Virus record (IMG/VR): IMGVR_UViG_3300025118_002664 | Location: 1-47,322 of that record | Source: a virus | Length of the DNA: 47,322 nt | Reading direction: 5' to 3' (one strand) | Shown here: piece after piece, positions 1 to 47,322 of the stretch | How the letters are laid out: each line of letters begins with the position of its first letter | Numbering within the stretch: position 1 is the stretch's first letter | Notes under the pieces: generated by a model | What the model was told of the DNA's origin: nothing | Database searches by the model: none | The model's input: the letters and a program-made list of their open reading frames with translations, nothing else | Translations under genes and position numbers: made by a program

Positions 1-693
1 CAAATGGTTGTCGGCGGGGAGGAGTTCGCAGACATTCAACAAGGAACAGGCAGTCCTTACTATGTTTTAGGTAATTATAACGATATGGAATGTTCTGTCC
101 GTGGTGGAACCAGTCTCTCCACTGGCTATCTCAGAATTGATAGAGACGATGGTAATATTGCCATCCACACAGTTAACCCAGGCTACAGATTCCAAGTGAA
201 TGGTAATACATATATATCTGGAACTCACACAGTATCTTCAACAAAAAGTTTCTCAATTGACCATCCGCTTGCTTCAAAAAGAGATACACATAGATTAATA
301 CACAGTGTGATAGAGGGCCCGCGGGCAGATCTCATGTATCGTGGCAAGGTTGCTCTCTCAAGCGGTACTGCAACAGTTAATATTGACACCGCAGAAGGAA
401 TGACCGAAGGAACATTTGAAGTATTATGTCGTGCTGACGAAGCACAGGTTTGGGTTCAAAATAATTCTGGATGGGACGCTGTTCGTGGATCGGTGTCTGG
501 AAATACCTTGACTATTAATTGTCAGGATACTAATTCAACAGCTGAAGTATCATGGATAGTTGTTGCTGAAAGACAAGATCCTGACGTTAAGACTTCTGAT
601 GTGACCGATTCTGATGGCCGTATCATAGTAGAACTCGTAAAGAACGCTAATTTTGTTAACTCAGTTATAGAAACTTACGAAAGTTTAGATTAG
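1..693 (+). CDS. Tail fibre-like / structural protein, C-terminal part (5' truncated by window)
   Basis: The reading frame is open from the first base of the window, so only the last 230 codons are seen and the true start lies upstream. About residues 80-115 carry a KSFSIDHP stretch followed by HSVIEGPRADLMYRGK. I recognise this block from the C-terminal part of fibre and other structural proteins of marine T4-like phages. The segment after it (SSGTATVNID onward) is rich in short beta-strand-like Thr/Ser/Val repeats, as in fibre tips. No transmembrane segment is visible. The assignment rests on this motif and on the tail genes downstream. A non-fibre virion decoration protein is possible. Confidence 0.6.
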   Translation, partial: QMVVGGEEFADIQQGTGSPYYVLGNYNDMECSVRGGTSLSTGYLRIDRDDGNIAIHTVNPGYRFQVNGNTYISGTHTVSSTKSFSIDHPLASKRDTHRLIHSVIEGPRADLMYRGKVALSSGTATVNIDTAEGMTEGTFEVLCRADEAQVWVQNNSGWDAVRGSVSGNTLTINCQDTNSTAEVSWIVVAERQDPDVKTSDVTDSDGRIIVELVKNANFVNSVIETYESLD

Positions 694-725
694 TAAAATA
701 ATAATTAATAGGAGAAATAATAGTT

Positions 726-1076
726 ATGGCAATATCATATTTATGGAAGATCAGTTCATTACAGGTAGAGTATAGTTCGGCCAGTTTGTCGGATGTAGTT
801 ACTAGTGTGGGGTGGTCATATAGTGGCAATATTGCATCTACTTCAAGTTTGGGTATTTCTGGTAGTTTTGGTGGTAACAGTAGTGGGAGGGCTGGTGTTG
901 TCCCTGCTTCTTCCGCTAGTTTTGTTAGTTATGAAAATTTAACGGAACCTCTTGTTATAGGGTGGGTAACCGCTTCATTGGGAGATGCAACCATAACAAA
1001 CATACAAACTGACATAAGTAAGTCTATTGCAGGACAACTTAATCCAATTGTTGGACGTAAGGTTAAACCTTGGTAG
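726..1076 (+). CDS. Small protein, first copy of a tandem paralogous pair
   Basis: This 116-residue protein has unknown function. It is clearly paralogous to the next gene: both begin MAI-Y-W, share YSSASL, TSSLG, GSF, WVTASLGD and QLNP, and end in PW at nearly equal length. The composition is rich in Ser, Thr, Val and Gly with a single-domain beta-rich look, and there is no signal peptide. An AGGAG ribosome binding site lies about 10 bases before the ATG. It sits between a fibre-like gene and tail genes, so a virion or tail-associated role is plausible, but this is only inferred from position. Confidence 0.7.
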   Translation: MAISYLWKISSLQVEYSSASLSDVVTSVGWSYSGNIASTSSLGISGSFGGNSSGRAGVVPASSASFVSYENLTEPLVIGWVTASLGDATITNIQTDISKSIAGQLNPIVGRKVKPW

Positions 1077-1083
1077 TGGGGCC

Positions 1084-1112
1084 TTGACAAATTAATTAAT
1101 GGTGTATATATT
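1084..1112 (+). promoter_or_regulatory. Sigma70-type promoter upstream of the second paralog
   Basis: A perfect TTGACA (1084-1089) is followed after exactly 17 bases by TATATT (1107-1112), in the 70-base gap before the gene at 1147. The same arrangement recurs after the second paralog and before gp32 and gp45, which makes chance unlikely. It would be read by host RNA polymerase, so it is probably early or middle. Confidence 0.75.
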
Positions 1113-1146
1113 ATAGTAGACTTTAAATTATTTAGGAAATTTAATT

Positions 1147-1503
1147 ATGGCAATAACGTATGATTGGAACTTTGACCCACTGGAGGTAACGTACAGTTCA
1201 GCCAGTTTGGATAATGTAGTTAGTGTTGTACATTGGCAGTATACTGCTGAAACCGTAGGTACATCAAGTTTAGGTGTTACTGGTAGTTTTTATGGAAGAA
1301 GTATAGGAACTGTTAGTCTTGATCCAGTTGCTTCTGCTGATTTTGTTGCTTATGCTAGTTTAACTGAAGACCTTGTAGAAGGGTGGGTAACGGCTTCGTT
1401 GGGCGATGACCGTGTAGCAGAAATATCAGCGAATGTGAGTAAATCACTTGCAGACCAACTCAACCCACCGACAGGTAAAGTAGAAGGTGGAGTTCCTTGG
1501 TAA
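1147..1503 (+). CDS. Small protein, second copy of the tandem paralogous pair
   Basis: This 118-residue paralog of the preceding gene has roughly 45-50% identical positions by eye, strongest in YSSASL, SSLGVTGSF, LTEDLVEGWVTASLGDD and the C-terminal PW. Function is unknown. An AGGAA ribosome binding site lies about 10 bases before the ATG, and a TTGACA-N17-TATATT promoter sits just upstream. The duplication includes the promoter-bearing 3' flank, so the cassette was copied together with its regulatory sequence. It could be a minor virion protein or a host-directed early protein; the strong promoter fits the latter. Confidence 0.7.
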   Translation: MAITYDWNFDPLEVTYSSASLDNVVSVVHWQYTAETVGTSSLGVTGSFYGRSIGTVSLDPVASADFVAYASLTEDLVEGWVTASLGDDRVAEISANVSKSLADQLNPPTGKVEGGVPW

Positions 1504-1510
1504 TGGGGTC

Positions 1511-1539
1511 TTGACAAGCAAATCAATAATGGTTATATT
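1511..1539 (+). promoter_or_regulatory. Sigma70-type promoter, duplicate of the one at 1084
   Basis: TTGACA (1511-1516), a 17-base spacer and TATATT (1534-1539) lie in the gap before the gene at 1570. The bases around it (TGG-TA-TGGGG just before the -35 box) match those at 1074-1083, so this is the duplicated promoter of the paralogous cassette. Confidence 0.75.
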
Positions 1540-1569
1540 AAACATGTTAAATAATTTTTAGGAGGTTAC

Positions 1570-1914
1570 ATGGCTAAGAAGAAAGATAATGGTGAAGCAC
1601 AAATTGAGAGTACATTTCCGCCCGCACCTAAATTGGTAGATGCACCGGAAGTTCCTGAGATTCCAATGGGTGCACCTGTCGGGGCTCCGCAGCAACCACA
1701 ATATAATGTTGCAGATGAATGTCCAGTTCCAAGAGCTCTTTCTGTTCTTATCAATAATTCAAATACAACCCTTCAACAGACTCAGCAGCGACTTATGACA
1801 GATATTAATGAATCTGCTAATGAACTCATGGGTATGATGGAACTTTCATCAGAAGAGGGATGGCTTTTGGATATTGAGGGGCAACGCTTTGTCAGGGTTG
1901 AACCAGTTCAGTAG
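1570..1914 (+). CDS. Small proline-rich protein of unknown function
   Basis: This 114-residue protein has a strong AGGAGG ribosome binding site 4-5 bases before its ATG. Residues 1-8 are basic (MAKKKDNG). Residues about 17-45 are Pro/Ala-rich and probably disordered (PPAPK, PEVPEIP, GAPVGAPQQP). The rest is predicted helical and acidic, ending FVRVEPVQ. There is no recognised family and no catalytic motif. The Pro-rich linker followed by a compact domain would suit a small virion or adaptor protein. It is followed two bases later by the SNF2 helicase gene and probably shares its transcript from the promoter at 1511. Confidence 0.65.
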   Translation: MAKKKDNGEAQIESTFPPAPKLVDAPEVPEIPMGAPVGAPQQPQYNVADECPVPRALSVLINNSNTTLQQTQQRLMTDINESANELMGMMELSSEEGWLLDIEGQRFVRVEPVQ

Positions 1915-1916
1915 GA

Positions 1917-3773
1917 ATGATACATGATTCTGCTGAATCGGTTGTTTTCCCGTTCGGCAAATACAAGGGATATACCCTTGCTCATGTAATCAGAGAACAC
2001 CCACATTACATATATTGGATAAGAGACAATGCGGACTTTTCTCCTCTTTGGAGAGAGGCCGTTTCTCTTGCGCTCCAAAATAAGGATGTTGGTCAATTAG
2101 ACCTACCCCGCGTAAAAACAACCCAAGTATTTGGGAAACAAAAAAAGACGGTAGAAATATCAGAAGTCAATGAGACTACTGCTAAAATTAATATGCCGTA
2201 TGACAGATCTTTGATTGAACGGTTTAAGTTTGAGATTGATGGTCGCAAATGGAATGATAAAGAGAAACATTGGCGGTTTCCAATTGTTCAACTTCCAAAA
2301 GTAGTTTCTATTATAAAAAATTACGAGGTTAAATGTACTCGTAAAATTAAGAAACTTTATAAAGAACTTTTAGAAGAAACTAAAGTCCGACATGAGGTTC
2401 GTGAGAAGGAAGACACGGATTTCGAAATGCCAGAATTAAATCTGCCTTTATTTAATTTCCAACGCGTTGGTGTAGAGTTTGTATATCATACGGGTGGTAG
2501 AGCTATGATTGCTGATCAGCCAGGATTGGGCAAAACTGTTCAGGCGATTGCGTATGCTCGGTTGATGAAGTTTAAAACTCTGGTTATTTCTCCATTATCT
2601 GTGGTACTTAATTGGAGAAAAGAGATTGAGAAATTTACGAATTTAGATTCTACTATTTGGACCACCAAAGATGTAGATGGTGATTTAGATAATCAATTTC
2701 ATATCATAAATTATGATGCAGTTAGAAAAGTCCATGATGTTTTGGCAAAACTGGATTTTGATATGTTGGTATGTGATGAAGCTACTTTTCTAAAAAACCG
2801 TAATACCTTACGGTTTAAATCTATCCTTGGTTCGTGGAGAGAGAGAAAACGATTTCCTGGCATTAAAACAGATCATATTATTTTCTTAACTGGAACTCCG
2901 GTCATGTCCAGACCCATAGAAGCGTTTACTCTTCTTAATGTATTGGATCGTGAACGATTTAATAATTTCTATCATTTTACTCAGCGTTATGGTGGATGGA
3001 AAGGTATGCCGGTTAGAAACTTAAAAGAACTTCACGAACGAACTAAAGATCTAACCATTCGGAGAAAGAAATCAGAAGTTCTACCCGAATTACCAGATAA
3101 ACAAAGAAATGATTTGTATATTGATATGTCATTTTCAGAACGAAAGGAATATAAAAATATTCTAGATGAGATTTTTGGAGAGTGGCGTTTTTCTGGAAAA
3201 CCATCTGTAGCGTCTATGCCAAAGATTCAATCGTATTTGACCGATCAAAAGATTCCAAGACTTAAAGAAATTATTGATGAGTATTTGGATAATGATAGGT
3301 CCATTTTAGTATTTGGTTGTTTCATTGATCCTCTAAAACGATTAGCGGAACATTATGGATATGATGCTGCTTTATTTCACGGTGGCATGAACAAAAAGAA
3401 ACGCCAAGACGCAATAGATCGGTTGGTGAATGGAGAGGCTAAGGTTGGGTTCTTCTCTCTTAAAGCTGCGGGCATGGGTATTGACGGACTACAATCCGTA
3501 ATAGATACGGTGATATTTATAGACAGGGATTGGGTTCCTGCTAACCACGAACAGGCAGAAGATCGAATCCATAGAATTGGCCAAGATAATAAGGTTCAGG
3601 TTTATTATATGACGGTTGAAAATACTATTGATGTGTACATGAGTGAGTTGATAGGCGAGAAACAACAGATTGCATCACAGATAGTAGATGGTGAGATTAT
3701 AAATTCAGTTAACACAAAATCTATCTTTAATGACTTTGTGAAGAAACTATCTTGGGAAAAACTGAAATTGTAA
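1917..3773 (+). CDS. SNF2-family (SMARCAL1/HARP-like) DNA helicase/translocase with N-terminal ExoX-C-like domain
   Basis: This predicted ATP-driven DNA translocase has 618 residues. Residues 10-35 (FPFGKYKGYTL, YIYWI) resemble the small domain found at the C-terminus of exonuclease X and in DUF3820 proteins. Residues 90-135 look like a HARP annealing-helicase domain. The SNF2 motor follows: motif I QPGLGKT at 201-207, motif II DEAT at 287-290 (a variant of DEAH), motif III LTGTP at 324-328, a second lobe with FHGG at 487-490, and motif VI QAEDRIHRIGQ at 546-556. HARP proteins anneal RPA-coated strands and remodel stalled forks, so a role in phage fork repair is inferred, analogous to T4 UvsW. 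Its place beside tail genes is odd for a replication enzyme. Confidence 0.85.
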   Translation: MIHDSAESVVFPFGKYKGYTLAHVIREHPHYIYWIRDNADFSPLWREAVSLALQNKDVGQLDLPRVKTTQVFGKQKKTVEISEVNETTAKINMPYDRSLIERFKFEIDGRKWNDKEKHWRFPIVQLPKVVSIIKNYEVKCTRKIKKLYKELLEETKVRHEVREKEDTDFEMPELNLPLFNFQRVGVEFVYHTGGRAMIADQPGLGKTVQAIAYARLMKFKTLVISPLSVVLNWRKEIEKFTNLDSTIWTTKDVDGDLDNQFHIINYDAVRKVHDVLAKLDFDMLVCDEATFLKNRNTLRFKSILGSWRERKRFPGIKTDHIIFLTGTPVMSRPIEAFTLLNVLDRERFNNFYHFTQRYGGWKGMPVRNLKELHERTKDLTIRRKKSEVLPELPDKQRNDLYIDMSFSERKEYKNILDEIFGEWRFSGKPSVASMPKIQSYLTDQKIPRLKEIIDEYLDNDRSILVFGCFIDPLKRLAEHYGYDAALFHGGMNKKKRQDAIDRLVNGEAKVGFFSLKAAGMGIDGLQSVIDTVIFIDRDWVPANHEQAEDRIHRIGQDNKVQVYYMTVENTIDVYMSELIGEKQQIASQIVDGEIINSVNTKSIFNDFVKKLSWEKLKL

Positions 3774-3775
3774 TC

Positions 3776-3783
3776 TATTTATA
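3776..3783 (+). promoter_or_regulatory. Candidate late-promoter motif (TATTTATA)
   Basis: CTATTTATA starts two bases after the helicase stop codon, 40 bases before the gp26-like start. Similar motifs precede three other genes at 31-33 bases. The exact reverse complement is the T4 late consensus TATAAATA, so polarity is uncertain, but the regular spacing upstream of + strand genes favours a sense-strand role. Confidence 0.4.
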
Positions 3784-3815
3784 TATGTTACAGTAAAACA
3801 GGAGTTGTAAATGTT

Positions 3816-4580
3816 ATGAGTGATTTAATGTATCCCGTAGAAATTGTTACCCTTCCAAGTCAAGGGAAATATTATCCAAAGGGACACCCGTTACGAGAAA
3901 GTGGTGGTCAGTTGGAATTGAAAGGTATGACCGCCAAAGAAGAAGATATTTTGACAAGTACCAATTTGATTGCAAATGGTACGGTTATGGACAGGTTAAT
4001 GGAAAGTTTGGTGGTTCATAAGGGTGTAAAACCAGCAGATTTAAATACAGGAGATCTTAATGCTGTCGTGATCGCTTCCAGAGTTTTAGCTTATGGTAAA
4101 GATTATCCGATAGAAATTGATTGTGACTCATGTGAAGAAAAAATAGAACATACAGTAGATTTGACTCAGTTGGAAAGTCCAGATGATTTGATTGATGTCA
4201 ATGAAGATGGACATCATCAGTTTGTTACGGAAACGGGATTGAATATTACTGTTAGACCGTTAACGCGTGGTGATGAACTGGATATAGAAAATACTGACAA
4301 AATATTGAGTAAAAGATATAGCAAGGGACTTACAACTAGTGTAACATCTAGATTGAAACAGATTATTGTTTCTATTAATGGCGAAACAGATAAAAGTATT
4401 CTGTCAAGCATGGTGGAAAATTTGGTTGTTAAAGATTCTAAATTAATTAGAGAGGAATTTGACAAAATTAACCCATCAATTGATATGACAATGGAAGTTA
4501 CTTGTGAAGGTTGTGGTCACACGATGAAGGGGGGTATGCCCATTGGGCTAAACTTTTTTTGGCCTGACATCGGAATATAG
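3816..4580 (+). CDS. 26: Baseplate hub assembly protein, gp26-like (T4 baseplate family)
   Basis: This 254-residue protein matches the T4-like gp26 baseplate family. The N-terminus has the typical VTLPSQGKYYP and LKGMTAKEEDIL blocks. Two CxxC knuckles (CDSC near 105 and CEGC near 231) resemble the Cys pairs of gp26 proteins and may bind zinc. In T4 the protein is needed for hub assembly and behaves as an assembly factor. The 3' end (4551-4580) contains a T7 run where a +1 or -2 shift would replace the last residues with a 73-residue extension from the overlapping frame. The start is the ATG at 3816. An earlier ATG at 3811 gives only Met-Leu-stop overlapping this start. The GGAG site at 3801-3804 lies in the loop of a weak 5-bp hairpin. 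Confidence 0.75.
   Translation: MSDLMYPVEIVTLPSQGKYYPKGHPLRESGGQLELKGMTAKEEDILTSTNLIANGTVMDRLMESLVVHKGVKPADLNTGDLNAVVIASRVLAYGKDYPIEIDCDSCEEKIEHTVDLTQLESPDDLIDVNEDGHHQFVTETGLNITVRPLTRGDELDIENTDKILSKRYSKGLTTSVTSRLKQIIVSINGETDKSILSSMVENLVVKDSKLIREEFDKINPSIDMTMEVTCEGCGHTMKGGMPIGLNFFWPDIGI
4554..4560 (+). promoter_or_regulatory. Candidate programmed frameshift site (T7) at the end of gp26
   Basis: In the gp26 frame the codons are AAC TTT TTT TGG. The frame used by the short downstream ORF has a stop (TAA, 4549-4551) immediately before this run and is then open through 4779. A +1 or -2 slip on the seven Ts would join gp26 residue 248 to GLTSEYRLAVHDLL and onward. P2 E/E' also slips on a T-rich heptamer, though by -1. 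A homopolymer sequencing error is the main alternative. Confidence 0.5.
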
Positions 4581-4599
4581 ATTAGCGGTTCACGATTTA

Positions 4600-4782
4600 T
4601 TGGTTACTCTTAGCATGAATGTGGATGGTTTCTCTTTTGAAACATGGTATAACATGCCAATTCAACTGAGGAATCATTATGTTACGGTTATAAAAGAAAA
4701 GGTTGAAGAAAAAAATAAAAGAGCACAGTTACAAGCACAACAACAAACACAACGTTTTTCCAAGTTTAGAGGAACTAAATAA
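4600..4782 (+). CDS. Short overlapping frame: probable frameshift extension of gp26 (gp51/tail-assembly-chaperone-like)
   Basis: This small frame ends at 4782, one base into the tape-measure gene. It has no convincing start: the first possible codons are TTG at 4600 and ATG at 4615, and neither has a Shine-Dalgarno sequence. The frame is open from 4552, inside gp26, and the residues there (GLTSEYRLAVHDLLVTLSM) read like real protein continuing into the block FSFETWYNMPIQLRNHYV. I recognise this second block as similar to the extensions of phage tail-assembly chaperones. The C-terminus is Lys/Gln-rich and probably helical. The likely product is a gp26 fusion of about 321 residues. Independent translation coupled to gp26 remains possible. 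Confidence 0.6.
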   Translation: MVTLSMNVDGFSFETWYNMPIQLRNHYVTVIKEKVEEKNKRAQLQAQQQTQRFSKFRGTK

Positions 4783-6320
4783 TGGCTGTATTAAAACTTG
4801 CTGTTGAGGATCGAGATTTATTTATTGAACTTAAAGATGCACTGTTAAAGTTAGAGGGTGGTATTCAACAGAAGTCTGAAAGCGATGAAGAAAATACTAG
4901 GCAAAGGGGTCAATCTGAAGGCAGTCTTACTACTATGCTTAATAAGCTTTCTTTCGGAATCCCCGGCACAGGCATACGACTCTTTGGACTTGGTGATTTT
5001 TTAACACAACTTAAAAAGGCAAAAGGGCCCCTAGAAAGATTTACGGTAGGGTTGGGAATGGGTGTTACTGCTCTTACCGCGTTCAATGAAGGTTTAGCTG
5101 TTTTAGCTAGGCAATTAGGTGGCACGACCCAAAGACAAGCTTTGGGGTTCGGGTTCGGAGCAGCTGGTCAGATGATAGGAATAAATGACGGACTTCGACT
5201 CAGAGGGCCCGGCGGAGCAGCTAGAGCGGTTCGTGGGGCTGGGCAAATCGCGGGAGAATTTGGCGGATTGGTTAGTCCACAGGCCGCAGCACGATTTGGC
5301 GATTTAGCACTTGATCTGGGTGTTAGTACTAACGATTTGACAAGATTAACAAGACTTTTCCAAGCCAATATACTGGGAACAGAAGCAGCTATAAATCAGT
5401 TTAGGCAAGTTGGTATTGGTGGCACAGTTGCTGCTACAGAATTAGCTAAAAGTGGAGACGCAGTAGCTCGAGCAGGTGGAGAGTTTAATAAATTTATTGT
5501 TCGTGGTATTGCTAATGCTAAAAAGCTTGGGTTGGAATTTTCTGAAATAGATAAGAATTTAACGGGATTTGCTACAGATTTTGAAGGAACCGTAGAAGGT
5601 TTTGCTCAATTAAGAGCGGTCCTTCCCGGCTTTGCTGTTGATTTTGGTCAATTGATGTCTGTTGCTTTAACAGGAACGACAGAGGAATATACCGATTTAA
5701 TCAGAACTGGATTGGTTGGGGCAGGAGTTGGAGTTAACACACAGTTAAGACGGGACCAAGCCGGCATAATAAGGCAAATGACTGGCTTTTCCGCAGACCA
5801 AGTACAAAGAATTGTTGATAATCAAGAAGTTGATTTCGATTTCAAAGTAGATCTTGATACCAAAAGAAATAGTTTATTGCAATCCCAAATCACTATACTC
5901 ATGAGCATTCTTGGCGCGGTTGGCGGTGCGGGTGGTAGCGGACTTGTGACCGCGGGCGCGACGAGTGCACTCGCACTGTCGAACCCGAAAGCAAGGGCCG
6001 GCGCGGCTGGCGTCATGAGGCTTGGATCTAAATGGGCGATGAGAGCCGGTATTGCTGGTCTTATCGCTGGGGGTTTGGCTTACGGTGCTACAGAGTTGTT
6101 TATGGACGATTTTGTTTATCGGCCAGGCAAACCCCCCATTCCGTTTAATCCCAAAGACACTATAGTTGGAGTAAAAAATCCTGCAAGTTTAGGTGGGGGT
6201 GTCGATACCAATGCACTCGCAGGTGCTATGGCTGGTGCTTTGAATGGTATAACAGTTGAGATGAGAGATCTTGATAAGGCTATAATGAGATTACCCGAAG
6301 GTGCTATAAGGAACGCCTGA
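4782..6320 (+). CDS. Tape-measure-like tail protein (gp29 position)
   Basis: This 512-residue protein is rich in Ala and Gly, largely helical and has few Cys. Residues about 370-443 are strongly hydrophobic (ILMSILGAVGG, AGIAGLIAGGLAYGATELF), as in tape-measure proteins that carry membrane-active segments. It follows the assembly-chaperone pair directly (TAATG overlap) and precedes the tube-cap, LysM and hub genes, the usual place for a tape measure; T4 gp29 is about 590 residues. It would set tail-tube length from the hub and be ejected with DNA. The codon region around 5925-6010 is unusually GC-rich compared with the neighbours. The function is assigned from context and composition, since the sequence itself carries no diagnostic motif. 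Confidence 0.6.
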   Translation: MAVLKLAVEDRDLFIELKDALLKLEGGIQQKSESDEENTRQRGQSEGSLTTMLNKLSFGIPGTGIRLFGLGDFLTQLKKAKGPLERFTVGLGMGVTALTAFNEGLAVLARQLGGTTQRQALGFGFGAAGQMIGINDGLRLRGPGGAARAVRGAGQIAGEFGGLVSPQAAARFGDLALDLGVSTNDLTRLTRLFQANILGTEAAINQFRQVGIGGTVAATELAKSGDAVARAGGEFNKFIVRGIANAKKLGLEFSEIDKNLTGFATDFEGTVEGFAQLRAVLPGFAVDFGQLMSVALTGTTEEYTDLIRTGLVGAGVGVNTQLRRDQAGIIRQMTGFSADQVQRIVDNQEVDFDFKVDLDTKRNSLLQSQITILMSILGAVGGAGGSGLVTAGATSALALSNPKARAGAAGVMRLGSKWAMRAGIAGLIAGGLAYGATELFMDDFVYRPGKPPIPFNPKDTIVGVKNPASLGGGVDTNALAGAMAGALNGITVEMRDLDKAIMRLPEGAIRNA

Positions 6321-8527
6321 TGAGTAAATTAAAAGATATGTTTGAAAAACGACAAGAGGCGGGTACGGTATATAGAAATGTGCCTACTAAACGTGATGGT
6401 GATGTTCATCCGTTGAATTATGTTTATCCAGATGACATTCGACGCGAGCGTATTATGAACGACGATGTGGTACTTTCTGGAGAATCGGTGAGTTTGGACA
6501 GAGACATAGATAGGATTTCAAAATTTGAAAAAACCCAAGTGGGTGCTAGATTTTTAGATAGACAAATTTTATTACAACAATCTAACCCCTTTGCATATAC
6601 GAGAAATTATAGAGAAGATAATTTAAAAGATCATGTTGATCCAACAGTACACAAACCAAGACACGGTTATAAGATTTCTATAGCAACAGGCGCAACCGCA
6701 GTTAGTATTCCGGGCGAATTTACTTTTGTAACGGATGACGTTGGAAAAATGCAAGGAGAAACTGCTGATAAACTAGTTTCTAGTTCCGGCCCCGTTTATC
6801 TCAGACTATCTTCTAAAGAAGGTATGTTGAATACGGGTGGGTTAACCTTTGTTGATCTTGCAGCTGCAAAGGTTCGAAGATGGGGAGCAAATATCATAAA
6901 TAATTTTCTTGATAGTAAGGGTCATGTTTCAAAACTTGGACAACTTAGTGCTAGATTATTTGGCACTTCAGCTGCCTACAGGCCCGAAATTGAAACTCGA
7001 TATTTGGAACAAATTTGGGAACATAATAGAGGATTACAACGAGTGTCTGATGGGGGTCGTTACGGCCAAGTTTATCTGGGCTTGGAACCATACGATGAGT
7101 CTGGAACATATAGAGAAACATTTGGATCGGGCTTTGGCCGCGGCGGTCCTATAGATGGTGCTTTAGCTGAATCCGGCATAGCGCCTGGATTTCATAATTT
7201 ACAATCTCTACGAGAGAATGACTTTTTGATTGTTAATCTTTCTGTTGAGAGACAGTTTAATAGCATAGTACGCAGTGTGTCTAGGAGAATACATAGATAT
7301 GTCGCAAAGATTGTCGGTGATGTTGTTCAATCTACGGGAGTGAATCGGTTAACTGGTTTCATTACCAGCGTTACTGGTGGTAGGGTTAGATTGCCCAATC
7401 CATCAAGGACGGTTGCGGATTATGTCACTAAGTTTTTGCCTAGAGCACAGGACATTACTCTTCTTAGAAATATTAGACGATTTTTTGTTGGTATTGATGA
7501 TGTTATTGATAATGTAAATCGTGTTGGTAGTGTTTTGCAAACACCGGACTTTGGTGCTAGTAATATACGAATGAGATATTATGGTTCCAAAGCGGAAGAA
7601 GAAGCCAAATTAACTCGCGAGTTGGGTGCGGACAATCTAGAAGCACCGCGTGGACTTTGGGACGATGGGACACCCATTTCGTATCTGGATGCAATGCAGA
7701 CTTATAAACAACAAAATAAAATAATTTCAATTGGTCTTGAAGCAGGCAGTAATACTACACAGACTGAAGATGGGAAAACAGTTTTTGTAGCACAAGCTTG
7801 GGACAATCCATATTATAAAGATTGGATGCAAGCCGACAACCCTAGTGTTTATAGAGAACATGATTCGCAATTTGATTCAGATTCTATTGATGTTATATTT
7901 AGAGTTTTTGGTCAAGAGGAAGCTGCAGAAGTTAGATTTAGAGCATTTATTGAAGATATAAATGAAACGGTAACTCCAACATATAATGAAAACAAATATA
8001 TTGGTCGTTATGAAACCTTTTATACTTATGATAGAGTAACTAGAGATGTTGGTTTTTCATTAAGATTACACGCTTTTTCAGAAGCTGAACGAGATCTTGT
8101 AATGCAGAAGATGGCGTATTTAACAAGTTTAGCTTATCCAGAAAGTTCTGAAGGAAGTGGGCTCGGATATTTGACTCCACTGGTGACACAGTTAACTATT
8201 GGAAGACTTTATGTAAAACAACCATGTATTGTTCAAACTTTAACTCATACTATTGCAAATGATACATCTTGGGACATAGATAGGCAAACGCCTATGTCGG
8301 TGCTTGTTGGTATTGGGGTTAGGTTGTTGGATAAGAAACTTTATACACATTCGGCGATGGTAGATGATCAATTTACATTGTATTTAAAAGATGCACATGA
8401 ATTAATAAAACCTGACCATCCTTTCCCACCACCAGTTCCAACTCTCTCCGAACCCGACGCCAACAGATGGAATTCATTTGCTGGACCACGACCCACACAT
8501 GATTCATTTGGCGTACCCCTTCCTTAA
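6320..8527 (+). CDS. Baseplate/tail-tube initiator-like structural protein
   Basis: This 735-residue structural protein has a C-terminal domain (about 520-690) of the tube-like fold seen in phage tube-cap and tube-initiator proteins. Diagnostic pieces are EEAAEVRFRAFIEDINE, KYIGRYETFYTYDRVTRDV, AYLTSLAYP and RLYVKQPCIVQTLTHTI followed by SWDIDRQTPM. In T4 the related roles are played by gp48 and gp54, which cap the baseplate and nucleate tube polymerisation. The N-terminal 500 residues are not recognised and may wrap the hub. The start overlaps the tape-measure stop (TGATG), and AAGG at 6309-6312 serves as ribosome binding site. The C-terminus is Pro-rich. Fine assignment to gp48 or gp54 is not possible by eye. 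Confidence 0.55.
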   Translation: MSKLKDMFEKRQEAGTVYRNVPTKRDGDVHPLNYVYPDDIRRERIMNDDVVLSGESVSLDRDIDRISKFEKTQVGARFLDRQILLQQSNPFAYTRNYREDNLKDHVDPTVHKPRHGYKISIATGATAVSIPGEFTFVTDDVGKMQGETADKLVSSSGPVYLRLSSKEGMLNTGGLTFVDLAAAKVRRWGANIINNFLDSKGHVSKLGQLSARLFGTSAAYRPEIETRYLEQIWEHNRGLQRVSDGGRYGQVYLGLEPYDESGTYRETFGSGFGRGGPIDGALAESGIAPGFHNLQSLRENDFLIVNLSVERQFNSIVRSVSRRIHRYVAKIVGDVVQSTGVNRLTGFITSVTGGRVRLPNPSRTVADYVTKFLPRAQDITLLRNIRRFFVGIDDVIDNVNRVGSVLQTPDFGASNIRMRYYGSKAEEEAKLTRELGADNLEAPRGLWDDGTPISYLDAMQTYKQQNKIISIGLEAGSNTTQTEDGKTVFVAQAWDNPYYKDWMQADNPSVYREHDSQFDSDSIDVIFRVFGQEEAAEVRFRAFIEDINETVTPTYNENKYIGRYETFYTYDRVTRDVGFSLRLHAFSEAERDLVMQKMAYLTSLAYPESSEGSGLGYLTPLVTQLTIGRLYVKQPCIVQTLTHTIANDTSWDIDRQTPMSVLVGIGVRLLDKKLYTHSAMVDDQFTLYLKDAHELIKPDHPFPPPVPTLSEPDANRWNSFAGPRPTHDSFGVPLP

Positions 8528-8545
8528 TATTTTGGAGATTAAATT

Positions 8546-8821
8546 ATGAAACGCTTTAAGGAAACAAGACTTGTCAATATACCCGGCCGCGGAAACACAT
8601 ATAAAATTTCATTCGTTGATTCGTTTAAAGACAATGTACAAGTATTAACTCGTTATACACCGAAAGAAAAAGAAAGATTAGATCTTATTGCTCATAAATT
8701 TTATAATGATAGTTCCAAGTGGTTTATAATTGCAAGAGCAAACAATGAAGTAAAGGGTACTTTATATGCTACTCCGGGCAAAAATTTGGTTATTCCAAGG
8801 ATAGATGATGCCTTTATTTAA
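8546..8821 (+). CDS. LysM-domain tail/baseplate protein (gpX/gp53-like)
   Basis: This 91-residue protein has a LysM-like module over residues about 40-85: a helix (RLDLIAHKFYND), the conserved Trp-containing turn (SSKWFIIARANN) and the closing strand TPGKNLVIPR. Small LysM proteins (tail protein X, XkdP-like, or the LysM-like part of T4 gp53) sit between tape measure and hub in many contractile tails and help bind hub and baseplate pieces. A GGAG site precedes the ATG by 9 bases. The 3' end overlaps the hub gene by 14-17 bases, so the two are translationally coupled. Confidence 0.7.
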   Translation: MKRFKETRLVNIPGRGNTYKISFVDSFKDNVQVLTRYTPKEKERLDLIAHKFYNDSSKWFIIARANNEVKGTLYATPGKNLVIPRIDDAFI

Positions 8822-11672
8822 AAATTCATTTAGTAAAGATATACAAGACGAATTAAATTATAGAAAATCTTTTAATGCTCTTCAAACTGTATTAATGCCC
8901 CATGTAAGAGTAACTTCACTTGTTGAAACTGAAGGTGTATGGTCTGTTTCAGATCCCAATAAGAAGTATCAACAATTAAGAGGATTTACACTAGGCATAT
9001 CCGATCTAGATAATATGAACAGTCTTAGTTCATATTTTAATAGAGGAGGACAGACAGGAACAGGTATTGGAATAACATATATGGGTAATAAACCAACTCC
9101 AGTTCACATTGATACTGTTCCAAATTTACCACCCCCCGGCGTAACTGGAGTAACTATATCAACTCAATCCAAAGGTGGTTTTATTTTTAAGGCCGTGGTT
9201 AGTTTAAAGTTTTATGGAAAAGAACAATATGATTTTATTTATCAAACCATGTTACGGCCAGGAAATCCAATTGTTATTGAGTATGGTCATACTCGAAATC
9301 CGGTTACTGATGAACAACTGTTGGTGAAGAAGGGCTTCTTTGAGTCGGCCCCAGACGAACCCCCGCGGGTAGGTTTGGAGTATGAATCGGTTTCTGCTGC
9401 GGGTACAACTAATAAAGATTTAGAGTTCTTTGATGTGTTAGATGGTTCTACTTTTCAAAAATATGTAGATAATTTTAGAAATAATATACCATTAAAGCCC
9501 ACAAGAAATTCTGGAGCCGTCATTGGGCTGGTGTCTAATTTTAGAACCCGATTAAATGAACAAAATGAATATGAAGCTGAAATAGAAATTATAAATGCAT
9601 TAGAATTTTTATTTACACTGGGCATAGATGATACATTTTTAGACTATCGTGAAAATACTCAACAGTCAAAATCCATTCGTGAAGGATTTGGCCAAATTTC
9701 ACGGGAGGGATGGCAACCAGATCATGACATATATTTTCAGTCAGTTATAGAAGATGGTCTGGTCAACGTGGATGTGGATAATGTTGAGAATAAATATAAT
9801 CACCAGATTATATTACCTTCTGAGTGGACTATTGATCCTGTCGAGATTCCATTTGTTGAGGGTTCCGGGCAACGTACAGTTGATAGGTCAACTTCGAATA
9901 AGGATGCGGAGGCTCAACAGAAGTATAACATCAAGAGTGGTTCAGATATTACATATCTATCTTTACGATATTTTTTCGATAGGTTGTTACCACGAATTAT
10001 AAACACCGCATTTCGTAATTCGGAGGTATTTAACTATGAAGTAAAACTTGAATCAGGCGATGAAGATGAGTCAGATAGAATCATATATTATCCAGAATTA
10101 AGATCAATAGATATTAACAGCATATTAATAAACAATGTTAATTTGTATGTTGACGCCGGTACACTAGTGTATGGGGGGGGAGATCGTGATGGAGATCACT
10201 TGTCCCAACTGGGATCATTAGTCGAGAGGATTTCTACGGAATATTCTACGTTTTTCCAAAACATACGACAAGACAATTATTCATATAAATACACAGATTC
10301 AACTAATACTAGTTTTTTTGCTATTGTTCCTGAATGGTCTGAAAAGGAATTGTATACAAATACAGATTCACTTGGTGGTATTTTTATAAATTATTTGGTT
10401 ATTAGAGATGCTTTTAATTCTTCCAATTCAGTTGCTGAGGCAGTACAAAAAGTTTTGAACCAAATAAATGTTTCTAGTAATAATCTTTTAAATTTAAAAA
10501 TGAGATATGTGGAGATGAAACCTCCTACAGACATCTTGGCCAATTATGAAAATATGTCAGGGGAAGAGAAAGATGCAGCGATGGAGGAGCTGGGGCGCTT
10601 TACCGGCCGTTCGGGCCTCACTACTAAGATTGTATTAACAATTTTTGATGAAAGAAAAATGGTTGCCGACAATATAGGAAATAAAAAGTCGAATTTGTTT
10701 ACTTTCTTTTCTGGAAATGTTTCAGAGGCATTATCATATGATTTAAATTTTTCGTTGCCAACTGCTATTGCAAGTTCTGTTATGGCAAGTACGTTTAGTC
10801 CTTTAGAAACCATAGGAGGAGTTTACGGAGATCCAGAGTTAAAAACTGTTGTAGATTATGGATATGCTCTGGATGATAATGGAGAGGCTGCCGTAAAAAG
10901 TATGTTGCGTGATCAACAACTCTCTGATAACCAAGATTTACAGACGATACAAGAGTTAATTAGAACTACTGGAATAGTAATATCTGAAAAAGCAGGTGGA
11001 AAAGAACAAATTATAAATCGGTTTAATGTCTTAAATAATGACATTGATAGAGGTGAAATTCACGCTATAATGGTGAGGGGAGCTAAAATCTACCTGGCAA
11101 AGCGTGATGGGTATGCACGGAAAGCGGCCCGCCCCCACGACCTAACAATAAACGGCGTCACAGGCCTCTCATCGGAACGGATTGAACGGATCATTACTAA
11201 AGCATTACTTTATCAAGCGATGGACGAAGTAGCTTCGGGTGAGGTTGATAATCGTATGGACGCAGACGAAATAACTGAAGAACGCCTTCTTAGAGAAATA
11301 ATAGGATATCAAGAATTAACACCTGCTGCCATGAAAGCTTCAACAATTAAAAATAAGTTACTTCAACAGACAAGTCTTCCAGCAGCACCACAAATTAATA
11401 TAAAATTACAAGGCCTTGATGGTTTTAAGTTTGGAAATTTGTTTACGGTTAAAAATGTTTTACCTTCACCATATAATGAAACTAATGTTTTTATGGTGAC
11501 CGGATATAAACATACTATAGATTCTACAGCGTGGACCACAGAACTTCAAGGTCAATTGATTGCTAGTGGCCAACCACGTTTTCAAGCGGCTATGGCCAAA
11601 GCTCGAGTAGGCGGGGACGATCCCCACGCGGGAATTGTGGGTAGGGGAGCACATATGTTAGGAGATTCATAA
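8808..11672 (+). CDS. Large baseplate hub protein
   Basis: This protein has 954 residues from the ATG at 8808. An ATG also exists at 8805, but the AAGGA at 8797-8801 is better spaced for 8808. The N-terminal half contains beta-rich blocks (GGFIFKAVVSLKFYGKEQYD, MLRPGNPIVIEYGHTRNP) typical of hub proteins of the gp27/gpD type, where a surface forms a tube-sized ring. The C-terminal block IKLQGLDGFKFGNLFTVKN followed by FMVTGYKHTIDSTAWTTELQG is the classic closing motif of phage hub proteins. It lies directly after the LysM protein, the usual order. No lysozyme or peptidase domain is evident, so cell-wall digestion must come from another protein. Confidence 0.7.
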   Translation: MPLFKNSFSKDIQDELNYRKSFNALQTVLMPHVRVTSLVETEGVWSVSDPNKKYQQLRGFTLGISDLDNMNSLSSYFNRGGQTGTGIGITYMGNKPTPVHIDTVPNLPPPGVTGVTISTQSKGGFIFKAVVSLKFYGKEQYDFIYQTMLRPGNPIVIEYGHTRNPVTDEQLLVKKGFFESAPDEPPRVGLEYESVSAAGTTNKDLEFFDVLDGSTFQKYVDNFRNNIPLKPTRNSGAVIGLVSNFRTRLNEQNEYEAEIEIINALEFLFTLGIDDTFLDYRENTQQSKSIREGFGQISREGWQPDHDIYFQSVIEDGLVNVDVDNVENKYNHQIILPSEWTIDPVEIPFVEGSGQRTVDRSTSNKDAEAQQKYNIKSGSDITYLSLRYFFDRLLPRIINTAFRNSEVFNYEVKLESGDEDESDRIIYYPELRSIDINSILINNVNLYVDAGTLVYGGGDRDGDHLSQLGSLVERISTEYSTFFQNIRQDNYSYKYTDSTNTSFFAIVPEWSEKELYTNTDSLGGIFINYLVIRDAFNSSNSVAEAVQKVLNQINVSSNNLLNLKMRYVEMKPPTDILANYENMSGEEKDAAMEELGRFTGRSGLTTKIVLTIFDERKMVADNIGNKKSNLFTFFSGNVSEALSYDLNFSLPTAIASSVMASTFSPLETIGGVYGDPELKTVVDYGYALDDNGEAAVKSMLRDQQLSDNQDLQTIQELIRTTGIVISEKAGGKEQIINRFNVLNNDIDRGEIHAIMVRGAKIYLAKRDGYARKAARPHDLTINGVTGLSSERIERIITKALLYQAMDEVASGEVDNRMDADEITEERLLREIIGYQELTPAAMKASTIKNKLLQQTSLPAAPQINIKLQGLDGFKFGNLFTVKNVLPSPYNETNVFMVTGYKHTIDSTAWTTELQGQLIASGQPRFQAAMAKARVGGDDPHAGIVGRGAHMLGDS

Positions 11673-12055
11673 TGTTATTTGATGTCACTATTACAAACAC
11701 AGCACCAACAATAACGGAAGTTTATAGACTGCAAGGTTATCTTCCACGATATTTTGCTGCTAGAGCAAATCGTATATATAATGAAGTATTTGAGATTTCT
11801 CGTAAAGATTATGAACGTTTCTATGACAATTCGTATGTTGTGTTAGGTCATTTGAAATGGGTTATTAAAGGTCACTTAACGGATCGTAAATTTAATTTAT
11901 ACACGGGCAATCCTACATTTGCTGGGGGTAGAGAACAAATTAATATTCCTAGCGTCTTGACACAGAACGCTGCAGCAGTTAAATTCCTTAGTAAGAGAAT
12001 ACCATATCTTGAAAATCATTTGACAAACTATCAAGAATTTTATGACGGAGTTTGA
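11672..12055 (+). CDS. Unknown small protein at the end of the tail module
   Basis: This 127-residue protein is not recognised. It is rich in Tyr, Arg and Asn (LQGYLPRYFAARANRIYNEVF), with no signal peptide or membrane segment. The start overlaps the hub gene stop (TAATG) with GGAG 8 bases upstream, and its own stop overlaps the next start (TGATG). It is therefore translated as part of the tail operon, and a minor baseplate component is the simplest guess. Confidence 0.6.
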   Translation: MLFDVTITNTAPTITEVYRLQGYLPRYFAARANRIYNEVFEISRKDYERFYDNSYVVLGHLKWVIKGHLTDRKFNLYTGNPTFAGGREQINIPSVLTQNAAAVKFLSKRIPYLENHLTNYQEFYDGV

Positions 12056-13332
12056 TGCAATTTTTAAAAGGTTATGATTTACAAACACTTCTAGCTTCTG
12101 ACGAACCCAAGGTTTGTTTGTATTTACTTTCAGATCCAGAGGCACACCCTCTCTTAAATTCTTTGTCTTGCATTTATGTTAAGACTCAAGATGGAGAATT
12201 CTATTCTTCATTTACTCATGTTGATTATCCCCACCAAGATTATCAAGGTTTGGTTCTACGAAATGCTTTTGTGTATGACATAAAGCAATTGTTACACTTG
12301 GGGTTGGATGTACAAGATTGTTTTGATTTAAAATATTTTGATAATAAGGAAGTTTACAATCAACTTTCTACATTCTATTCTGTTCGGTTGAGTCAAGTTT
12401 CTAATCTAAATTCGGTGATTCCCATTTATTCTCATTTGGATACGCTTCAACAAATTGGTCAATCGTTAGATGTTGTATTGTTAGATAAAAAGAAAGATGC
12501 TTTTGATCAGAAGTATCTAACTACATACCATAATATTATTCCTTATGTTTTTTCTAAAATAGAATCTGAAGGATTGTTTGTTGATCACGATACATTTTTG
12601 AATTCATTTGGATTGGAGAGGCGTAATTTAATTAACGATGATAGAGTTTTAACTAACTATAATCATTACACCACCACAGGCAGACCCAGTAACGCATATG
12701 GTGGAATCAATTATGCTGCTCTCAATAAGGCTGATGACTCTAGAACCTCATTTGTTTCTAGACATGAGAATGGTAAGTTAGTAAATATGGATTTTAATGG
12801 TTATCATTTATTTTTAGTTGCAGAACAGATTGGTATGGAACTTCCAGAAGACCCACATACAATGTTGGGTCAACATTATTTTAAAACAACAGAACTAACA
12901 CCGAAACAATATAATGAGTCAAAGGTAATAACTTTTAGAAATCTTTATGGATATCAGTTTGAAGATATTGTAAAAGACATTCCGTTGTTTGATAAAGTTG
13001 ATAGATTCCAAGATAAATTGTGGTCAGAGTATCAGAGTAAAGGTATGTTGATTACAGAGCTTGGCAAAAAGATTGTGGTAGAAAACGCTATACGAAATAA
13101 AGTATTTAATTATTTTGTTCAGTCGGTGGAAGCAGAAACAAATATCAAATATTTGTACAATCTTATAAAACAAGATATAGTTCCGATTCTCTATACTTAT
13201 GATTCAATGCTTTTTGATGTAGAGGAAGCTAAAATTGATAATTTAATTAATATTTTACGGGATGTATTGAAACATCCGTTTTCAATTTCTATTGGTGACA
13301 ACCTGAAAAATATGAAATTTGAACATTTTTAA
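12055..13332 (+). CDS. Divergent family A (PolA-like) DNA polymerase-related protein
   Basis: This 425-residue protein starts at the ATG overlapping the upstream stop; GGAG at 12047-12050 supports it. The C-terminal half retains the Pol I palm layout. It has a TTTGRPS turn near 206-212, motif A KLVNMDFNGYHLFLVA with Asp246 (Pol I DYSQIELR), motif B ESKVITFRNLYG with Lys290 and the final YG, a QSVEAE block near 357 aligning with the Pol I IQG-AAD helix, and motif C YTYDSMLFD with Asp383. Both metal-binding aspartates are kept. The N-terminal 120 residues resemble a decayed 3'-5' exonuclease fold (AFVYDIKQLLHLGLDV). It sits just before gp32. The phage also has a full gp43, so this is a second polymerase-like protein of unknown task. 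Confidence 0.65.
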   Translation: MQFLKGYDLQTLLASDEPKVCLYLLSDPEAHPLLNSLSCIYVKTQDGEFYSSFTHVDYPHQDYQGLVLRNAFVYDIKQLLHLGLDVQDCFDLKYFDNKEVYNQLSTFYSVRLSQVSNLNSVIPIYSHLDTLQQIGQSLDVVLLDKKKDAFDQKYLTTYHNIIPYVFSKIESEGLFVDHDTFLNSFGLERRNLINDDRVLTNYNHYTTTGRPSNAYGGINYAALNKADDSRTSFVSRHENGKLVNMDFNGYHLFLVAEQIGMELPEDPHTMLGQHYFKTTELTPKQYNESKVITFRNLYGYQFEDIVKDIPLFDKVDRFQDKLWSEYQSKGMLITELGKKIVVENAIRNKVFNYFVQSVEAETNIKYLYNLIKQDIVPILYTYDSMLFDVEEAKIDNLINILRDVLKHPFSISIGDNLKNMKFEHF

Positions 13333-13335
13333 ACC

Positions 13336-13343
13336 TATTTATA
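13336..13343 (+). promoter_or_regulatory. Candidate late-promoter motif (TATTTATA) abutting a hairpin
   Basis: CCTATTTATAG starts 3 bases after a stop codon and 32 bases before the start at 13368. If it acts as a -10-like late element, transcription would start about 6-7 bases downstream, inside the 5' arm of the hairpin at 13344-13367. Confidence 0.45.
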
Positions 13344-13367
13344 GACAATTCCAACAGAGGGATTGTC
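13344..13367 (+). promoter_or_regulatory. Ribosome-binding-site-sequestering hairpin
   Basis: The arms GACAATTCC (13344-13352) and GGGATTGTC (13359-13367) form a continuous 9-bp stem with one G-U pair and the 6-base loop AACAGA. The Shine-Dalgarno sequence (GAGGG, 13357-13361) lies in the loop and 3' arm, and the stem ends on the base before the ATG. Long transcripts should therefore translate the next gene poorly. Transcripts starting inside the 5' arm would not form the stem. Confidence 0.65.
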
Positions 13368-13799
13368 ATGGAGACACAGTTACTTTGTACTTTTTGTAAG
13401 TCAGATGAGTTGATCAAAACTTGTCAAGAGATCTCAGAAAAATATCAAGTAGTTTCAGATAAAATTTTTATTTTAGAAAATACGAAAGAAGCAGTGGACA
13501 TTTACTCTGATGATGAACAACAGTTAATTTTAACATATAATGTTACAAATGCTGATTTAAACGATGTTTTAAATTCCACAATATCCGTTCATCGTAAAAA
13601 ACAAACTAATACCATTTATACAATCAATGCTCTTAATAAATTAATCATGGAAAAGAATAATGGAATCCTAGATAAAAGATTTAGAGTTGATTGGGAAGAA
13701 TTAGAGAATATGGTTTTGGTCACCGCATATGGCAAATTGAAAAAGATACCAACACAAGTAAAACAAATTTTAAGATTAGACGAAATTACGAATACTTAA
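13368..13799 (+). CDS. Conserved T4-like phage protein of unknown function
   Basis: This 143-residue protein has the look of a conserved hypothetical of marine T4-like phages. The N-terminus LLCTFCKSDELI carries a CTFC pair, then come ISVHRKKQTNTIYTINALN and a C-terminal LDKRFRVDWEELEN block with a basic tail (GKLKKIPTQVKQIL). There is no catalytic motif. A single CxxC is not enough for a zinc site unless it dimerises. It lies between the PolA-like gene and gp32 in a region rich in regulatory signals, so a role in replication or late transcription is possible. Its translation is probably controlled by the hairpin immediately before the ATG. Confidence 0.65.
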   Translation: METQLLCTFCKSDELIKTCQEISEKYQVVSDKIFILENTKEAVDIYSDDEQQLILTYNVTNADLNDVLNSTISVHRKKQTNTIYTINALNKLIMEKNNGILDKRFRVDWEELENMVLVTAYGKLKKIPTQVKQILRLDEITNT

Positions 13800-13828
13800 T
13801 AATAAATAAATAAACCTTAAATTACCCC

Positions 13829-13857
13829 TTGACAGTTAATACTAAACCTGTTAGATT
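13829..13857 (+). promoter_or_regulatory. Sigma70-type promoter for gp32
   Basis: TTGACA (13829-13834) and TAGATT (13852-13857) are spaced by exactly 17 bases in the 100-base gap before gp32. The leader that follows (13861-13890) is A/T-rich and unstructured and ends in AAGGAG. This resembles the T4 gp32 leader, where gp32 binds its own messenger, but autoregulation is inferred only. Confidence 0.75.
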
Positions 13858-13900
13858 ATGTAGTGTTAAATTTTAAACCCTAAACCATAAGGAGAAAATT

Positions 13901-14674
13901 ATGGCTCTTGACATTGCGGCACTTCGTGCCAAGTTAAACACTTTTCAGGGACAAACTAAGCGGACATCCGCTTTTTGGAGGCCGACAGAAGGCAAGTCCC
14001 AAGTAAGGATCGTTCCGTTGACGAACTGTCCCGAAAACCCCTTCAGTGAACTCTATTTCCATTATCTTGGAAACCGGAGTCACCTAAGTCCAATTTCCAA
14101 CGGTAATCGTGATCCGATTGCAGAGTTCGCGGAGAACCTTCGTGCTGAGGGAACCCGTGATGCTTATCAACAGGCTCGTGCTTTTATGCCCAAACTTCGC
14201 ACTTTCGCTCCAGTAGTGGTCCGTGGTGAAGAAGACAAGGGTGTGCGTTTTTACTCGTTTGGTAAGACTGTTTATCAAGCACTTCTTACTTACATTAACG
14301 ATCCCGACTATGGTGATATTACTCATATCGAAACTGGACGGGACATTGTAGTGGATTATACTCCACAGGAGAAGAGTGATACGAACTTCGCGAAGACAAC
14401 GATTTTGGTGAAGCCGAATCAGACTCCAGTTTCAGAGGATGCTGAGTTGGTCGAACGCTGGACAACCAAGCAACCAGATCTTAATACTCTTTTCAAGGAA
14501 CCTACTTTTGAAGAGCTGTCCGTTGTTCTAAAGCGTTACCTTGATCCTAATTCAGCGGATGAAGATACTAGTACAACTGAACAGGTAACTGCACCTGCTA
14601 CAGTACAGGCTTCGTCTGGTGGTGATAAGGTTAAGTCAGCAGTAGATGAGTTTGAGTCCCTATTTTCAGAATAA
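13901..14674 (+). CDS. 32: Single-stranded DNA-binding protein gp32
   Basis: This 257-residue gp32 homologue coats single-stranded DNA during replication and recombination. It has a short basic N-terminus (ALRAKLNTFQ), a core beginning FWRPTEGKSQVRIVPL, the FYSFGKTVYQALLTYI stretch typical of gp32 cores, a Thr/Ala-rich linker and an acidic tail DEFESLFSE, through which gp32 contacts partners. It has only one Cys (C43) and lacks the His/Cys3 zinc site of T4 gp32. It uses more G/C-ending codons than its neighbours, fitting high expression. It has its own promoter and a strong AAGGAG site, and is followed 11 bases later by uvsX. Confidence 0.85.
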   Translation: MALDIAALRAKLNTFQGQTKRTSAFWRPTEGKSQVRIVPLTNCPENPFSELYFHYLGNRSHLSPISNGNRDPIAEFAENLRAEGTRDAYQQARAFMPKLRTFAPVVVRGEEDKGVRFYSFGKTVYQALLTYINDPDYGDITHIETGRDIVVDYTPQEKSDTNFAKTTILVKPNQTPVSEDAELVERWTTKQPDLNTLFKEPTFEELSVVLKRYLDPNSADEDTSTTEQVTAPATVQASSGGDKVKSAVDEFESLFSE

Positions 14675-14685
14675 GGGGCTAGCTC

Positions 14686-15801
14686 ATGGCTGTCAAAAAG
14701 AAGGTAAAGACGCCTGATCGTGATGAGATGGCGCAAATTATTGCTGATAGTTTAAACTCTTTGATGTCTGAAGAAGATCAAGTTGCATACTTCTTAGACG
14801 GCTATGACGAAACACCAGTTGATTTAAACGATTGGGTACCTACAGGTGCCACCATGCTTGATTTGGCGATTGCAAATCGTCCGCATGGTGGTCTGCCTGT
14901 GGGTAGGATAGTAGAAATTACAGGACTAGAACAGTCAGGTAAGAGTTTATTAGCCGCACACGTTATAGCTAATACTCAAAAGAGAGGTGGTGTCGGTGTT
15001 ATTATTGATACCGAATCTGCCGTACATGATGATTTTTATCGTGCTATTGGTCTTGACATGTCCAAGTTGGTTTATGTTCATGCCGAGGCAATAGAAGATG
15101 TCTTTGAGATGATAACCAATATCATTGAGAAGGTCAGAAAAACCGATAAGGATAAGATTGTTACTATTGTAGTAGATTCTGTTTCTTCTGCTTCGACCAA
15201 GAGTGAAATAGAATCTAAGTTTACCAAGGATGGTTATGCAACTGACAAGGCAATCATTCTAAGTAAGGCTATGAGAAAGGTTACGAATATGTTAGCCAAA
15301 CAACGTATTCTATTAATCTTCACTAATCAGTTAAGACAGAAGATGAATGCAATGCCGTTCGCAGATCAGTACACTACTTCTGGAGGAATGTCACTTCGAT
15401 TCCATTCATCAGTTCGTTTGAGATTGAAGATGATTTCAAAGATAAAAAATTCTTCAAAAGATGTTGTTGGTGTAACTGTCAAAGCAATTGTAATGAAGAA
15501 TCGTTGCGGCCCTCCACTTCGTGAGGCCACTTTTGATATTTACTTTGACCGCGGTATTGATGAATATTCTGCGTGGTTAAAGGTTATGAAGGAAAACAAG
15601 TTAGTTAAACAGGCGGGTGCTTGGTATAAATTTGTTGATGAAAGTGGTGAAGAACATAAGTTCCAAGCCAAAGATTTTGCAGAGTTTTTAGAAGCAGATC
15701 AAGAACGTAAGGATAAGATCTATAATGATATTTGTGAAAATATAATTATGTCTTATCGTTCAACAGATAAGAAACCAATTTTCGAGGATGATGAGGAATG
15801 A
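14686..15801 (+). CDS. uvsX: UvsX (RecA-type) recombinase
   Basis: This 371-residue strand-exchange ATPase drives T4-type recombination-dependent replication. The Walker A motif is GLEQSGKS at 80-87, the catalytic Glu lies in IIDTESAV near 110, and the Walker B region is IVVDSVSSAS at 161-170. FTNQLRQKMN and the TTSGGMSLRFHSSVRLRL loop that follows are typical of RecA/UvsX DNA-binding loops. The C-terminal tail is acidic (FEDDEE). The position after gp32 and before the 5' nuclease fits a recombination and replication operon. The stop overlaps the next ATG (ATGA). Confidence 0.93.
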   Translation: MAVKKKVKTPDRDEMAQIIADSLNSLMSEEDQVAYFLDGYDETPVDLNDWVPTGATMLDLAIANRPHGGLPVGRIVEITGLEQSGKSLLAAHVIANTQKRGGVGVIIDTESAVHDDFYRAIGLDMSKLVYVHAEAIEDVFEMITNIIEKVRKTDKDKIVTIVVDSVSSASTKSEIESKFTKDGYATDKAIILSKAMRKVTNMLAKQRILLIFTNQLRQKMNAMPFADQYTTSGGMSLRFHSSVRLRLKMISKIKNSSKDVVGVTVKAIVMKNRCGPPLREATFDIYFDRGIDEYSAWLKVMKENKLVKQAGAWYKFVDESGEEHKFQAKDFAEFLEADQERKDKIYNDICENIIMSYRSTDKKPIFEDDEE

Positions 15802-16832
15802 CGCAGGATCTTCTAGAAGTTTTTCAGTCAATGGATTTTTCTAATAAGGATGAGGGTATTGCTCTTAATGATCGGGTTTTGATTATTGATGGTATGAATA
15901 CATTTATTAGATCCTTTGCTGCAATTCCAACTATGGATGAGAATGGAAACCATATAGGAGGAGTTACAGGATTTTTAAAGTCGGTTGGTTATGTAACTCG
16001 TAAGTTTAAACCTAGTCGGGTGTATGTTATATTTGATGGCAAAGGTGGTTCTAAACGCCGAAGAGATATTTATCCCGATTATAAGTTAGGTAGAAAACCT
16101 TTAACTAGGTTAAACCGAACTTATGATATGACCACCGAAAAAGACGAACAGGATTTGATGAGATATGAATTGGTGATCGTTGCAAAGGCGTTGATGAAAT
16201 TGCCCATTACAACGATTACTCTTGACCACGTTGAAGCAGATGACATCATTAGTTATATTGCCCAACATGTGGTGGAGAACGGTGGAGAGAGTATTATTTA
16301 TTCTACCGATAAAGATTTTCTTCAATTGGTCGGAGACGATATTAAAGTCTGGAATCCGGTCAGAAAGAAAACATACATTCCAGAAATAGTAGTTGAAGAT
16401 TATGAGATACATCCTAACAATTTCCTTTTGTATAGGGCATTAACTGGCGATACCAGTGATAATCTTCCCGGCATAAAAGGGTTGGGAATGAAAACTCTAT
16501 TAAAGATTGTGCCTGAATTTGTTACTGAACAACATCTTACGTTTGATGATGTTATTGATGCTGCTGAAAATTCTAAGTTGAAAGTTGCGTCAAGGATTAT
16601 TGATGAACAAGAATCTATTAAACTGAATATAAAATTAATGTCGTTACGATCTGTTATGATTAGTGACAATAATAAGATGAAAATTTTAAATAAAATCAAC
16701 CGTCCTCAATTATCGTTACACAAGTATGACTTGACAAAGTTGCTAATGGAGACTAATATATTACCAGCAATGCAAAACTACGATAGTTGGGTAGTTTCCA
16801 CTTTTAACTCGTTGACGAGGTTTGATGGTTGA
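15798..16832 (+). CDS. rnh: RNase H-like 5'-3' exonuclease / flap nuclease (T4 rnh family)
   Basis: This 344-residue nuclease of the T4 RNase H/FEN family removes RNA primers and adjacent DNA from Okazaki fragments. Metal-binding acidic residues are in LIIDGMN (D31), VIFDGKGG (D80), VEADD (E147, D149, D150) and STDKDF (D171, D173). The helix-three-turn-helix DNA-binding region follows as GDTSDNLPGIKGLGMKT (217-233). The ATG overlaps the uvsX stop. T4 RNase H is 305 residues, so length is in range. A possible internal promoter near 16732 may serve gp41. Confidence 0.88.
   Translation: MTQDLLEVFQSMDFSNKDEGIALNDRVLIIDGMNTFIRSFAAIPTMDENGNHIGGVTGFLKSVGYVTRKFKPSRVYVIFDGKGGSKRRRDIYPDYKLGRKPLTRLNRTYDMTTEKDEQDLMRYELVIVAKALMKLPITTITLDHVEADDIISYIAQHVVENGGESIIYSTDKDFLQLVGDDIKVWNPVRKKTYIPEIVVEDYEIHPNNFLLYRALTGDTSDNLPGIKGLGMKTLLKIVPEFVTEQHLTFDDVIDAAENSKLKVASRIIDEQESIKLNIKLMSLRSVMISDNNKMKILNKINRPQLSLHKYDLTKLLMETNILPAMQNYDSWVVSTFNSLTRFDG
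16732..16760 (+). promoter_or_regulatory. Possible internal promoter for gp41
   Basis: TTGACA (16732-16737), a 17-base spacer and TAATAT (16755-16760) lie inside the end of the 5' nuclease gene, 65 bases before gp41. The -10 box is weaker than in the intergenic promoters and the site is within coding sequence, so it may be coincidence. Confidence 0.25.
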
Positions 16833-18201
16833 TTTTAATAAAAATGTAGATACGATCACCCAGTTCGGCCCAGCCTTTCAATCTAAGGTTATTGCTTCAC
16901 TGATCCTCAATGGATCTTTTTTGGGTCAGTCAACTGATGTTTTGAATCCAAACTTTTTTGAAAGTCAAGCTTCAAAATGGATTGTCAATAAAATTATTCA
17001 ATATTATTCAGAGTATAAGAAAAACCCATCAATGGATTTTTTCAGAGTTGAAATGAATGATCTGGAGACAAAGAGTAATTTAAAGGTAGAGGTTATTGAT
17101 CAGTTAAAAAACAGTCATATCCATTTTACAGATCAAGATCTTGAATATGTTCAAAATAGATTTTTAGAATTTGCTAAGAATCAAACTCTCAAACATGCTA
17201 TTCTTCGTTCAGCTGAATTGTTACAGAGGGGCGAGTATGATGATATTAAATCTTTAATTGACAATGCATTGAAGGCAGGAACTCAAAAAGATGTTGGACT
17301 TATGTGGGAAGAAGACTTTGATGTTAGACATCTTGAGTCCGCTAGAAACACTATGCCAACGGGTTGGACCCCCATAGATGAACACCTAGACGGTGGGTTG
17401 GGGCCAGGTGAGTTAGGCGTCATTGCTGCACCCTCAGGCATCGGTAAGTCATGGGCCCTCACCAACTTAGGTAAGGTTGCTCTTGAACAGGGCAAGAATG
17501 TCCTTCATTATAGTTTTGAGTTAAATGAAAACTATCAAGGTATTCGTTATGATACCGTGTTTTCACAAATTGAACCCTCTAAATTGAAAAATCATTTAGA
17601 TTTAGTTAAGGGTATTGTTGGTGAAGTAGAAGGAAAATTAATCATTAAATATTTCCCAGGCAGAACAGCTACAGTTAATACTTTGATGGCCCATGTTGAT
17701 TATCTTAGTATGCAAAATTTCATTCCAGACTTAATTGTTGTTGATTATGCTGACTTGATGGTGACGCCTACGAAGTCAAATGCACGTTACGAAGAGTTGG
17801 GATATATTTATGAAGAACTGAGGTCAATGTCAGGCGAATTACAAGTCCCAATTTGGACCGCGAGTCAAACTCAGCGGTCCAGTATTAATGACGAAATAAT
17901 TGAGGCTGATAAGATCGCAGAAAGTTACAATAAGGTCAAAACAGCAGATGTTTTGTTGTCACTCAGCCGCAAAACCGAAGATAAGATTAACAATACGGGC
18001 CGAGCACATCTTGTGAAAAACAGGTTCGGCCCTGACGGTGTTACATTTCCTGTTCGGATGGATACCTCCAAAGGTATCGTTAAAATATATGACCCGAATT
18101 CTCCAGAGGGTGATAAGCTTAAAGAAACAATGGCTAGTGGTGAGGCAAACATGAGGAAGTTTTTGGCTGATAAACTGAAGGGTTTTACAAATGAAGCCTA
18201 G
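16825..18201 (+). CDS. 41: Replicative DNA helicase gp41 (DnaB family)
   Basis: This 458-residue hexameric 5'-3' helicase has a helical N-terminal domain (1-150) and a RecA-like motor. Walker A is APSGIGKS at 202-209, LHYSFELNEN near 227-236 is the DnaB-like H1a/Walker-associated block, DLIVVDYADL at 302-311 is Walker B, and WTASQTQRSS is followed by LVKNRFGPDG with the arginine-finger region. The ATG at 16825 is preferred to an in-frame TTG at 16822; GAGG at 16817-16820 precedes it. It overlaps the nuclease gene by 8 bases. It would unwind the fork ahead of gp43; no primase gp61 gene was recognised in the window. Confidence 0.9.
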   Translation: MVDFNKNVDTITQFGPAFQSKVIASLILNGSFLGQSTDVLNPNFFESQASKWIVNKIIQYYSEYKKNPSMDFFRVEMNDLETKSNLKVEVIDQLKNSHIHFTDQDLEYVQNRFLEFAKNQTLKHAILRSAELLQRGEYDDIKSLIDNALKAGTQKDVGLMWEEDFDVRHLESARNTMPTGWTPIDEHLDGGLGPGELGVIAAPSGIGKSWALTNLGKVALEQGKNVLHYSFELNENYQGIRYDTVFSQIEPSKLKNHLDLVKGIVGEVEGKLIIKYFPGRTATVNTLMAHVDYLSMQNFIPDLIVVDYADLMVTPTKSNARYEELGYIYEELRSMSGELQVPIWTASQTQRSSINDEIIEADKIAESYNKVKTADVLLSLSRKTEDKINNTGRAHLVKNRFGPDGVTFPVRMDTSKGIVKIYDPNSPEGDKLKETMASGEANMRKFLADKLKGFTNEA

Positions 18202-18248
18202 TAGTTTTTTTACAATTATCACAACTTAACCCTCTATGGAGAATTATT

Positions 18249-20099
18249 ATGGACCTAGCCGCTTCTATCTTATCTGACATCACAGTCTACATGAAGTACG
18301 CGAAATTTATAGAAGCTTGGAATCGAAGAGAAAATTGGAATGAGATCATTGATAGAAATAAAATGATGCACATGAAAAGATATCTACATTTACGAGATGA
18401 AATAGAAGCAGCTTATAACTTTGTTTATGAAAAGAAAGTTCTCCCAAGTATGAGAAGTTTACAGTTTGGGGGCAAACCAATTGAAATCAACAACGCAAGA
18501 TTATATAATTGTTGTTACCTCCCGATGGATAGTTATGAAGCATTTTCTGAATTAATGTTTCTTTTACTTTCCGGCACTGGCGTTGGATATTCTGTTCAAG
18601 GTCACCATGTAGAAAAACTTCCCGAAATTAGAAAGCCAACAAAGACTCGCCGTTATCTTGTTGGCGATTCTATAGAGGGGTGGTCCGATGCTATTAAAGT
18701 ATTAATGAAGGCATATATGGTAGGACGTTCACTACCCAAGTTTGACTTTGGTGATGTTAGACCCAAGGGTGCCCGTCTTATTACCAGTGGTGGAAAGGCG
18801 CCTGGCCCCGAACCCCTACATGATTGTTTACATAACATTCGTAAGGTTTTGGAAAGAAAGGATGACGGTAGTAAATTAACTTCGTTGGAGGTCCATGAAA
18901 TTAATTGTTATATTGCTGATGCAGTTCTTTCTGGTGGTATTCGCCGTTCGGCCATGATTTCTCTTTTCAATTTAGATGATGATGAAATGTTGACATGTAA
19001 GTTTGGTGATTGGTGGGAAACCAAACCCCATCTTGCTCGTGCAAACAACTCAGCAGTTATCCTTCGACATAGAGTTGAGAAAGAAGTTTTTATGAACTTA
19101 TGGGCCAAGGTTGAAGCCTCCAAGTCTGGAGAGCCAGGATTCTTTTTTACTAACGATAAAGATTATGGTCTTAATCCTTGCGCAGAGATTTCTCTCCGCC
19201 CGTTTCAATTTTGTAATCTAACTACTATTAATGCTTCTGATATTCATAGTCAAGAAGAATATAACGCAAGAGCCAAAGCAGCTGCTTTTATTGGCACTCT
19301 TCAAGCTTCTTATACAGATTTTCATTATCTTAGAGACATTTGGAAGAGAACAACTGAAAAAGAGGCATTGATTGGTGTCAGTATGACAGGCATTGCTTCT
19401 GGTAATGTGATGGAATTAGATATGGCCGAAGCAGCAAACGTGGTAAGAACAGAGAATGAAAGAGCCGCTGAGTTGTTTGGAATAAAGAGAGCGGCTAGAA
19501 CTACCACGATTAAACCAGAAGGAACTTCTAGTTTGGTTTTAGGATCTAGTTCGGGAATTCATGCTTGGCATAATAGGTATTATATTCGTAGACTTCGTGT
19601 TGGTAAGAATGAAGCTATTTATGATTACCTTTCTACCAACCACCCAGAATTGGTCGTGGATGAATTTTTTAAACCAAATCAACAAGCTGTGATTGAAGTA
19701 CCCCAAATGGCTCCAAATGGAGCTATAACACGACAGGAAAGTGCATTGCAACTTTTAACTAGAGTAAAAGACGTTTGGTCGGATTGGGTAAGAACTGGCC
19801 ACCGCAAGGGTGAAAATAGAAATAATGTGTCTACTACTGTTACCATTAAAGATGATGAGTGGGGTCCGGTCAGCGAATGGATGTGGGAAAATAGAAATGT
19901 ATATACTGCTTTGTGTGTATTGCCCCACTCCGATCATTCGTATGTTCAGAGTCCCTTTGAAGATATTGACGAGGAAACTTATGAACAAACCGTTGTTTCT
20001 TTAACAGAAATTAATCTTGATAATGTGGTAGAACTTAAAGATGAAACAGATCTTCAAGCTGAGTTGGCTTGTTACGCAGGACAATGTGAAGTAGTTTAA
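18249..20099 (+). CDS. nrdJ: Adenosylcobalamin-dependent (class II) ribonucleotide reductase
   Basis: This 616-residue single-chain enzyme reduces ribonucleotides to deoxyribonucleotides. It resembles monomeric class II reductases of the Lactobacillus leichmannii type. Active-site residues are a Cys pair at 88-89 (YNCCYLP), NPCAEI with C311 as the thiyl-radical Cys and E313, and C322 in FCNLTTIN as the partner of the reducible pair. The C-terminal CYAGQC (C608, C613) is the shuttle pair that passes electrons from thioredoxin. SLLSGTGVGY and GGIRRSAMISLF are typical substrate-loop blocks. It needs vitamin B12 but no separate radical-generating subunit, so the host must supply cobalamin. GGAG lies 7 bases before the ATG. 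Confidence 0.9.
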   Translation: MDLAASILSDITVYMKYAKFIEAWNRRENWNEIIDRNKMMHMKRYLHLRDEIEAAYNFVYEKKVLPSMRSLQFGGKPIEINNARLYNCCYLPMDSYEAFSELMFLLLSGTGVGYSVQGHHVEKLPEIRKPTKTRRYLVGDSIEGWSDAIKVLMKAYMVGRSLPKFDFGDVRPKGARLITSGGKAPGPEPLHDCLHNIRKVLERKDDGSKLTSLEVHEINCYIADAVLSGGIRRSAMISLFNLDDDEMLTCKFGDWWETKPHLARANNSAVILRHRVEKEVFMNLWAKVEASKSGEPGFFFTNDKDYGLNPCAEISLRPFQFCNLTTINASDIHSQEEYNARAKAAAFIGTLQASYTDFHYLRDIWKRTTEKEALIGVSMTGIASGNVMELDMAEAANVVRTENERAAELFGIKRAARTTTIKPEGTSSLVLGSSSGIHAWHNRYYIRRLRVGKNEAIYDYLSTNHPELVVDEFFKPNQQAVIEVPQMAPNGAITRQESALQLLTRVKDVWSDWVRTGHRKGENRNNVSTTVTIKDDEWGPVSEWMWENRNVYTALCVLPHSDHSYVQSPFEDIDEETYEQTVVSLTEINLDNVVELKDETDLQAELACYAGQCEVV

Positions 20100-20116
20100 T
20101 AAAAGAGAGGATGGTT

Positions 20117-20671
20117 ATGTCAGAAGTATGGAAAAATTTAGGGTTGGATCGGACTCACGGAAAAGAATATAGTCAATATCAAAAAACTAAAACATATAGT
20201 TATGTACCAGAACACGAATTTGAATATAATGTACACAATTATTATCCAAGTTTAAAGTTTAAAAGGTTGAGTGAAGATGCAATCGCTCCATCAAAAGCAC
20301 ATAGTGGAGATTTGGGTTACGATTTGTATGCTATGGAAGATGTTACAATTGCGCCTGGTCAAAAGATGAAAGTTAGTACAGGAATATCTTTTCAATTCCC
20401 CCCCGAATGGGCTGGATTTGTTAAAGATAGATCTTCTATGGCAACCAATACCACATTAGAAACCATTGGTGGAGTTATTGATAATGGTTATACTGGGGAA
20501 TTGTTTGTTATGTTTGCTAATTATGGAACTCAAGTTCAATATATCAAACAAGGATCAAAGATTGCACAACTGATATTGGTTCCGGTAGCTAATTTTGAAC
20601 TGGAAGAAGTAGAAGAGGTGTCTTCTAATGATGGCCGCGACAATAAAGGATTTGGATCAACGGGAGTTTAA
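20117..20671 (+). CDS. dut: dUTP diphosphatase (dUTPase)
   Basis: This trimeric-type dUTPase (184 residues) converts dUTP to dUMP and keeps uracil out of DNA. All five motifs are present: SGDLGYDLYA (63-72), DRSSMA (104-109), GGVIDNGYTGE (118-128), GSKIAQLILVP (146-156) and RDNKGFGSTG (174-183). A 45-residue N-terminal extension of unknown role precedes the core. The ATG at 20117 is chosen because the GAGAGG at 20105-20110 directly abuts the earlier ATG at 20111, leaving no spacing. It sits between ribonucleotide reductase and DNA polymerase. Confidence 0.92.
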   Translation: MSEVWKNLGLDRTHGKEYSQYQKTKTYSYVPEHEFEYNVHNYYPSLKFKRLSEDAIAPSKAHSGDLGYDLYAMEDVTIAPGQKMKVSTGISFQFPPEWAGFVKDRSSMATNTTLETIGGVIDNGYTGELFVMFANYGTQVQYIKQGSKIAQLILVPVANFELEEVEEVSSNDGRDNKGFGSTGV

Positions 20672-20672
20672 T

Positions 20673-20843
20673 ATGACTAATTATCATGAATTCATGCCTT
20701 GGCAGACATGGAAAACATTGCCACAAAATAAGGACTTGACATATGACGAAGCTCTTCGTAAGTTTGAAGTAGAACGAAATGAAAGTCTGAAGAAAATGAT
20801 TTATTATGAAAATCAAGCAAAGATTAATAAGAGTAATCAATAA
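20673..20843 (+). CDS. Small protein between dut and gp43
   Basis: This 56-residue protein starts at the ATG one base after the dUTPase stop, with GGGAG at 20662-20666 giving normal spacing. A longer reading from 20628 would overlap dut without a ribosome binding site. It has an aromatic N-terminus (YHEFMPWQTWKTLP) and a charged helical remainder (EALRKFEVERNESLKKM). Function is unknown; the position suggests a replication accessory peptide. Confidence 0.6.
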   Translation: MTNYHEFMPWQTWKTLPQNKDLTYDEALRKFEVERNESLKKMIYYENQAKINKSNQ

Positions 20844-20858
20844 TAACATTTTAGTTAT
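20843..20858 (+). promoter_or_regulatory. Hairpin upstream of gp43, candidate translational operator
   Basis: ATAAC (20843-20847) and GTTAT (20854-20858) can pair around the loop ATTTTA, two bases before the GAGGG ribosome binding site of gp43. In T4, gp43 represses its own translation by binding a hairpin at the same place. This stem is short and A/U-rich, so the assignment is tentative. Confidence 0.35.
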
Positions 20859-20872
20859 GTGAGGGTAGCAAC

Positions 20873-23461
20873 ATTTACCAAAATATCTATCTAGCAAAAG
20901 ATAAGATTTATATATGGGATGATAAGAAAGGGTTTTATATCATTGATGCAAAAGAGTATCAATATGCCTATCGTAGAAATCCAAATGGAAGTCATGTAAC
21001 TTTCACCGGAGAACATTGTTCAAAGACGAGAAAATTTGAACGTGGAGAGGCCGGAGTTTTTGAAAGTGATCTTCCGTTAGAAACCAGAGTCTTAACAGAC
21101 ATCTATCTAGAAGATGATGAACCATCCGAAGGACACCGTTTGGTGTTCTTTGATATTGAGGTTTCTATGGAAGATAATCTTCCTAACGTAGAGACTGCTA
21201 ATAATAAAATTACTTCCATCGCTCTTTACGATCAAATCACAGATGAGTATCATGTTTTGGCTTTAGATGAATATGGGTCAAAAGACAATTATGATAAGGA
21301 CAATACCTACGTTAAATTCTTTTCAGATGAATACGATCTCCTTTCTTTCTTTTTAGATCTGTGGGAAGGCATAAACCCAACAATCATTACAGGGTGGAAT
21401 ACTAATTATTTCGATGTTCCATATCTCTATCGTAGATTAAGTGAGGTGTTGGGCAGGGGCCAGGCCAATAGACTTTCTTCTATTAATAAAGTTAAATTTT
21501 CCAAATACAGAAAGAAATATCAAATTGCTGGTATCTCTTCGTTAGATTATTTAGATCTTTATAGAAAGTTTACTTACATTGAACAACCCAATTATCGTCT
21601 TGATACGATTGGTAAGTTGGAAGTTGGAATGGGCAAGGTTGAATATGACGGTACCTTAGATGAACTGTTTGAACAAGACTTAGATAAATTTGTTGAATAT
21701 AATTTGACTGATGTAAAGATCGTTGTAGAGCTTGAAAAGAAAATGAAATTGATTGAGCTTGTCCGTGGTATCTGTCACATTGGTCATGTACAATATGAAG
21801 ATTATGGATTTTCATCTCGCTTTCTTGAGGGAACAATTGTAACCTATCTACATCGTAAGGGTTTGATTGTTACCGACAAACAGGCAAATGCACGACAGAT
21901 GATGAATGATCGTGATGATACTGATAAGTTTATAGGAGCCTATGTTAAAGTTCCCAATCCTTCAAAATGTGATTGGGTATTTTCTTTAGATCTACAGTCG
22001 CTATATCCTTCCATTATTATGTCTCTTAATATTTCACCAGAGACGAAGGTTGGGAGTGTTACTAATTGGAATAATAAGAGTTTTGTAGATGGTGAAATGG
22101 ATAAGTTTTCTGTTGAAACAGATGGGATAGTTGATTTAAATAGAGAACAATTTGATTCGTTTATGGCCGAACATAACTTAGCTATAAGTTCTAATGGTAT
22201 TTTATACCAACAAAATAAAAGAGGAATCATTCCAGAAATTCTTGAACGGTGGTTTGATCAGAGAATTGAATTTCAGAAGCTGATGAATAAACATGCAAGT
22301 GAAGGCGATATTGAAATGGCACAATTTTATGATCGCAGACAACACATTCAAAAGATTTTCTTAAATTCATTGTATGGTGTTTTGGGACTTCCTATTTTCA
22401 GATTCTTTGATTTGGATAACGCCGTTGCTGTCACTACTACAGGTCAGGATGTCATTAAAAATTCTGAGGTATTTGTGAATGATTTATTTGAACAGTTGGG
22501 GGCCGAACCAAAGAGTAGTGCAGAGTTGGCAAAATACGAATTAGCTCTCAAACAGGAAGCGGTTAAACGGAAAGAAAGATTTGTAGCTCCTTCAGAAAAA
22601 GATTGGTGTATTTACATTGATACTGATAGTTTATATTTTTCTTCCCTTCCACTGAAACATAAGTTGAAAGGGGATTTACAATCAGCTACAATTAAACTTT
22701 CTCGTTTTGTGGAACAAAAATTAAATGAACATTATGATAAGATAGCTGTTGATTATTTTAATTGTCCTAATCATAGATTTCATATTAAGGGTGAAATAAT
22801 TGCTAAGTCTGGAATTTGGATTACAAAGAAAAGATATGCAATGCTGAAAGTTTATGATTTAGAAAAGAATACTGAGATTGAACCTAAGTTGATTGTTAAG
22901 GGACTAGATATTGTTCGTTCAACATTTCCAATTGTTTTTAAAGAGTATATGAGAAACTTTATTATAAGTTTGTTGAACGATACGGACAAGATTGATATAG
23001 ATAAAGTGATGGTAGATTTTGTTGGTGGTCTTAAAGATGTTCCGTTTAGGAGGATTGCAAGAAACACAGCAGCTAAGAACGTAACGAAGTACAAAACATC
23101 AAATGATAGGTTGGGACATTATATGAAGAGTACTCCGATGCATGTAAAGTCGGTGATAAATTATAATCATCTTTTGAAAGAGTTTGGAATTGAAAAACAG
23201 TTCCCTCCAATCAATGATGGAGAAAAGATAAAGTATGTAATGTTACGACAGAACCCATATCATATTGATACTTTGGCGTTTAAAGATTACGAAGATCCTC
23301 CACAGATTGTGAAGTTTTTAAAAACGTATTCCGATCATCAAAGATTGTTTGATGCTGAGTTGAAAAAGAAGTTACAAGATTTCTATAATGCTTTGGGTTG
23401 GGGAGAGTTGCCCATCAACATTAAAGTTGATAGAAATATTTTAAATATGTTCGGTCTATGA
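20873..23461 (+). CDS. 43: Family B replicative DNA polymerase gp43, probable ATT start
   Basis: This is the phage replicative polymerase with proofreading exonuclease. From an ATT at 20873 it has 862 residues, close to T4 gp43 (898) and its marine relatives. The first conventional codon with clear family similarity on both sides is TTG at 21140, which would delete about 89 conserved residues such as YQNIYLAKDKIYIWDD and RVLTDIYLEDDEPS. The upstream frame is open and homologous-looking back to 20873, has no ATG, GTG or TTG before a TAG at 20852, and has GAGGG 7 bases before the ATT. Exonuclease motifs are FFDIE (92-96), NTNYFDVP (176-183) and YNLTDVKIV (276-284). Polymerase motifs are LDLQSLYPSI (372-381), KIFLNSLYG (494-502) and IYIDTDSLYF (580-589). 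Confidence 0.9.
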   Translation: MYQNIYLAKDKIYIWDDKKGFYIIDAKEYQYAYRRNPNGSHVTFTGEHCSKTRKFERGEAGVFESDLPLETRVLTDIYLEDDEPSEGHRLVFFDIEVSMEDNLPNVETANNKITSIALYDQITDEYHVLALDEYGSKDNYDKDNTYVKFFSDEYDLLSFFLDLWEGINPTIITGWNTNYFDVPYLYRRLSEVLGRGQANRLSSINKVKFSKYRKKYQIAGISSLDYLDLYRKFTYIEQPNYRLDTIGKLEVGMGKVEYDGTLDELFEQDLDKFVEYNLTDVKIVVELEKKMKLIELVRGICHIGHVQYEDYGFSSRFLEGTIVTYLHRKGLIVTDKQANARQMMNDRDDTDKFIGAYVKVPNPSKCDWVFSLDLQSLYPSIIMSLNISPETKVGSVTNWNNKSFVDGEMDKFSVETDGIVDLNREQFDSFMAEHNLAISSNGILYQQNKRGIIPEILERWFDQRIEFQKLMNKHASEGDIEMAQFYDRRQHIQKIFLNSLYGVLGLPIFRFFDLDNAVAVTTTGQDVIKNSEVFVNDLFEQLGAEPKSSAELAKYELALKQEAVKRKERFVAPSEKDWCIYIDTDSLYFSSLPLKHKLKGDLQSATIKLSRFVEQKLNEHYDKIAVDYFNCPNHRFHIKGEIIAKSGIWITKKRYAMLKVYDLEKNTEIEPKLIVKGLDIVRSTFPIVFKEYMRNFIISLLNDTDKIDIDKVMVDFVGGLKDVPFRRIARNTAAKNVTKYKTSNDRLGHYMKSTPMHVKSVINYNHLLKEFGIEKQFPPINDGEKIKYVMLRQNPYHIDTLAFKDYEDPPQIVKFLKTYSDHQRLFDAELKKKLQDFYNALGWGELPINIKVDRNILNMFGL

Positions 23462-23462
23462 C

Positions 23463-23491
23463 TTGACATTTAGTAGCATTTGTGTTAGATT
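23463..23491 (+). promoter_or_regulatory. Sigma70-type promoter for the clamp operon
   Basis: TTGACA (23463-23468) and TAGATT (23486-23491) with a 17-base spacer begin two bases after the gp43 stop and 29 bases before the gp45 ribosome binding region. Both boxes equal those before gp32. Confidence 0.75.
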
Positions 23492-23519
23492 AATTAAATC
23501 AAAATAAAGAGGTTAGGTT

Positions 23520-24278
23520 ATGCAGAAGTCTTCAATTGAAACGTTTATTCAAAAGTACACACTTGGTGGAGCTATTAACTCTGTAACCTTGGATTCTACA
23601 AACGGAGCACTTTCCGTAAGTGGAGTTACACAGGATATGCAGGCAATGGCTTTTGTAAAGAGTGACAAACTTTCACTTCCTAGTGGAAGGTATTCTATTT
23701 ACGATACCTCTCAACTTCGTTCGTTGTTGGGAGTGTTTGGTCAGTCAGATGATATTAATGTGAACGTGGAAACATCACAGGATGTTCCAGTTGCGTTACA
23801 GATAGATGATCATCCATTTAATACTAAAGTAAAGTTTGTATTATCTGATCCACAAGTCATACCAGATGCACCCACAATTACCACTTTACCAGATTTTAAT
23901 TTGACAATTCCGTTTGATGAAGAATTTATGTCTCGTTTTGTTAAGGCAACATCTGCTCTTTCAGAAGTGGATACATTTACTATAATATCGGGAACACAAC
24001 AGGCAGATGGTCATACTTCTAACGCCGACACCACATTGGTTATTGGATATACAGATATGAATACAACTCGTATTTCTCTTGGAGTAGAGTCATTTGGCGG
24101 CCTTGAAAAGAAATTAACTTTTTCTGCCAGGTATTTGAAAGATATATTTTTGGCTAATAAAACAGCGAAGACAGGAAATATTGAGGTTTCCAACAGTGGT
24201 CTTCTTTCTATTAAGTTTGATGATGGGGGTTTTATTTCTGAGTATTATCTTGTTAAAATTAGTAATATTGTAATCTAA
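23520..24278 (+). CDS. 45: Sliding clamp gp45 (DNA polymerase processivity factor)
   Basis: This 252-residue clamp subunit is expected to trimerise around DNA and tether gp43; in T4 it also activates late transcription. Recognisable family features are the N-terminal KSSIETFIQKY helix, FVKSDKL, the YSIYDTSQLRSLLGVF interdomain stretch and the C-terminal block FSARYLKDIFLANK followed by EVSNSGLLSIKF and EYYLV. T4 gp45 is 228 residues, so this is slightly longer. GAGG precedes the ATG. Its stop overlaps the next start (TAATG), coupling it to the DruA-like gene. Confidence 0.9.
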   Translation: MQKSSIETFIQKYTLGGAINSVTLDSTNGALSVSGVTQDMQAMAFVKSDKLSLPSGRYSIYDTSQLRSLLGVFGQSDDINVNVETSQDVPVALQIDDHPFNTKVKFVLSDPQVIPDAPTITTLPDFNLTIPFDEEFMSRFVKATSALSEVDTFTIISGTQQADGHTSNADTTLVIGYTDMNTTRISLGVESFGGLEKKLTFSARYLKDIFLANKTAKTGNIEVSNSGLLSIKFDDGGFISEYYLVKISNIVI

Positions 24279-25642
24279 TGATTAGATCTGTAATAGACCA
24301 CGATGTTGTTGATATGTTCTTTCAGAACAGTACAGCATTTGATTTTCATAAGGATAAGGAATCTCTTATTAAACATATGGCTTCTTTGAAGACACAAGGT
24401 GTTGAAGAATCTACACTTTATAAAAAGTGGGTAGAATTAAAACAACTTGACAATACTAAAGAAGTTGTATCTACTGGTGCTCTTATGGGCAGATTGTGGA
24501 CTCCTACTGATATCTTTGATAAAGAAAGAACCATTGAGGAAATTGACAATCTGAAACCACAGGTTGTTATTTGTAAAGAAGGAACCACCGATTACGATGA
24601 TTGGAAGTATTTGAGAATGTTAATCTCAAGCTTTGAGTTTTCTATTGGTATTGGTAGACTTATTAAAATCTTGATTCTAGATGAAAACACTGGTAAAGTT
24701 CTTGGAGTGTCTTCTATTGCTTCTGACGTTATTTCTATTGGAGTTAGAGATAATTGGATCGGGTGGACTAAAGAAGATAAGTTTGAAAAGAGTAAGTTGA
24801 ATCAAACTTGTATTGGTTCTACGATTGTACCAACACAACCATTTGGTTATAACTTTCTTGGTGGTAAATTAATTGCTTCTCTTCTTTGTACTAATGATGT
24901 TCGTGATGCTTGGGAAAATAAGTTTGATCAGAAGTTAGTAGGAATGACAACAACTTCTTTATATGGTGGTCATTCTATGTACCAAAGAATTCCTTTCTGG
25001 AAAGAACTTGGTCGAACTACAGGACGGATTCTTCTTAAACCAGACGATGAACATTTTGAAAAGTGGTCAAAGTGGTTGAAAGAAAATCATCTTCAAGAAT
25101 ATGAACATGCAAGTTGTGGTAAAGCTGGAACGGTTTCTAAACAAAATGATAAGTGGGTATGGACATTTCAAGATACAATCCGTGAACATGCTGACACTAG
25201 AGATGAACTTGTTGATGAATTAGCTAAACAACGGTTTTCTGTCCACGACACTAATATTGTCCACGATCTTCGTAGTAAGTTAGTTCATCCACCCTCCGGT
25301 CCAAAACAAAATGTACTTAATAGAATTTATAGTCACCTTGGTATGAAGTCTTCTGATTATGTTCATGGTTTTAAAAGAGGAGTTTATTTTGCTCCGTTCT
25401 ATGAAAACACCAGAGAATATTTGAGAAGTGAGATTGAAGAATCGGAATTGATTGGTTCAAAGAAATTGGAAAATGATGTTGATGATGTAATGGATTGGTG
25501 GAAACCCAAAGCAATTAGACGGTATACCAACCTTCTTGAACAAGATAGAATAAGACCAGAACATCTTTATTATCGTGATATGATTCAAATGAGAACGTGG
25601 GAAGAAGTACAACAAAAATATATGTCTCAGGTAGGAAGATAA
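24278..25642 (+). CDS. DruA-like (DUF4338) protein in the clamp operon
   Basis: This 454-residue protein has a core (about 125-250) matching DUF4338, the family of Druantia defence protein DruA. It shows GRLIKILILD, KVLGVSSIASD, VRDNWIGWTKED, a LGGKLIASLLCTNDVRDAW block, then VGMTTTSLYGGHSMYQR and LGRTTG, in the same order as in DruA proteins. The C-terminal 200 residues are charged and less familiar, with W/K-rich pieces (EKWSKWLKENH, DWWKPKAIRRYTNLLE). The biochemical activity of DruA is not known to me. Because it lies between clamp and clamp loader and is translationally coupled to gp45, a DNA-replication or DNA-protection role is inferred instead of classical defence. No druB-E partners are present. 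Confidence 0.75.
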   Translation: MIRSVIDHDVVDMFFQNSTAFDFHKDKESLIKHMASLKTQGVEESTLYKKWVELKQLDNTKEVVSTGALMGRLWTPTDIFDKERTIEEIDNLKPQVVICKEGTTDYDDWKYLRMLISSFEFSIGIGRLIKILILDENTGKVLGVSSIASDVISIGVRDNWIGWTKEDKFEKSKLNQTCIGSTIVPTQPFGYNFLGGKLIASLLCTNDVRDAWENKFDQKLVGMTTTSLYGGHSMYQRIPFWKELGRTTGRILLKPDDEHFEKWSKWLKENHLQEYEHASCGKAGTVSKQNDKWVWTFQDTIREHADTRDELVDELAKQRFSVHDTNIVHDLRSKLVHPPSGPKQNVLNRIYSHLGMKSSDYVHGFKRGVYFAPFYENTREYLRSEIEESELIGSKKLENDVDDVMDWWKPKAIRRYTNLLEQDRIRPEHLYYRDMIQMRTWEEVQQKYMSQVGR

Positions 25643-25644
25643 TA

Positions 25645-26421
25645 ATGAATCAGTTTTGGACACCACCTGTGAGGGTAAAGAAAGAATCGCCACATCCTTC
25701 TTATGATTATAAGGAAAGGAAACGCCCCAGAGGAAGTTGGCCTCCTGAAGTTACAACGGGTATATATGCATCGGGCCCGAAGTTTGATTGTCCTGTTACA
25801 GGCGAAGATTGGGGTGAATATTTTATAGAAAATAAAAAATTTTGGATTCCCGAACGCGCACACTATCCTATCTCTTATGCTAGTTTGTGTGAAATGGGCG
25901 TGGAGAATCCAAATGCTTTAGAACATGTTCTATTCCTTAGCCCAAATGGACATGGTATGTTACACGAACAACAGTCTGGTATCACCCATCCCGATCAACT
26001 TGATTCAAAGCGTGGACGGGTCTGTCAACATTGTGGTATATCTACTGATGAGGCGTTTGAAAAATATGGTATGGTTATGAAGATGCAAGGACATCATATA
26101 AACAATAAAGAAACTGTATGGATATGTAGAAATTGTCACGCCTGTACTTGGGATTATGGAATAAACATTGGTAAGGTTCCGTTTCCGCAAGAATTATTTC
26201 ATTATGTTTTAAATAATCCTCCAAATGATGTTCTTACTTTATCTAATATTTTTAGGGAACTAAGGAGTGAAAGTCCACAGATAAAAAAGGAAGGAATACA
26301 AAGTAAATTTTATACATTAGGATTACAAAGATTTTATGATAGTAGACATATTCCTGTTCCACATTATATAGAAAAATATTTTCCTAATGAACATGCAAAA
26401 ACCTTTTTCACGTTTAACTAA
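25645..26421 (+). CDS. HNH-like zinc-binding protein
   Basis: This 258-residue protein starts at the ATG at 25645 with AGGAAG 7 bases upstream; a longer frame from 25597 overlaps the previous gene without support. The central part has an HNH-like layout: CQHC at 127-130, GHHINNKE with His150-His151, then CRNCHAC at 161-167. The His pair would correspond to the catalytic HH of HNH nucleases and the two Cys pairs to the zinc site. The N-terminal (PPVRVKKESPHPS) and C-terminal regions are not recognised. It could be a nuclease acting on host DNA or recombination intermediates, or a homing-type remnant. Loss of catalytic function cannot be excluded. Confidence 0.5.
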   Translation: MNQFWTPPVRVKKESPHPSYDYKERKRPRGSWPPEVTTGIYASGPKFDCPVTGEDWGEYFIENKKFWIPERAHYPISYASLCEMGVENPNALEHVLFLSPNGHGMLHEQQSGITHPDQLDSKRGRVCQHCGISTDEAFEKYGMVMKMQGHHINNKETVWICRNCHACTWDYGINIGKVPFPQELFHYVLNNPPNDVLTLSNIFRELRSESPQIKKEGIQSKFYTLGLQRFYDSRHIPVPHYIEKYFPNEHAKTFFTFN

Positions 26422-26427
26422 AGTATA

Positions 26428-27354
26428 ATGCAAATAGAAAATTCATTGTGGGTTGAAAAATATCGTCCAGAGACATTGGAAAAGTATGTAGGTAATGAAC
26501 ATATCAAGGATAAGATACAAACCTTGATAGACCAACAAGACATTCCTCATTTACTTCTCGCGGGTAGAGCAGGAACAGGTAAAACAACTCTTGCTAAAAT
26601 GTTGATCAAAAATATTGAATGTGATTACCTGTTTATTAATGCCTCTGACGAGAATAGTGTTGATACAATTCGTAACAAGATTAAAGGTTTCGTTACAACT
26701 ATTGGGTTTAAATCATTAAAGATTGTTGTCTTGGATGAGGCCGATTATATCTCACCCAACGGTCAAGCTGCTCTCCGTAACTTGATGGAAACATTTTCCG
26801 AACACTCAAGGTTTATTCTTACTTGTAATTATCAAGAGAGAATTATTGATCCGATTGTTAGTAGGTGCCAATCGTTTTCTCTCAATCCACCCTCACAGAA
26901 GAACGTAGCAGTACATCTTGCTGGTATTTTGAAGAACGAGGGTATTGAGTTTGAATTGGAAGATGTAAAGACCTTGGTGGTCAGTTATCATCCAGATATT
27001 CGTAAGGTTATTAATACTGCCCAGTTGTTTTCTAAAAAGGGTAAGTTAACATTAGACGTTGAACAGTTGATTGGTTCTGATGTTAAGTTGAATATGATGT
27101 CAACTTTGTTAGAGAGCGGCCAATCTATTCTTAATAGATTTAAAGTTATCCGTGAAATGATACATTCAGATGGTATTAGAGATTTTTCAGAGTTTTATAG
27201 TTTTCTTTATGAGAATCTTGATAATTTTTCTGAAGACATTCAACCGATGGTTATTCTACAACTTGCAGATGCACAACACAGAGATGCGTTTGTTGTAGAC
27301 AAAGAAATTAATTTTAGTGCTTGTATATACAATATTTTAAAACTCAAGGAGTAA
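26428..27354 (+). CDS. 44: Clamp loader large subunit gp44 (AAA+ ATPase)
   Basis: This 308-residue AAA+ ATPase loads the gp45 clamp. The N-terminal WVEKYRPETLEKYVG is the RFC/gp44 signature, Walker A is GRAGTGKT at 46-53, Walker B VVLDEAD at 100-106, sensor 1 LTCNY at 131-135 and the arginine-finger SRC motif at 145-147. The C-terminal collar helices follow. T4 gp44 is 319 residues. No strong Shine-Dalgarno sequence is visible before the ATG, unusual for this operon. The gene probably depends on transcription from the gp45 promoter. Confidence 0.93.
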   Translation: MQIENSLWVEKYRPETLEKYVGNEHIKDKIQTLIDQQDIPHLLLAGRAGTGKTTLAKMLIKNIECDYLFINASDENSVDTIRNKIKGFVTTIGFKSLKIVVLDEADYISPNGQAALRNLMETFSEHSRFILTCNYQERIIDPIVSRCQSFSLNPPSQKNVAVHLAGILKNEGIEFELEDVKTLVVSYHPDIRKVINTAQLFSKKGKLTLDVEQLIGSDVKLNMMSTLLESGQSILNRFKVIREMIHSDGIRDFSEFYSFLYENLDNFSEDIQPMVILQLADAQHRDAFVVDKEINFSACIYNILKLKE

Positions 27355-27360
27355 TATAAT

Positions 27361-27651
27361 ATGTCTAGAAGAAGAAATAAAAACCGAAGTAATATACAAC
27401 TTATGGACGAACAGCCGTCTCAGGTTCCTATTACTGCTTCACAATTGGCGCAAGCTGAAAGTATAGCTTGTGAACATTGTGCTAATCAAACTTTTGTAAC
27501 TGTTATGATGATGAAGAGGATTTCTCCTATCATATCTCCGACAGGTAAGGAAGCGATTGTTCCAATTCAAACATTTGCATGTAATGCTTGTGGTTTTGTT
27601 AATGAAGCATTTTCACCTACCACGCCGGATAGTGATGAAGAAGAAGCCTAG
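27361..27651 (+). CDS. Zinc-ribbon-like small protein
   Basis: This 96-residue protein has two Cys pairs (CEHC near 37-40 and CNAC near 74-77) in a zinc-ribbon arrangement, a basic N-terminus (MSRRRNKNRSN) and an acidic C-terminus (DSDEEEA). AAGGAG lies 8 bases before the ATG. Located between the two clamp-loader subunits, it may be a DNA- or RNA-polymerase-binding accessory protein. No specific family is recognised. Confidence 0.65.
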   Translation: MSRRRNKNRSNIQLMDEQPSQVPITASQLAQAESIACEHCANQTFVTVMMMKRISPIISPTGKEAIVPIQTFACNACGFVNEAFSPTTPDSDEEEA

Positions 27652-28042
27652 TCCATTTACGCATGTAGGAACTATATACAAATCCAAAGGAAAGTTTGGT
27701 GGGGATGAAGGATATTCACAATATGTGATTAACAAAGAACTTTCCAAGAATGGGGAGTTGATAGATTTTGTGAACTTAGTTCAACAATATACTTTGAGTA
27801 ATGGATTACATTTTAAAGTTATGCAATCTCTTTTTCCACATTCTAATCGGCCAGGGTTCAAACAGTTCCCTTGGATATGGAAGGGTTCACAAAAGGTTAG
27901 TAAAGAGGTTGAGGTTATTTCTAAACATTATGAAGAAAGTTTAGATAACGCAGAAAAATATTATGAGATATTAAAATCTTCACCAAAAGGTAAGGAAAAA
28001 TTAAAGTGGTTAAAACGAGTTTACGGGCTAGAGAACAAATGA
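27635..28042 (+). CDS. 62: Probable clamp loader small subunit, gp62-like
   Basis: This 135-residue protein starts at the ATG at 27635, overlapping the previous gene by 17 bases. The frame also extends upstream, but the residues there look like a shadow of the zinc-ribbon gene. The pattern YVINKELSKNGELIDFVNLV, a basic Lys/Trp-rich middle (FPWIWKGSQK) and a helical end (NAEKYYEILKS) resembles gp62 of marine T4-like phages, and the position after gp44 is the T4 position. T4 gp62 is 187 residues, so this form is short. gp62 holds the gp44 tetramer in the loader. The identification is by pattern and position. Confidence 0.55.
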   Translation: MKKKPSPFTHVGTIYKSKGKFGGDEGYSQYVINKELSKNGELIDFVNLVQQYTLSNGLHFKVMQSLFPHSNRPGFKQFPWIWKGSQKVSKEVEVISKHYEESLDNAEKYYEILKSSPKGKEKLKWLKRVYGLENK

Positions 28043-28914
28043 AAAGAGTAAGTTATAGTCAATACAAAACTTGGGTGGAATGTCCATACCGATGGAAACT
28101 AAAATATATAGATGGATTAGATTCATTTGATCATTCCATTTATACTATTTTTGGCACATCTATACATCGGGTTATTCAAGATTGGTTGGAACAGGATTTA
28201 TATAGTGATAGTGTTTTTAAAGCTTCGGCCATAAATTTGTCACAAAAGTTTAAATCTATTTTGATTGAAGAAGCTGCTCCTCACATGAAAGTGATTAATG
28301 AAAATGGCGAACAAACCTTTTTGTTTTCAAGAGAAGAGTTGGAAGAGTTTTATGAACAGGGATTGAAAATTATTTCTTATGTTCAACAGAATCAAGAAAA
28401 GTTATTTCCTACTAAGGATGTAAAGTTGTTTGCTATTGAACATGAACTTAAAGCTGATGTAAACGATCATGTTTATTTTATTGGTTATATTGATGTTGTA
28501 ACTCATAATGAAGTTACTGGAGAATATTTTTTATATGATTTAAAAACATCTACCCGTGGTTGGAACAAGTACATGAAGAAGGACAAAACTAAAACAGATC
28601 AATTGTTGTTGTATAAGATTTTCTTTGCCAAAGCAATGGGGATTCCAGACTATAAAGTGAATATAGGTTATCTTATTATGAAAAGAGAGTTGTACAAGAC
28701 AAGTTATCCTAATCCCAGAGTCACAGAGTTTGCTCCATCAAACGGACCACCCTCTTTGAAGAGAGCGTGGTCAGGCTTTAATAACTTTACAGACCTTGTT
28801 TTTTCTGACGAAGGTAGTTATATTAGTGAACAAGAAGCAACACCTTCTAAAAATAGTTGTAGGTTTTGTTCGTTTGGTAAAGACGGAACTTGTGAATTTG
28901 TTCACGGTACTTGA
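28039..28914 (+). CDS. PD-(D/E)XK nuclease with Fe-S cluster cysteines (Cas4/AddB-like)
   Basis: This 291-residue protein starts at the ATG overlapping the upstream stop (ATGA). The nuclease core reads IEHELKAD, GYIDVVTH (D152), YLYDLKTS-type FLYDLKTS with D167 and K169, and the QxxxY-type motif DQLLLYK (188-192). Cys15 in VECPYRWKLKY plus Cys274, Cys277 and Cys285 (CRFC, GTC) match the four Cys that bind a 4Fe-4S cluster in Cas4 and AddB. Such enzymes process DNA ends. In a T4-like setting it would act in recombination or host DNA breakdown, functionally near gp46/gp47, which were not seen here. Confidence 0.8.
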   Translation: MKRVSYSQYKTWVECPYRWKLKYIDGLDSFDHSIYTIFGTSIHRVIQDWLEQDLYSDSVFKASAINLSQKFKSILIEEAAPHMKVINENGEQTFLFSREELEEFYEQGLKIISYVQQNQEKLFPTKDVKLFAIEHELKADVNDHVYFIGYIDVVTHNEVTGEYFLYDLKTSTRGWNKYMKKDKTKTDQLLLYKIFFAKAMGIPDYKVNIGYLIMKRELYKTSYPNPRVTEFAPSNGPPSLKRAWSGFNNFTDLVFSDEGSYISEQEATPSKNSCRFCSFGKDGTCEFVHGT

Positions 28915-28922
28915 TATTTATG
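28915..28922 (+). promoter_or_regulatory. Candidate late-promoter motif (TATTTATG)
   Basis: ATATTTATG overlaps the end of the nuclease stop region and lies 33 bases before the next start, the same spacing as at 13336 and 29515. The last base differs from TATTTATA. Confidence 0.3.
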
Positions 28923-28947
28923 TTAAAGACTTATAGGAGAATTTAAT

Positions 28948-29481
28948 ATGACCTTAAAACCATCAGATATCCTTAAATTGGGAACGATAATTCCTCAAAT
29001 ACCAGCTACATTTAATAGATTGCCGGCATTAGTACAAGATCCCGCAGGTACATTGGGATCACTTGCCGCAAGCAAAGAAATAGCAACATTAACTGGTCCA
29101 GACGGTGCAATAACGAAAGCGAAAAAAGACACGATTGCACGGGCTGAAGAACAAAAAGGGCCCTTGCATGCCATTGTTGACAGAGGTGAAGAGGGTTGGG
29201 AAGCGGCCCAAGCTAAGATTGACGCTATAGACGAAAGTGTAGACACTTTCTTCGAAGATTTGATTGATGAGGAAGCGATAGAGCAGTACGCGATAGAAAA
29301 ATTATACCCCGCAATATTACCTGCATTGGCCCCAGCTGCTATGTTGTTCGGGTTTTTTAGTATTTGGACTCAATTAAATGAGTGGATCACATCTGCTGGT
29401 GGAACGGCGCTTACTACCAGAGGTGTCACTGGCACTGGGACTGTAGATCCGTCCGATCCCCTTGAAGGTTATGTTGAATAA
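28948..29481 (+). CDS. Unknown protein with one hydrophobic segment, possibly structural
   Basis: This 177-residue protein has an N-terminal half with charged helices (KAKKDTIARAEEQKG, WEAAQAKIDAIDES). Residues about 118-140 (LYPAILPALAPAAMLFGFF) are hydrophobic and could span a membrane or pack in a virion. The C-terminus is Gly/Thr-rich (TTRGVTGTGTVDPSDP). AGGAG lies about 8 bases before the ATG, and a candidate late motif is upstream, so it may be a late virion or lysis-linked protein. No family is recognised. Confidence 0.6.
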   Translation: MTLKPSDILKLGTIIPQIPATFNRLPALVQDPAGTLGSLAASKEIATLTGPDGAITKAKKDTIARAEEQKGPLHAIVDRGEEGWEAAQAKIDAIDESVDTFFEDLIDEEAIEQYAIEKLYPAILPALAPAAMLFGFFSIWTQLNEWITSAGGTALTTRGVTGTGTVDPSDPLEGYVE

Positions 29482-29514
29482 CTTTAAGTGGAGATGGTTT
29501 AAGTTAATTAATAC

Positions 29515-29522
29515 TATTTATT
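29515..29522 (+). promoter_or_regulatory. Candidate late-promoter motif (TATTTATT) before the sugar island
   Basis: ACTATTTATTAAAA lies 31 bases before the first glycosyltransferase gene in a 64-base gap. It matches the CTATTTAT core of the other three sites and is the only recognisable signal ahead of the 16-kb cluster. Confidence 0.4.
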
Positions 29523-29545
29523 AAAATACAAAATATGAGGTTATA

Positions 29546-30952
29546 ATGAAGCATAAATGGTTACCTAAAGAAGAAAGAAAGACTATGTTATTCCTTTCGG
29601 ATGACATGCGCATACCCTCCGGCATTGGTACAATGACCCGTGAAATAATAGAGGGAACTTGTCATCGTTACAATTGGGTTCAGTTGGGAGCAGCTATCAC
29701 CCATCCAGAGGCTGGATCAGTTATTGATGTATCTGAAGATATCCACAATACAACTGGAGTAGAAGATCCATCTATAACAATTTATCCATATAACGGTTAT
29801 GGCGATCAGTTTATTCTTAGAAGATTACTACATGAACATGGCCCATCTGCCATCCTTCACTTCACCGATCCTAGATATTGGCATTGGCTTTATAGTATGG
29901 AGAATGAAGTTCGTCAGAACACTCCTATTTTCTTTTATACGATTTGGGACGATCTTCCCTATCCATATTATAATGAAAACTTTTATCGTTCTTGTGATTG
30001 GTTGGGTTGTATTTCTAAACAAACATATAATATTGTAAAACAAGTTCGTGCTCGTAAAGAACCTGTAGAAGATTGGCAACTTTCTTATGTTCCTCATGGA
30101 ATTAATCCAAACAAGTTTTATAGGATTAAAGAAGAAGATGAGGAACATGAGGCGATTGTTGATATGAAAACTAAACTTTTTGGGGATAAAGAATATAAGT
30201 TTGTAGTTTTTTATAATTCACGAAACATTCGTAGAAAGATGACAAGTGATATTATGATGGCGTTTAGTCAGTTTAGAGATCAGTTACCGGATGATGAGAA
30301 AGATGATGTTGTTTTGTTATTTCACACCGAACCTTCTGATGAAAATGGAACTGATTTAAGAGCGGTTCATCGTGATTTGTTTCCAGATATTAATTTGATA
30401 TTCACAGAAAGTAAATTTGAACAAGATGGAATTAATGGTCTTTATAATATTTCAGATGTTACAATTAACATTTCAAGTAATGAGGGTTTTGGTTTGAGTG
30501 TGGCAGAAAGTCTTATGGCCGAAACTCCTGTGATTGTAAATGTTACAGGAGGTCTTCAAGATCAATGTGGGTTCCGTGATGCAGAAGGTAACCTTCTAGA
30601 TCCTGACATACATTATACATTTGAACAGGGATCTAATCATAATGGTAAATATAGAGATCATGGTGAGTGGGTGGTTCCGGTGTTCCCTTCTGCTATAAAC
30701 ATTGTGGGTTCACCTGTTACTCCGTATATTTTTGATGACCGTTGTGCTATACCAGATGTTACTCAGGCCATAATGACATGGTATCAGAGAGGCGATGAGA
30801 AGAGAAGAAAAGCAGGATTAGCTGGTAAGGAATTTTGTTTAGGTGAGGGCGGACTTAACTCAGAGAATATGTGTAATTTGTTTATTGAAAATATGGATAT
30901 AGCTATGACAAACTTTAAACCAAGACAACGATTTTTCTTGGAGGCAGTATAA
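29546..30952 (+). CDS. Glycosyltransferase, GT4-like (GT-B fold)
   Basis: This 468-residue enzyme is predicted to transfer a sugar from a nucleotide donor. The N-terminal part has FLSDDMRIPSGIGTMTREII, the acceptor-side Gly-rich loop of GT4 enzymes. The linker VPHGINPNKF is the typical VxNGVD-like block, and the C-terminal half has SSNEGFGLSVAESLMAETPVI, the EGFGL...EAxAxGxPVI donor-binding signature. It is the first gene of the long sugar operon, with GAGG upstream, and its stop overlaps the next start. Acceptor and donor cannot be told from sequence. Confidence 0.85.
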   Translation: MKHKWLPKEERKTMLFLSDDMRIPSGIGTMTREIIEGTCHRYNWVQLGAAITHPEAGSVIDVSEDIHNTTGVEDPSITIYPYNGYGDQFILRRLLHEHGPSAILHFTDPRYWHWLYSMENEVRQNTPIFFYTIWDDLPYPYYNENFYRSCDWLGCISKQTYNIVKQVRARKEPVEDWQLSYVPHGINPNKFYRIKEEDEEHEAIVDMKTKLFGDKEYKFVVFYNSRNIRRKMTSDIMMAFSQFRDQLPDDEKDDVVLLFHTEPSDENGTDLRAVHRDLFPDINLIFTESKFEQDGINGLYNISDVTINISSNEGFGLSVAESLMAETPVIVNVTGGLQDQCGFRDAEGNLLDPDIHYTFEQGSNHNGKYRDHGEWVVPVFPSAINIVGSPVTPYIFDDRCAIPDVTQAIMTWYQRGDEKRRKAGLAGKEFCLGEGGLNSENMCNLFIENMDIAMTNFKPRQRFFLEAV

Positions 30953-32382
30953 TGGATAGGCCAAGAACCCCAGAAGTTCTATCTCAATTGTATCGGCCCT
31001 TATGTGTAGTGCGGGCTCCCATAGCTACTCGTTCTGGATACGGAGGAATGAGTAGAGATATTGTACGACATCTTATTGAGTATGACAAATATAATGTTGA
31101 AATTCATTCAATTAATTGGGGTCAAACTCCTATGAATGCTTTGGATGTTAATAATCCTGCTGATAAAATGATACTTGAAAGAATTGTTCCCGAAGAGTTT
31201 CCAGTTCAACCTGACTTATATATTTCTATTTCAATTCCTACTGAGTTTAATCCAGTGGGAAAATATAATATTGGAATTACAGCTGGAATTGAAACTACTC
31301 AGGCTTCGGTTGAATGGGTTGAGGCGATGAATCGGATGGATGTGAATTTTGTAATATCTGAACACGCTAAGGCCGTTTTTGATACATCAAAGTATCAAGC
31401 TCATAATGAACAGGGAGAACAAGTTGGAGTGGTGGAATGTCTCAAACCTATTGAAGTTTTACATAATTGTATAGACACCTACATTTATAAAAAAATAAAT
31501 CGATCTCAACTGAAATCCTCTGTAAAAAGTATGATAGATACGATACCAGAGAAATATAATTATATGTTTGTTGGACATTGGTTAAAAGGTGATGTGGGAC
31601 AAGATAGAAAAAATGTTGGTCTTTTAGTTAAAATATTTTATGAACTGTTTAAGAAAGATGAATTTGACAGTTCCCAGTGGGGTGGTCGGCCTGGACTTAT
31701 TTTAAAAACAGGTGAAGTGGATTCTTCTATTATAGATCGTGAAAAAACTCTATCTAAACTGAAACAAATTAAAGAGTCGGTGGAGCTTGAAGAAGGTGAG
31801 TCTTTGCCAAATGTTTATCTTGTTCATGGAGATCTGACTGATGAGGAATTGAGTTCTCTCTATAATCACAATAAGGTAAAGACTCACATTACCTTTACCA
31901 AGGGTGAAGGATTTGGTCGCCCCCTTCTTGAAGCTTCATTAACTGGTAAACCTATTATTGCGCCGGGGTGGTCAGGCCATATGGATTTTTTAAATCCACA
32001 ACAAGCCATCTTGTTAGGCGGTGGGTTAGAAGATATTCATCCATCTGCGTTCTATGATAATATTATTATTGAGGGAGCAAAATGGATGCAAGTAGATCCA
32101 AACATGGCCGCTACTGGTATGGCAGAAGCCTTTCAGAATTATAAACCGTGGCGTGCTAAAGCAAATAAGTTGGCTAAAGCTAATAAAGATAATTTTAATT
32201 ATAAAAGGATTAGATCAGATATGTGGAAGTTGCTTGATCAATATGTTCCAGAATTTGAGGAACCACCAGAACAGAAGATGGAATTAGAATTAAATTTACC
32301 TTCATTGACAAAGGTGAAAGAACAAGATCCAATTAATGTTCCAGAAATTAAATTACCCAAATTACTGAAGGTAGAAAAATGA
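30952..32382 (+). CDS. Glycosyltransferase, GT4-like (GT-B fold)
   Basis: This second GT-B enzyme has 476 residues. It shows ATRSGYGGMSRDIVRHLIEY near the N-terminus, IEVLHNCIDTYIY in the linker, YMFVGHWLKGDVGQDRKN at the start of the donor domain and KGEGFGRPLLEASLTGKPII as the donor-binding signature. The C-terminal 40 residues are Lys/Pro-rich and probably disordered. It overlaps the previous stop (TAATG) and the next start (ATGA), so it is translated with its neighbours. It and the preceding enzyme are related and may have arisen by duplication. Confidence 0.85.
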   Translation: MDRPRTPEVLSQLYRPLCVVRAPIATRSGYGGMSRDIVRHLIEYDKYNVEIHSINWGQTPMNALDVNNPADKMILERIVPEEFPVQPDLYISISIPTEFNPVGKYNIGITAGIETTQASVEWVEAMNRMDVNFVISEHAKAVFDTSKYQAHNEQGEQVGVVECLKPIEVLHNCIDTYIYKKINRSQLKSSVKSMIDTIPEKYNYMFVGHWLKGDVGQDRKNVGLLVKIFYELFKKDEFDSSQWGGRPGLILKTGEVDSSIIDREKTLSKLKQIKESVELEEGESLPNVYLVHGDLTDEELSSLYNHNKVKTHITFTKGEGFGRPLLEASLTGKPIIAPGWSGHMDFLNPQQAILLGGGLEDIHPSAFYDNIIIEGAKWMQVDPNMAATGMAEAFQNYKPWRAKANKLAKANKDNFNYKRIRSDMWKLLDQYVPEFEEPPEQKMELELNLPSLTKVKEQDPINVPEIKLPKLLKVEK

Positions 32383-33590
32383 AGATAAGTTTTATTGTGC
32401 CAAGTTATAATAATTTAAGATATTTGAAAAATGCATATCATAGTATTAGAACTTGGGAAAGTGAAGAACATGAAATTGTTATACTAGATGATGCTAGTGT
32501 AGATGGAACAGCTGAATGGTTGGATTCCTTAAATGATCCTAATTTAATAATTTGGAAAAACGAAACTGGAAAACGGATGGGTCACACTATTACATATGAT
32601 ATTGGAGTAAATCTTTCTACAAATGATATCTTTGGTATTTTTCATGCTGATATGTTTCTGGGTGAAAACTATGTAAAAAATATAGTTAAACATTTAGAAC
32701 GCGGAAAGGTAGTAACAGCTACTAGGGTTGAACCTCCGTTGCATCCAAGTGGTAGAGAAAAAATAACAAGAGACTTTGGTGTATGGCCAGAAGATTTTAG
32801 AGAAGATGACTTTATTAAGTTTGTGAGAGAGGAACAGGAGAGAAGTAAAGATCAAATTACCAAGGGTATCTTTGCTCCTTGGTATATGTATAAGGAAGAT
32901 TATTTAAAAATTGGTGGACATGATCATCTTTTCGCTCCATTTCCATATGAAGACAGTGATATCTTTCAGAGATTTCTTTTGGCTGGATATGAAGTTTTAC
33001 AGTCTAGAGATGCACTTGTTTATCATTTGACATGTCGTGGTCATAAGTGGACCGATGATGATATTATTGGGAAGGTAGATGATGATTTTGAGGAGTTAGA
33101 AGTGAATGCTAGAAAAAACTTCATTCGTAAGTGGAATTCTTGGATTATGAATGATGAGTGGATGCATCCAATTATGATTCCAAAGTATAATACTTGTTTA
33201 ATTGCAGATAATGTTGAGAGTGTTGAACAATTAGATAATTTAGAACCTTGGTTTTGCCATACAGTAATCGATTCATTTGATTTGGTTGCACAGTATTTGT
33301 ATAGAGAACAACCAAATACCACTTTGGATATGTCAGAACGTATTTCTAGTAAAGAAACGGAAGAATATTCTAATTATGGTGTAAAGATTTATATTGATTT
33401 ACATCAATTGACTCCCGACGAGTATGGTAATCTTGGAAAAATGAATTTAATTTTAGATCAATTAAATAAGAATGGGTCACTTCAATTAAATTTAAGTGGT
33501 GAATATCAACTTGGAAATATAAAAGTTCAGGTAGATTCGTTAGATAATATTGTAGATGGTCTAATCATGGCAGAACCTTATAATGAATAA
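32379..33590 (+). CDS. Glycosyltransferase family 2 (GT-A fold)
   Basis: This 403-residue protein has a GT2 domain in residues 1-220: SFIVPSYNNLRYLKNAYHSI, IVILDDASVDGTAEWL, and FGIFHADMFLG with the DxD-like metal site, then APFPYEDSDIFQRFLLAGY with the ED catalytic base. The C-terminal 180 residues contain a separate acidic beta-rich domain of unknown role (SRDALVYH onward). It would add a sugar to a growing glycan. It overlaps both neighbours by 4-8 bases. Confidence 0.8.
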   Translation: MKISFIVPSYNNLRYLKNAYHSIRTWESEEHEIVILDDASVDGTAEWLDSLNDPNLIIWKNETGKRMGHTITYDIGVNLSTNDIFGIFHADMFLGENYVKNIVKHLERGKVVTATRVEPPLHPSGREKITRDFGVWPEDFREDDFIKFVREEQERSKDQITKGIFAPWYMYKEDYLKIGGHDHLFAPFPYEDSDIFQRFLLAGYEVLQSRDALVYHLTCRGHKWTDDDIIGKVDDDFEELEVNARKNFIRKWNSWIMNDEWMHPIMIPKYNTCLIADNVESVEQLDNLEPWFCHTVIDSFDLVAQYLYREQPNTTLDMSERISSKETEEYSNYGVKIYIDLHQLTPDEYGNLGKMNLILDQLNKNGSLQLNLSGEYQLGNIKVQVDSLDNIVDGLIMAEPYNE

Positions 33591-34617
33591 AAGAGTTTTA
33601 ATTACTGGTGGTGCTGGTTTTATAGGACACACATTAATACATAACATTTTAAAACAAACCAATTGGGATGTTGTTACCATAGATAGATTGGATTATTCTG
33701 GAAACTTAAATCGTTTAGATGATATTTTAGGTGACATTCCCAAGGAAGAAAAACATAGGCTTGATATTATTTTTCACGATCTCCGTGCTGAATTGAATTC
33801 ACAAATTTGTGCTGCTATTGGCGAGGTTGATTACATTTTACACTTGGCCGCATCAAGTCACGTTGATAGAAGTATTGATCATCCAATGGAATTTGTTATG
33901 GATAATGTTGTTGGTACTTGTAATATTTTAAACTTTGCAAGAGATCAACAAAATCTATCTAGGTTCATTTATTTTAGTACAGACGAAGTATTTGGTCCAG
34001 CCCCAGAAGGTATCAGTTATGCAGAACGTGACAGATATAATTCAACAAATCCATATTCTGCTACTAAGGCTGGGGCCGAAGAACTGTGTGTTTCATATGA
34101 AAACTCATATGGTATGCCAATTTATATCACCCATACTATGAATGTATTTGGTAATAGGCAACACCCAGAAAAATATATTCCATCTACAATTAGAAAAGTT
34201 CGTGATGGAAAGCTTGTTACTATTCACAGTGACGCAACGAAGATTACGGCAGGAAGCCGACATTATATTCATACTAGTGATGTGTCTGAAGCTATTCTAT
34301 TCTTATTGAGATTATCCGATGAAGGTCATGTATTTAATACTGATTTTGGCAATGCCAAGTGTCCTAAGTTTAATCTTACTGGTAAGGAAGAGGTTGATAA
34401 TTTGGAATTGGCTAGAAGAATTGCTAGGGCTGTTGGTGAAGAATTGAAATATGAGATGATTGATTATCATTCCGCTAGGCCAGGGCACGATTTAAGATAT
34501 GCCATTAGTGGTGATTACATGAAAGAACTTGGGTGGGAACCTCTTGTGTCTTTGAATGAAAGGATTCAACAGGTGGTAGAGTGGTCCCTTGAGAATGACA
34601 GGTGGTTAAAAACATAA
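33583..34617 (+). CDS. rmlB: dTDP-glucose 4,6-dehydratase-like (RmlB)
   Basis: This 344-residue extended short-chain dehydrogenase has the NAD-binding GGAGFIGHTLI near the N-terminus, IDRLDYSGNLNRL, HLAASSHVDRSIDHP, the STDEVFGP block with catalytic Asp/Glu, and YSATKAGAEELC with the Tyr-x3-Lys pair. These are diagnostic for RmlB-type dehydratases, which make dTDP-4-keto-6-deoxyglucose. RmlC- and RmlD-like genes follow within 5 kb, but no RmlA nucleotidyltransferase is seen in the window. The host would have to supply dTDP-glucose. Confidence 0.85.
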   Translation: MNKRVLITGGAGFIGHTLIHNILKQTNWDVVTIDRLDYSGNLNRLDDILGDIPKEEKHRLDIIFHDLRAELNSQICAAIGEVDYILHLAASSHVDRSIDHPMEFVMDNVVGTCNILNFARDQQNLSRFIYFSTDEVFGPAPEGISYAERDRYNSTNPYSATKAGAEELCVSYENSYGMPIYITHTMNVFGNRQHPEKYIPSTIRKVRDGKLVTIHSDATKITAGSRHYIHTSDVSEAILFLLRLSDEGHVFNTDFGNAKCPKFNLTGKEEVDNLELARRIARAVGEELKYEMIDYHSARPGHDLRYAISGDYMKELGWEPLVSLNERIQQVVEWSLENDRWLKT

Positions 34618-35375
34618 TGTCTATTCTAGTTGCTACAATGAATGTCAACCAACCAGAGTTGACAAATAATTTGGTGGAACAAGTTTCTAAGAATACAGAA
34701 GTTGAACACGAAATTATGGTTCTTGAAAATGGAGCTACAGAACCATCAAGTTATTCTACACACAGAACTGAACAGAACTGTTTCTTCGGTGGTGGTTTAA
34801 ATTTAATATTTGATTATTATCTTAATCAAACAGATCACGATTGGTTGATGGTTTTAAATAATGATTTGATTATTCATGGTGATAATTTTCTATCTATAAT
34901 GTTAAGTGAAGCTGAAGAAAATGATATGTGTCAATTATCTCCAGCTATCATTAATGCTTCAGTACCACAATGTTTTTGGAAACAAATGCACATGTGGATG
35001 TCAGGTGGAACCAGATCGGTAGAGTGGATTGATTTTCAAGCCCCGATGTTACGAAGAGATATATGTGATCTTATTAAAGTGTATCCATCTGAATTGCTTT
35101 ATGGGTGGGGTAATGATGTTTTAACAGGCATGATTGCTAAACAACAGGGTTTGAAAACGGGCGTCACTGATAAGTGTTGTATAGCTCATTTAAATTCACA
35201 AACTCTTAATAAAGGCATTGAAGACCTAGAAGGAAAGACACTTAGTAATCAAGAGTATTGTGCTCGGGCGGAACAAGGCATGATGGGTTATATGCAACTT
35301 GATCCCGAACGGTGGGAGGTGTTCCAATCATTTAGACACAATGCAGCGAATTATAATTATGGAGTTTTTAAATGA
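34617..35375 (+). CDS. Glycosyltransferase-like protein (GT-A type)
   Basis: This 252-residue protein starts at the ATG overlapping the rmlB stop (TAATG). It has a GT-A layout: ILVATMNVNQPELTNNLV, IMVLENGATEPSSY, FFGGGLNLIFDYYL, then DWLMVLNNDLIIHG with the D-x-D-like metal site, and YGWGNDVLTGMIAKQQG in the catalytic region. It is related to family 2 rhamnosyltransferase-like enzymes. The acceptor is unknown. Translationally coupled to both neighbours. Confidence 0.7.
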   Translation: MSILVATMNVNQPELTNNLVEQVSKNTEVEHEIMVLENGATEPSSYSTHRTEQNCFFGGGLNLIFDYYLNQTDHDWLMVLNNDLIIHGDNFLSIMLSEAEENDMCQLSPAIINASVPQCFWKQMHMWMSGGTRSVEWIDFQAPMLRRDICDLIKVYPSELLYGWGNDVLTGMIAKQQGLKTGVTDKCCIAHLNSQTLNKGIEDLEGKTLSNQEYCARAEQGMMGYMQLDPERWEVFQSFRHNAANYNYGVFK

Positions 35376-36241
35376 TGACGTTTTGTATTTCTACGTTTAA
35401 TAACTTAGAATATCTTAAGATAGCTGTTGATTCTGTCCGAACCAATAGTCATTACAATGATGCCCCATTTATAATACATGCTGAGAATTGTGAGGATGGA
35501 ACAGATGAGTGGTTAAAAGAACACGCCAAAGAATATGATTTAGAATATTATATAGACAAAAACGATGTCCCGCTGGGCATTGGTGGTGGTATGAACTTTT
35601 GTGCAGAAAGAGTTAAGACCGAATATATAATGTTCCTACATTCAGATTTTTATGTAACCAAGGATTGGGATCTAGCTTTACTACAAGTTTTTGAACAGTA
35701 TCCAGACGAACAGCTTTGGGTTAATTCTCATAGAGTAGAACCTAAAATGTCCACTCCCACCGATGTAGCATACACTCTTTGGGATGGTGATGCCAGTTAT
35801 AGGTATGGCACCGTGATCGTTCCGAAGGATACATTTGGTGCATACCACCACGATTTTCGGAAGGATGAATTTGAACAGTGGGCAAGGGAATTTACAGAGA
35901 TGAATAATTTTCATGTTGCAAAGGGAGAAGGTGTAAGTGGTTTGATTAGAAAATGTGATTGGGACGAGATTGGAGGAAACGATCCGTTGTTTGCTCCGGC
36001 GAGTTTTGAGGACATAGATTTGTTTTTACGAATGTTACAGGCTGGATTTAGATTTGTATTACCATCAACTTCTGTGGTGTGGCACTTTGGTGCACGGGGA
36101 AGTCATAGATTGGAAGAAAATGATGGACGGCCGTGGATACGTCAAATAGAATCTGAAACAAATAATCAACGCAAGTGGGTACAGAAGTGGGGATCGATGC
36201 CAAAATTTGATAAACATGGAATGGTTTGTGGACTTAAATGA
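35372..36241 (+). CDS. Glycosyltransferase family 2
   Basis: This 289-residue GT-A enzyme shows FCISTFNNLEYLKIAVDSVR, DGTDEWLKEHAKEYDLEY, PLGIGGGMNFCAERVK, YIMFLHSDFYV with HSD in place of DxD, and FAPASFEDIDLFLRMLQAGF with the catalytic ED. It resembles the GT2 domain at 32379 in several blocks, including the closing VVWHFGARGSHRLEE. It overlaps the previous gene by 4 bases and the next by 4. Confidence 0.8.
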   Translation: MMTFCISTFNNLEYLKIAVDSVRTNSHYNDAPFIIHAENCEDGTDEWLKEHAKEYDLEYYIDKNDVPLGIGGGMNFCAERVKTEYIMFLHSDFYVTKDWDLALLQVFEQYPDEQLWVNSHRVEPKMSTPTDVAYTLWDGDASYRYGTVIVPKDTFGAYHHDFRKDEFEQWAREFTEMNNFHVAKGEGVSGLIRKCDWDEIGGNDPLFAPASFEDIDLFLRMLQAGFRFVLPSTSVVWHFGARGSHRLEENDGRPWIRQIESETNNQRKWVQKWGSMPKFDKHGMVCGLK

Positions 36242-37113
36242 CGAGAGAAATAAAATTAGTAACTAACTGTGAACGACCACCAAACTGGTTAATGGACATT
36301 GCGGTTCATCATTGGTTAGAGAGTGGATTTAAGCCAGAAAATTTAGTATTTTTAGTAAACAACATATCTCATTTTGATTTGGTAGAAGCATTAAAGGAAC
36401 GATATGATATAGATGCAGTCCGTGTTTATTCACCAGATGACATATATAATAAAAATCAATGTGTGGTGTGGTATGATCTTGAAGAATATGATTACGGACG
36501 GTACCATGATGTTGAACATGAGATAATAAATGATGTCCAACATCGTTTGTTGGAAGCGGGAGTTGATGTTGTAGTCTTTTTAGATAGAGATGAATTACTT
36601 TGGCACGAAGATGGTATACTGAATCTATTAAATACTTTTGAAGAACCCATTATTAGGCCAAGAGGCATTGAAGTAATACAGACGGGTGATGAAGGCCCAC
36701 TTGATTTGAGTAAATCAATTGCTGAACAACGAAAATTTTGTAGGTGGTTTCCATCCAAGAGCAAGGCGTGTATAACAAGGATACCTGTTGATTGGATAAT
36801 TGGAAGACATGGTACAAAGTGTGGACGCTGGCCTCATGCTGATGCACACTATCATCCAGAACTCCAATGGAACCCAGATGCTGATATAAGTGAATACCCC
36901 GGCTTATATCTTGTTCATTTTGATAAAGTGGATATGAATATGTTATATGATTTGAGAATGGAAAGTCAACGAATATTTAAAACGAATGATAGACACACGG
37001 GTGTCATTGATGAAAAAGGATATACTGAATGGTTTACAGAAGCACATACAGAGGCCATTCCCGAAAGACAACTATACGATTGTGGTGATTTCTTATACAA
37101 GGTGGAGGTTTAA
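36238..37113 (+). CDS. Glycosyltransferase-like protein (LDRDE-type)
   Basis: This 291-residue protein is probably a GT-A glycosyltransferase related to family 92/Glyco_tranf_2_4 enzymes. It has KLVTNCERPPNWLMDIAVHHW at the start, DVVVFLDRDELLWHEDG with an Asp-rich metal site, and the conserved HADAHYHPE and YLVHFDKVDM blocks further on. The His-rich middle part is typical of these families. The donor and acceptor are unknown. ATGA overlap upstream and TAATG overlap downstream. Confidence 0.6.
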   Translation: MTREIKLVTNCERPPNWLMDIAVHHWLESGFKPENLVFLVNNISHFDLVEALKERYDIDAVRVYSPDDIYNKNQCVVWYDLEEYDYGRYHDVEHEIINDVQHRLLEAGVDVVVFLDRDELLWHEDGILNLLNTFEEPIIRPRGIEVIQTGDEGPLDLSKSIAEQRKFCRWFPSKSKACITRIPVDWIIGRHGTKCGRWPHADAHYHPELQWNPDADISEYPGLYLVHFDKVDMNMLYDLRMESQRIFKTNDRHTGVIDEKGYTEWFTEAHTEAIPERQLYDCGDFLYKVEV

Positions 37114-37658
37114 TGAAAATTGTAGAAACTATATTTGAAGATGCAAAGTTATTTTATCCAAAAGTTTATGCTGATGAGAGGGGATTCTTTACAGAATCAT
37201 ATAATCATATAATTCAAGATGAACTTGGTGAAACATTTATACAAGATAATCATTCAAAATCAAAAGCTGGAGTTATCAGAGGATTACATTATCAATGGGA
37301 TCGCCCAATGGGAAAACTTTTGAGAGTTGTGAAGGGAAGTGGATTTGATACGATTGTTGATATTAGAAAAGACTCACCAACATATGGTGTACACTCAACC
37401 TTTATGTTATCAGAAGATAATTTTGCAATGCTTTGGGCGCCGCCGGGGTTTGCTCAAGCATTTCTAGCTTTGGAAGATGATACTCATTTGTGTTATAAGA
37501 CCACAGCACTACACAATGGTGACGCTGAAGGTGCAATACATCCAACAAATTCTGGTTTAGATATTGACTGGCAGGTTCCAAACGATTATATTATATTGTC
37601 AGAGAAAGATACTACAGCACAAACATTTGCTGAGTATGATGAAAACCCAAGGTTTTAA
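37113..37658 (+). CDS. rmlC: dTDP-4-dehydrorhamnose 3,5-epimerase-like (RmlC)
   Basis: This 181-residue cupin-fold epimerase has ADERGFFTESY near the N-terminus, GVIRGLHYQ with catalytic His59, KLLRVVKGSGFDTIVDIRKDSPTYG, and HLCYKTT with the catalytic Tyr128. The usual PGFAHGF block reads PPGFAQAF, so a conserved His near the active site is replaced by Gln. A changed substrate preference is possible. It acts after RmlB on 4-keto-6-deoxy sugars. GGAGG precedes the ATG, which overlaps the upstream stop. Confidence 0.85.
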   Translation: MKIVETIFEDAKLFYPKVYADERGFFTESYNHIIQDELGETFIQDNHSKSKAGVIRGLHYQWDRPMGKLLRVVKGSGFDTIVDIRKDSPTYGVHSTFMLSEDNFAMLWAPPGFAQAFLALEDDTHLCYKTTALHNGDAEGAIHPTNSGLDIDWQVPNDYIILSEKDTTAQTFAEYDENPRF

Positions 37659-38645
37659 ATGGATAGAATTAGAAAGTTATTTGTAGCAGGTGGTGCTGGT
37701 TATATCGGTACAAGACTTTGCAATCTATTGGCTGGTTCTGGAGATCACGAACCAGATTACGAGGTAACGGTTTTTGATCAGTTTTGGTTTGGTGATAGTT
37801 TAGACGATAGGATAACCAAGATTAAAGGTGACATACTTGATCTGAAATCAAGTGACTTGGTAGGATATGATGCTGTTATATTTTTGGCAGGACTATCCAA
37901 CGATCCAATGGTAGCTTACAGGCCCGATTTAAATTTTATTCAAAACAGTGCAGCGCCCACTTATTTGGCATATATTACGAAACAAGCCCAGATTAGAAGG
38001 TTTATAGGGGCAAGTTCGTGTAGTGTATATGGACATACAGAGAATAAAACACTCACAGAAACTAGTACAGTTAAACCGACATACCCATATGGTATCTCAA
38101 AACTTCAATGTGAAAGAGGTATCATGTTGTTGGAAGATGATAACTTCAAACCTATATTGTTTAGGAAGGGTACTGTTGGTGGTTGGTCAGAGAGAATGAG
38201 ATATGATTTGGTTGTGAATACAATGTTGATGACTGCCTTTACAAAAAGAAAGATAACTGTAAATAGTCCACAACTTTGGCGACCGCTGTTAGATATTAGA
38301 GATGCGATCCAAGGATACTGGTTAGCAATAGATTTGTTTCCAGATTCAAAAATTTCTGGAGTATATAATTTATCTGGAGGAAATTATACAATAGGTGAAC
38401 TTGGAAAAATTATCTATGATACTTTGTCTGAGAGAGGTTATGATATAGAATTGGAATACTTGGATGTACAAGACATTAGAAATTATAAAGTTGACATAAC
38501 AAAGATAGAGGAAGAATTGAATTACGCACCACGGTTTACACCAACAGGTACCGTTCAAGAGATATTGGAAAATATTAATTTAGATGAGTATGATTTCTCA
38601 GATGACAAATATTATAATATAAACGTATTTAAAAAGGTAATGTAA
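37659..38645 (+). CDS. NAD-dependent sugar epimerase/dehydratase (extended SDR)
   Basis: This 328-residue protein has the NAD-binding GGAGYIGTRLCNLL, FLAGLSNDPMVAYRPD, the catalytic SSCSVYGHTE Ser, and YPYGISKLQCERG with the Tyr-x3-Lys pair. It belongs to the GalE/WcaG type of nucleotide-sugar epimerases and dehydratases. The exact substrate cannot be read by eye. It follows RmlC directly, so a dTDP- or GDP-keto sugar is likely. Confidence 0.8.
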   Translation: MDRIRKLFVAGGAGYIGTRLCNLLAGSGDHEPDYEVTVFDQFWFGDSLDDRITKIKGDILDLKSSDLVGYDAVIFLAGLSNDPMVAYRPDLNFIQNSAAPTYLAYITKQAQIRRFIGASSCSVYGHTENKTLTETSTVKPTYPYGISKLQCERGIMLLEDDNFKPILFRKGTVGGWSERMRYDLVVNTMLMTAFTKRKITVNSPQLWRPLLDIRDAIQGYWLAIDLFPDSKISGVYNLSGGNYTIGELGKIIYDTLSERGYDIELEYLDVQDIRNYKVDITKIEEELNYAPRFTPTGTVQEILENINLDEYDFSDDKYYNINVFKKVM

Positions 38646-39352
38646 TGAATGTATTTTTGACAGGCGGTTCTGGATTACTTGGGAAACAATTGGTGAATGA
38701 ATTAGACAAGAGGGGTGTTAGACACCACAGTCCCACACATACAGCGTTTAATGTTATTGAACAACGTCTTGGCGATGTGATACTTTGGGGTGGCTTTAAA
38801 CCCGATGTAGTAATCCACTGTGCTGCGGTTGCAAGATACAGGGATGTGGAAAAAGATATTGGAAAAGCGTTGGGAACCAATGTTATAGGAACCTGTCATT
38901 TGATTCGGGAATGTATTCAACATGATATAAGAATGGTTTATATATCAACGGATCATGTATTTGATGGTTTAGATGGGCCATATGGTGTTGGTGATAAGAT
39001 AAATCCAATTACCAAATATGCTAAAACTAAAGCGGCCGGTGAATTGGCAGTAAGAACATACGATAATTCATTGGTAATTAGAACTTCTTTTTGTCCATCT
39101 GAGTTTATGTTTGATACGGCATATACTGACAAGTGGACATCTCAGGATTATGTAGATAAGGTTGCTCCAAAAATACTTGATAAATGTTTGAGTGATCAAG
39201 TAGGAGTATGTCATGTCGGACATCCTAGAAGATCTTTTTATGACCTAGCGGTAGAAAGACATCCAGATATAAAGAAGGGAAGTGTTGCCGAGATAATGAA
39301 GACTTCAAAGGTACCCATACTAATAGATACTAGTTTAGGAGATATTATATGA
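38645..39352 (+). CDS. RmlD-like sugar-nucleotide reductase (short form)
   Basis: This 235-residue protein of the RmlD substrate-binding family shows GGSGLLGKQLVNEL, DVVIHCAAVARYRDVE, VYISTDHVFDG, and the KYAKTKAAGELAVRTY catalytic Lys region. RmlD is usually about 290 residues, so the C-terminal substrate domain is short. It would reduce a 4-keto-6-deoxysugar to rhamnose or a related sugar. GMD-type products are an alternative substrate, given the gmd gene 6 kb downstream. Confidence 0.7.
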   Translation: MNVFLTGGSGLLGKQLVNELDKRGVRHHSPTHTAFNVIEQRLGDVILWGGFKPDVVIHCAAVARYRDVEKDIGKALGTNVIGTCHLIRECIQHDIRMVYISTDHVFDGLDGPYGVGDKINPITKYAKTKAAGELAVRTYDNSLVIRTSFCPSEFMFDTAYTDKWTSQDYVDKVAPKILDKCLSDQVGVCHVGHPRRSFYDLAVERHPDIKKGSVAEIMKTSKVPILIDTSLGDII

Positions 39353-40116
39353 ATGGGATCTTTTTTAAAGATTTATTGAATGAACTGAACAATCTTAAGA
39401 ATCAAGGTGTGGTTGGTATAAAACAATCGTTCGAAGATGAAGGTGTGATTTTGGATGATTTAATTACAATGAGAAGATTGACTGATTTGTCTGGAGTGTA
39501 TCTTAGTGTAAAGATCGGCGGGTGTGAGGCTATAACAGATATTAATTTATCTCAACAGGTTGGGGTTGATGGTGTTGTAGCACCAATGATTGAATCACAG
39601 TTTGCTTTACAAAAATATATTGAAATTGTTAAAGATTTAAAAGATATCAAATTGTATGTAAATATAGAAAGTAGACAGGCTTATAATAATTTGGATTCTA
39701 TATTGTCAAGTCCATCTTCAAAGTTGCTTTGTGGTGTAGTTGTTGGTAGATCCGATTTGACCAAATCTTATGGTCATGGAAAAGATTATGTAGACTCAAA
39801 AGAAATGCAAAATATTGTTTATGATGTTATGTCCAAATGTAAAGAATATGATATGATAACTCTTATGGGTGGAAATATTTCTAACAAGAGTGTTGGTTTT
39901 ATAAAAAAATTATTTGAAGAAAAGTTGTTGGATTATATCGAGACAAGAAATGTTATAATGAAACTAACGGATAGTAGTGTTAATAACTTAAATGGTTTGG
40001 TTAAATCTGCTCTTTTATTTGAATCTCTTTGGTTAAAGTTCAAAGCAAATAAGTATAAAAAAATATCAGATGAATATATGTTAAGATCAAATACTATTAA
40101 TGATAGATTGTTATGA
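39349..40116 (+). CDS. HpcH/HpaI aldolase-like protein
   Basis: This 255-residue TIM-barrel protein is related to HpcH/HpaI aldolases and citrate lyase beta subunits. It contains YLSVKIGGCEAITDI, GVDGVVAPMIESQFALQKYIE, YVNIESRQAYNNL and VVVGRSDLTKSYG, which hold the acidic metal and pyruvate/acyl-binding residues of the family (Glu in MIES and NIES). It overlaps the next gene, an LdpA-like 4Fe-4S protein, by 4 bases. Family members cleave or join pyruvate-type units, so making a sugar acid is a possible role. The activity is not proven by sequence. Confidence 0.65.
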   Translation: MNGIFFKDLLNELNNLKNQGVVGIKQSFEDEGVILDDLITMRRLTDLSGVYLSVKIGGCEAITDINLSQQVGVDGVVAPMIESQFALQKYIEIVKDLKDIKLYVNIESRQAYNNLDSILSSPSSKLLCGVVVGRSDLTKSYGHGKDYVDSKEMQNIVYDVMSKCKEYDMITLMGGNISNKSVGFIKKLFEEKLLDYIETRNVIMKLTDSSVNNLNGLVKSALLFESLWLKFKANKYKKISDEYMLRSNTINDRLL

Positions 40117-41264
40117 ATAGATTTGAAGAATTAAAAGATATTTTGATGACAGAAAATTGTTTCAAAATGATATGTGGGGCTGGTAATGAAGACGCTCCAT
40201 ATGTTAAAAAATTGTCTTTTATTTACACATTGGTTGGAGCCAAGATTCTTGATGTTTCTGCTAACCCAAATGTGGTCAGACATGCCAAAGAGGGAATAGA
40301 TTTAGCATTTGAACGGTCTACTAGTTTTGGAATTGATGTTGGTGTAAGACCTTTTATAATGGTTAGTGTTGGTATGCCTGGTGATCATCATGTTAGAAAA
40401 TCATACATAGACCCACACACATGTGTTGAGTGTGGATTGTGTATACCAGTGTGTCCCACAGATGCCATTCCATCAGATTTTGTTTCTAAGTTAGAAGTAT
40501 TTAAACAACTGGATGGAACATTTGATACAGAAGACCAATCAAAAGAAATTGTAATAAAAAACCTGTGCATTGGTTGTGGAAAATGTAGTAACATTTGTCC
40601 GAAAGATGACATCATATCATATCGACATAATTACAGAGAATTAGAAAAACTGTTGCCACAGTGTATGGAAGCAGGTGCAGAGACATTTGAACTTCATGCT
40701 GCTGTCGGTGAAGATGATATTACTTTGAAAGAGTGGGAACTTATAACTTCTACAAATCCTCACAATTTTAATTCAGTTTGTTTGGATAGATTAAATCTTG
40801 GTAATTTAAATTTAGAATATAGAATAGAACAATTAAAAAATATATCAAATGACAAACTTATAATACAGTCAGATGGTTACCCGATGAGTGGGGGAGAAAA
40901 TGATTTTAATACAACCCTGCAGGCAGTTGCATGTGCTGATGTAATAAATAAAAAATTTAATATGAGAGTAAATAAGAAGATTAAAAAGGAAGGTTCTGGA
41001 AAAGCTGAACTAACTTCTAAAAAGTCTTATAGACCGTCAGGACATCGTTTGGGTGTTTTTATATTGTTGTCTGGCGGTACAAATGCACTGACAAGAAAAT
41101 TAACACAGTCATGTGATGTTAGATGTAATGGAGTTTCTATAGGAACATATGCTAGAGATATTATCGAAAACCTTGTTACAGATGAAATGTTTTGGTCAGC
41201 TGATAACATTATATTAAATGCTCTTGAAATCGCAAAGGACTTGGTAAAAGAAAATGAAATCTAA
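40113..41264 (+). CDS. LdpA-like 4Fe-4S ferredoxin-domain protein
   Basis: This 383-residue protein has an N-terminal part (15-95) resembling the cyanobacterial circadian protein LdpA: FKMICGAGNEDAPYV, YTLVGAKILDVSANPNVV, FIMVSVGMPGDHHVRKS. Two classical 4Fe-4S motifs follow, C104-x2-C107-x2-C110-x3-C114-P and C152-x2-C155-x2-C158-x3-C162-P. The C-terminal 200 residues form a TIM-barrel-like region (LIIQSDGYPMSGG, FILLSGGTNALT). It probably carries out or relays an electron-transfer step. It is coupled to an aldolase upstream and a HAD protein downstream, so it likely acts in making a specific sugar. A clock-related role is not suggested by the context. Confidence 0.7.
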   Translation: MNRFEELKDILMTENCFKMICGAGNEDAPYVKKLSFIYTLVGAKILDVSANPNVVRHAKEGIDLAFERSTSFGIDVGVRPFIMVSVGMPGDHHVRKSYIDPHTCVECGLCIPVCPTDAIPSDFVSKLEVFKQLDGTFDTEDQSKEIVIKNLCIGCGKCSNICPKDDIISYRHNYRELEKLLPQCMEAGAETFELHAAVGEDDITLKEWELITSTNPHNFNSVCLDRLNLGNLNLEYRIEQLKNISNDKLIIQSDGYPMSGGENDFNTTLQAVACADVINKKFNMRVNKKIKKEGSGKAELTSKKSYRPSGHRLGVFILLSGGTNALTRKLTQSCDVRCNGVSIGTYARDIIENLVTDEMFWSADNIILNALEIAKDLVKENEI

Positions 41265-41607
41265 ATTTTTAAAAATTGCAGTAGATTTTGATGGAACTTT
41301 ATGCCGATACGCATTTCCAGACATAGGAGAACCAACACAAGATCAAAAAGATTTAATGGTTAGATTAATAGAAATGAGAAACGATGGACACAAAATAATA
41401 CTCTGGACTAATAGAGGCGATAACGAAGAATATAATTCCTTAACAGAGGTTATTGATTGGTGTAGGGAAAGAGGTTTAGAATTTGATGCTGTTAATACAA
41501 ATTTGCCTGGCCAGAAAAAATTATCTGGTCCAAGTCCAAAAATAATGGCGGACATTTATATAGATGACTTGGCCGTAAATGTTAAAGATTGGAGAAGTGC
41601 TTTATGA
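41254..41607 (+). CDS. HAD-superfamily hydrolase-like protein
   Basis: This 117-residue protein has a minimal HAD fold: motif I AVDFDGTL near 9-16, motif II ILWTNRG near 50, and motif III/IV KIMADIYIDDLAVN near the C-terminus. Similar small HADs accompany sugar gene clusters, where they act as phosphatases on sugar or sugar-acid phosphates. It overlaps the previous gene by 11 bases and the next by 4. Confidence 0.75.
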   Translation: MKSKFLKIAVDFDGTLCRYAFPDIGEPTQDQKDLMVRLIEMRNDGHKIILWTNRGDNEEYNSLTEVIDWCRERGLEFDAVNTNLPGQKKLSGPSPKIMADIYIDDLAVNVKDWRSAL

Positions 41608-42275
41608 AAAGAGAAAAAATTACCGTAGTTGTTCCGGTTAGAAAAGGTTCACAACGAGTAAAGAATAAAAATTTTAGATCTTTTGCTGACAAAAATTTAT
41701 TAATCATTAAGTTAGAAACATTGGTTAAACTTAACATAATAGATGATGTTGTGGTTAGTACCGATTCAGACCACGCGATGGATATTGCAAAACAGTTCAA
41801 TGTTTCTGTACATGAAAGAGATCCTTATTATGCTAGTTCTGAATGTAACAATAGTGATTTTTTCAAGAACTTGGCAGAGAACATAGATAGCGAGTATATT
41901 ATCTATAGTCCCTGTACTGCACCTCTAATAAAATTGGACACCTATTATGATTTTATAAATCGTTTTATAAATTCAAAAGAGGAATATGATAGCATGTTAA
42001 CCGTTTCATATTTAAAACATCATATGTGGTTAGACAATAAACCATTGAATTATGATCCACACAACTCACCAAATACACAGGATTTGCCTGATATTAAGAA
42101 GTTAACTTATGGCATTAATATTATTGGAAAAGAAAATATGATAAAGTATAAAAATGTGGTTGGTTCCAATCCTATGTTTTATGCTCTTGATGACATAGAA
42201 TCTATAGATGTTGACACACCATTAGAGTTTGAAATAGCTGAGTTTCTTTATAAGAAACATAGAGGTAATTTCTAA
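41604..42275 (+). CDS. CMP-sugar synthetase (acylneuraminate/KDO cytidylyltransferase-like)
   Basis: This 223-residue protein starts at the ATG overlapping the HAD stop (ATGA). The N-terminal VPVRKGSQRVKNKNFRSFADKNLL is the nucleotide-binding signature of NeuA and KdsB-type enzymes, followed by VVVSTDSDHAMDIAK, VHERDPYYASSECNNSDFF and YIIYSPCTAPL. It would activate an acidic sugar (sialic-acid-like or KDO-like) with CTP. The next gene looks like a CMP-sugar-using transferase. No NeuB-type synthase is present in the window; the HpcH-like aldolase may take its place. Confidence 0.8.
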   Translation: MKREKITVVVPVRKGSQRVKNKNFRSFADKNLLIIKLETLVKLNIIDDVVVSTDSDHAMDIAKQFNVSVHERDPYYASSECNNSDFFKNLAENIDSEYIIYSPCTAPLIKLDTYYDFINRFINSKEEYDSMLTVSYLKHHMWLDNKPLNYDPHNSPNTQDLPDIKKLTYGINIIGKENMIKYKNVVGSNPMFYALDDIESIDVDTPLEFEIAEFLYKKHRGNF

Positions 42276-42955
42276 TGAATCCAGTGGTTGTCTTGGGAAA
42301 AGGACCATCAGCAATAGAGTTGAAAAAGACAGACAAATATGATGTTGCTGTTTTAAACAATGCATTTTGGTTGTGTGAAGAACCAACTTTTGTATTTTTC
42401 AATGATTTAGAACCTATGGAGTTGACTACAGATGAAGATTTTAGTAAAGTAACTCAGATGGTAGTTCCAACATATATGCACTCACAATTCAATCCTAGAT
42501 TTGATGGTGTAAATCAACATTTTCATTTTAGTAAATTGTTTGAATTCTTTCCAAAAAGATTTGATCATGTAGAATTTCATCTATACGAACTACATGATGG
42601 TGATAGTTTAAAACCAGAAGAAGTGGAAAGAACTGGTGGTGTTAAAATTCCAAGTTTAGATGAATGGCCTGGGTCAACGGGAGTTACAGCGATTAATGTT
42701 TTATTAAAATATTTTGGATACAAAGAATTTATTTTATCTGGCATAGATCCTTCTGGTGGTTATCATCCAATGTTTGAAAATAAGAAGTTTGATTCGTTTA
42801 AAAACCCAGCTTTCAGTGGTATGGGAACTGCTGCACAACCAGCTGGATATGATATTGATTATCAACAGATGATAAGATTAGCTACAAAATATGAAGCTAC
42901 GGTCACACACATAAATGATCTCACTAACGAACGGAGACAAGAGATAGGATTATGA
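42275..42955 (+). CDS. Sialyltransferase-like (GT42/DUF115-type) protein
   Basis: This 226-residue protein begins VVVLGKGPSAIELKK, similar to the nucleotide-binding start of GT42 sialyltransferases. AVLNNAFWLCEEPTFVFFND follows, then GSTGVTAINVLLKYFGYKEF and ILSGIDPSGGYHPMF with His164 near the place of the catalytic His. The order of these blocks matches CMP-sugar transferases such as Cst-I, but identity is low and a DUF115-like protein is possible. It directly follows the CMP-sugar synthetase (TAATG overlap), supporting a CMP-sugar donor. Confidence 0.55.
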   Translation: MNPVVVLGKGPSAIELKKTDKYDVAVLNNAFWLCEEPTFVFFNDLEPMELTTDEDFSKVTQMVVPTYMHSQFNPRFDGVNQHFHFSKLFEFFPKRFDHVEFHLYELHDGDSLKPEEVERTGGVKIPSLDEWPGSTGVTAINVLLKYFGYKEFILSGIDPSGGYHPMFENKKFDSFKNPAFSGMGTAAQPAGYDIDYQQMIRLATKYEATVTHINDLTNERRQEIGL

Positions 42956-43500
42956 TATTAGCCATTCATCAACCAAACTTTTTTCCTTGGTGGCCGTATT
43001 TTGAGAAGATTGAACAAGCAGATGTGTTTGTCTTCTTAACACACTGTCAGTTTGAAAAGAATGGATATCAAAATAGATTTAACTATAAAGATACTTGGTA
43101 TACGATGAGTGTTAAGAAAGGAATGAAACCAATAACTGAAAAGGAATATTTAAATCCCGAAAAGGATTGGGATAAAATAAAGAGTAACTTGCCGGAGTAT
43201 AGAGATTTTTTAGATACATTCGATCATCTTATATCGGAAGATTTAATGTTAACTAATTTAAAAGTAATAAATAATATAGTGAAGTTATTTGATATAGACA
43301 CAGAATTAACGATAGACTATGAAACGGATTTAAGATCTACAGAACGATTAGTAGATATTTGTTGTGCTCGTGGGGCTGACAAATATTTAGCAGGAATTGG
43401 AAGTAAAGAATATTTAGATGAATCTCTTTTTGAAGATAGGGGAATAGAAGTGATATACCAAGATGTTAAAGAACCAGTACATACATTGGAGACATTATGA
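42952..43500 (+). CDS. WbqC-like protein
   Basis: This 182-residue WbqC-family protein is recognised by the N-terminal LAIHQPNFFPWWPYFEKIEQAD, then VFLTHCQFEKNGYQNRF and KDTWYTMSVKKG. WbqC proteins occur in O-antigen and glycan clusters and are thought to help attach amino acids or acyl groups to sugars; the reaction is poorly defined. The family is usually about 200-230 residues, so this is somewhat short at the C-terminus. It overlaps both neighbours by 4 bases. Confidence 0.75.
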   Translation: MILAIHQPNFFPWWPYFEKIEQADVFVFLTHCQFEKNGYQNRFNYKDTWYTMSVKKGMKPITEKEYLNPEKDWDKIKSNLPEYRDFLDTFDHLISEDLMLTNLKVINNIVKLFDIDTELTIDYETDLRSTERLVDICCARGADKYLAGIGSKEYLDESLFEDRGIEVIYQDVKEPVHTLETL

Positions 43501-44153
43501 AATTTTTAGGTTATGATAATGTTCTTTGTATTTCTCCACACCCAGACGATACTGAGTATAGTATGATGGGAACAATACTAAAGTATTGGGACACGATGTT
43601 TACTTGTTTACAATTGTGTCAGGGTGGTGATATGGATGAAACTACTGGCAAGAATAGGTTGTTTGAGGTAGAGAATGCTTGGACACATGCTGGAATAAAA
43701 TATGGTTCTCATGTGAATAGTTCACCATCTAATGTGAACTTGGTATTTACTGAGGTTAAGTACATGAGAGATATGTTAGAGGAAGAATGGATAAATTTTA
43801 TTGAGAGAAAACTTTCTCCGAGCTTGGATGCAATAGTTTTGCCAAATGAACATGATTCTCATTTTGAACATAGATTGGTGGCAGGGTTTGGAAAGGCGTT
43901 GATACGCCAAAGACCAATAACTCTTATACAATATAAGACACCCAGTACAGATCAAACTTGGGTACCAAATTTGTTTGTTGATATTGATAAAGAATATCAT
44001 ACCAAGGTTAAGTCTTTAAAGAAATTTGAAAGTCAACAGGAGAGATATTATTTTAAAGATGCTGCTTTACGGGCATTTCATAGTGACTTTCAATCTGCTA
44101 AGAAACGGAAACATTATGTAGAACAATTTAAAATATTGGATTTGTATTTGTAA
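43497..44153 (+). CDS. PIG-L/LmbE-type deacetylase
   Basis: This 218-residue protein has the PIG-L signature ISPHPDDTEYSMMGTI near the N-terminus (His-Pro-Asp-Asp zinc motif), LQLCQGGDMDE, and VLPNEHDSHFEHRLVAG with the further His residues. The family removes N-acetyl groups from sugars such as GlcNAc conjugates. Here it would deacetylate a sugar in this pathway before modification. ATGA overlap upstream and TAATG overlap downstream. Confidence 0.8.
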   Translation: MKFLGYDNVLCISPHPDDTEYSMMGTILKYWDTMFTCLQLCQGGDMDETTGKNRLFEVENAWTHAGIKYGSHVNSSPSNVNLVFTEVKYMRDMLEEEWINFIERKLSPSLDAIVLPNEHDSHFEHRLVAGFGKALIRQRPITLIQYKTPSTDQTWVPNLFVDIDKEYHTKVKSLKKFESQQERYYFKDAALRAFHSDFQSAKKRKHYVEQFKILDLYL

Positions 44154-44947
44154 TGGAAAAGTTAGTACTGTTTGTAAAGTCATATAATGGTCATTTGGAT
44201 CATACTGTACAGTTGATTGATAGTATACGAGAACATAATGTTGATAATATTAAAACATATCTTTCTATTCCAAAAGCTCAGTCTCAGTTGTTTGAGAATC
44301 GCGTTGATACGGATGTATGTGAAATATTATATGATGAAGATATAGTAGGAAAAGATTTGGTTGATAACTGGATTGCTCAACAACTTGTTAAGATGTCATT
44401 TAGTCAAACTGGATTGACTGAAAATTATTTATGGATAGATGCTGATTCTTATTTTATAAGACCATTTGCTGTTTCTAACTTCATGCACACTGAAGACATA
44501 CCGTATACTAATATTACAGAATGTAGAGATTTATTAACCTTTTGTGCAACACGACCAGCATATAAACATGTTTTTGAATCATATGCTAGAGATAGAGTTA
44601 CGGTAATGAATGTATTTGAACGAACCGGAAAGTTATTTGATTCTGTTTGTCCTAATCTCTGGTCATCTAAAGTGTTAACACACATGGTAGATAATTACTT
44701 AAATCCAAATGAATTAACATTTGAAACATTATTACAACACATTCCGGGCGAATTGATATGGTATACAGAGTATTTGTTGGCTACAAGAGTTATACCTATT
44801 ATCCCATGTGAAGGATGGTTTAAGGCTTTTCATTATGTGGAACAGATGGAAGAGTGTAGGGCGTTGGGAAACACTGAGGAAACATTATCAGTGAATTATT
44901 TGGGAATTGTTATGCCCAGTAAACAAACTAAAGAATTAAGATTTTAG
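44153..44947 (+). CDS. Glycosyltransferase-like protein (DUF6492-type)
   Basis: This 264-residue protein has a GT-A-like core with [44 protein letters not shown] holding the Asp-x-Asp metal site, and [29 protein letters not shown]. It resembles the DUF6492 family of predicted glycosyltransferases. Its sugar is unknown. Confidence 0.6.
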
Positions 44948-44957
44948 GAGAAGGATT

Positions 44958-45977
44958 ATGAAGAGTGCCTTGGTTACAGGAATTAATGGACAAGATGGTA
45001 GTTATATGGCTGACTTCCTATTGGATAAAGGATATAAAGTATTTGGGATGGAAAGACGGTCATCTAGAATTAATAGAGACAACACTGGACACCTTGAAGA
45101 CAATGAGAATTTTCAGTTTTTAAATGGAGATTTGGTTGATCAAAATTCTTTACTGAGGTGTTTGAAGATCTCTAAACCCGATGAAATCTATAACTTCGCT
45201 GCTCAGTCATTTGTACAGGAGAGTTGGAATACACCTGAATATACAGGTGATGCCACGGGGTTAGGCGTGTTAAGGATGTTAGAGGCCATACGAGAGTATG
45301 GAAAGGAAGTTCGTTTCTATCAGGCGTCCTCCAGTGAGATGTTCGGCCGAATGGTAGAAAACCCTGCTAAAGAGTCTACGCCTTTCTATCCTCGTTCACC
45401 GTATGGAGTTGCGAAGTTATACGGGCATTGGATTGCAAAGAATTATCGTGAAAGTTATGACATGTATAATGTTTCTGGAATCTTATTTAATCACGAAAGT
45501 GAACGCAGAGGGTGGGAATTTGTAACTCGTAAGATTACAATGAATGTAGCTAAGATAGCATTGGGGTTGAGTGATACCTTTGCTCTTGGTAATTTAGATT
45601 CTTTTAGGGATTGGGGATATGCTCCTGACTTTATAGAAGCGGCTTGGTTGATGTTACAACAAGACGAACCTGACGATTATGTGATTGCTACAGGTGAATC
45701 AAAATCCATCCGCGACTTTTTAGATTCCGCTTTTGGTTATGTAGATATTCCAGATTGGGAAAAGCATGTTACTCAAGACCCACGGTTCTTCCGTCCAGCG
45801 GAAGTAGATGTTCTTTGTGGTGATTACTCTTTAGCTAAAGAAAAGTTGGGATGGGAACCAAGAACTCCATTTAATCACTGGGTGAGAACTATGGTTGATA
45901 ACGATCTTCGTTTAACTGCTCATTCACAGGAATCGGAACTTATCACTCCTGCTGCTTGGCACACTAATTATTATTAA
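44958..45977 (+). CDS. gmd: GDP-mannose 4,6-dehydratase
   Basis: This 339-residue enzyme converts GDP-mannose to GDP-4-keto-6-deoxymannose, first step towards GDP-fucose or GDP-rhamnose. Diagnostic blocks are [48 protein letters not shown] with the catalytic Ser and Glu, [15 protein letters not shown] with Tyr-x3-Lys, and [19 protein letters not shown]. No fucose synthase is adjacent; an SDR upstream may supply the next step. GGAGAAGG precedes the ATG. It is the last gene of the island. Confidence 0.93.
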
Positions 45978-46003
45978 ACAACTACACTAGGATAGGAAAT
46001 AGA

Positions 46004-46609
46004 ATGGTTGAAGTATTTGATTATCTTTTAGATAATGTTAAAGTTATAGGATTATCTGGCGCTGCTGGGTCTGGAAAAGACTATGTTGCGAAAACATATT
46101 TCATTGATGAATATGGATTTCGTAACATCTCATTAGCCTGGCATTTCAAAATAGATTGCATCGCCAAAGGTCAGGCTGACTACGATGAGGTGTTCAACAC
46201 CAAACCGCCCAGGGTTCGTAGGCTCCTTCAAATTCTTGGAACAGAACAAGGAAGAGAATTGTGGGGAGAAAATGTTTGGGTAAATACCATCTTCTCTTGG
46301 ATGATGTTGTTTCATAAGGATTGGGGAATTGATCGCTTTATTATTCCCGATGTCCGATTTCCAAACGAATTAGAAAATGTTCAGAGATTAGGTGGCAAAG
46401 TTTATCGGGTGGTGAGTGATAAGGAAAACCGTTTTCTTACAGAGGAAGCTAAGGATCATGTAAGTGAAAATGCCTTATCCGATGATATGAGTATTTATGA
46501 TGGTATCATTTATAATTACTTGGGAGAGTCAACAACAGCCAAACGACCATCCTTAGAAAATCAGATCAAAACGATAGTGGAGGATATGGAAAATGCCAGA
46601 ATGGCATAA
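46004..46609 (+). CDS. 1: Deoxynucleoside monophosphate kinase (T4 gp1-like)
   Basis: This 201-residue P-loop kinase has GLSGAAGSGKDYVAKTYF at the N-terminus (Walker A), RRLLQILGTEQGRELWGENVW in the lid/substrate region and FIIPDVRFPNELENVQRLGG near the middle, all typical of T4 gp1-type dNMP kinases. It phosphorylates deoxynucleoside monophosphates for DNA synthesis, and in some phages accepts modified nucleotides. AGGAAA lies 6 bases before the ATG. It overlaps the next small gene by 17 bases. Confidence 0.88.
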   Translation: MVEVFDYLLDNVKVIGLSGAAGSGKDYVAKTYFIDEYGFRNISLAWHFKIDCIAKGQADYDEVFNTKPPRVRRLLQILGTEQGRELWGENVWVNTIFSWMMLFHKDWGIDRFIIPDVRFPNELENVQRLGGKVYRVVSDKENRFLTEEAKDHVSENALSDDMSIYDGIIYNYLGESTTAKRPSLENQIKTIVEDMENARMA

Positions 46610-46754
46610 GTGGGTTACCGAAGATTTAGAAGAATTAGATGACCAGTACGAAACAGTTCAGAAAATCAAAAAGAATAAAAACAAACCTATGGAAGCTAGA
46701 ACCACTCATCGTAAGAAAGAGAACCATAGAATCCCTAGAGAGGATAAGGAATAA
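46593..46754 (+). CDS. Small basic protein, 53 residues
   Basis: This short gene overlaps the end of the kinase and has GGAGG (46579-46583) 9 bases before its ATG. The sequence starts MPEWHKWVTEDLEELDDQYE and continues with a highly basic Lys/Arg-rich half (KKNKNKP, THRKKENHR). Function is unknown; a nucleic-acid-binding peptide is possible. The good ribosome site and the otherwise empty stretch support it as real. Confidence 0.55.
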   Translation: MPEWHKWVTEDLEELDDQYETVQKIKKNKNKPMEARTTHRKKENHRIPREDKE

Positions 46755-46802
46755 CCTTCAAAAGAATACTTATTAAAAGAAAGATATCTTAAGGAGGTTG
46801 TT

Positions 46803-47279
46803 ATGAAATTAGAAGTTGCTCGTATTAGTTCTCAGAGTGATTCCACATTGGGCGCATTGTTTGATACTACCAGTGGTAGAAAGTTTCTTGGATTTACTAT
46901 AGAAGATGAAGCTAGAGAAGTTAAGGTCCAAGGTGAAACAAGAATTCCTGCTGGTACATATGATATACAATTGAGAACCGTTGGTGGTTTCCATCAGAGA
47001 TATGGTGCCAAGTACGGTACAATGCACAAGGGAATGTTACATGTTCAGAACGTCCCTGGCTTTGAATATATATTAATTCATTGTGGCAACACTGATGACA
47101 ATACAGAAGGATGCCTTCTGGTTGGAAATACTTCTCAAGAGAATCTTACAAGAAGCGGACTCATTGGCGAATCTGTAAATGCCTATAAGAGAATCTATCC
47201 TCCCATTGCTAATGCTTTGGTCAATGGTGAATCCGTATCCATAACGTATGTAGACTATGACACTCCTGTAATTCAATAA
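46803..47279 (+). CDS. DUF5675-family protein, possibly YkuD-like
   Basis: This 158-residue protein matches the DUF5675 pattern: STLGALFDTT, LGFTIEDEAREVKVQGETRIP, AGTYDIQL, and ILIHCGNTDDNTEGCLLVG. The last block places a His and a Cys like the HxG...SxGC motif of L,D-transpeptidases, so action on cell wall is conceivable. A strong AAGGAGG ribosome site precedes the ATG. The stop overlaps the next start (TAATG). Confidence 0.7.
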   Translation: MKLEVARISSQSDSTLGALFDTTSGRKFLGFTIEDEAREVKVQGETRIPAGTYDIQLRTVGGFHQRYGAKYGTMHKGMLHVQNVPGFEYILIHCGNTDDNTEGCLLVGNTSQENLTRSGLIGESVNAYKRIYPPIANALVNGESVSITYVDYDTPVIQ

Positions 47280-47322
47280 TGAAAACCTTACTTGACCAAA
47301 TCACTGCAGAGTTTTTAACAGA
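47279..47322 (+). CDS. Start of a gene running off the window
   Basis: An ATG at 47279 overlaps the preceding stop and is open to the window end, giving MKTLLDQITAEFLT. The TAATG coupling is the same as elsewhere in this genome, which supports it as a real start. The product cannot be named. Confidence 0.4.
   Translation, partial: MKTLLDQITAEFLT

What the first reader, a model, noticed from the sequence alone, without database searches (positions are those of the whole stretch)
4549..4782. Candidate programmed frameshift fusing a gp26-like protein to a chaperone-type extension just before the tape measure
Seen: the gp26 frame runs AAC TTT TTT TGG. The other frame has TAA at 4549-4551, is then open to 4779, and has no start with a ribosome binding site. 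The residues encoded inside the overlap (GLTSEYRLAVHDLL) look like genuine protein leading into FSFETWYNMPIQLRNHYV. Known: gpG/gpGT of lambda and E/E' of P2 are tail-assembly chaperone pairs made by frameshift directly upstream of the tape-measure gene. Inference: a +1 or -2 slip on the T7 run makes a fusion of about 321 residues, the T4-like counterpart of that system.
Basis: partly seen in the sequence, partly recalled or inferred. Interest (0 to 1): 0.8.

Follow-up and report, generated by a model that had tools for sequence, protein, structure and literature searches.

The report
Frameshifted tail-assembly chaperone of T4-like phages
A T4-like phage gene carries a conserved run of seven T's at which some ribosomes probably slip one base, making a short and a long version of a protein that helps build the phage tail; the trick is already known in phages, but here it is backed by about 180 related sequences and appears to use a +1 slip.

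Summary
The gp26-like gene (3816-4580, PF12322, E=6.5e-17) reaches AAC TTT TTT TGG CCT GAC at 4551-4568. The +1 frame carries a conserved, mostly helical domain that begins at the slip site and ends at 4782, where the next gene starts. All 80 relatives found with the extension, and all 97 found with gp26 through an N-terminal pattern blind to the site, have the same overlapping frames. Of 85 dereplicated loci in the second set, 84 keep TTT TTT T. The extension is under purifying selection (dN/dS about 0.07-0.21) and has no conserved start. This rejects sequencing error, chance and independent initiation. Variants TTT CTT TGG, CTT CTT TGG and TTC TTT C break the T-run but keep a slippable YUU_U or UUU_C, favouring +1 ribosomal slippage over transcriptional slippage; at a pure T7, -2 is not excluded. 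The kind is known: T4-like tail-assembly chaperones were identified by Vladimirov et al. 2022 (not held; seen through citing papers), and T4 gp51 scores as a gp26-family protein over its whole length. Possibly new: the +1 motif with its spread, and a link between the extension and DUF6760 of contractile injection systems.

The parts
3816..4580 (+). gp26-like protein, short chaperone form (TAC-N), 254 aa, 0 frame
   Evidence: PF12322 E=6.5e-17; phrog_150 E=2.7e-19; AlphaFold2 pLDDT 92
4554..4568 (+). slip site: TTT TTT TGG CCT GAC in the 0 frame (T7 at 4554-4560); likely P-site slip codon 4557-4559
   Evidence: read directly; TTT TTT T in 84 of 85 dereplicated unbiased loci; YTT TTT/CTT variants
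4552..4782 (+). +1-frame extension (TAC-C); 73 residues are added from 4561 to 4779; stop TAA 4780-4782
   Evidence: open frame; 80/80 and 97/97 relatives; dN/dS 0.07-0.21 in relatives; helical model pLDDT 84
4578..4580 (+). 0-frame stop TAG ending the short form, six codons after the slip codon
   Evidence: read directly; 0-frame stop 3-10 codons after the site in the relatives
4782..6320 (+). presumed tape-measure gene (512 aa); identity inferred from position only
   Evidence: no family hit; annotated tape measure follows the extension in Flavobacterium phage immuto and Bacillus phage SP-15

Best explanation
This is the tail-assembly chaperone locus of a T4-like contractile-tailed phage. 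Most ribosomes stop at 4578-4580 and make the short form (TAC-N). A fraction slips +1 when the P-site tRNA-Phe on UUU (4557-4559) re-pairs one base forward on UUU while UGG waits in the A site; they continue in the +1 frame and make a 321-residue long form (TAC-NC) with a helical C-terminal domain. By analogy with lambda gpG/gpGT the two forms bind the tape-measure protein, recruit tube subunits and then leave the particle. Shown here: the overlapping frames, their conservation, selection on slip site and extension, gene order. Inferred: that slippage occurs, its direction and efficiency, and the chaperone role.
For: Same frame relation in 80/80 and 97/97 relatives; TTT TTT T in 84/85 dereplicated loci, nominal chance about 1e-24 from Phe codon usage, ignoring relatedness; first extension Gly codon GGC in 66 of 68 loci against 35 of 285 elsewhere, next Leu CTN in 84 of 85 against 184 of 421; purifying selection on the extension; no conserved start; cultured phages immuto, Mel-JY01, SP-15, LIS04, GXN1 and RM378 show the same arrangement; C-interrupted variants keep YUU_U; T4 gp51 is a full-length gp26-family protein; S-PM2 gp26+gp51 joined aligns with the fused family, prob 92.
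Against: No protein or reporter data. Slip efficiency unknown. No clearly conserved stimulator: no strong Shine-Dalgarno-like peak and only weak folding signal. Listeria phage LIS04 has UUU UUU AGU, where +1 at the second UUU pairs poorly (slip at the first UUU, or -2, fits better). Part of the codon conservation could come from the conserved 0-frame residues W-P.
Confidence: 0.9

Rival explanations
1. The same fusion is made by a -2 ribosomal slip (as in phage Mu) instead of +1, giving one extra Phe (322 residues).
For: On a pure U7 run both re-pairings are perfect; -2 is documented for Mu tail chaperones (PMC5009743); LIS04 UUU UUU AGU fits -2 at least as well.
Against: In GXN1 (GAA TTC TTT CGT) and LR756508 (AAC TTT CTA TTC) the -2 codons do not pair well while +1 (UUU_C to UUC) does.
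Confidence: 0.12
2. RNA polymerase slips on the T7 run and a mixed mRNA population gives both proteins (transcriptional slippage).
For: T7 is conserved in 84 of 85 dereplicated loci.
Against: 19 of the first-set rows carry TTTCTTT or CTTCTTT, and immuto, GXN1 and LR756508 also have interrupted runs, yet keep the two frames. From general knowledge, seven T's is short for efficient slippage.
Confidence: 0.04
3. The extension is a separate protein made by its own start or by re-initiation after the gp26 stop, as DUF6760 appears to be in contractile injection systems.
For: In actinobacterial injection-system loci the DUF6760 gene mostly starts at a codon overlapping the stop of the upstream gene; S-PM2 and RM378 annotators chose internal starts.
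Against: The conserved domain begins at or before the slip site; 21 of 86 loci have an ATG, and only 4 of 86 any start codon with a good SD, up to 12 codons past it.
Confidence: 0.04
4. Sequencing or assembly error in a homopolymer (six T's read as seven).
For: Six T's would give one continuous frame; homopolymers are error-prone.
Against: None of about 180 independent loci, cultured phages included, has the continuous frame.
Confidence: 0.005

Closest known systems
T4-like tail-assembly chaperones gp26/gp51 (Vladimirov, Gautam and Davidson 2022, Virology 566:9-15)
   Same: Same gp26 family (PF12322, phrog_150) and a similar small C-terminal domain. T4 gp51 matches the gp26 family profile over its full length (E=2.6e-84) and the gp51 profile phrog_634.
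   Different: T4 carries the long form as a separate gene (PMC10885494). Here one gene with an overlapping +1 frame. Whether the 2022 paper lists this +1 group could not be checked: the paper is not held.
Cyanophage S-PM2 gp26 / 57-aa gp51
   Same: Second frame overlaps gp26 at an FF codon pair in a U-run; the joined protein aligns with this family (prob 92, E=7e-7).
   Different: The second frame is -1 (U_UUU_UUC), not +1.
Lambda gpG/gpGT and P2 E/E'
   Same: Short and frameshifted long chaperone directly upstream of the tape measure (PMC5009743).
   Different: Different protein family at sequence level; lambda shifts -1. The best fold match of the short form is the HK97 tail assembly chaperone (2ob9), but at a non-significant E=1.2.
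DUF6760 (PF20546) of contractile injection systems
   Same: Similar small helical domain: 12 of 30 extensions match, best E=3.2e-5; profile-profile prob 69, E=4e-5.
   Different: A separate gene, mostly with a stop-start overlap, not a frameshift; next to eCIS_core or baseplate genes.
prfB (RF2) +1 site CUU UGA C
   Same: P-site YUU re-pairs +1 on UUU; CUU variants occur here before UGG C (PMC10885494).
   Different: The A-site codon is a sense codon (UGG/UAC), not a stop, and no prfB-like Shine-Dalgarno sequence directly upstream was seen.

Membership tests
[quoted passage not shown]
   80/80 and 97/97 loci
Tail-assembly chaperone made by programmed frameshift | Located directly upstream of the tape-measure gene | tested here: inconclusive
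   Next ORF overlaps the extension stop but has no family hit; annotated tape measure follows in immuto and SP-15
Tail-assembly chaperone made by programmed frameshift | Long form actually produced, in minor amount | not testable with these tools
   Needs proteomics or reporters
Tail-assembly chaperone made by programmed frameshift | Binds tape measure and tube protein; absent from virions | not testable with these tools
   Needs binding and virion assays
T4 gp26 family (PF12322) | Profile match above the curated cut-off | tested here: met
   62.4 bits against a cut-off of 24.5
DUF6760 (PF20546) | Profile match of the window's own extension | tested here: not met
   No hit for the window protein; 12 of 30 relatives hit, best E=3.2e-5: a distant relation, not membership
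+1 (rather than -2) frameshifting | Variants that permit only +1 re-pairing | tested here: inconclusive
   GXN1 and LR756508 favour +1; T7 itself allows both; LIS04 is ambiguous

The most novel reading that the evidence does not exclude
The C-terminal domain of the T4-like long chaperone and DUF6760 of contractile injection systems are one ancestral domain whose link to the N-terminal chaperone has been rewired repeatedly at one point: +1 slip (this clade), -1 slip (S-PM2, Atu_ph07), a separate fused gene (T4 gp51) and stop-start coupling (injection systems). The switch of slip direction at a shared Phe-Phe codon pair would be a natural experiment in how frameshift signals evolve.
Probability: 0.45. 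Interest if true: 0.55.

Novelty: new member of a known kind. Interest (0 to 1): 0.42.

Why it matters
It shows that a stretch usually left as a gap or a tiny hypothetical ORF in marine, flavobacterial, thermophilic and Firmicute T4-like genomes is the conserved second half of the tail chaperone. It supplies a well-conserved candidate +1 site (YUU_UNN_CCU) in a gene class where -1 is more usual, and a possible link to an uncharacterised domain of contractile injection systems. None of the cultured relatives looked at has the joined product annotated.

Tried and rejected
Sequencing error: no relative with six or eight T's. Independent start: none conserved. Transcriptional slippage: interrupted runs. 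Stimulators: no clear conserved Shine-Dalgarno-like peak; folding z about -0.8 downstream and -1.0 upstream with an approximate shuffle, too weak to call. Extension model against the PDB: nothing. Fused profile against PDB sequences: nothing meaningful. Profile against single T4 gp51: only weak local matches; family scans were more telling. Plasmid search with the extension: none. Two loci (L053, L066) were first mis-sited by a regular expression and checked by hand. The translation (320 aa) contains a second, spurious four-letter step near its end and was not used.

Full report
Observation. The window (a 47,322-base virus record) holds a gp26-like ORF at 3816-4580 and, in the +1 frame, an open stretch 4552-4779 after a TAA at 4549-4551. 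The 0 frame reads AAC TTT TTT TGG CCT GAC ATC GGA ATA TAG. The extension's stop overlaps the next ATG (TAATG, 4780-4784). The gp26 assignment is firm (PF12322 E=6.5e-17, phrog_150 E=2.7e-19). UvsX, a T4-type DNA polymerase and a clamp loader elsewhere in the window fit a T4-like virus.

Conservation, first set. The extension as query found 201 relatives in viral contigs; 80 were kept. All 80 need a +1 (or -2) shift from a gp26-like frame, and the 0 frame stops shortly after the site. One search pattern covered FFGLTSEY, so amino-acid conservation there is partly by selection of hits; codon choice is not. Counting the window and L002-L004 as well, the 0-frame codons are TTT TTT TGG CCT in 65 rows (63 plus L053 and L066), TTT CTT TGG CCT in 17 and CTT CTT TGG CCT in 2.

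Conservation, unbiased set. An alignment of gp26 relatives, searched through a pattern near its N terminus, gave 80 viral loci and 17 usable loci in genome collections. All 97 have the +1-frame extension. After removal of near copies, 84 of 85 have TTT TTT T, followed mostly by GG CCT (66) or AC CCT (14); the last has TTC TTT CAT. Phe codons elsewhere in these genes are 78% TTT, so TTT TTT throughout has a nominal chance of about 1e-24, ignoring relatedness. The first extension Gly codon is GGC in 66 of 68 loci against 35 of 285 elsewhere in the extensions, and the next Leu is CTN in 84 of 85 against 184 of 421. Part of that may come from the conserved 0-frame W-P.

Selection and starts. Beyond the overlap, pairs of extensions show dN/dS of 0.07-0.21 where dS is measurable. 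No start codon is conserved in the extension frame.

Cultured phages. The same arrangement sits unannotated, or as a truncated or separate hypothetical ORF, in Flavobacterium phage immuto, Microcystis phage Mel-JY01, Bacillus phage SP-15, Listeria phage LIS04, Streptococcus phage GXN1 and Rhodothermus phage RM378. In Synechococcus phage S-PM2 the annotated 57-aa gp51 lies in the -1 frame at U_UUU_UUC in gp26; Agrobacterium phage Atu_ph07 looks alike, and the metagenomic record LR756511 probably too.

Direction. YUU followed by U (main clade), or UUU followed by C (GXN1, SP-15, a Bacilli MAG), lets the P-site tRNA re-pair one base forward. This is the prfB type of slip (PMC10885494), and UUU_CGU resembles the influenza PA-X site named in the title of PMC3498833. 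A C inside the run argues against transcriptional slippage. For T7 itself -2 cannot be excluded, and LIS04 is ambiguous.

Function. In lambda the short and long forms bind the tape measure and recruit the tube protein, and neither stays in the virion (PMC5009743). T4 gp26 and gp51 are listed as hub assembly chaperones (PMC3004832). Vladimirov et al. 2022 identified the T4-like chaperone genes. That paper is not held; citing papers say that some T4-like phages carry a short gene and a fused long gene instead of a frameshift (PMC10885494) and that others have poly-T slip signals (PMC12846349). Consistent with that, T4 gp51 matches the gp26 family profile over its full length (E=2.6e-84), and the joined S-PM2 protein aligns to the window family (prob 92, E=7e-7). 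The short form models well (pLDDT 92); its top PDB match is the HK97 tail assembly chaperone, at a non-significant E=1.2. The extension models as three helices (pLDDT 84). The next ORF is called the tape measure by position only.

Injection systems. Twelve of 30 extensions match DUF6760 (best E=3.2e-5), though the window's own does not, and profiles agree at E=4e-5, prob 69. Eleven actinobacterial DUF6760 loci were examined: in most the gene starts at a codon overlapping the stop of the upstream gene. One lies beside an eCIS_core protein and others beside baseplate genes. In several the upstream protein looks gp26-like by eye, but no Pfam hit supports that. No held paper names DUF6760, so the novelty of the link is not established.

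Verdict. The finding is correct and well supported by comparative genomics. It is a new member of a known kind, with a likely +1 direction worth recording.

Noticed in passing
window 20866-23461: The T4-type DNA polymerase ORF (21140-23461) has only a TTG start and lacks about 118 N-terminal profile positions; the same frame is open upstream to about 20866 without ATG/GTG/TTG, and another frame just upstream reads HFSYVRVATFTKIS: possible second frameshift, sequence error or odd start.
   Followed up: partly
window 726-1076 and 1147-1503: Two tandem DUF7936 (PF25590) proteins, probably a duplication, upstream of the SNF2-type helicase at 1917-3773.
   Followed up: no
window 29546-32382, 33583-34617 and 44958-45977: A run of genes for glycosyltransferases and two copies of a nucleotide-sugar epimerase, suggesting a sugar-modification block.
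   Followed up: no
L094 3150-3364 (S-PM2) and L009 3750-4013 (Atu_ph07): The corresponding chaperone extension is in the -1 frame at U_UUU_UUC; current annotation uses an internal start or a short ORF.
   Followed up: partly
L195, L197, L203 around 1485-1500; L207 9258-9262: In actinobacterial injection-system loci the upstream gene's stop overlaps the DUF6760 start in a conserved GGGGAATCGTGA sequence, suggesting translational coupling.
   Followed up: partly

Follow-up and report, generated by a model that had tools for sequence, protein, structure and literature searches.

A thumbless, divPolA1-type family A DNA polymerase encoded beside the recombination and replication genes of aquatic T4-type phages

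Within a viral DNA stretch of 47,322 nucleotides (IMG/VR record IMGVR_UViG_3300025118_002664; hereafter the window), a plus-strand gene at 12055..13332 encodes a family A DNA polymerase of 425 amino acids which, on the evidence of its sequence, is a new and distant member of the published divPolA1 family (Yutin et al., 2024). The assignment draws on the open reading frame, its homologues, the predicted fold, and the pattern of residue conservation. From sequence and structural model together, we consider it probable that the protein serves as an accessory polymerase, active, without proofreading, and of low processivity, which would fill short gaps during recombination-dependent replication. 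A preliminary description of this DNA had correctly recognized a second, PolA-like polymerase here, but overlooked the loss of the thumb, three replacements in the dNTP site, the presence of a separate 5′ nuclease gene, and the existence of the divPolA1 family.

The reading frame starts with the ATG at 12055, which overlaps the stop codon of the preceding gene in the sequence TGATG, and ends with a stop at 13332. Its recognition by databases is weak. The Pfam model DNA_pol_A (PF00476) matches the window protein with an E value of 1.1e-5 and 25 bits, under its curated gathering cut-off of 34.3 bits; the only other Pfam hit was to mCpol at noise level, the two models that describe the family B polymerase gp43 of T4 (PF00136 and PF03104) were not matched, and a PHROGs search of the protein returned no significant match. 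Among the 67 family members, 52 match PF00476, some relatives exceeding the gathering cut-off, and 22 match phrog_17, a PHROG family termed "DNA polymerase". A sequence search with the family profile brings up Klenow and further Pol I structures at an E value of 5e-8. A decaying pseudogene is ruled out by frames of ~420–465 amino acids in nearly all complete loci and by full-gene dN/dS ratios of 0.06–0.36 among close relatives, with purifying selection evident in both halves of the gene.

The predicted structure places the protein firmly within the Pol I fold. An AlphaFold2 model computed from a 67-sequence alignment (mean pLDDT 91.8) displays a palm and fingers, and its best structural match, the Bacillus Pol I large fragment, spans nearly its whole length (Z 27.5, rmsd 3.5 Å, 400 of 425 residues aligned to a 579-residue chain); Klenow is matched with a Foldseek E value of 2e-18. 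The structural alignment equates the model from residue 1 onward with Bst Pol I 301–876, that is, the N-terminus takes the exonuclease fold. Residues 1–150 (12055..12504, plus strand) thus constitute a vestigial 3′–5′ exonuclease domain whose catalytic acids are not conserved: across 55 homologues no acidic residue in this region reaches 80% conservation except D91 and E129, a sequence-based count with an uncertain register near D27. The preliminary description had proposed just such a decayed, exonuclease-like N-terminus and the absence of a 5′ nuclease domain; the former is borne out by a fold that is kept with no conserved acids at the expected motifs, and the latter is correct for the polymerase chain itself. 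Between residues 170 and 207 (12562..12675, plus strand; IESEGL to TTTGR), only a remnant of the thumb persists, as judged from spacing within the family, where the distance from IExxGL to TGR is 16–34 amino acids compared with 120 in E. coli Pol I. Because HMMER aligns both flanks to Klenow, to residues 199–233 and then from residue 305 onward, the missing part is the thumb.

Conservation was assessed in a set of 55 homologues with less than 80% mutual identity, and residues were placed in E. coli numbering by fetching the Pol I sequence from MG1655 and aligning the family to Klenow. Invariant in all 55 are D246, H251, K290, F294, Y298, Q356, E359, Y382, and D383, as well as R210, N213, N219, and Y353. 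The E. coli equivalents are R668 for R210, D705 for D246, K758 for K290, F762 for F294, Y766 for Y298, N845 for N352, Q849 for Q356, and D882 for D383. All of the motifs named in the preliminary description (MDF, ESK...LYG, QS-E, and TYDS) are present in its numbering, as D246, K290, LYG at 297–299, Q356-S-x-E359, and Y382-D383-S. Along the plus strand they follow a TGRPSN segment (residues 208–213, 12676..12693; TGRLSS, 666–671, in E. coli) in which T208, R210, P211, and N213 are fixed in 55/55. Motif A runs from D246 to H251, the latter at the position of E710 (12790..12807). Motif B covers residues 286–299 (12910..12951) with Y286 at the position of R754, K290, F294, Y298, and G299; the Q356-S-V-E359 helix (13120..13131) is preceded by N352, kept in 54/55; and motif C comprises Y382, at the position of H881, and D383 (13198..13203). 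None of the homologues loses either aspartate or the motif B lysine, and the model shows palm and fingers, so that the two checks by which the preliminary description could have been refuted both came out on its side. D246, K290, F294, Y298, Q356, and D383 remain invariant at ~30% identity. Residue invariance and fold together rule out a chance motif match and bear out the claim of a Pol I-type polymerase at this locus.

Three positions of the dNTP site are replaced across the family: E710 by His in 55/55, R754 by Tyr in 50/55, and H881 by Tyr in 55/55. Ordinary PolA proteins retain Glu at the first site in 21/22 (Asp in 1/22), Arg at the second in 22/22, and His at the third in 22/22. R754 of Pol I contacts the triphosphate, and E710 is the steric gate of family A. 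The comparison panel of 22, composed of E. coli, metagenome-derived prokaryotic genomes, and several phages, about half of it immuto-type, is small and partly redundant; the His/Tyr/Tyr combination is therefore presented as a signature of the family and not as a unique case.

The gene occupies a strikingly constant position. Upstream, a gene of the tail/baseplate module for a protein of 127 amino acids (11672..12055, plus strand), the same neighbor in 47 loci, ends within the polymerase start. Downstream lies a conserved gene for a 143-amino-acid protein with no function assigned (13368..13799), followed by genes for a gp32-type single-strand DNA binding protein (13901..14674; phrog_1192, E 1.9e-18), a UvsX-like recombinase (14686..15801; phrog_97, E 7.6e-71), a separate Pol I-type 5′ nuclease with both the 5_3_exonuc_N and 5_3_exonuc domains (15798..16832; PF02739, E 2.2e-32; PF01367, E 4.7e-11), and a gp41-type replicative helicase (16825..18201; phrog_19, E 5.4e-75), all on the plus strand. 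In the 82 loci with a recognized downstream gene, it is invariably the 143-amino-acid protein gene, beyond which gp32, UvsX, the 5′ nuclease, and gp41 usually follow, with baseplate or tail genes upstream of the polymerase. The two genes occur in the same six GenBank phage records, and a search started from the 143-amino-acid gene found the polymerase in 52 loci. The neighbor protein carries invariant HRK, N, Y, N, N, N, G, and W residues; its model is confident, and its best PDB match reaches only Z 5.7, with no clear known fold.

Several further features of this neighborhood merit description. An inverted repeat, GACAATtCC...GGgATTGTC (13344–13367), abuts the ATG of the 143-amino-acid gene and spans its likely ribosome site; it is possibly a translational control hairpin of that gene. 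The T4 late promoter consensus, looked for upstream, is not enriched within the window. Some relatives contain genes inserted between the polymerase and the 143-amino-acid gene (L010, 7010–8086; L220, 2919–4943), among them long low-complexity proteins that share a similar N-terminus (ILLEWSYR.. or ILLEISYR..). In Microcystis phage Mel-JY01 the 5′ nuclease (PP395634.1, 55792–56832; L008, 13369–14409) is annotated "DNA polymerase I", and the real PolA-like gene (PP395634.1, 50397–51623) is labeled hypothetical.

The family is far more widespread than the 14 published genomes. Clear members in phage collections are Mel-JY01, four records of the Flavobacterium immuto phages, and the uncultured 484-kb phage genome LR756508, although these collections were searched with single seeds, so that absence elsewhere is not proven. 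A scan of IMG/VR gave at least 550 candidate relatives, of which the best 80 were kept; their frames measure ~420–465 amino acids except at contig ends or in a few shorter versions. In a large group of uncultured T4-type phages from aquatic habitats the polymerase belongs to the core genes: it is present in every large contig tested but one (the 120-kb record G037, maybe a fragment) and nearly always sits between the tail genes and the gp32–UvsX–5′ nuclease–gp41 cluster. Loss from some members of the clade was considered and set aside, as contigs with the 143-amino-acid gene and apparently no polymerase mostly end close by, and in the sole apparent exception with 5 kb upstream, the 213-kb contig behind locus L220, the polymerase lay just outside the fetched stretch. 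A host gene is ruled out as far as tested, since a search of ~85,000 prokaryote genomes gave only 8 matches, every one of them in a metagenome-assembled bin. The bins that contain these members (L192–L199) carry names such as Nitrosopelagicus, Rickettsiaceae, and Winogradskyella, and one of them also includes an immuto-type PolA; the matches probably represent mis-binned phage DNA.

The relationship of the small polymerase to the main replicase is informative. As the preliminary description maintained, the phage already encodes gp43, a family B replicative polymerase at 20873..23461 on the plus strand (PF00136, E 1.8e-39; PF03104, E 4.2e-24; phrog_262). Its apparent start codon is ATT: the homologous N-terminus IYQNIY.. 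is preceded by GAGGG, and no in-frame ATG, GTG, or TTG occurs before 21140. At the same place relatives use ATG (L296, L297, L301), TTG (L298, L299), or apparently ATA (L300), which may be a sign that the replicase is weakly initiated. The small polymerase occurs together with a family B gp43 in the window, in Mel-JY01, in LR756508, and in 13/26 further contigs, a set in which many contigs break off close to the gene. The gp43 of LR756508 is in pieces, two open frames several kb apart (LR756508.1, 259681–267239), perhaps through an intron, intein, or insertion. The immuto genome contains no family B gene and has a full-length PolA at 37854–40187; among 15 large contigs that encode an immuto-type PolA, the small polymerase is found in 14 and PolB in none. 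Replacement of gp43 is thereby ruled out by the coexistence of both, and a partnership specific to gp43 by retention alongside a full-length PolA replicase. Since the small polymerase is kept when the main replicase changes, it neither stands in for gp43 nor assists gp43 alone. Furthermore, its sequence distances correlate with the distances seen for uvsX, gp32, the nuclease, and gp41 (r 0.86–0.92), as would be expected of a vertically inherited core gene.

In the mechanism that we propose, a Klenow-like Pol I would have kept its palm and fingers intact and its dead exonuclease domain as a scaffold, shed the thumb, and re-tuned the side chains that bind the nucleotide. Extension of a primer along a DNA template is most likely retained, given that both aspartates that bind metal, the lysine of motif B, and the equivalents of R668, N845, and Q849 are kept (55/55, 54/55, and 55/55 for the last three), these three being the Pol I residues that touch the minor groove of the primer-template. 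Lacking both the thumb and proofreading, the enzyme should work distributively and depend on partners to keep hold of the DNA. The constancy of gp32, UvsX, the 5′ nuclease, and gp41 as neighbors suggests that it probably adds short patches beside the main replicase, presumably in gap filling, primer replacement, and the extension of recombination intermediates, a role that would be independent of which replicase the phage uses. The preliminary description had suggested lesion bypass or gap filling as possible roles. Two considerations temper this proposal. Loss of R754 or of the thumb that grips the duplex could, either one, cripple synthesis; and the polymerase start is tied to a gene of the tail module and not to gp32, so that timing with replication is not assured.

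These same considerations invite the reading that the protein is catalytically idle, a former polymerase retained as a DNA-binding scaffold, a replisome regulator, or a structural protein, the last of which had been entertained in the preliminary description. The lost thumb, the dead exonuclease, the replacement of R754, E710, and H881 together, and the coupling to a tail gene would all suit such a role. A scaffold, however, would not need both metal ligands, and the strict conservation of the active site disfavors a structural protein in particular. The decay of exonuclease residues on the very chain whose polymerase residues are invariant serves as an internal control that argues for retained chemistry, and we hold the idle reading to be improbable.

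If synthesis is retained, the small polymerase could instead work specifically with the separate 5′ nuclease (15798–16832) as a two-piece Pol I, replacing RNA primers and filling the gaps before ligation as bacterial Pol I does. The cluster indeed encodes separately both Pfam nuclease domains of the Pol I small fragment, and the nuclease has the highest distance correlation of all partners (r 0.92). The corresponding partial correlation of 0.38 [0.14, 0.63] over 38 loci is suggestive only, and with gp41 added it falls to 0.27 [-0.09, 0.59] over 25 loci and loses significance. Moreover, strand displacement seems difficult for an enzyme lacking a thumb, and many T4-type phages process primers with a 5′ nuclease and gp43 alone; we regard a specific pairing, attractive as it is, as unlikely. 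The signature at the dNTP site raises the separate prospect of an altered substrate, in which His at E710 and Tyr at R754, so uniform in this family and so foreign to ordinary PolA, would allow ribonucleotides or modified nucleotides to be used, for example in making or extending primers. Yet the His may still serve as a steric gate, and the immuto phage also encodes a DnaG-type primase, which leaves the idea of a substitute for an absent primase unsupported. Sequence, moreover, does not reveal substrate preference, and a changed substrate appears highly improbable. A composite of these ideas, whereby the thumbless enzyme with its His/Tyr/Tyr replacements, the 5′ nuclease, and the 143-amino-acid neighbor would make up a split Pol I, re-tuned to an unusual nucleotide preference, across the aquatic T4-type clade whatever the replicase, strikes us as quite improbable. 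The accessory gap-filling polymerase remains the reading that we favor.

The thumb is commonly regarded as necessary for a family A polymerase to hold DNA. If our reading is true, this conserved lineage, thumbless yet in possession of the main catalytic residues, would show how little of Pol I suffices for synthesis, or else indicate that a partner supplies the grip. As the family survives with either PolB or a full-length PolA as replicase, it does a job that the replicase does not, and the cultured Flavobacterium immuto phages allow genetic tests of the family.

Compared with the Pol I of E. coli (Klenow) and Bacillus, the window protein shares the palm, the fingers, the exonuclease-domain fold, and the equivalents of D705, K758, F762, Y766, N845, Q849, and D882, but it is without a thumb or a working proofreading site, has E710, R754, and H881 replaced, and measures ~425 as opposed to 580–605 amino acids. 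The full-length, immuto-type PolA replicase immuto35A_71 is likewise of family A and resides in the same genomes as one divPolA1 branch; it differs in its 777 amino acids, its canonical residues at 710, 754, and 881, and its location elsewhere in the genome near groES/groEL. Two divergent groups have been described in phages by Yutin et al. 2024 (Virol J 21:200, PMC11348598). The divPolA2 of barbaviruses, with a novel N-terminal globular domain and a variable gene context (PMC11348598), resembles the window protein in being an extra PolA beside a regular polymerase and in having no normal thumb, whereas the window protein begins with a stretch alignable to the exonuclease domain of Pol I and its gene context is fixed. 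The divPolA1 proteins, described in 14 phages including immuto, have a conserved palm, a truncated thumb, and an inactivated exonuclease, with conserved replication genes lying downstream and a second, regular polymerase of family A, B, or C elsewhere in the genome; the authors concluded, independently of the present analysis, that these proteins most likely retain polymerase activity (PMC11348598). Every one of the structural and genomic features recurs in the window gene: palm motifs, truncated thumb, inactivated exonuclease, a regular polymerase besides, and downstream replication genes. Its similarity to the immuto_3-5A member (immuto phages MW353175-7) amounts to 28.3% identity over 91% by tblastn (E 1e-33), and intermediate sequences align from end to end. 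The published text makes no mention of His/Tyr/Tyr, of the constant 143-amino-acid neighbor, or of more than 14 genomes (PMC11348598). As such, the present analysis extends divPolA1 to far more genomes and adds the His/Tyr/Tyr signature, the 143-amino-acid gene as its constant partner, and persistence with a PolA replicase in the group of 15 large contigs.

Follow-up and report, generated by a model that had tools for sequence, protein, structure and literature searches.

In this study, we provide evidence that the leader of a gene for a 143-aa protein, located in the T4-like replication module of a 47,322-nt fragment of a virus record (the whole stretch analysed, hereafter the window), is probably a timing switch of the kind known from the T4 genes e, 49 and I-TevI, in which a late promoter adjoins a hairpin over the ribosome binding site (RBS), and that the 143-aa protein is probably made only from late messages. 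Transcripts coming from the upstream genes would carry the whole hairpin, in which the Shine-Dalgarno (SD) region is paired along with, in the case of the window, part of the start codon, and the computed energies suggest that the 30S subunit would be barred from loading on such long transcripts. Later in infection, RNA polymerase with a phage gp55-type sigma may initiate about 6 nt past the TATTTATA motif, inside or just beyond the 5' arm, and the resulting short transcripts, without most of that arm, would be translatable. In most relatives the motif is itself the 5' arm, so that one sequence would act both as DNA promoter and as RNA anti-SD strand.

Read-through over the 143-aa gene is likely because the co-directional PolA-like gene ends only 35 nt upstream. 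Since a baseplate operon that has its own copy of TATTTATA is among the genes upstream of the leader in the window, read-through transcripts need not be early. The initial annotation had proposed a block of early read-through; its occluding stem over the RBS holds, but the upstream late baseplate operon could also feed blocked transcripts.

Leader of the 143-aa gene

The 35 nt between the PolA-like stop and the ATG leave room for both a motif and a stem (Table 1). As had been described in the initial annotation, TATTTATA ends on the base before a stem of nine pairs, one of them G-U. GAGGG had been regarded as hidden in this stem, and this applies to GGG, but GA lies in the loop, so that most of the SD is covered; in the minimum free energy structure, UUUAU of the motif pairs in addition with AUGGA at the start codon.

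Table 1. Positions of the leader elements, the neighbouring genes and the related motifs in the window
Feature	Position	Strand	Basis
Predicted late promoter (-10-like) motif of the clade, TATTTATA	13336..13343	+	sequence; TATTTAT enrichment in relatives
5' arm of the RBS hairpin, GACAATTCC	13344..13352	+	sequence and fold
Zone in which late transcription is predicted to start (about 13349 with the T4 spacing)	13347..13353	+	inferred from T4 geometry, modelled
Hairpin loop AACAGA	13353..13358	+	fold
SD-like GAGGG, 6 nt before the ATG	13357..13361	+	sequence
3' arm of the hairpin, GGGATTGTC; last base adjoins the ATG	13359..13367	+	sequence and fold
Gene for the 143-aa protein; conserved core TISVHRKKQTNTIYTINALNKLI	13368..13799	+	homology searches, predicted model
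PolA-like (DNA_pol_A) gene, upstream conserved neighbour	12052..13332	+	Pfam DNA_pol_A E 1e-5, below cut-off
gp32-like single-strand DNA-binding protein gene, downstream conserved neighbour	13901..14674	+	PHROG 1192 E 2e-18
Sigma70-like promoter (TTGACA-17-TAGATT) belonging to the gp32-like gene; lies outside the hairpin	13829..13857	+	promoter scan
Second TATTTATA, without a blocking hairpin; 40 nt ahead of the baseplate-hub start codon at 3816	3776..3783	+	motif scan; hub gene PHROG 150 E 3e-19
Motif of the same class, TATTTATG, before the gene at 28948	28915..28922	+	motif scan
Motif of the same class, TATTTATT, before the gene at 29546	29515..29522	+	motif scan

Taken alone, a stem of at least 9 bp is not unusual in the window, where 15 such stems with loops of 4-10 nt were found versus 11.8 expected under a Markov model (only about 1.5 expected with at least four G/C in an arm), and the 71-nt fold at the leader has a z of -1.75. 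What does stand out is the energy needed to open the RBS: it amounts to 13.4 kcal/mol, whereas dinucleotide-shuffled versions of the leader average 5.6, and 1 shuffle in 100 came out as high (z 3.5). The single-genome case is weak, and it is the comparative evidence that carries the argument. A terminator reading was rejected, as the stem is not followed by a U-run and is absent from the terminator scan, and an Rfam search at the leader returned no family, only a sub-threshold match.

The exact T4 late consensus TATAAATA shows no enrichment in the window and occurs at the 13336 site on the minus strand only, so that the leader carries no T4 late promoter in the strict sense on its coding strand. 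The plus-strand motif is two changes away from this consensus, and the label "late-promoter-like" given in the initial annotation consequently needed independent support, which came from the relatives.

The 143-aa protein and its neighbours

The replication module of the window comprises the genes for the PolA-like protein, the 143-aa protein, the gp32-like single-strand DNA-binding protein, UvsX, an exonuclease, a gp41-like helicase and a dUTPase, and continues with gp43, a PCNA-like gene, gp44 and gp62. The order around the leader is conserved, with gp32 downstream in 79 of 79 readable close loci and the PolA-like gene upstream in 74 of the 75 loci with room for it. Searches of the 143-aa protein against PHROGs, Pfam and PDB sequences gave no usable family. 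Its N-terminal half is predicted to be ferredoxin/ACT/RRM-like, and a fold search with the model returned weak, common ferredoxin-like matches (best Z 5.7) plus one uncultured-phage relative. An identity with T4 gp33, gp59 or RegA is unsupported by profile similarity, the hhalign probabilities being 0.3%, 0.3% and 0.1%, respectively.

Farther along in the replication module of the window, a 454-aa protein (24278-25642) matching Pfam DruA (PF14236, E 3e-27) is encoded between the PCNA-like and gp44-like clamp loader genes; DruA is a component of the Druantia anti-phage system. After the replication module, about 16 kb (29546-46000) are occupied by sugar-nucleotide/glycosyltransferase-like genes, all on the plus strand, as judged from their translations.

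Relatives and compensatory change in the stem

A blastn search of the region against phage records found nothing, and tblastn was needed to reach homologues in Flavobacterium phage immuto, Microcystis phage Mel-JY01 and an uncultured 484-kb phage. One search gave 133 close relatives of the 143-aa protein, and a profile search of IMG/VR gave at least 595. We compared 79 related leaders (at least 50% protein identity), 43 of which were distinct. TA(T/C)TTAT together with a stem occluding the RBS is present in all distinct leaders except two, L012, which has the motif without a clear block, and L043, which has no motif; the motif alone is present in every distinct leader but L043, and where there is a stem over the RBS it lies in or abuts the 5' arm. 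In the window clade and a second clade (that of L008) the stem begins directly after the motif, and their sequences differ with the pairing kept, whereas in most other leaders it is the motif that supplies the 5' arm and base-pairs with the SD, as in GTAATATTTATTAAGAG...CTCTTAATGGATGTTAC. Neither the length nor the sequence of the loop is conserved, stem sequence varies freely outside the promoter motif, and stem stability differs widely among relatives.

Covariation was assessed in 22 alignable leaders of one architecture, in which the motif is the 5' arm; the window and L008 clades have another stem at the same site. RNAalifold found 13 pairs in these leaders, 6 of them with compensatory (two-sided) changes. 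When the cells of the named structure were counted, 92.3% were paired versus 44-50% with slid partners, 34 cells were two-sided versus 9.7 in shuffles, and the covariation score was 0.418 versus 0.260 (0 of 500 shuffles as high). An independent, hand-anchored alignment of 29 leaders gave 81% paired in register versus 40-50% when slid, with a total of 437 versus a maximum of 430 in 2000 permutations. Position 3 of the motif is itself a varying pair, T standing opposite A or G, and C opposite G. The stem is thus conserved in relatives through compensatory change, whereas the initial annotation had named a lack of such conservation as grounds for refuting it, and the structure covering the RBS is real.

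More distant homologues often lack the motif or have the motif without a hairpin, and many lack both. Mel-JY01 keeps the hairpin, yet its conserved stem stops just before the SD; immuto has the motif without a hairpin, LR756508 has neither, and several distant homologues abut or overlap the upstream ORF. The earlier suggestion that the 143-aa protein is needed only late would accordingly apply, at best, to the present clade. Other hairpins over motif and RBS were seen in two distant homologues (L196:1970-2001 and L208:1964-2001), possibly independent origins of the switch. In the immuto-like branch (L083:1346-1415; L152, L154, L160, L163 and similar loci), the 143-aa homologue has an apparent N-terminal extension with a recurrent F-x-Y-D-x-(E/D), and in immuto TATTTATA stands a few nucleotides ahead of the annotated ATG of this homologue.

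A candidate late promoter and late sigma factor

An unbiased analysis of 7-mers enriched upstream of genes placed TATTTAT at the top in the relative G004, in Mel-JY01 (1-50 kb) and in immuto, and among the top few in four further relatives (G001, G002, G010 and G008), with counts of 14 versus 0.4 expected in G004, 17 versus 0.9 in G001, 11 versus 0.5 in Mel-JY01 (1-50 kb) and 24 versus 0.7 in immuto. When T4 was analysed in this way, the top 7-mer was ATAAATA, known as the core of the late promoter in that phage. The strand bias of TATTTAT is strong in several large relatives (for example 30 to 7, 3 to 29 and 36 to 9). The clade consensus is (A/C)TATTTAT(A/T); 79 motif sites lie mostly 30-44 nt before the ATG and have no -35 element. 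The motif precedes the terminase gene, the next gene (in portal position) and the tail-tube genes in Mel-JY01, and genes for tail tube, baseplate hub, neck and virion proteins in metagenomic phages; other genes, gp32 among them, are preceded by sigma70-like promoters of the early type. The motif is more than a part of the RNA structure, because distant homologues can have it at the same distance without any hairpin. None of the papers searched joins "late promoter" with "TATTTAT". Taken together, TATTTATA/TATTTAT behaves as the late promoter of the clade and is a candidate for that activity, and the late-promoter-like label has found its support in the enrichment before late genes. An early doubt, drawn from the lack of exact TATAAATA enrichment in the window, was dropped, the clade using TATTTAT instead.

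A weak gp55 match in phage immuto (E 0.008) led to a conserved protein of 240-256 aa encoded by Mel-JY01, immuto, G001 and G004 (L215:1495-2232, L216:1459-2220, L214:1462-2232 and L213:1501-2220). Its predicted model, of moderate confidence (mean pLDDT 69), has the fold of sigma domain 2 and matches almost only sigma factors; one of the top matches is the gp55 chain of the T4 open complex (7d7c_F; Z 10.8, 111 residues, rmsd 5.6). Sequence comparison does not place the protein in the gp55 family, a direct hhalign to the T4 protein being weak (E 0.011, probability 3.9%). The gp55 models phrog_234 and phrog_12791 had no convincing match among the relatives, nor had the PHROGs models of gp33, so that no recognisable gp33 was seen; a Sigma70_r2 family search in the relatives was negative or weak, and no such candidate was found in the 164-kb record G002. 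The immuto copy is annotated as a hypothetical protein and has no significant PHROGs match. We therefore regard this divergent protein as a gp55-like candidate for the late sigma of the clade.

Opening of the RBS on early and late RNA

In the window and in the relatives, the SD and/or the start codon is paired in a stable stem on the long transcript, and the opening cost of the RBS in 33 of 40 leaders exceeds at least 95% of dinucleotide shuffles. Among relatives, the median cost falls from about 11 kcal/mol on early RNA to about 3-4 on late RNA starting 3-10 nt past the motif, and the exact start within this range has little effect on the late-RNA value. The expectation that a late transcript would leave the site free agrees with the computed energies in most relatives, but the late RNA of the window clade can refold with codons 2-13 (-9.2 kcal/mol), giving an opening cost of about 9 versus 13 kcal/mol. 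The window is the least clean case, its late RNA being only partly relieved by prediction.

The difference in opening cost between early and late RNA was then scanned over the motif-bearing genes of each record (5-17 per record). The 143-aa gene ranked first in G001, G004, G010, G008 and the window, and second in G002. On about 150 kb of T4 the five highest-ranking genes were I-TevI, 49, e, segB and I-TevII; since it puts the documented hairpin-controlled genes of T4 first, the scan is able to detect the known mechanism, and it does so at the 143-aa gene as well. With compensatory change in the stem, a motif behaving as a late promoter and a drop of the opening cost in relatives, the regulatory logic of T4 e, soc and 49 that had been assigned to this leader is supported. 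A second leader with a promoter within a hairpin, GGTAATGATACTTATATAAAGATTCATTACC, was seen in G001 (L093:5060-5115), where it precedes the gene for a virion structural protein of 453 aa (phrog_1645) and represents the same design in an independent instance.

Alternative explanations

The hairpin might serve for insulation rather than timing, blocking any polycistronic read-through, RNA of the late baseplate operon included, with the dosage of the protein set by its own promoter. The nearest upstream late-class motif in promoter position in the window is that of the baseplate-hub gene, from which all genes up to 13332 are co-directional, and sigma70-like sites in the window are not clearly in excess of shuffles (70 versus 59.7, sd 7.3), as such a reading would have it. 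However, the PolA-like and gp32-like genes on either side belong to replication, and with a sigma70-like promoter in front of gp32 the region is probably crossed by early or middle transcripts too; we consider insulation unlikely, though it and timing are not mutually exclusive. A fuller reading adds to the timing switch that promoter and translational block constrain each other's evolution throughout the lineage, the transcribed late promoter being the anti-SD strand and a divergent gp55-type sigma reading TATTTATA, and that the hairpin also binds the 143-aa protein; taken as a whole, this combination is improbable. An autogenous operator, at which the 143-aa protein would bind the hairpin at its own RBS and repress its own translation, the promoter motif being incidental to the stem, is in our judgement quite improbable: the hairpin retained by Mel-JY01 with the SD outside the stem, and a predicted N-terminal fold of a type common in nucleic-acid-binding proteins (on the weak matches given above), speak for it, but loop or bulge bases should then have been kept, whereas here the loop is not conserved and the stem is free to vary, the conserved bases are those of a promoter motif found genome-wide, and hhalign to T4 RegA finds nothing.

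An RNA thermometer of the fourU-like kind, with a U-rich AUUUAU strand pairing the SD and melting with temperature, could be suspected from the UAUUUAU of relatives, which pairs AUGGAUG or AUGAGUA with G-U pairs. The U-rich strand is nevertheless the promoter motif of the clade and lies upstream of many genes without hairpins, and the stability of the stem varies widely between relatives, which makes a thermometer very unlikely. A chance stem without function at the leader would agree with the ordinary frequency of such stems and the modest fold z in the window, but it is opposed by compensatory changes across many distinct leaders, by the different stems that the window and L008 clades have at this position, and by the RBS opening cost relative to shuffles, and it appears extremely improbable. 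The late-promoter/hairpin timing switch is the reading we favour.

Comparison with known systems

The timing trick of e, soc, 49 and I-TevI has been described for T4 and its close relatives. The present analysis points to such a switch in a clade that is much larger and for the most part uncultured, where it would act on a widely conserved gene beside gp32 and where covariation in many lineages serves as evidence. The clade thereby gains candidates for a late promoter (TATTTATA) and for a late sigma, by which the genes of many uncultured phages might be assigned to temporal classes on the basis of sequence. The 143-aa protein is also marked out as a product for which synthesis at the wrong time may be of consequence.

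In T4 e, 49 and I-TevI, as well as soc, segB, I-TevII and mobE of Aeh1, the RBS lies in a hairpin on long transcripts, and the hairpin genes of T4 have a late promoter immediately upstream, in the DNA encoding the 5' strand, from which a late transcript without that strand arises (PMC3014915, PMC2988022). The leader described here resembles e, 49 and I-TevI in the pairing of the RBS on long RNA and in the late motif at the 5' strand, as judged from sequence and computed energies. It differs in concerning an uncharacterised gene between PolA-like and gp32-like genes in a distant phage clade, in having TATTTATA in place of TATAAATA, and in that the window clade keeps an alternative RBS structure in the late RNA.

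Late promoters of the T4 type, read by the sigma gp55, have the sequence TATAAATA in T4 and NATAAATA in cyanophage S-PM2 (PMC2988020, PMC2984593). The motif of the clade shares with them a single -10-like AT box without a -35 element before late genes, together with an encoded gp55-like fold, whereas its consensus differs from that of T4 at two central bases, the gp55-like protein is only remotely similar and a gp33 is not recognisable. An RNA structure at a translation start in the replication module also recalls the T4 gp43, RegA and gp32 translational operators, but the loop carries no conserved or protein-binding signature and the 143-aa protein is not detectably RegA or gp33. The switch is thus ordinary in kind, and what is new is the gene, the clade and the promoter sequence in which a late-promoter/RBS-hairpin switch of the T4 style is met.

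Follow-up and report, generated by a model that had tools for sequence, protein, structure and literature searches.

The window, a 47,322-nt stretch of viral DNA, encodes gp43, a T4-type family B DNA polymerase (Table 1). The product matches Pfam families PF00136 (DNA_pol_B) and PF03104 (DNA_pol_B_exo1), both above cut-off, together with PHROG 262 (E = 1e-176) and 2062, and its residues 88–397 align by sequence with residues 108–435 of RB69 gp43 structures. Pfam, PHROG and the RB69 structures thus all place it, with its exonuclease and polymerase domains, among the T4-type gp43 proteins. Among family records with more sequence, each contains a single family B polymerase locus. The gene directly after gp43 (23520–24278) is gp45-like by position alone; it occurs in 120 related loci and gave no family match in Pfam or PHROG. 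Between it and a clamp-loader-like ATPase lies a 454-aa ORF (24278–25642) with a Druantia DruA domain (PF14236, E = 3e-27), homologues of which are found near gp43 in other loci. No phage tRNA genes turned up in the window or in any of 20 loci, the majority of them fragments.

Table 1 Features of the gp43 locus (window coordinates)
Feature	Position	Strand	Remarks
Small upstream ORF, 56 aa	20673..20843	+	Stops 29 nt 5' of ATT; conserved in relatives L001 and L002
In-frame TAG bounding the gp43 start region	20852..20854	+	Counterpart TAG at L001:2980
GAGGG, Shine–Dalgarno-like site	20861..20865	+	Ends 7 nt 5' of ATT; GAGGGT kept in L001
ATT, start codon of gp43	20873..20875	+	Homologous position 1 (xYQNIY)
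gp43, T4-type family B DNA polymerase	20873..23461	+	862 codons, ATT through stop
TTG, first canonical in-frame start of gp43	21140..21142	+	Codon 90 from ATT; unlikely true start

The gp43 start region

The initial annotation had held that no ATG, GTG or TTG precedes the block homologous to other polymerases, and that GAGGG sits 7 nt before an ATT codon apparently serving as the start. Reading the frame codon by codon (TAG, TTA, TGT, GAG, GGT, AGC, AAC, ATT, TAC, CAA, AAT) bore out the first two points: between the bounding TAG and the TTG at codon 90 there is no in-frame ATG, GTG or TTG. The distance from the upstream in-frame stop to a canonical start is 95 codons for gp43, compared with at most 18 for the other 47 window ORFs, and gp43 is the sole ORF without a canonical start among the 48 plus-strand ORFs of the window that reach 90 aa. 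With the anti-Shine–Dalgarno (anti-SD) sequence of E. coli standing in for that of the host, GAGGG forms a duplex of −6.1 kcal/mol. In the window (20861–20884) and in the leaders of a clade of relatives with ATA starts, the SD can also pair with codons 2–3 (UAYC) in a small hairpin that holds the start codon in or near its loop; this pairing is not significant compared with shuffled sequences.

The closest relatives indicate where translation begins. L001, from a separate metagenome, encodes a gp43 with 89% amino acid identity to that of the window and retains ATT, GAGGGT and the in-frame TAG; a canonical start is likewise absent there. Codons 2–89 have a dN/dS of 0.12 against L001 (pS 0.42), compared with 0.13 in the remainder of gp43, and because purifying selection is equal in the two parts, we conclude that codons 2–89 are translated. 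ATT also occupies the homologous start in L131–L133 (68% identical) and L286, and synonymous sites are heavily diverged or saturated across these ATT-keeping relatives. In L002, L003 and Microcystis phage Mel-JY01 the codon at this position is ATG, which in L002 follows a moderate AGGA at 8 nt. Aligning the N-terminus with relatives, as had been proposed, showed that homologues begin at the ATT position, with ATT or ATG there; their alignment with the window gp43 runs from residue 1, and residue 2 aligns to position 5 of the phrog_2062 profile. A loose DNA pattern scan (GAGGGTA..CATTTA) matched many unrelated contigs.

These comparisons bear on two other ways in which gp43 could start. Translation from the TTG at codon 90, with a non-coding frame upstream, would have the merit of using the first canonical in-frame codon. 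However, that TTG lies just past the equivalent of RB69 residue 108, and starting there would delete the counterpart of RB69 residues 1–109; moreover, the first internal canonical codon varies from 14 to 91 codons in among homologues that start with ATT, ATA or ATC. Given the dN/dS of codons 2–89 and the homology from residue 1, we ruled out this internal start, to which we give almost no weight. The second possibility is that an out-of-frame ATG at 20857, followed directly by TGA in a shift-like context, supplies the start through a programmed frameshift or bypass. By contrast, the nearby ATG of L001 is in another frame relative to gp43, and the ATA-clade leaders have no ATG near the start. 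As the frames are not conserved, this very improbable route was also rejected.

An assembly error at the ATT, which would have undone the initial annotation, is contradicted by L001: a relative from another metagenome keeps the codon despite diverged synonymous sites, which excludes such an error. It is also ruled out by the recurrence of ATT, ATA or ATC in 43 distinct loci from many metagenomes. The non-canonical start of gp43 is neither chance nor an assembly error, and ATT as the start codon is strongly supported by its position and its conservation, by the spacing of the SD, and by purifying selection.

Start codons and Shine–Dalgarno sites across the gp43 family

The start codon could be read in 196 distinct gp43 genes, obtained from polymerase-query searches of viral contigs, a genome search and one phage record; nearly all of these loci are metagenomic contigs from uncultured viruses. 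Their start codons are ATG (106), TTG (47), ATA (23), ATT (18) and ATC (2), with no GTG. In the 43 loci with ATT, ATA or ATC at the homologous site, no canonical codon lies between the upstream in-frame stop and the start, and the first one downstream is 14–91 codons in. A FastTree phylogeny of the 196 loci requires no fewer than 28 switches from ATG to non-ATG starts or back, and at least 17 between ATT/ATA/ATC and ATG/TTG. Two smaller trees, built with IQ-TREE from 82 and 134 rows, agree in kind, with 10 and 26 changes over all codons.

The start codon and the SD vary together. We scored an SD as strong when its duplex with the E. coli anti-SD, which may not be that of the hosts, had an energy of −4.5 kcal/mol or lower and lay between positions −16 and −4, a threshold fixed on the first 134 loci. 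A strong, well-placed SD precedes all 42 scorable ATT/ATA/ATC starts, so that the non-canonical start is conserved in relatives together with a strong SD; the same holds for 34 of 47 TTG starts but for only 2 of 106 ATG starts, leaving 104 ATG loci without one. The two exceptions, L205 and L206, have their SD at 12–13 nt. In 24 tree-independent contrasts, 17.8 were for a trade-off and 0 against it (median p = 8e-6). Among 62 loci fetched later, which belong to the same family and are partly related to the first 134, a strong SD was scored in 0 of 29 ATG loci and 29 of 33 non-ATG loci (p = 1e-13, relatedness ignored). Many ATG loci have an SD-like GGGGA 12–15 nt upstream that was scored as misplaced, and the contrast between ATG and non-ATG is therefore smaller, though still significant, with a wider SD window. 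The switch can be seen directly in related leaders, as in GAAGAGGTATAGCT-ATA of the ATA clade versus TAGGGAAATTACAACCTAA-ATG of L218, or TGGAGAAATACATAG-TTG of L382 versus TGGAAAGTTATAATATAA-ATG of L383. In the ATG loci L194–L198, L230, L325 and similar ones, an in-frame TAA or TAG stands directly 5' of the ATG, with a recurring TATAATCTAA or TACAACCTAA.

As controls we used gene families flanking gp43 in these loci (nine families, of which seven were scored; 293 ORFs). ATG starts 278 of 290 control genes, TTG 10 and GTG 2, with no ATT, ATA or ATC. Three of the 293 ORFs lack a canonical codon close to the consensus column that was chosen; in all nine families every member has a canonical first codon, and the late ones reflect divergent N-termini. 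The gene directly 3' of gp43 starts with ATG in 120 of 120 copies and has a strong SD in 84%. Control families 3, 4 and 6 combine ATG with a poor SD, and a poor SD alone is thus not special to gp43.

Most family members have a promoter-like TTGACW-N17/18-TATATT pair ending 27–41 nt before the gp43 start; in shuffled upstream sequences, the best match has one mismatch in 0.9% and two mismatches in 9% of cases. In much of the family the N18 form lies 27–32 nt before the start (for example, L164:2440–2500), which predicts a short leader. The pair is absent next to gp43 in the window and L001; in the window, gp43 is therefore probably carried on a transcript that begins further upstream. L002, unlike these closest relatives, has an extra stretch (L002:2905–3000) with TTGACA-N17-TATATT just 5' of gp43 and an ATG start. 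In some loci the ATG closely follows a TATAAT-like box, which raised the question of leaderless mRNAs; this reading was set aside because the TTGACW-N18-TATATT pair 27–41 nt upstream is common to non-ATG loci as well.

Proposed control of gp43 initiation

We propose that selection holds gp43 initiation low, either through a weak start codon or through a weak or misplaced SD, and we put the probability of this sequence-based reading at roughly 0.78. In the window, AUU at 20873 would be read by initiator Met-tRNA with the help of GAGGG. Across the family, low initiation could be reached by two routes: UUG, AUU, AUA or AUC behind a good SD, or AUG preceded by an SD that is weak or lies at an unsuitable distance. 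In gp43, ATG is almost never combined with a good SD, the combination that the neighbouring gene normally has, and from this we infer that gp43 output is low and is kept so by selection. The earlier suggestion of deliberately weak translation appears to fit the pairing, in 196 homologues, of non-AUG starts with strong SDs and AUG with weak or misplaced ones. Part of this pattern may be ordinary compensation, given that compensation between start codon and SD is general in prokaryotes (PMC5622118).

That point could be taken further: the AUU start might be real and initiation normal, with drift producing non-AUG codons in AT-rich phages whose SD was strengthened or already strong. Across prokaryotes, GUG and UUG starts are known to be offset in this way by stronger SDs (PMC5622118); TTG and the ATH codons (ATT, ATA and ATC) are AT-rich; and ATG with a poor SD occurs in some other families of the same contigs. 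However, genes on the same contigs, strong-SD families included, rarely leave ATG and never for ATT, ATA or ATC. The scarcity of strong SDs at gp43 ATG loci (2 of 106, against 84% in the all-ATG next gene) also weighs against it, as relaxed drift would not hold ATG and a strong SD apart. We therefore regard drift without selection for low output as unlikely.

A structured RNA operator at the gp43 start could instead be the real control, the start codon being a by-product. The gp43 proteins of T4 and RB69 each bind a hairpin operator close to the ribosome-binding site of their own gene (PMC3014915), and the SD is able to pair with codons 2–3 in the window and the ATA clade. Against this, folds are weak (z-scores of −1.5 to +1.7), the pairing is a consequence of the SD together with the UAYC that Tyr-Gln fixes, and the alignment of one clade showed no compensatory changes. 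An operator of this type is improbable here.

If initiation is held low by the codon in the window, discrimination by IF3 against AUU would be the likely cause of lowered gp43 output. The dependence on initiation-factor level raised in the initial annotation is plausible in view of known IF3 biology (PMC5472188). A stronger version, which we regard as unlikely, is that AUU, AUA and AUC tie gp43 output to the host IF3 level or ribosome state in infection. IF3 represses initiation at the AUU of infC and at the GTC of Streptomyces sigR (PMC5472188), and in S. aureus AUA or AUU with a strong SD cuts output, dependent on growth conditions for ccpN (PMC13009471). In the gp43 family, by contrast, TTG and weak-SD ATG alternate with ATH, so that IF3 sensing is not universal, and no IF3 gene (IF3_C) was found in 17 related viral records, mostly fragments. 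It is a tentative idea that this T4-type phage family sets polymerase dosage at initiation and that AUU, AUA and AUC tie that dosage to host IF3 or ribosome state; if true, phage DNA synthesis would sense the translation machinery during infection.

Under our preferred reading of selection for low initiation, the family would be a natural experiment in tuning the initiation rate: a single essential phage gene has gained or lost an AUU, AUA or AUC start at least 17 times, the AUU/AUA/AUC versions with strong SDs and the AUG versions with weak ones. This suggests a cost to the phage of making polymerase in excess. In practical terms, gene callers restricted to ATG, GTG and TTG would trim up to 90 residues from these polymerases, and could thus overlook AUU, AUA or AUC starts elsewhere in phage genomes.

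Comparison with known non-canonical starts

An internal AUU start occurs in T4 gene 26. We found no report of a phage replicative polymerase with an AUU or AUA start in the literature searched, mostly non-subscription papers. AUU and AUA starts otherwise count as textbook rarities. In one survey, a single AUG-to-AUU switch was recorded among 61,358 ancestral AUG starts (PMC5622118). To the non-canonical starts known, those of infC, pcnB, sigR and some S. aureus genes, the phage polymerase, as read from sequence, appears to add a further variant.

E. coli infC, which the initial annotation had invoked as a self-limiting precedent, resembles gp43 in its AUU start, against which IF3 discriminates (PMC5472188). 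The analogy is not directly transferable: infC feeds back on IF3, whereas gp43 is a phage polymerase whose codon has switched repeatedly among relatives and, not being IF3, cannot close such a loop itself. An infC-type autoregulatory loop would need IF3 as the gene product or a phage-encoded IF3; gp43 is a polymerase, and no IF3 gene was found in the 17 viral records, mostly fragments. E. coli pcnB, like gp43, encodes a nucleic-acid enzyme and is limited translationally by AUU (Binns and Masters 2002, cited in PMC13009471); pcnB is a host gene and a single known case, whereas gp43 switches recurrently within a family. Streptomyces sigR likewise combines a conserved rare start with a conserved strong SD and is repressed by IF3 (PMC5472188), but its codon is GTC, it was tested experimentally and it concerns a single lineage. 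In S. aureus, cvfC1 (AUU) and ccpN, citZ and infC (AUA) pair these codons with an extended SD, and AUU and AUA starts lower output in reporters (PMC13009471); these are bacterial genes, for which we found no account of alternation with AUG and a weak SD. T4 and RB69 gp43 are members of the same gene family, and there too polymerase translation is limited near the ribosome-binding site (PMC3014915). In T4 the limit is an autogenous protein–RNA operator, whereas here it appears to lie in the start codon and the SD.
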